IMG/VR virus record: IMGVR_UViG_3300042261_000534
Span: 1 to 20,398 of that record
DNA: 20,398 nt
Direction: 5' to 3' (one strand)
Source of the DNA: a virus
The position numbers and the translations under genes were made by a program. Of this stretch, positions 1 to 20,398 are shown one piece after another. The stretch's first letter is position 1; every line of letters starts with the position of its first letter. Below the pieces are notes generated by a model. The model searched no databases. It was not told the DNA's origin and was given only the letters and a program-made list of their open reading frames with translations.

Positions 1-54
1 TGGCGTGGTTTTTATCAAACCTTCGTTTATAAATATTTTAAATTTTGTTATCAT
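1..54 (-). CDS. Partial leftward gene, N-terminus only, function unknown
   Basis: An ATG at 54-52 on the minus strand opens a frame that stays open to base 1, giving MITKFKIFINEGLIKTTP. Only 18 codons are visible, so no function can be assigned. AT-rich boxes resembling those before the virion genes lie just upstream, at 61-72 and 89-100 on the minus strand. The upstream gene (234, +) is divergent, so the 179-bp gap would carry both promoters. The N-terminus, with an aromatic-rich F-I-N-E stretch, loosely recalls the short capsid-targeting leaders of T4 internal head proteins, but this is only an impression. Confidence 0.5.
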   Translation of the reverse strand, partial: MITKFKIFINEGLIKTTP

Positions 55-233
55 AGTATAATTATATATTAATTTACAATATTGAAAAATTTATATATAA
101 TAATTATGAAAACATCTAAAAATTTTAATAAAAAATCAATTTAAAACGAACCAACATCAATATATAATATTAAGAATGTAAAAAAAACGATATTTTATAT
201 TAATATATATATATAAAAATAAGAAAAAATAAA
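55..233. promoter_or_regulatory. Divergent AT-rich intergenic region
   Basis: This gap lies between the leftward partial gene and the rightward tail tube gene. It is almost entirely A+T and holds TATATA-type boxes on both strands: minus-strand boxes at 61-72 and 89-100, and a plus-strand box at 200-217. The only plus-strand reading frame is 12 codons (106-144), and I do not believe it is a gene. No Shine-Dalgarno-like GGAGG is present. Confidence 0.5.
200..217 (+). promoter_or_regulatory. Putative late-type promoter box before the tail tube gene
   Basis: The stretch TTAATATATATATATAAA ends 16 bases before the ATG at 234. It resembles the boxes before the sheath gene and the 707-aa gene, and recalls the T4 late promoter TATAAATA. 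The background is so AT-rich that chance matches are likely, so this is a pattern-level suggestion. Confidence 0.4.
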
Positions 234-800
234 ATGCCATTAGGACACTACACAAATGTTACAACTGCTACTGACCTTCATGATCCGATTTATAAAAATC
301 TATTTGAAGTTCGTATAACATTACCCACCGTATTACAGACTGTGCATCCAAATGCAACAACACTGTTACTTGAAAATGCAACTAAAGTTGATTTACCAAC
401 TTATCCAGCTTTGGGAGTGCAAACTCAAAGATTCAAATATAGTACAAGATTGTATCCAACTACACCAGATACAACATCTATTATTAAACAAGATATAGTA
501 TTTAATTTAAACCAACATAAAGATTCAAATTCTGTATTTATTTTTAGAATGTTGAAAGACTGGTACGACTTGAATTGGAATAATGAAACAGGTCAATTAT
601 CATATTTAAGAAATTTAAAATCTGATCTTATAACTATCGATGTACATGATCGTGAAGGTCGTGTAATTAGAAGAGTAAATTGGATCAACGCATTCATGAT
701 AGGTTTTACTGGTTGGGAAAATCTTGATTGGAGTCAAGTAGATATACAAACCTTAACTGCCAGTTTTGCAATTCCATATTGGAACGATTTGTATTATTAA
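234..800 (+). CDS. Contractile phage tail tube protein (T4 gp19-like)
   Basis: This 188-aa protein most likely polymerises as stacked hexamers to form the inner tube of a contractile tail. The N-terminal part, DPIYKNLFEVRITLP, is the typical opening strand of gp19-type tube proteins. It is followed by a beta-rich fold with the characteristic late segments WYDLNWNNETG (about residues 110-120) and a closing strand ending in PYWNDLYY. The length is close to the family (T4 gp19 is about 163 aa). The start is the only good ATG and follows an AT-rich promoter-like box. The gene converges on the sheath gene, its natural partner, which supports the call. A tube-initiator paralogue of the gp54 type is the main alternative. 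No cysteines or membrane segments are visible. Confidence 0.85.
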   Translation: MPLGHYTNVTTATDLHDPIYKNLFEVRITLPTVLQTVHPNATTLLLENATKVDLPTYPALGVQTQRFKYSTRLYPTTPDTTSIIKQDIVFNLNQHKDSNSVFIFRMLKDWYDLNWNNETGQLSYLRNLKSDLITIDVHDREGRVIRRVNWINAFMIGFTGWENLDWSQVDIQTLTASFAIPYWNDLYY

Positions 801-830
801 AATTCTTGAAAGTTCAGCAACATCAGATAT

Positions 831-867
831 AAAAAACTTGTTAAAAATTTTTTAACAAGTTTTTTTA
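831..867 (+). terminator. Rho-independent terminator of the tail tube gene
   Basis: The inverted repeat CTTGTTAAA (837-845) / TTTAACAAG (851-859) has a 5-base loop, is flanked by an A run on the left and is followed by seven T residues (860-866). It sits 30 bases after the tube stop codon and points rightward. The flanking A and T runs can extend the stem. Confidence 0.85.
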
Positions 868-876
868 TGTTATTAC

Positions 877-909
877 AAAAAAAAAGGAAATCTTTTGATT
901 TCCTTTTTT
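877..909 (-). terminator. Terminator of the tail sheath gene, possibly bidirectional
   Basis: The stem GGAAATC (886-892) / GATTTCC (897-903) has a TTTT loop and is extended by A-T pairing of 880-885 with 904-909. On the minus strand it lies 20 bases beyond the sheath stop and is followed by a T run (complement of the A run starting at 877). The T run on the other side means it could also back up the rightward terminator at 831-867. Confidence 0.8.
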
Positions 910-929
910 AACTTATATTAAATTATAAT

Positions 930-3900
930 TTATATTGATTTAGTAGTCGGAATAAAGCCACCAGATTTGATACTACCTTTTTTCAATATAGTTATATTAT
1001 TTATAATAGTACCCATACCTTTAATTATTTCGACCAGAGTATCTAAAACACCCATTTGTAAATCTATAATATAATCGGTATTATTAGATTTATCCATAAT
1101 ATTTTTGAAATTATACAATGCCTTAGCATCCAATAATTCTTTACATACTTGGTCAGCTCTAAATTTTACTTCATTGCGAATTTCAGGTGTATTGAATTTC
1201 CATTGATAATTTAATAACATATCATACAATCTATTTTCAAGTTCTATTAAAACTTCTCTGGAATGTATTATACTTAAAGAACTATATGGAAATATTTGTG
1301 CAGTGTTTTCACTGTTAATATAGAATCCTCTTTTTTGAGTATAGTCAATTGGATTTGCACCCATGTTCATAAGATCAAGAAGATTTTCATCATTGAATCT
1401 CATTTCAGTGTCTTTAACGTCACTTAATAAGCCCATTATAGAACCTGCCACGATTGTCCAAGGATATACACCACCTGTTGATGTTAAGAATTTATTCATA
1501 TAAGCTTTTGCGATTTTTGCAGATGGCGGTACAAATTTAGTCAAATCATCACTTCCTTTAATATAAGGGAAGAAATAACCAACACAACTTCTACCATCAA
1601 CATCATAGTTTTTCTTAGCAAAAGAATATAAGAAATTTGGATTTAAATCTTCATTACCACCATTTGCCAAATATGCTGTGTTTAATGTTCTATCAGAATT
1701 GATAAAAACAGGGTTCAATGATGATTTTAATTGACGAACACTTGGCATATTTAAGAAACCAAAACAATTAAGTTTCATTCCGCAAAGATCAGCCATCTCT
1801 TGTTTTGAATTTGCTGTCAAACCTAATCCAAATGAATCTATTAAATATCTCCATGAAATTCTATTTTTATTTGCTAATCCTTTAGCTAAATTTGTGCTTT
1901 TATCAATTACGCTTAAAATTTCTTGTTGACGAGCATCTGTGCCATTTGGAATCGAATCAACATGAACAGTAAACGGTTTCATTGTTATACCAACATATTC
2001 AGTAAAGTAATTATCTATAGATGAATATGATGTAGTATAATAGTCTGGTACTAACGTAGTTCCGTTGTTTGTTATTTTTATAGCACCATCAGCATATAAA
2101 ATTTTATAATTTGTATTTACAGTATCATTTTTTATATCAATAATACGCACAAGTTTACGTGGGATCATTCCATTTTGATAGCCTTCACCTGTTGACTCGT
2201 CATAATAAGCAGTATCATAATAAGCCTCTAAATACATCCCTCTTACCATACTCGCATATCTAACTTTATCTACATAAATAAATGTTGTATTTGTAAAATC
2301 AGTAATATAACTTGGATTCTCAATTTCAACGGTTTGTTTAATGCTATTTTTATTAGAAAAAACAATTAATTTAGAATCATAATTTGTAAAATTAATTGGG
2401 AAAGCTGTGCCATTTTCATCAATGAATTTAACTACTAAATTCGAATTAGTGTCTAAATACATCTTTAAGAAAACCTTAGTTTCTGTTTCACCACTTACAT
2501 TATTAATATAAAAATAATCACCGTTATTAATAACGCCATTATAATAATCTTGATAAAAATTACTCCATGTTGCTACAATGCCAGTTTGTGCTGTTAAGTA
2601 TGTTATTGGTTCATTAGTTGTCAATAATGTATCATAAATATTGTTTGTCATTAAAAATTCGTTATCAATATAATAAAAAACAAATGTACTATCTGCTGTA
2701 TTAAAATATTCATAAGGGTTTTCTGTTTCAAAATATATTCTGATATAACCATCTGTTGTAGTTGTTGGTGAATAAATAGTTGGATTTAATATCGAATACT
2801 TATTACCGTTTGTTGAATTTATAATAACTGATTTATTATTTAACAAATTAGTATAAATTTCAGTAAAAACTTTCATTTTTCTTAATTTATCATAATTCGT
2901 ATAATCTATAGAACCATAAGTTCCAACAAAAATAATATCTAAATAATTTACACCACTTGTTGTTCCGCTTAAACTTGTAATATCAGTTGTATCAAATGGT
3001 AAATAACCAGTTGAATCGGTTGTAACTGCATTCCATGTATAATATATATTTGGATTATTGTTACCAGTTACACCACTGTAAGTTATTTGAACATAACCTA
3101 AAATTATTGTATTTTCATTACTCAATAAATAATTTGGTTTTGATGGTGATGTTCCGGTAATTTGATTACCTTTCAATATATGAATACTTGAATAATCGCT
3201 ACTTAAATACACGACATCATATCTACTATATGTAGTTGCAGAATTTAAAATGACAAATGGTTCATGATATAACATATTAGAACCCAAACCTGTTGTTCCG
3301 CTATATTCGATTAAACCTATTGTGTAATCGTTACCGACAAACTCTTGTTTAAAACTATAAATAAAAATATTTGTTGTTGAACCAGTTGTTGGTTTAAAAG
3401 TTATCCCCCCTTTTGTTTCAGAAACAGTAATTTCATTACCAGAAACACTAGTAATATAATATGGTGTTGAATACGTAGCTATACTAAATGATTTATTGAA
3501 ATAAACTATATCATCAACTTCAGTGTTATACGATGTACCAGTTAATGTTATCGTACCGCCACTATCGCAACTTACTAAATTGTAGGCATATGACATAGCA
3601 GTGTTACCTGAAATTTTAACATTAGTGTACCAATTAGTAAATTCTGCGGTTCTACCAGTTGCAAATTCATTTGTTAAAACACTATAATTACCGAAAACAT
3701 TTCCAAGACTATCTAATCGCTTTATATCATAAGTCTTTTTTTCACTTATGCTTCCATAATATGACATAAAATTGATAGTTGTTTTTGTTGTTCCAACTAA
3801 AGTTTGACCTATAAGATCGATATTCCCTTTATAGAAATCCGAACCTAATAAAGCATCTTCATTAAAGTAACAGAATAATCCGGTTGTATCTGTTTGTGAA

Positions 3901-4763
3901 TTTATAACATCTTTTATGTACATGTTATAACCATTCAAATCGGTAAAATTAGGAATTAACGAACAATCATAATAAGCAATCATATTAACCAAATCATCGT
4001 TAATAAAACCATCTAATTCGGTTTTTATAAGACCATTGATATTAAAATATTTACTCCAATAAGAATCTACTGACAATGAATTATAATTCGTAAAATCACC
4101 AGCAACCGATAAAACAGTTACTATATAATCAGAAATTAAATCTTTTGGATTTATAAACAAAGGAACTTTATCTGAACTACCATACCATTGTTCTGCCGAT
4201 ATATCGAATCCTGTTATTGATGATTTGAACACAAAAGTGGTCAATCTTTGTGTACCAATATTAGTTATGCTCAATAAATCTTGTTCAGGATCTGGCGAAG
4301 TTGGGTTATTTGTAAATTCTTCTATAACTATATCGCCAAAAGAAAGCGTGTCACGCTCCCAAAAATCTTGTCTGTTGAAGAATCTTTCGTATGGTGCGGT
4401 ATTTTTTGCACCATTATCATATTTTGCAGAAAGTGATATAGATTCATATTCAAGTGTATCTCTTGCTGTGTCTGTTTTCAATAAATTTAATGCCCAAACC
4501 GGTCCGGTGTTAAGCATATCCTCCACTATTCTATGAAAAAATGATCCTTTATTTTCCAAATTTTTATCAATAGTGCCAAATATCGATTCAAATTCGGCTG
4601 GACTATCAACACGAACTGGTCGATTTACAGGACCCTTTTTAGAGAATCCTGGAACTAAGTTTATTAAAACATCTTGTATCGGAAGTTCTACCACTGATTG
4701 ATCTATTTCTGGTTGATAAATCTTTGGCAATCTGTATTTTCCTAACGTTTTGTTATCTATCAT
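930..4763 (-). CDS. Tail sheath protein with a very large central insertion
   Basis: This 1277-aa protein is the contractile sheath that surrounds the tail tube. The N-terminal part (about residues 1-320) reads like T4 gp18-type sheaths, with VPGFSKKGPVNRPVRVDSP, a DML-NTGPVWALNLL segment and an SDYIVTVLSVAGDFTNY segment. The conserved C-terminal core (about 860-1277) includes ISWRYLIDSFG, KFVPPSAKIAKAYM, YPWTIVAGSIMG, GMGANPIDYTQ-type text and the closing SREVLIELENRLYDMLLNYQ-helix region used in sheath-sheath contacts. T4 gp18 is about 659 aa, so this protein is nearly double. The extra length is a Thr/Gly/Tyr/Asn-rich, beta-looking block at about 320-850. It converges on the tube gene and has its own promoter-like box at 4786-4797. 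Confidence 0.93.
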   Translation of the reverse strand: MIDNKTLGKYRLPKIYQPEIDQSVVELPIQDVLINLVPGFSKKGPVNRPVRVDSPAEFESIFGTIDKNLENKGSFFHRIVEDMLNTGPVWALNLLKTDTARDTLEYESISLSAKYDNGAKNTAPYERFFNRQDFWERDTLSFGDIVIEEFTNNPTSPDPEQDLLSITNIGTQRLTTFVFKSSITGFDISAEQWYGSSDKVPLFINPKDLISDYIVTVLSVAGDFTNYNSLSVDSYWSKYFNINGLIKTELDGFINDDLVNMIAYYDCSLIPNFTDLNGYNMYIKDVINSQTDTTGLFCYFNEDALLGSDFYKGNIDLIGQTLVGTTKTTINFMSYYGSISEKKTYDIKRLDSLGNVFGNYSVLTNEFATGRTAEFTNWYTNVKISGNTAMSYAYNLVSCDSGGTITLTGTSYNTEVDDIVYFNKSFSIATYSTPYYITSVSGNEITVSETKGGITFKPTTGSTTNIFIYSFKQEFVGNDYTIGLIEYSGTTGLGSNMLYHEPFVILNSATTYSRYDVVYLSSDYSSIHILKGNQITGTSPSKPNYLLSNENTIILGYVQITYSGVTGNNNPNIYYTWNAVTTDSTGYLPFDTTDITSLSGTTSGVNYLDIIFVGTYGSIDYTNYDKLRKMKVFTEIYTNLLNNKSVIINSTNGNKYSILNPTIYSPTTTTDGYIRIYFETENPYEYFNTADSTFVFYYIDNEFLMTNNIYDTLLTTNEPITYLTAQTGIVATWSNFYQDYYNGVINNGDYFYINNVSGETETKVFLKMYLDTNSNLVVKFIDENGTAFPINFTNYDSKLIVFSNKNSIKQTVEIENPSYITDFTNTTFIYVDKVRYASMVRGMYLEAYYDTAYYDESTGEGYQNGMIPRKLVRIIDIKNDTVNTNYKILYADGAIKITNNGTTLVPDYYTTSYSSIDNYFTEYVGITMKPFTVHVDSIPNGTDARQQEILSVIDKSTNLAKGLANKNRISWRYLIDSFGLGLTANSKQEMADLCGMKLNCFGFLNMPSVRQLKSSLNPVFINSDRTLNTAYLANGGNEDLNPNFLYSFAKKNYDVDGRSCVGYFFPYIKGSDDLTKFVPPSAKIAKAYMNKFLTSTGGVYPWTIVAGSIMGLLSDVKDTEMRFNDENLLDLMNMGANPIDYTQKRGFYINSENTAQIFPYSSLSIIHSREVLIELENRLYDMLLNYQWKFNTPEIRNEVKFRADQVCKELLDAKALYNFKNIMDKSNNTDYIIDLQMGVLDTLVEIIKGMGTIINNITILKKGSIKSGGFIPTTKSI

Positions 4764-4785
4764 TGTGTTTATTTATTATTTTTTA

Positions 4786-4797
4786 CTTATATATTAA
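4786..4797 (-). promoter_or_regulatory. Putative late-type promoter box before the sheath gene
   Basis: On the minus strand this reads TTAATATATAAG and ends 22 bases before the sheath ATG. It matches eleven of twelve positions of the box before the 707-aa gene (TTAATATATAAA, 11148-11159). The similarity to T4 late promoters is an inference. Confidence 0.45.
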
Positions 4798-4822
4798 TAT
4801 ACAAAAATCGTTTTTCTGTTAC

Positions 4823-4957
4823 TTATTTACTTTTTTCTTCTTTTTTTTCTTCGATAATATCAAGTCCAACTTCTGTGCGTTTTGTTTTCTTTGCTTCTTT
4901 TTCTTTCCAATTAGTTTTGAAATCTTCAAAAGCTAATAAATTTTCCAACTTTTTCAT
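4823..4957 (-). CDS. Small charged protein, 44 aa, function unknown
   Basis: A minus-strand ATG at 4957 opens a 44-codon frame ending in TAA at 4825-4823. The product starts MKKLENLLAFEDFKTNWKEK, continues with a KKTKRTEVGLDII stretch and ends in a Lys/Glu-rich tail. It fills an otherwise empty 333-base gap, lies in the same direction as the sheath gene 60 bases further on, and has TATATA-type boxes upstream at 4978-4988 and 5013-5024. Composition is that of a soluble, mostly helical, highly charged peptide, with no signal or membrane segment. It resembles the many tiny proteins of T4-like phages, but I do not recognise the family. The antisense frame is a run of Phe and is not credible. Confidence 0.6.
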   Translation of the reverse strand: MKKLENLLAFEDFKTNWKEKEAKKTKRTEVGLDIIEEKKEEKSK

Positions 4958-5057
4958 ATTCTTTGAATTGTTTTTATGTATATATAAATCTTTTTTTCTT
5001 ATTTTTTACTAATTTATATATTAATTATATTTTTGAAACTTTTAATCGATTTTATGG

Positions 5058-5065
5058 TATAAATA
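5058..5065 (+). promoter_or_regulatory. TATAAATA box before the repeat-rich lipoprotein
   Basis: The sequence is an exact match to the T4 late promoter core TATAAATA and lies 31 bases before the ATG at 5097. It overlaps TAAATATTG (5060-5068), a poor match to the Bacteroidota -7 box TAnnTTTG, so either a phage or a host polymerase form could be meant. Chance occurrence in this AT-rich DNA cannot be excluded. Confidence 0.35.
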
Positions 5066-5096
5066 TTGCATTGAGTATTAAAAAAAATACAAACAC

Positions 5097-5765
5097 ATGA
5101 AAAATATAGCTTTAACGATTATAATTATCATTATGTTAGGTTGTTCAACAACAAAAACAATGACACAAGATATTTATCAAAAAAAAGATTATTCATATTT
5201 ACATATAGATACGACTGATAATAATTTATATTATGAACAAGAATATAACTATTTAACAGTAAAACCTTATTGGGCTAATTACTATTTAACAGTAAAACCT
5301 TATTGGGCTAATTACTATTTAACACCTACATATTTATATTACTATTGGGATTATAATCAATATTATTATCCTTATCCATATTTTTATTATAATTTTAATT
5401 GGGATTGGAATCATCATAGACACCATAATCACTGGAATAATTATTACTATGGACGCAGATATTCACAAAACTTTCAAAAAAGACATATAAATTATACACC
5501 ATATGAATATCGTCAACCAAGACGTTCAAATGAATATCACAAACCATATTACAAACCACAACCAAAACAACCACGTTATCAACAACCAAGACCACGTGTA
5601 AATCCACAACCACGACAACGTATAAATCCACAACCACGTGTAAATCCACAACCACGACAACGTATAAATCCACAACCACGTGTAAATCCACAACCACGAC
5701 AACGTATAAATCCACAACATTATAACTCACAGACACACTATAACTCACAAAAAAGAATTAGATAA
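5097..5765 (+). CDS. Tyr/Trp/His-rich lipoprotein with tandem repeats
   Basis: The 222-aa product begins with a lipoprotein signal (hydrophobic residues 4-14, lipobox MLGC, lipidated Cys16), so it should be anchored in a host membrane. Residues about 52-73 are a duplicated 11-residue unit YLTVKPYWANY. Residues about 75-130 are extremely rich in Tyr, Trp, His and Asn. The C-terminal third is Pro/Gln/Arg-rich, with three copies of a 14-residue RVNPQPRQRINPQP-type unit encoded by perfect 42-bp DNA repeats. The chain is probably extended or disordered and strongly basic towards the end. I do not recognise a family. It is the first gene of a rightward block with another lipoprotein and the ligase. 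A surface or wall-binding role is conceivable but unproven. Confidence 0.75.
   Translation: MKNIALTIIIIIMLGCSTTKTMTQDIYQKKDYSYLHIDTTDNNLYYEQEYNYLTVKPYWANYYLTVKPYWANYYLTPTYLYYYWDYNQYYYPYPYFYYNFNWDWNHHRHHNHWNNYYYGRRYSQNFQKRHINYTPYEYRQPRRSNEYHKPYYKPQPKQPRYQQPRPRVNPQPRQRINPQPRVNPQPRQRINPQPRVNPQPRQRINPQHYNSQTHYNSQKRIR
5251..5316 (+). repeat. Perfect 33-bp tandem duplication
   Basis: Bases 5251-5283 are repeated exactly at 5284-5316, and the start of a third copy (ATTTAACA) follows at 5317-5324. The duplication keeps the reading frame and adds one 11-residue YLTVKPYWANY unit. Complete identity suggests a recent event. Confidence 0.95.
5592..5717 (+). repeat. Three perfect 42-bp tandem repeats
   Basis: Copies lie at 5592-5633, 5634-5675 and 5676-5717 and are identical base for base. 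Each encodes 14 in-frame residues of the Pro/Gln/Arg-rich tail, and each is itself built from two similar half units (CCACGTGTAAATCCACAA and CCACGACAACGTATAAAT...). Copy number could change by slippage without breaking the frame. Confidence 0.95.
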
Positions 5766-5788
5766 TTTTTTTATTTGAAAATTTTTAT

Positions 5789-5796
5789 TATATTTG
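5789..5796 (+). promoter_or_regulatory. Bacteroidota-type -7 promoter element
   Basis: TATATTTG is a perfect match to the TAnnTTTG element used by the primary sigma factor of Bacteroidota. It ends 17 bases before the ATG at 5814, which suits a short leader. The upstream -33 position carries only a T run rather than a clean TTTG; a TTTG at 5774-5777 is too close. It suggests that host polymerase transcribes the small lipoprotein and probably the ligase. Confidence 0.5.
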
Positions 5797-5813
5797 CACT
5801 TTAATTTTAAACA

Positions 5814-6173
5814 ATGAAAAAAATCTTATTTTTATTTTTATTATCATTTTTAATGTTTTCATGTGCTGAACAAAAAACATTTACAAATTCCAAAAACGAA
5901 GAATTTATTGCTAAACCTTATGGTTGGGCAAACGAAGAATCACAAAAAATAGATACGGTCGTTTATGAAATAAATGCTGGTAATGCCATATTATCAATTT
6001 TATTTTCAGAAACCATTATAGCACCATTATATTTAACTGGGTGGGAAATATATGAACCAGTTCGTTTAAAAAACAAAAATGAAACATTTGATAGCAATTA
6101 TATCAATTTATTTTTTTTAATACTAATTGGATTTATTATTATTATTTTTATATTCAAATACACAAAATCTTAA
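5814..6173 (+). CDS. Small lipoprotein with C-terminal membrane segment; possible unimolecular spanin
   Basis: This 119-aa protein has a short lipoprotein signal with lipobox MFSC (lipidated Cys17) and, at the other end, a hydrophobic helix at about residues 98-114 followed by the basic tail KYTKS. That is the architecture of u-spanins such as T1 gp11 (131 aa), which link outer and inner membranes and fuse them in the last step of lysis. A caution is the middle segment at about 57-76 (ILSILFSETIIAPLYLTGW), which is also quite hydrophobic; the motif KPYGWANE followed by FSET-PLYLTGWE looks like a conserved small phage protein whose role I cannot name. It lies 48 bases after the first lipoprotein, behind a host-like -7 box, and 10 bases before the ligase start, so it is probably co-transcribed with the ligase. 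Confidence 0.75.
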   Translation: MKKILFLFLLSFLMFSCAEQKTFTNSKNEEFIAKPYGWANEESQKIDTVVYEINAGNAILSILFSETIIAPLYLTGWEIYEPVRLKNKNETFDSNYINLFFLILIGFIIIIFIFKYTKS

Positions 6174-6183
6174 TAATTATTAT

Positions 6184-8130
6184 ATGAATAGAATAACAGA
6201 ATTAGAATTACTATTAGATGAATGGAACAGTGTTTACCGTTTCGAAGGTCGTTCAATAGTGCCAGATAGTGTTTATGATAAACACATGGATGAATTAGCC
6301 GAATTAGATCCAGATAATAAAAGACTAACGAAAGTTGGCGAAACACCACCAAATGATGAAAGAAAAGAAAATCTTCCAATGATAATGGCTTCTATGAATA
6401 AAGTAAAATCATTCGAAGAATTAAAAGCTTGGATGCTGAAAAAAAGCATACCTCTAAACACAATTCTTTGTATTACACCAAAATATGATGCGCTTTCTGG
6501 ATTATATGATGTGAAAAATGAAAAAGGTTGGACAAGAGGTGATGGTGTAATCGGTCAAAATTCAGAACCACATTTCAAAGATATTTTAGAAAAATATCCA
6601 AAGGATAAATTAGAATCTTTTTTACAAGCATATAAACATGCACCGTTTGTATATACGACAGGTGAAGTAATTATACCCAAAGAAACATTCCTTAAAAAAC
6701 ATTCTAAAATAGCATTAGGCGAGGATGGTTTTGATAATGGTCGTAATCGTGTAGGGGGTCTTTTTAATAAATATAAAAAAGAAAACAAACAACACTTAAA
6801 TGATATAGTGTATATGCGATACGGTTTACATTGTGGTGTAGATTTAGATAAAAGCAAGCAACTTGATATTTTAAATGATTATTTTAATAATCCTGAAGTT
6901 CCATACAAATTACATACAATAGATGAATTATCAACAGAATATTTAGCCGATCTTTTTAAAGAATGGTCAAAAACATTCGAAATTGATGGTCTTATTATAG
7001 AGGTGAATGATGCTAAGTTACGAAATAGCATTAAACCGGAAAAATCAACAAAAGATAATCCGGAGGTTATGAATCCTAGTTATGCACGTGCGTATAAAGC
7101 AGGTTTTGAAGAAGTGAAAGAAACAACTGTTTTAAATTTAAAACTTGAAATTTCAAAACTTGGTTTTTTAATCCCAGTCGCAGAAGTAGAACCTACAATG
7201 TTGGATGGCGCAGAAGTGACTAATGTTACTTGTAATAACGCAAAAATGGTATATGATTTTGGTATAGGACAAGGTGCTATTTTAAAAATATGTCGTAGTG
7301 GCATGGTTATCCCATATATCATTGATGTTGTAAAAAAATCCGAAGAGTATTTTCTGTTTCCAACTAATTGTCCTTGTTGTAATACAACATTAATATGGAA
7401 TGACACTAATACACATTTAATGTGTACAAATGAAAACTGCACTGAACGTAAAATTAAACAAATAACATCTTTTTTTGACATACTTGATGTTAAAGGTGTT
7501 CGTGAAACTACATTTAGGCAATTATATAATTCTGGCTATGATACAATCCAAAAAATACTTGCTATGTCAATTGATGATTTAAAAACAATTGATAGGATGG
7601 GAGAAACCAAAGCATCTAATACTTATGATTCTATTCATTCAAAAATAGATGATATCACATTATCTAAACTTCAACATGCTTCAGGTTTTTTTTCTGATCA
7701 AAATACCGGATTTAGTCTTGGAAGTAAAAAGCTTCTTCTATTAGAACATTTTACTCAAAAACCATCTGTTTCAGATGTTAAAGAAATTGATGGCTTTTCA
7801 GATTCATCTGCATTATTATATTGTAGTAATTATGATCGTTTTTTTGAATGGGCGAAAACTCTTTCTGTATCAATAAAAAAAGAAAAAGAAACTATCATCA
7901 CAAGTGATAATTGCATAGGTAAAACATTTATATTCACTGGTATAAGACGAAAGGATCTCGAAGAAATCATCAAGCAACAAGGCGGAAAGGTGGTAGATTC
8001 GATTAGTAGAAATTGTACTCATTTAATCATGAAAACGATTGGAAGTGGATCAAATAAAGAAAAAAAGGCACTTGAATATAACATGATCATATGGACTGTC
8101 GAACAACTTGAAAATTTCTTAAATAAATAA
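6184..8130 (+). CDS. ligA: NAD+-dependent DNA ligase
   Basis: The 648-aa enzyme seals nicks in DNA using NAD+, through a ligase-AMP intermediate. Domain order matches LigA. Residues 1-75 are the NAD-binding domain Ia (DSVYDKHMDELAELDP). The nucleotidyltransferase domain carries adenylated Lys100 in KYDA, TRGDG at 117-121, Glu161 in TGEVIIP, and motif V ARAYKAGF. The OB fold is at about 315-390 (LIPVAEVEP). A Zn finger has Cys396, Cys399, Cys414 and Cys419. Helix-hairpin-helix repeats span about 425-540, and a BRCT domain spans about 577-648. Two odd points: motif I is KYDA rather than KxDG, and motif IV is DGLIIEVN, with Glu273 where bacterial LigA has Lys. I chose the ATG at 6184 because an ATG 57 bases upstream (6127) overlaps the previous gene and adds non-family residues. 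Likely used in phage DNA replication or repair. Confidence 0.96.
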   Translation: MNRITELELLLDEWNSVYRFEGRSIVPDSVYDKHMDELAELDPDNKRLTKVGETPPNDERKENLPMIMASMNKVKSFEELKAWMLKKSIPLNTILCITPKYDALSGLYDVKNEKGWTRGDGVIGQNSEPHFKDILEKYPKDKLESFLQAYKHAPFVYTTGEVIIPKETFLKKHSKIALGEDGFDNGRNRVGGLFNKYKKENKQHLNDIVYMRYGLHCGVDLDKSKQLDILNDYFNNPEVPYKLHTIDELSTEYLADLFKEWSKTFEIDGLIIEVNDAKLRNSIKPEKSTKDNPEVMNPSYARAYKAGFEEVKETTVLNLKLEISKLGFLIPVAEVEPTMLDGAEVTNVTCNNAKMVYDFGIGQGAILKICRSGMVIPYIIDVVKKSEEYFLFPTNCPCCNTTLIWNDTNTHLMCTNENCTERKIKQITSFFDILDVKGVRETTFRQLYNSGYDTIQKILAMSIDDLKTIDRMGETKASNTYDSIHSKIDDITLSKLQHASGFFSDQNTGFSLGSKKLLLLEHFTQKPSVSDVKEIDGFSDSSALLYCSNYDRFFEWAKTLSVSIKKEKETIITSDNCIGKTFIFTGIRRKDLEEIIKQQGGKVVDSISRNCTHLIMKTIGSGSNKEKKALEYNMIIWTVEQLENFLNK

Positions 8131-8155
8131 ATTATTAGCACAAAAATTTTAAATT

Positions 8156-8701
8156 ATGCTATCAATCATATCTTTACTTGCGTTAACTTTTTTTGGAGTA
8201 ATTAGTTATTTTATTAACTATTTTACTGGAATCCATGAATTTCTTACAATTAGTATTATATTTTTTACCATAGACGCACTAAGTTTTTTTATATTGTTTT
8301 TTATAAATAGCAATAGTTGGGAATATGAAATTAACCGTTTAAACGAAATTCATAAGTATAAAAAATTACTAATGTTAAAAAAAGAACAATTTGATAATGT
8401 AAAAATTGAATGGGTGAAATATTTAACAATAGAATATCCAAATTTAGAAAAAGATATTTTCAATAAAATGAGTTTAGATGAAAAAAATCAACTAACATCA
8501 TATTTTGTTAAATATCCACAATTATCATCTAGTTCGATGTTTAATACGTTAATTCAAGGAATTTCAAATATGTATAATAATATTTATGAATTAGAAAGTT
8601 ACATTGCAGATGAAGAAGAAAAATTGAAAAATTCAATAGTTAATAAATGGCATATTTTTCATTCATCATTATGCAAAGATTACATCAATTCAATTAAATA
8701 A
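8156..8701 (+). CDS. Two-helix membrane protein with cytoplasmic or periplasmic helical domain, unknown
   Basis: The 181-aa product starts with two membrane helices, at about residues 3-23 and 29-50, joined by a very short loop (a hairpin). A charged, mostly helical region follows, with a likely coiled coil at about 55-85 (EINRLNEIHKYKKLLMLKKE) and a second acidic helix at about 145-170. No catalytic motif is visible and I do not recognise the family. It starts 25 bases after the ligase stop, with no promoter apparent, so it probably belongs to the same transcript, which ends at the hairpin 8722-8773. With the possible spanin upstream, a role at the host membrane (lysis or exclusion) is conceivable, but there is no direct evidence. 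Confidence 0.7.
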   Translation: MLSIISLLALTFFGVISYFINYFTGIHEFLTISIIFFTIDALSFFILFFINSNSWEYEINRLNEIHKYKKLLMLKKEQFDNVKIEWVKYLTIEYPNLEKDIFNKMSLDEKNQLTSYFVKYPQLSSSSMFNTLIQGISNMYNNIYELESYIADEEEKLKNSIVNKWHIFHSSLCKDYINSIK

Positions 8702-8721
8702 AGTTTATTTTTCATTTTGGT

Positions 8722-8773
8722 AAAGTTATCCCACTTAAAAGAATATTATTTTTTTAAGTGGTGGTAACTTTTT
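8722..8773 (+). terminator. Large hairpin after the ligase/membrane-protein block
   Basis: The outer stem AAAGTTA (8722-8728) pairs with TAACTTT (8765-8771), and the inner stem CCACTTAAAA (8731-8740) pairs with TTTTAAGTGG (8752-8761), with a small internal bulge and an 11-base loop. The right arm ends in a T run. The position, 20 bases after the stop at 8701, fits a terminator. The bulged two-part stem also leaves room for a processed or regulatory RNA element. Confidence 0.7.
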
Positions 8774-8853
8774 GTTATATAAGTATATATAAATCGGCAT
8801 GTTTTTTGATTAATAATCTTATTAAGATTGAATAAAAACAACGAAAATTATAT

Positions 8854-11091
8854 ATGAAAAAAATTATATTTATAATAGCATTATTTGCTATTATTTTAAG
8901 TTCTTGTAAAAAAGATACAACACAGCCAACAAATAATGAATTTAATTGGCAAACGACTAAAACAATTAATGTGAATATTGGTGCTAATATTACTGAAAGT
9001 ATTGGTAATTTAGTGAAAATAAAAATTTATAATAATAATCCAATTAACAACGGTGTTTTAATAGCATCAGGTTCTGCTGGTTATAATTTACCATTTGAAA
9101 CAAAAATTAAGATACCAACAGATTTAAAACAAATCTACATTGAGTGTATAGGTTTTAAAAGAACTTATCAAATTGATTCTGTAGCAGTAACAAATAACAT
9201 AAATTATGTATTTAATGAGCCAACTAATGGTTTTAAAAATATTTCTATAACAGAACCTGATTGTAGTGGTGATAACACAATAACAGGAAACATCCCTGTA
9301 ACAATAACAGGTGGTAAAACTTATGTTGTTAGTGGACTTTATACTGGAAAAATAACATTCGAACATTGGAATGGTGGTGGCACTTTAAAAGTTTGCGGTT
9401 ATGCTAATTTAAATAAAGAAATCACTTTGGGTAATAATTGTAATATTATTGTTACTGGTAATGGTAAATTTTCATCAAATAATATTGTTAATTTAAATGG
9501 TAATTCTACATTTATATCATATCCAAATACTGAAACAGTTATATCAAAGTTAAGATCAAATTCAGTAAATTCATCTATAGTTAATTATTCACCTATTTTT
9601 ATATGTGGTGGACAAACTAGTGAAGATTTTATTTTAAATGGAAAATTAGAAAATAACGGAACTATTCAATTTGTAAAAAAATTCACAACAACAAGTGGTA
9701 GCGATGTCGTTAATAACGGTGAAATTACTATTACTGATAATTTTCAAGTAAATGGAAATAACGCAACAAAATTTATTAATAATGGTAAAATAAAAGTTTA
9801 TCATGGGTTTATACAATTTAACGCTCCAGTTGAAAATAATTGTAGTATAATTGGTAATAATGAGATGAATAATAATTATTGTCAAATTAATTCAAATTAT
9901 ACATCTAATGGCGGTTTGTTAAAATTCGGAAAAAATACAGGTACTATTTATTTTAATGGTAATGGTCAGATTAAATTAAATAACAAATCTATGATAAGCT
10001 CATATGATTTAGAAGTTAATAATAATATTTATGGTAATGGTAGTTTAAATTCAATTTCAATAATAAATACTATTAAAATCAATAAATCTAAAATCAGTGG
10101 TTCTATTGAAACAGCTAATAATTTAGGTACATTAAGTAACGGCGATTTATCTAATTTTATCAACGGTGCTACTTTTGTGAGAATCACAAACATAACTAAC
10201 TACATACCAATCTCTGATTGCAATTCGATTGGAATTGGTACACTAAATATAATAGATATTGATGGTGATGGTGTAGCTGATAATTTAGACGAATATCCAA
10301 CTGATCCAAAAAGAGCATATAATACATATTATCCCCCAAATATAAATTCATGGAATACTTTGACATTTGAAGATTTATGGCCTTCAAAGGGGGATTATGA
10401 TTTTAATGATCAAGTTATCCTTTATAAATATAAAGTGGTAAGTAACGCACAAAATAAAATAGTTGATATTTTAGGAAAATATAAAGTAATAGCAGTAGGT
10501 GGGAGTATAAATAATGGTTTTGGTGTTCAATTTGATAATATAACACCAAATCAAATAGAATCAGTTAGTGGTTATGTAAATGAATTAGAAAATGGTCAAA
10601 CAAATGCGGTAGTAGTATTATGGTATGATGTAAATAATGTAATTCATAGAGTAGGTGGTTCAATGTTTAATACAATACCAGAGAACCCAATAGGCACATC
10701 TGATACGATAGATATTAAAATACATCTTAATGTACCACTTTCAATAAATACTGTTGGATTGCCACCTTATAATGCTTTCATTATGCGTACAAATGATAGA
10801 GGACATGAAATACACTTGATAGATAAAAAACCAACAAATTTAGCAAATGTCAATTTGTTTGGAACTGTTGATGACGCATCGATACCATCACAAGGTAAAT
10901 ATTATAGAACTAAAGAAAATTTATATCCTTGGGGTTTAGATATACCATATGTTTTTGAATACCCAATTGAAAAAGTGGAAATTATAGAAGCACATTTAAA
11001 ATTTTCAACGTGGGTCGAATCAAACGGCATTCAATATCCAGATTGGTATAAGAACAAAATAGGTTATAGAGATGAAAGTAAAATATTTTAA
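8854..11091 (+). CDS. LruC-domain surface lipoprotein
   Basis: The 745-aa product has a typical Bacteroidota lipoprotein signal (lipobox LSSC, lipidated Cys18, then KKDTTQP). Residues about 140-460 form a long Asn/Gly/Thr-rich beta-repeat region, probably solenoid-like. Residues about 468-480 carry the calcium-binding loop DIDGDGVADNLDEYPTDP of the thrombospondin type 3 kind. The C-terminal 240 residues match the LruC domain, with its hallmark FEDLWPSKGDYDFNDQV followed by the beta-rich tail (DUF4842 region). The family consists mostly of bacterial surface lipoproteins of unknown role, so finding it between phage genes is unusual. It has its own terminator and lies between two hairpins, so it is an independent unit. 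A cargo gene displayed on the infected cell, for example for exclusion or adhesion, is one possible reading. A virion role is less likely because of the lipid anchor. Confidence 0.9.
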   Translation: MKKIIFIIALFAIILSSCKKDTTQPTNNEFNWQTTKTINVNIGANITESIGNLVKIKIYNNNPINNGVLIASGSAGYNLPFETKIKIPTDLKQIYIECIGFKRTYQIDSVAVTNNINYVFNEPTNGFKNISITEPDCSGDNTITGNIPVTITGGKTYVVSGLYTGKITFEHWNGGGTLKVCGYANLNKEITLGNNCNIIVTGNGKFSSNNIVNLNGNSTFISYPNTETVISKLRSNSVNSSIVNYSPIFICGGQTSEDFILNGKLENNGTIQFVKKFTTTSGSDVVNNGEITITDNFQVNGNNATKFINNGKIKVYHGFIQFNAPVENNCSIIGNNEMNNNYCQINSNYTSNGGLLKFGKNTGTIYFNGNGQIKLNNKSMISSYDLEVNNNIYGNGSLNSISIINTIKINKSKISGSIETANNLGTLSNGDLSNFINGATFVRITNITNYIPISDCNSIGIGTLNIIDIDGDGVADNLDEYPTDPKRAYNTYYPPNINSWNTLTFEDLWPSKGDYDFNDQVILYKYKVVSNAQNKIVDILGKYKVIAVGGSINNGFGVQFDNITPNQIESVSGYVNELENGQTNAVVVLWYDVNNVIHRVGGSMFNTIPENPIGTSDTIDIKIHLNVPLSINTVGLPPYNAFIMRTNDRGHEIHLIDKKPTNLANVNLFGTVDDASIPSQGKYYRTKENLYPWGLDIPYVFEYPIEKVEIIEAHLKFSTWVESNGIQYPDWYKNKIGYRDESKIF

Positions 11092-11098
11092 AACAAAG

Positions 11099-11127
11099 AA
11101 TCCAGAATCATTCTGGATTTTTTTTTT
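11099..11127 (+). terminator. Rho-independent terminator of the LruC lipoprotein gene
   Basis: A perfect 9-bp stem, AATCCAGAA (11099-11107) / TTCTGGATT (11111-11119), with a TCA loop runs into a T tract (11118-11127). It begins 8 bases after the stop codon. Confidence 0.95.
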
Positions 11128-11147
11128 AATTTTAAGCGTATGTTATT

Positions 11148-11159
11148 TTAATATATAAA
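11148..11159 (+). promoter_or_regulatory. Putative late-type promoter box before the 707-aa gene
   Basis: TTAATATATAAA lies 20 bases before the ATG at 11180, directly after the LruC terminator, so the downstream gene needs a start signal here. It is almost identical to the box before the sheath gene. Confidence 0.45.
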
Positions 11160-11179
11160 GAAAAATAAATTATAATCAA

Positions 11180-13303
11180 ATGGCATCGACTTCTACAAAA
11201 AAATTAGTTAATCTAAATCCAAATATATTATTAGAATATGAATATAATAGTACACACATTAGTGAGAATTATAGTATTTGGTCAGATTTAAGTAAATCAA
11301 CAAGAAATTTCGTAAGTTCAACAAATTATAATGACATTAATCATAATTTATTTCAAATAGATTCTGTATTAAAAAAATACAGTAAAATAAATACAGAAAA
11401 ATTTAATTTTCTTAAAATACAAAATTATTTTTCTGCACCAGTGATGTACGACAAAATAAGATTATACTTACCAAACAATTATAATTTTGATAATTATTAT
11501 GGATTTATGATGAAAATTTATAGTTATGATTATTATAACAAAAAACAATACATGTTAAGTAATTATTTTTATGATAAAACTGACATAAAAATAATCAATG
11601 GCACAACTGAATATGCAGAATATTTAATTAATTTAGGGCAACCTTTTACATATAGCGGAAAAGAATGGAATAAATATATTGAATTTTACGTACCATCATT
11701 ACAAGAAATTAGCAACCAAAGAGATATAAACGTAAATGTAAATAAAGTAATAACTGATTCTATTAATGATAATTTAACTGCTGGTATTGGTTTATCTTTA
11801 AATAATCCTATTTTTATTGAATTTTCATTTATAGTAAGTAAACAAAACACATTTGGTACTGATTATTATTTTTTAGGCGATACATATAAATTATCTTTAT
11901 CTAAACAGCCGGAATACCAGACATTAGGCGTAACAATAAAAGAGTCTACCGACTGGGACTTTTTTGAAATATACGGCACGTATGATAATTCCAATGAGAA
12001 TCTCGATAATTTTGTAAATGATTTAGAAAATAAAGGTAAAAGAATAAATATAGAGTACATTGTTACTTTATATGAAGAAAATTTAATTAGTGGATTTCCG
12101 ACTACATTTTTAGTAACTGAAAATTTCTCACAAAAAATAGAATATAGACCGATTATAAAATATTCGAATACTACAGCAGCAATTGATATTGAAATGAAAA
12201 TTTTAGATTTAATAGACAATAGCTCTATTAGTCGATTCGCATCTATCGGTTTAACAAATAATTTATTAAAATATGGTAAAAAATTAGCTAAATTAGACGT
12301 ATCTACAATAACAAAACCTAAAATTTATAATTATAAAGCTGATAAAATAATGAATTTTGGAACGACTACACAAAATAAAACTAATTTAAATGTTGTAAAA
12401 GTACCATACCCCATTTTAATCAACAATTATAAAATATTAGCGAGTAATTATACTAATAATCAAAACGAATATAAATCAATAGGAACATTAAATATAATTT
12501 TAACGCCTTTTGATAATGTAATTAAATTTCAAATAGCTAAACAAGATGCTGCTAATTTACCAATAACACCATATAATTTAAGTGAAATGTTATTAAATAG
12601 CAAATTAAATTTAATATTTAAATCAGATTCAAAAACAATAGAAAAAGATATTTATTTTCAAAGCGGTGATAATAATTTTGAGAATGGAGTTGTTGTATTT
12701 AAAATAAACCAAGAAGACATACCTATATTAAAACAAATGATAAAAGAAAAATCTGATAATTTCTATATTATATTAAATGCAAATAAAACAAAATCTTTAT
12801 TATATTCTGGTAAATTTAAAATATATGAAAATGTTAAATTTGTAGACATACAACAAACATCAATAGGTACTATGGCTACACTAGGCACAGTAACTGGTTC
12901 TACAATAACTACGGCAACTGGTTATACAAATAATATAGAAAATACTCCACCACCACAATTTGACGCAAACGGTATCCCTGTAATAAATCCTAATTCACGT
13001 GGACAAATTGATTATTATCGAAATTTAGTTGTTTATTGTAAACAAAATCTAACAACTGCACAATTAAATGAAGTGCGTTTATTATTAAGTTCTGTCGGTA
13101 CATTAACATATTATTTAAATAGTGTTTTTGTTATGAGTCGGGTTAAAGTAGAAGACATAGAAATATTAAAAAGAAATAACATGATCAGTGTAGTATATCA
13201 AATGCCGTTAGATTATGGTTGGACTAAAAAAACAAATTCGTATAATATAGATATAATCAATAAAACATCTACTGAAATTATAACAAATAACAATATTAGT
13301 TAA
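11180..13303 (+). CDS. Probable virion structural protein, unknown
   Basis: This 707-aa protein has no signal peptide or membrane helix and is rich in Tyr, Asn, Ile and Lys, as are other structural proteins here. Residues about 1-570 look like successive beta-rich domains (for example PVMYDKIRLYLPNNY and NKYIEFYVPSLQEI). A Thr/Gly/Pro-rich linker follows at about 570-610 (GTVTGSTITTATGY, then NTPPPQFD). A compact C-terminal domain at about 615-690 has an alternating alpha/beta look (YYRNLVVYCKQNLTTAQLNE). I do not recognise a family. The promoter-like box, the lack of an enzyme motif and the position facing the fibre genes suggest a neck, baseplate or fibre-attachment component, but this is inference. 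Its 3' end overlaps that of the convergent fibre gene by 8 bases. Confidence 0.7.
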   Translation: MASTSTKKLVNLNPNILLEYEYNSTHISENYSIWSDLSKSTRNFVSSTNYNDINHNLFQIDSVLKKYSKINTEKFNFLKIQNYFSAPVMYDKIRLYLPNNYNFDNYYGFMMKIYSYDYYNKKQYMLSNYFYDKTDIKIINGTTEYAEYLINLGQPFTYSGKEWNKYIEFYVPSLQEISNQRDINVNVNKVITDSINDNLTAGIGLSLNNPIFIEFSFIVSKQNTFGTDYYFLGDTYKLSLSKQPEYQTLGVTIKESTDWDFFEIYGTYDNSNENLDNFVNDLENKGKRINIEYIVTLYEENLISGFPTTFLVTENFSQKIEYRPIIKYSNTTAAIDIEMKILDLIDNSSISRFASIGLTNNLLKYGKKLAKLDVSTITKPKIYNYKADKIMNFGTTTQNKTNLNVVKVPYPILINNYKILASNYTNNQNEYKSIGTLNIILTPFDNVIKFQIAKQDAANLPITPYNLSEMLLNSKLNLIFKSDSKTIEKDIYFQSGDNNFENGVVVFKINQEDIPILKQMIKEKSDNFYIILNANKTKSLLYSGKFKIYENVKFVDIQQTSIGTMATLGTVTGSTITTATGYTNNIENTPPPQFDANGIPVINPNSRGQIDYYRNLVVYCKQNLTTAQLNEVRLLLSSVGTLTYYLNSVFVMSRVKVEDIEILKRNNMISVVYQMPLDYGWTKKTNSYNIDIINKTSTEIITNNNIS

Positions 13304-14369
13304 CATAACCGTATAATTTTAACACATCACTCGGTGATGGCGGTGGTCTTAAAACTATTAATGTGGTTGTTGATATAATATAATCATCACCATATGTTTG
13401 TAATTGTCCATTCAAATAAAACATATTTAAAGTTGTTGTTAACCCACTAGATAGTGTATAAAAATAATTATTGTTATTTTGTAAACCACTTAAATTAATT
13501 TCAGTCAATCTGTCATTATTGGTTACGGTTGAGCCAAAAACAAATGAAATAAAATAATCTGTATTATTAATTAAATTACCATTTCCTGCTAAACAAGTAA
13601 ATCCAGATATTAAATTAACTGTTATAAACGGTTTAGTATTTGATACTGATTCAAAATTATAAATACCAAAAATAGATGCGTTGTTTTTTTCTTCTATTTT
13701 TAACAACCCAGTAACCCACATATTCAACCAATTATCTAATGATTGACCATCCAAATCTGTTGTATTAATTACTAGTTTGTTAACTAAAGCCAAATTAAGA
13801 TTACCAACATAAGAATCATTACCAGCCCAAAACGTACCCATCGGTGGCAATTGTGGTGTAATAGGTATTAATTGACATGGTAAATTTGGTATTGTTGTTG
13901 TAAATTTCCAAACTCTTGTCGCACCACCATAACCACCACTATAACCAGATGTACCAGAACTACCATAAAACGAACCATCAACACCAGAACTACCACTTGT
14001 TCCAGTATTACCAGAACTACCAGAACTACCTATAGCAGACGTGCCAGATGTAGCTGATGAACCAGACGTGCCATCACCTGAACTTCCTGATGTACCGAAT
14101 GTACCTGAAATGCCACTTTTACCTGATGTACCAGATGTACCAAACCCACTCGTACCCGACGTGCCTGATGATGTACTACCTGTTATATTATATGTTATAC
14201 CAGTAAAATTATTTATAGTTATATACGTATTGCCACTTAATATATAAGTTATATTACCGTATTCGTCTTTTTCCCATAAACCAATACTATCTTGTCCAAG
14301 ATATATATGTCCTGCATCTGGATTGTTAATTATGTTTGGATCTATACGTTCTATTTTAATAAAACTCAT
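13296..14369 (-). CDS. Collagen-like tail fibre/adhesin paralogue D (357 aa)
   Basis: The N-terminal anchor (residues 1-62, GHIYLGQDSIGLWEKDEYGN) is shared with the three neighbouring fibres and is probably where the fibre attaches to the virion. Residues 64-145 form a Gly-Thr/Ser-Ser repeat stalk like a bacterial collagen trimer. The GGYGGATR module (146-152) begins a beta domain with the W-K-I-E-E-x-N-x-x-x-x-F-G-I-Y pattern (NMWVTGLLKIEE, then IFGIYNF) that also recurs in the paralogues. The C-terminal end is unique here and contains MFYLNGQLQTYGDDYIIS, a motif common at the ends of phage adhesins that often contacts receptors or closes the trimer. It is the last gene of the leftward fibre series, 11 bases after fibre C, and is probably co-transcribed with it. 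Confidence 0.87.
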   Translation of the reverse strand: MSFIKIERIDPNIINNPDAGHIYLGQDSIGLWEKDEYGNITYILSGNTYITINNFTGITYNITGSTSSGTSGTSGFGTSGTSGKSGISGTFGTSGSSGDGTSGSSATSGTSAIGSSGSSGNTGTSGSSGVDGSFYGSSGTSGYSGGYGGATRVWKFTTTIPNLPCQLIPITPQLPPMGTFWAGNDSYVGNLNLALVNKLVINTTDLDGQSLDNWLNMWVTGLLKIEEKNNASIFGIYNFESVSNTKPFITVNLISGFTCLAGNGNLINNTDYFISFVFGSTVTNNDRLTEINLSGLQNNNNYFYTLSSGLTTTLNMFYLNGQLQTYGDDYIISTTTLIVLRPPPSPSDVLKLYGYVN

Positions 14370-14380
14370 ATCATATTATT

Positions 14381-15865
14381 TTATTTTATAAATTCACTAT
14401 TTGATCCGAACGAATCAACAGTATAAATTACACCAAATGTGAGTATATTCGTAGCTATCGAATATAAATCATTGCCAGTAAATTGCAAACTATTATTATA
14501 TTTATCTCTTATTATTCTAATTTGCAACACATTAGATATAGTCGTTCCACTAAATATAGGCAAACTTGATGAATATGAAACTTGATGCAATGTTGTTCCT
14601 GTTGTATAAGTATATAATAAATTATTACATTTTAAATAATTCCATGTATTTTCTTTTTCATTATCGATGCGCTGATATCTATATTGTAATAAAAAATTAG
14701 GATTATTATTTTCTGTTTGAAACCAATGTAAATTCATTTTAATACTCGAATTTAATTCTTTATCATGATCTATTTGTATATTTTTAGTTAAATATTGATA
14801 TATATCTGCTGTTGTGTCGAAATCAATAGTAGTTTCATTTAAATTCATAGTTAAGCTTGTACCACTTATATTAAAAGATAAAGCATCAAATGATTGTTCT
14901 TTAAATTTACCTGTTGTAATATTAGATAAATTGCCCCATTGAGTTTGTGTTAAATGAAAATATTCACCTGCTGTCCCACCACTTAATCCTAAAAGTTCAT
15001 TATGGTTATCGTTACCGGATGTCCCAGATGTTCCAGATGAACCATTAGATTCAAAAATATATGATATTAAATATTTTTTTTCAGGCACTAATGTACCATT
15101 TCCAGATAATATAGTAAAACCACTTAATTGATAAGTATCCAAACTTATTTTAGTTATATTGGTTATTTTATATAAACCATAGTTTTGTAAATTTAATTCA
15201 TCTTCAATTTTTACAAAACCATAACTCCACGAATCAATCCAACCATCTAAATCTTGATTATCAAAATCACGTTGATTTATTCTTATATAATTAAGCAACA
15301 CCAAATCATAATTTGAAAATGTAGTGCTATACGCATTAAAATAATTTTGTGGCGGTGTAGTATTTGTCGTAAACGACCATTTTCTAGTTGCGCCACCATA
15401 TCCGCCATTTATACCTGATGTACCAGAACTACCATTACCATCTACACCAGATGTAGCAGAACTTCCACTTGTAGCAGACGTACCAGAACTACCAAAAGCT
15501 GAACTACCAGATGTACCTGATGTTGACGATGAACCTGATGTACCAAAACCAGATGTACCTGATGTGCCGTTACCAGAACTTCCCGATGTACCAAATGTTC
15601 CAGAAACTCCACTTTTTCCTGATGTACCCGATGTACCAAATCCAGATGTACCTGATGTTCCTGATGATGTACTTCCGGTTACTAAATATGTTGTGCCTGT
15701 AATACTATTTATAGTTATATATGTATTCCCGCTTAATATATAATTTATTAAACCGTTTTCATCTTTTTGCCATAAACCATAATTATCTTGACCAAGATAA
15801 ATATGACCATGATCAGGATTAGATATTATATTCGGATCTATTTTTTGAATTTTTATAAAACTCAT
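14381..15865 (-). CDS. Collagen-like tail fibre/adhesin paralogue C (494 aa)
   Basis: It has the same anchor (1-62, MSFIKIQKIDPNIISNPDHG) and a Gly-Ser/Thr stalk (about 64-153) that includes extra GFGTSGSS units. The GGYGGATR module (154-161) leads the common beta domain. A second short stalk (NGSSGTSGTSG, about 273-283) follows, and then LLGLSGGTAGEYFHLTQTQW, a sequence style seen in many phage tail fibres. The last 200 residues are a distinct beta-rich domain not shared with the neighbours, presumably the receptor-binding tip. No chaperone or peptidase domain is evident. Spacing is 48 bases from fibre B, with a TATATA box in the gap, and 11 bases to fibre D. Confidence 0.87.
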   Translation of the reverse strand: MSFIKIQKIDPNIISNPDHGHIYLGQDNYGLWQKDENGLINYILSGNTYITINSITGTTYLVTGSTSSGTSGTSGFGTSGTSGKSGVSGTFGTSGSSGNGTSGTSGFGTSGSSSTSGTSGSSAFGSSGTSATSGSSATSGVDGNGSSGTSGINGGYGGATRKWSFTTNTTPPQNYFNAYSTTFSNYDLVLLNYIRINQRDFDNQDLDGWIDSWSYGFVKIEDELNLQNYGLYKITNITKISLDTYQLSGFTILSGNGTLVPEKKYLISYIFESNGSSGTSGTSGNDNHNELLGLSGGTAGEYFHLTQTQWGNLSNITTGKFKEQSFDALSFNISGTSLTMNLNETTIDFDTTADIYQYLTKNIQIDHDKELNSSIKMNLHWFQTENNNPNFLLQYRYQRIDNEKENTWNYLKCNNLLYTYTTGTTLHQVSYSSSLPIFSGTTISNVLQIRIIRDKYNNSLQFTGNDLYSIATNILTFGVIYTVDSFGSNSEFIK

Positions 15866-15875
15866 GTAGAATTTT

Positions 15876-15891
15876 TATTTATATATATTAA
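15876..15891 (-). promoter_or_regulatory. TATAAATA-containing box before fibre C
   Basis: On the minus strand this reads TTAATATATATAAATA, combining the TTAATATATA element found before other virion genes with an exact TATAAATA (15883-15876). It ends 10 bases before the ATG, so the leader would be very short if the TATAAATA part is the -10 element. Confidence 0.4.
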
Positions 15892-15913
15892 AAAAATTCA
15901 ACTAATAAAAACC

Positions 15914-18067
15914 TCATATAGTTATAGTGTGTTTATTTGTCCACACTGTAGGACTTAATGAAGTACAATAATCTATATAAAAACCACTATTATCGCTCCA
16001 CTCACGCCAATCACCAATAGAATCAACACCCATAATATTTCTATGTAATATAGCTTTACCAATTGGAATTTGTAAATTCTCATCAAAATCACTCATCCAT
16101 AACAAATTACTTGCTTTAATTTTTTTAATATTATTGTTGTTGTCGATACCACTTGAACTACTTAACAACATATAATCATTGGAACTTACCGTTGTTTTTT
16201 CTATAACATTTTGTATTGTATTTGTTCTTACACCTATATAATTTGTTTCTTTAACCCAAGCCGATTCATCTGATGTGAATGTTGTATAGCTTCTACTAAC
16301 GCTATTTGGAGCTGTCGAGCCTGTTATAACAAAAGAAGATGCTGTATCGTTCAAATCTGTTGTACTTTTATTTAATTGATGTTGTGTAACAAGAATTAAT
16401 AATTTTTTATTATGATCGCCACCAACAGGTAAAGTTGTTGTTCCTATTCTAAACCCATTATATGTAAATTTTATACTATTATTAGAACTATTAACATAAC
16501 AATTATTGAATTTTAAAGATACTGTGGTATATTCATGTATAGAACTTATTTGAATATTATTAATTGAACCTAACCCACCAACCACATTATAAAACGAACA
16601 GTTTTCAAATTTTATTTTAGATCTAGCACCAGAAGTTCCTGTTAAATTAAAAATTGTTTTATTTGATTGTGTATCCATTCGAATGTCACTTGGATTATCC
16701 CATATACTATTGAAAAATATATCAGTAAAAGTTGGATTACCGTCAGTAATAGTAACCGTGTAACCAGTTAATGTTTCTAAGGTTTCACCTGATGCAAAAG
16801 ACCAATATGCAGAAAACCCATAAAAATTTATATTAGTTAAATCCCATGTGACACTATCATTCATTAAAATATAACCATTTAAATATATATTTCCACCTTC
16901 ATATGTACTATTTATAAGTATAACAGCATCCTTCACTTCTTGCCATGATGTGCAATAAAAATTTGGTATTGTAGTTCCACTCATCCAATGTGCTAAACCA
17001 TTGGCATCTGAAATCAACATTTTTCCATTTCCTTGATTACCATCAACATATTTAAAATCACCCACGACGTGTAATGTTGCATCTGGTGTTAGCGTACCTA
17101 TACCAATATTATTATCAAACTCATATATTGGTGTCGTTGTGTTAACGATAGTTGTACCGTTTGTGCCGAATTTAGCAATATAATTTTGTGTACCACTCAA
17201 ATTAGAGTTACCAGATGAACCCGACGTTCCTGATTCTGTTCGTACAAAAGAAATTAAAAATTCACCGTTTGATACTACACCATTAGCATTCAATACTGTA
17301 ATATCACTAATATGATAAAACGTACCCCCTATTTTTGTAATCGTTGAACCTGTGTGTATATAATAAACACCAACAATTGATAAGTTTCTCCTATCTTCTA
17401 TTTTTAAAATACCAACACCCCATGTAGATAACCAACCATCCATCATATCATTATCAGCATCTACACGATGCAATCTTAAATAATTAAATTGATCTAAACT
17501 ATTACCAATTAAAGATAAACACATTTCACCAGTTGCAGGTGTTGTATTTGATAAATTTAATAACCATCGTCTAGTTGCACCACCATAGCCGCCATCAATT
17601 CCACTACTACCAGATGTACCGTCTAATCCAATTCCGCTACTCCCAGAACTACCAGATTCGCCTGATGACGCTGATGTTCCTGATGATCCTGAAATTGAAG
17701 ATGTTCCTGAAGTCGAAGATGTTCCTGATGTACCTGATACACCCGATGTCGAAGATGTTCCTGATGTACCATCACCCGAACTTCCAGATGTACCAACTGT
17801 ACCTGAAATACCACTTTTTCCTGATGTACCAGATGTACCAAACCCACTCGTACCCGACGTACCTGATGATGTACTACCTGTTATATTATATGTTATACCA
17901 GTAAAATTATTTATAGTTATATGTGTATTTCCACTTAATATATAAGTTATATTACCAAATTCATCTTTCTCCCATAAACCGATGCCATCTTGCCCAAGAT
18001 ATATATGTCCAGCATCTGGATTGTTAATTATATTTGGGTCTATACGTTCTATTTTGATAAAACTCAT
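15914..18067 (-). CDS. Collagen-like tail fibre paralogue B with beta-helix-like domain (717 aa)
   Basis: This is the largest of the four paralogues. It has the anchor (1-62), the Gly-Ser/Thr stalk (about 64-158) and GGYGGATRRW (159-168) with its beta domain. A second short stalk (SGTSGSSGNSNLSGT, about 277-291) comes next, then the IGIGTLTPDATLHVVG repeat known from many fibre C-terminal regions. Residues about 370-560 have the look of a parallel beta-helix (pectin-lyase-like), with short stacked strands such as KFENCSFYNV and LKFNNCYVNSS. That fold can bind or cut surface polysaccharide, but I see no clear catalytic set. The final 37 residues (VDSIGDWREW to TVWTNKHTITI) are shared with fibre A. 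A TATATA box lies in the 31-base gap upstream. Confidence 0.87.
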   Translation of the reverse strand: MSFIKIERIDPNIINNPDAGHIYLGQDGIGLWEKDEFGNITYILSGNTHITINNFTGITYNITGSTSSGTSGTSGFGTSGTSGKSGISGTVGTSGSSGDGTSGTSSTSGVSGTSGTSSTSGTSSISGSSGTSASSGESGSSGSSGIGLDGTSGSSGIDGGYGGATRRWLLNLSNTTPATGEMCLSLIGNSLDQFNYLRLHRVDADNDMMDGWLSTWGVGILKIEDRRNLSIVGVYYIHTGSTITKIGGTFYHISDITVLNANGVVSNGEFLISFVRTESGTSGSSGNSNLSGTQNYIAKFGTNGTTIVNTTTPIYEFDNNIGIGTLTPDATLHVVGDFKYVDGNQGNGKMLISDANGLAHWMSGTTIPNFYCTSWQEVKDAVILINSTYEGGNIYLNGYILMNDSVTWDLTNINFYGFSAYWSFASGETLETLTGYTVTITDGNPTFTDIFFNSIWDNPSDIRMDTQSNKTIFNLTGTSGARSKIKFENCSFYNVVGGLGSINNIQISSIHEYTTVSLKFNNCYVNSSNNSIKFTYNGFRIGTTTLPVGGDHNKKLLILVTQHQLNKSTTDLNDTASSFVITGSTAPNSVSRSYTTFTSDESAWVKETNYIGVRTNTIQNVIEKTTVSSNDYMLLSSSSGIDNNNNIKKIKASNLLWMSDFDENLQIPIGKAILHRNIMGVDSIGDWREWSDNSGFYIDYCTSLSPTVWTNKHTITI

Positions 18068-18080
18068 TTAAAAGTTTTAT

Positions 18081-18093
18081 CTTTATATATAAA
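18081..18093 (-). promoter_or_regulatory. Putative promoter box before fibre B
   Basis: The minus strand reads TTTATATATAAAG and ends 13 bases before the ATG at 18067, inside the 31-base gap after fibre A. It resembles the boxes before the sheath and 707-aa genes. Confidence 0.35.
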
Positions 18094-18098
18094 AAAAA

Positions 18099-19097
18099 TT
18101 AAATTGTTATTGTATGTTTATTAACCCACACAGTAGGTGTTATCGAAGAACAGTAATCTATATAAAAACCCAAATTATTGCTAATTTCTCTCCAATCACC
18201 AACAGTATCCACATTTAAAACTTGTCTATGATAAATTGCATTACCTCTAATTATTTGCATATTACCGTTCAAACTCAATGTACCTGAATCATAATTACTA
18301 TTTGATATAAAAGAAATATAATAATCTTTATTTTCGATTAAACTACCATTCGATGCTAAACACATTAAATTAGTTATTTTTATAGTATTACCTATAATTA
18401 TAGGTGTGGTGTTTATTTTATATAAACCAAAATTAGAAAAATCTTCACGATTTTCTATTTTTAATATACCTATATCCCAAGTAACTAACCAATAATATAA
18501 ATTTTGTTCATCAAAATCAATTTTATTAAGTAAAATATATTCTAATACACCAAGATTTGAATTTAAATATGTTTCACTCCATCCAAAAAAATAATTTGCT
18601 TCTGGTATAGTGTTACCAGAAAAAATCCATCGTCTTGTCGATGCACCATAACCACCACTCCATCCACTTGTTGCACTTGATCCTGATGAACCAAAAAAAT
18701 TACCATCTTTTCCAGAAGTACCTGAACTACCCGATTCACCAGATGTAGATGATGAACCTGAACTACCAGATGTCCCAAAACCACTTGTGCCTGATGTTCC
18801 TAACGCTGAACTACCAGATGTTCCAAATGTACCTGATATTCCACTTTTCCCAGATGTACCCGATGTACCAAACCCACTTGTGCCTGATGTACCCGATGAT
18901 GTACTTCCAGTCGTATTATATGTTATACCAGTTAAATTATTTATAGTTATATATGTGTTTCCACTTAATATATAAGTTATATTACCATATTCGTCTTTTT
19001 CCCATAAACCAATACTATCTTGACCCAGATATATATGTCCTATATCCGGATTATTAATTATATTAGGATCTATTTTTTCTATTTTAATAAAACTCAT
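18099..19097 (-). CDS. Collagen-like tail fibre/adhesin paralogue A (332 aa)
   Basis: This is the first fibre of the series. It has the anchor (1-62, MSFIKIEKIDPNIINNPDIG), the stalk (about 64-147), and GGYGASTRRW (148-157) with the shared beta domain (WDIGILKIENREDFSNFGLY). A short C-terminal module (VDTVGDWREIS to PTVWVNKHTITI) is homologous to the end of fibre B. The middle adhesin region of fibre B is absent, so A is effectively a short form with the same two ends. The gap to the upstream glycosyltransferase-methyltransferase is 51 bases and contains TATATA boxes (19102-19111 and 19134-19141). Confidence 0.87.
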   Translation of the reverse strand: MSFIKIEKIDPNIINNPDIGHIYLGQDSIGLWEKDEYGNITYILSGNTYITINNLTGITYNTTGSTSSGTSGTSGFGTSGTSGKSGISGTFGTSGSSALGTSGTSGFGTSGSSGSSSTSGESGSSGTSGKDGNFFGSSGSSATSGWSGGYGASTRRWIFSGNTIPEANYFFGWSETYLNSNLGVLEYILLNKIDFDEQNLYYWLVTWDIGILKIENREDFSNFGLYKINTTPIIIGNTIKITNLMCLASNGSLIENKDYYISFISNSNYDSGTLSLNGNMQIIRGNAIYHRQVLNVDTVGDWREISNNLGFYIDYCSSITPTVWVNKHTITI

Positions 19098-19148
19098 AAT
19101 AGTATATATTTTATTTCAAAAATAGAAAAATAAATTATATACCTATTA

Positions 19149-20398
19149 TTATGGTTTATTAGATGTAATTAATAACGATTCTTGTAAATGTGAATTAATT
19201 CGTGAAATATTAATATTAACAAAATTTGTCACTTCTAATAATTTAAAAATTCTTTTTTCAGTAAATCCGGTTTTATGGTAATCGCCAATTTTAGTTTGTG
19301 CGCCAAATATTCTTTTTAAATAAAAATCCCATTTATTTGGATCATCTTCGTTTGATTTCAACCATTCTGATACGCAATATTCTAAATCAGGAATATTTAT
19401 TACTAATTTGCCATTTTTAATTAAAACCCTATTTATTTCTTGTAAAACACCCAACACTTCATGTTCAGCAAAATGTTCTAATACATGCGATATATGGATT
19501 TCTTCAATAGTTTCATTTTCATAATCTAATTTTCTAATATCCATTATAACATCAGCTGGCTCATTTATATCTATATTTATGAAATCGTCTAATAATTGAT
19601 CACCACAACCTAAATTTAATTTTTTATGTTCTTTGAATTTTTCTTTATTTATATGTGGTAAACGATTTATCCATCTTTCATCAATAAATTTTTTATCATC
19701 TAATGTCAATCTGCCATTTAAAGGTATATTAGTATGATAATTCCTTAAATCTATATCAGGATAAGCTGTATATTTTCCATTAGCTAAATCCATATGCAAA
19801 CATTGAACATCAGTATCAACAAGAAGTCTAAATCCCATTTTATGCCACCTATGTACAAAAAAATTATCTTCGCCTATAAACGGTATTCCTTCTATTTCAT
19901 TGGCTATACAACAAAACGGTATTTCAGGATCAGAATCCTTTAATTTTTTTAAAAGTGATACTGGTATTAAAGCCGCATCTAAACCAGTTTGCCACGCTTC
20001 ATAAACTTTACCTGGGTCAACATTAGCAGGGTAAATCATATTATTATCTTTAACCATTATCATTGGTACTGATAATTTTATATAATACACACCAACTACC
20101 ATAGCGTCTGGATTTTTTTGTGCTGTTTCATGTAATTTTCTAAAACCATCAAAAGGTATTACTGTATCTTCACCAACAAAAAAAAGATATTTAGCCCCGC
20201 TATTTATAACTTCTTCTATTAAATAATTTCTAGCTACATCCACTGCTTCACCTCCAATATTTATAAAACCGTGTGAAAATGCTGAAAAATCTACATGTAA
20301 CCCTATATGACCATCTAATTTTTGAGCTGGGGTTTCATCTAAATTTCTACGAGGTTGAGCTATAACAACATAAGGTTTAATTTCATTTGAATCTTCTA
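19149..20398 (-). CDS. Glycosyltransferase-methyltransferase fusion, 5' end beyond the window
   Basis: The frame stays open to base 20398. The GTG at 20243 is an internal Val codon, since the codons before it (including KPYVVIAQPRRNLDETPAQK) clearly belong to the protein. Numbering from that GTG, the N-terminal part looks like a GT-A glycosyltransferase, with YLFFVGEDTVIP (20-30; GED in the DxD position) and FIGEDNFFVHRWHKMGF (122-138) followed by VDTDVQCLH. The C-terminal part is a class I SAM-dependent methyltransferase, with LNLGCG (209-214), an acidic strand-end NIDIN, HVLEHF (253-258) and NGKLVINIPDLE. The enzyme would transfer a sugar and methylate a sugar or nearby group. It sits directly upstream of the four fibres in the same direction. 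Targets may be the Ser/Thr-rich fibre stalks or a glycan; neither is shown by the sequence. Confidence 0.85.
   Translation of the reverse strand, partial: EDSNEIKPYVVIAQPRRNLDETPAQKLDGHIGLHVDFSAFSHGFINIGGEAVDVARNYLIEEVINSGAKYLFFVGEDTVIPFDGFRKLHETAQKNPDAMVVGVYYIKLSVPMIMVKDNNMIYPANVDPGKVYEAWQTGLDAALIPVSLLKKLKDSDPEIPFCCIANEIEGIPFIGEDNFFVHRWHKMGFRLLVDTDVQCLHMDLANGKYTAYPDIDLRNYHTNIPLNGRLTLDDKKFIDERWINRLPHINKEKFKEHKKLNLGCGDQLLDDFINIDINEPADVIMDIRKLDYENETIEEIHISHVLEHFAEHEVLGVLQEINRVLIKNGKLVINIPDLEYCVSEWLKSNEDDPNKWDFYLKRIFGAQTKIGDYHKTGFTEKRIFKLLEVTNFVNINISRINSHLQESLLITSNKP

Follow-up and report, generated by a model that had tools for sequence, protein, structure and literature searches.

Why a phage should encode a glycosyltransferase and a methyltransferase on one polypeptide, immediately ahead of its fibre genes, is the question raised by IMG/VR fragment IMGVR_UViG_3300042261_000534, a single virus stretch of 20,398 bp that was analysed at its full length and is referred to here as the window. 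The original prediction for this locus was that the phage glycosylates its own fibres. Phage fibres set host range and are the first parts of the virion to meet host proteases, antibodies and receptors, and the question is testable because the fibre and enzyme genes are adjacent and can be co-expressed. The enzyme pair recurs in many other phages, next to fibre genes of a similar kind, and the virus therefore probably sugar-coats its own fibres.

Origin of the window

The phage from which the window derives is a relative of the 735-kb uncultured megaphage LR756501, since three of its proteins are similar to those of LR756501. Its tail sheath, encoded at 930-4763, shares 60% identity with the LR756501 sheath over its full length, the two tail tubes are 52% identical, and a predicted conserved phage protein of 707 aa (11180..13303, + strand) shares 58.6% identity with its LR756501 homologue. 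The last of these is probably a baseplate protein and serves as the locus marker in relatives. As of 2020, no phage genome larger than one of 735 kb had been described (PMC7162821).

The fusion gene and its two halves

The glycosyltransferase-methyltransferase (GT-MT) fusion gene (19149..20396, - strand) encodes 415 aa within the window, and its 5' end lies beyond the window edge. Its frame contains an internal GTG start at 20243; because initiation there would leave the GT fold without its opening strand, the true start is placed outside the window. That a GT-A-like domain and a SAM methyltransferase share a single polypeptide, as originally predicted, is confirmed by PHROG GT and MT families that match the open frame, by profile HMMs and by AlphaFold2 models of both folds. 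The GT and MT HMMs were made from independent phage loci in which the two are separate genes, with the window protein left out. The halves were modelled separately; a joint GT+MT alignment on the full fusion wrongly paired the C-terminal halves of the GTs with the MT and was set aside.

The GT half spans residues 9-204 (19785..20372, - strand). It scores 47.5 bits against the GT HMM (E=4e-13), compared with a highest score of 6.9 bits among 5000 shuffled sequences, and is only about 25% identical to the GTs of the phage cassette described below. With Pfam the fusion protein matched no GT family, the methyltransferase families alone being above noise, and PHROG assigns residues 45-203 to its family 34859 ('glycosyltransferase'; E=1e-5). 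The AlphaFold2 model of this half (pLDDT 73.8, pTM 0.76) has a GT-A fold, and its top PDB match is STIV A197 (2c0n; Foldseek E=1.3e-10; VIA Z 18.7, rmsd 2.4 over 172 residues), which is covered over almost its full length at 19% identity. By Z the lead of A197 is small, because the runner-up, LH3, reaches 17.8; many GT-A enzymes lie above Z 13. The structural matches are GTs of proteins, collagen, teichoic acid or glycans. A collagen GT function was not adopted from the LH3 and COLGALT1 matches, GT-A folds being broadly alike, and the match to LH3 spans its residues 293-536, which we take to be an accessory domain.

Both GED motifs named in the original prediction are present. In the first (residues 75-77; 20166..20174, - strand) D77 occupies the putative DXD position, and in the second (residues 175-177; 19866..19874, - strand) D177 occupies that of the putative catalytic base, while a C-terminal histidine, H201 (19794..19796, - strand), is a likely metal or phosphate ligand in the GT-A fold. 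All three residues are invariant across 39 sequences. As modelled, the GT half is a GT-A fold in which the DXD, catalytic-base and His positions are kept, and it is predicted to be an enzyme. No membrane segment was found in the fusion protein, and the GT-A half appears to be soluble, as in cytosolic protein glycosylation.

The class I SAM-dependent methyltransferase half covers residues 256-415 (19152..19631, - strand). It matches PF08241 (Methyltransf_11) at 27.6 bits against a cut-off of 21.2 (E=4.6e-6) and the MT HMM at 62 bits (E=1.8e-17; best of 5000 shuffles, 10.1), and PHROG methyltransferase families match fusion residues 251-340. The two predicted motifs, the SAM-binding LNLGCG (residues 260-265; 19602..19619, - strand) and HVLEHF (residues 304-309; 19470..19487, - strand), are found in the sequence and the alignment, and the G, D, H, E and H of the SAM site (LGCG) and of SHxxEH are invariant across 32 MT sequences. 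The AlphaFold2 model has a class I methyltransferase fold, whose structural matches include no standout. A hit of the fusion to the NCBIfam mycofactocin oligosaccharide methyltransferase was below threshold and was set aside.

Four Ser/Thr-rich fibre genes

Four fibre genes follow the fusion gene on the same strand (-), in agreement with the predicted layout. Fibre D (18099..19097; 332 aa, S+T 25.0%; PHROG tail fiber, E=9.8e-6), the proposed acceptor, begins 51 bp downstream of the GT-MT stop, and its Gly-Ser/Thr stalk (18645..18908, - strand) has by composition 31 Ser and 13 Thr in 88 residues. The other three, recognized by frame and composition, are fibre C (15914..18067; 717 aa, S+T 25.7%; stalk 17582-17878), fibre B (14381..15865; 494 aa, S+T 26.3%; stalk 15395-15676) and fibre A (13296..14369; 357 aa, S+T 24.9%; stalk 13926-14180). 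All four share a 64-residue N-terminus, the anchor, followed by a stalk of 85-99 residues with 42-53 Ser+Thr and 28-31 Gly arranged in interrupted Gly-X-X triplets without proline; they also have a conserved domain with a 'GILKIE'-type motif. Their S+T content of 24.9-26.3% compares with 6.7-18.2% in the remaining genes of the window.

The 51-bp gap contains a TAnnTTTG box, a motif common throughout the window, and the GT-MT and fibre genes are only possibly co-transcribed. Between 13200 and 20398 sigma-70 promoter-like sites show no excess over chance, and terminator-like sites are few. TATATATAAA-like boxes stand ahead of the tube, locus-marker and fibre genes (200-219, 11148-11159, 15874-15891 and 18082-18095); the window has 21 matches to them against 7.3 expected, and they are possibly late promoters.

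A recurrent GT-MT cassette in environmental phages

As a lone query the fusion protein found no IMG/VR relatives and no phage match at 1e-5. A looser phage search recovered the GT and MT as separate, adjacent genes in the structural region after the capsid genes of spring-water phages, and a GT behind the head gene of mycobacteriophage Thibault, where a GT, a kinase, an MT and further GTs come after the capsid gene. Distant GT relatives also lie at or soon after the capsid genes of phages ctKR88, ctyzp037 and ctTUS972, as in Thibault. At IMG/VR loci L020 and L022, retrieved with an alignment that includes two of the loose-search phages, the GT and then the MT stand right behind fibre or LamG-like genes.

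A GT-only alignment (A7) yielded 254 confirmed IMG/VR relatives, of which the best 80 were analysed. An MT lies no more than 900 bp downstream of the GT on the same strand in 75 of these best 80 loci, and further down in the other five. In the same best 80 of 254, the gene directly upstream of the GT has a median S+T content of 26.2%, whereas the remaining + strand genes at these loci have 14.4% (p=4e-23 by Mann-Whitney, a value that overstates the evidence because the loci are interrelated), and it is the gene richest in S+T of its locus in 43 of 67 cases against 11.0 expected. A second IMG/VR set of 80 loci, for which the window GT was included in the query and which overlaps the first in part, gives similar figures: an MT within 900 bp in 74 of 80, an upstream gene with 26.5% S+T versus 13.5%, and the richest gene upstream of the GT in 43 of 69 loci against 9.8 expected. 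Among 56 upstream neighbours each named PHROG is virion structural (tail fibre, minor tail, collagen-like or Hoc-like), and many neighbours match no family. This statistic ties the GT to fibres and does not identify the fibres as acceptors, because fibres are generally Ser/Thr-rich.

By sequence, the two halves of the window enzyme belong to one recurrent GT + MT cassette. The window has the neighbour typical of that cassette, since fibre D is 25% S+T and only 51 bp away. It differs in that its GT and MT are fused and lie upstream of the fibre; none of the loci in either set of 80 has a fused GT-MT. Ser/Thr-rich, fibre-type neighbours were found at most of the loci examined. Homologues mainly inside polysaccharide loci, the finding named beforehand as contrary to fibre glycosylation, were not seen for this GT family.

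Related loci in Patescibacteria

A single genome scan returned 24 loci (L142-L165), nearly all of them in Patescibacteria bins. At most of them the GT is again accompanied by an MT no more than about 2 kb away and preceded by a gene rich in Ser and Thr, whose S+T content is 22-30% at nearly all loci. Around two of the Patescibacteria loci, on contigs of 1.16 and 0.65 Mb, inspection by eye alone showed no obvious phage genes. The GT-MT in Patescibacteria is possibly a surface-fibre glycosylation system of those bacteria. In two of the bins the pair is located at 7992-9351 (L159) and 7983-9305 (L160).

The same fibre locus in megaphage relatives

The fibre locus was traced in relatives of the window phage by two anchors, the 11180-13303 protein and the fibre N-terminus. 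In LR756501 and at loci L019 and L060, a 1140-1144-aa GT4 protein and a GT4+GT9 protein are encoded on the strand opposite to the orthologous fibre. At L061 the orthologous fibre adjoins a gene (5434-9951, - strand) for a protein of 1505 aa with GT4 near its N-terminus and a C-terminal FkbM methyltransferase (PF05050, E=4.5e-16); the 1140-1144-aa proteins of L007 and L060 are otherwise similar but lack this last domain. Judged from its domains, the L061 protein is a second GT + MT fusion at the equivalent locus, composed of families unrelated to those of the window. At L059 a GT25 gene (12686-13345) lies shortly behind genes for collagen-like fibres and for a Gp23-type capsid protein; GT25 is a family of LPS enzymes, with collagen galactosyltransferases in the same CAZy family.

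The window fusion itself was not found in the other megaphage records searched; the only traces were weak relatives, a GT in LR756501 and an MT in LR756500. The fibre array of LR756501 at 400-423 kb (L012, L058) has no adjoining GT; L012 encodes fibre-like proteins of 2830 and 3487 aa (10174-18666 and 19509-29972) with a matching N-terminal anchor. LR756501 also has a sugar cluster of about 40 kb (298000-337500; L247, L248) with many GTs and MTs, whose gene names come partly from reading the sequences. This cluster served as a control: no Ser/Thr-rich gene was found in it, and since it lies apart and lacks such a gene, the GTs beside the fibres do not belong to a polysaccharide locus. Elsewhere in the same genome a GT2-family gene (78099-79553; L250) lies immediately behind the major capsid gene. 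A radical SAM gene is found between the locus marker and the fibre at L015 (11802-12767), and a similar one in LR756501 (L007, 35111-36064) adjoins a phrog_1574 GT-A gene.

Target of the enzyme

We favour, with moderate confidence, the explanation that the fusion enzyme modifies the phage's own fibres. In its favour are the folds and conserved residues, the adjacency of the fibres, the recurrence of the cassette, the other GTs that relatives have at this locus (including one with a fused MT), the structural match to the viral GT STIV A197 and the lack of a membrane segment. Counting against it are the low identity of the window GT to the cassette GTs, the absence of the fused form from the cassette loci and from the other megaphage records searched, and the LR756501 fibre array that has no adjoining GT. 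A cytosolic bifunctional enzyme would act on the fibres before assembly. Its GT-A half would take a sugar from a nucleotide-sugar donor and attach it to Ser/Thr residues in the Gly-Ser/Thr stalks of the fibres next to it or, alternatively, lengthen a sugar that is already on the stalk, and the MT half would then methylate the added sugar, probably as a cap. The benefit to the phage might be stability, protease resistance or the masking of receptor-binding parts. We infer the fibre as acceptor, the O-linkage, the donor and the order of the reactions. The predicted glycosylation of the phage's own fibres is partly supported, by the conserved GT + MT pair next to Ser/Thr-rich genes and by the other GTs of the locus. 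More tentatively, and somewhat short of the confidence we place in the window enzyme, a fibre-GT-MT cassette of many environmental tailed phages and Patescibacteria may make methyl-capped O-glycans on Ser/Thr-rich fibres, being fused in this megaphage and replaced in relatives by GT4-FkbM, GT4/GT9 or GT25.

The enzyme might instead alter the LPS, O-antigen or capsule of the host and thereby block superinfection or change the receptor, its proximity to the fibres reflecting a shared host-range region. This is the published reading both of the GTs that pelagimyophages carry in their tail-fibre hypervariable region (PMC7029224) and of GT/MT clusters in jumbo cyanophages (PMC7824862), and LR756501 does possess a genuine sugar gene cluster. 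That cluster, however, sits elsewhere and without a fibre, the GT-MT pair stands directly behind a fibre-type gene in most of the 80 contigs (the best 80 of 254), and the fusion enzyme has no membrane segment. Nor were sugar-nucleotide, polymerase, flippase or multiple-GT neighbours seen in the 20-kb window (Pfam and PHROG, up to 20398). A virion target is favoured over host glycans because the window is without other sugar genes, the pairing with fibre-type genes is tight and the LR756501 cluster is separate; host-surface modification is thus less favoured than fibre glycosylation, and we consider it unlikely.

If the target is in the virion, the acceptor could be a protein other than the fibres, such as the major capsid, tail tube or sheath protein, with the gene just lying in the late region. 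The glycosylated proteins of mycobacteriophages are the capsid and tail tube (PMC12619734, PMC12363180), and GTs are found near capsid genes both among the distant relatives (Thibault, ctKR88, ctyzp037 and ctTUS972) and in LR756501. Yet this lineage also puts GTs at its fibre locus, and the close cassette family adjoins Ser/Thr-rich fibre-type genes rather than capsid genes, which makes such an acceptor improbable. Since some phage GTs act on DNA (PMC9614988), glycosylation and methylation of hypermodified DNA bases was weighed as well. The gene is nevertheless located among tail genes, no base-modification gene was seen in the window and the GT-half model resembles enzymes of proteins and glycans, so that a role on DNA seems very improbable.

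Comparison with known systems

The addition of a methylated O-glycan by a phage to its own fibres was proposed as new, and in that form the claim of novelty is not supported. In mycobacteriophages both capsid and tail tube are glycosylated (Freeman et al. 2023, as reported in PMC12619734 and PMC12363180), GT and MT genes have been taken as a sign of virion glycosylation in Rhodococcus phages (PMC13313380), and the chlorovirus protein PBCV-1 A064R already joins two GT domains to an MT domain, which has been demonstrated to 2-O-methylate the terminal rhamnose on the capsid glycan (PMC9614988). What would be new is that the target is a fibre, that the two enzymes are fused and that the cassette is so widespread.

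A064R resembles the window enzyme in having GT and SAM methyltransferase on one viral polypeptide, and it makes a methylated glycan end on the virus's own structural protein. The likeness is one of domain make-up, and A064R differs in belonging to a eukaryotic virus, in its three domains, in its capsid N-glycan and in its proven function, whereas the window enzyme is known from sequence and models. The fusion part within the window has one GT domain (Pfam/PHROG), its N-terminus being cut off, and A064R has two before the MT. Mycobacteriophages (Che8 gp110, Corndog gp38, Myrna) are tailed phages with GT genes, and with MT genes too in related actinophages, that modify their own virion. Their acceptors are the C-termini of capsid and tail tube and the enzymes are separate genes; no fibre target is reported in the papers cited.

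STIV A197 is essential and a candidate coat-protein glycosylation enzyme (PMC10551542), and the STIV coat protein is glycosylated (PMC10551542, PMC4187194). Like the GT half of the window enzyme, of which it is the best structural match, it is a small soluble viral GT-A, but it comes from an archaeal virus, lacks an MT domain, has an unproven acceptor and is only 19% identical. On Bacillus spores the collagen-like stalk of BclA is O-glycosylated on Thr with an oligosaccharide ending in an O-methylated sugar (PMC6222408). The Gly-X-X stalk and the O-methylated sugar end may be regarded as analogous, although BclA is a bacterial spore protein modified by other enzymes. The GT-MT pair of phages and Patescibacteria (L062-L165) is homologous in both halves and matches in partnership and type of neighbour; it differs in being two separate genes that normally lie downstream of the fibre. 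In Ser-rich repeat adhesin systems the GtfA/GtfB GT genes, together with SecA2, adjoin the adhesin genes. Those systems differ in using GT-B enzymes and accessory secretion, neither of which was found in the window.

If the cassette is read correctly, fibre glycosylation would be common in phages and nearly unstudied. If many phages sugar-coat their fibres, host-range work and the expression of fibres in standard strains overlook a modification, and the 'auxiliary' GTs of metagenomes that are now taken as host LPS modifiers would need to be reread.

Other genes of the window

Three further genes of the window are worth recording. The gene at 8854-11091, among the tail genes, encodes a lipoprotein-like product with a DUF4842 domain (E=1.9e-58). 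Between the sheath and the fibre locus, 6127-8130 encodes a protein of 667 aa that by eye looks like an NAD-dependent DNA ligase, and a similar gene is present at L016/L017. The gene at 5097-5765 contains 42-bp DNA repeats and encodes a small lipoprotein-like protein rich in Tyr, Asn and Arg, look-alikes of which occupy the equivalent position in L007, L015, L016, L019 and L061.
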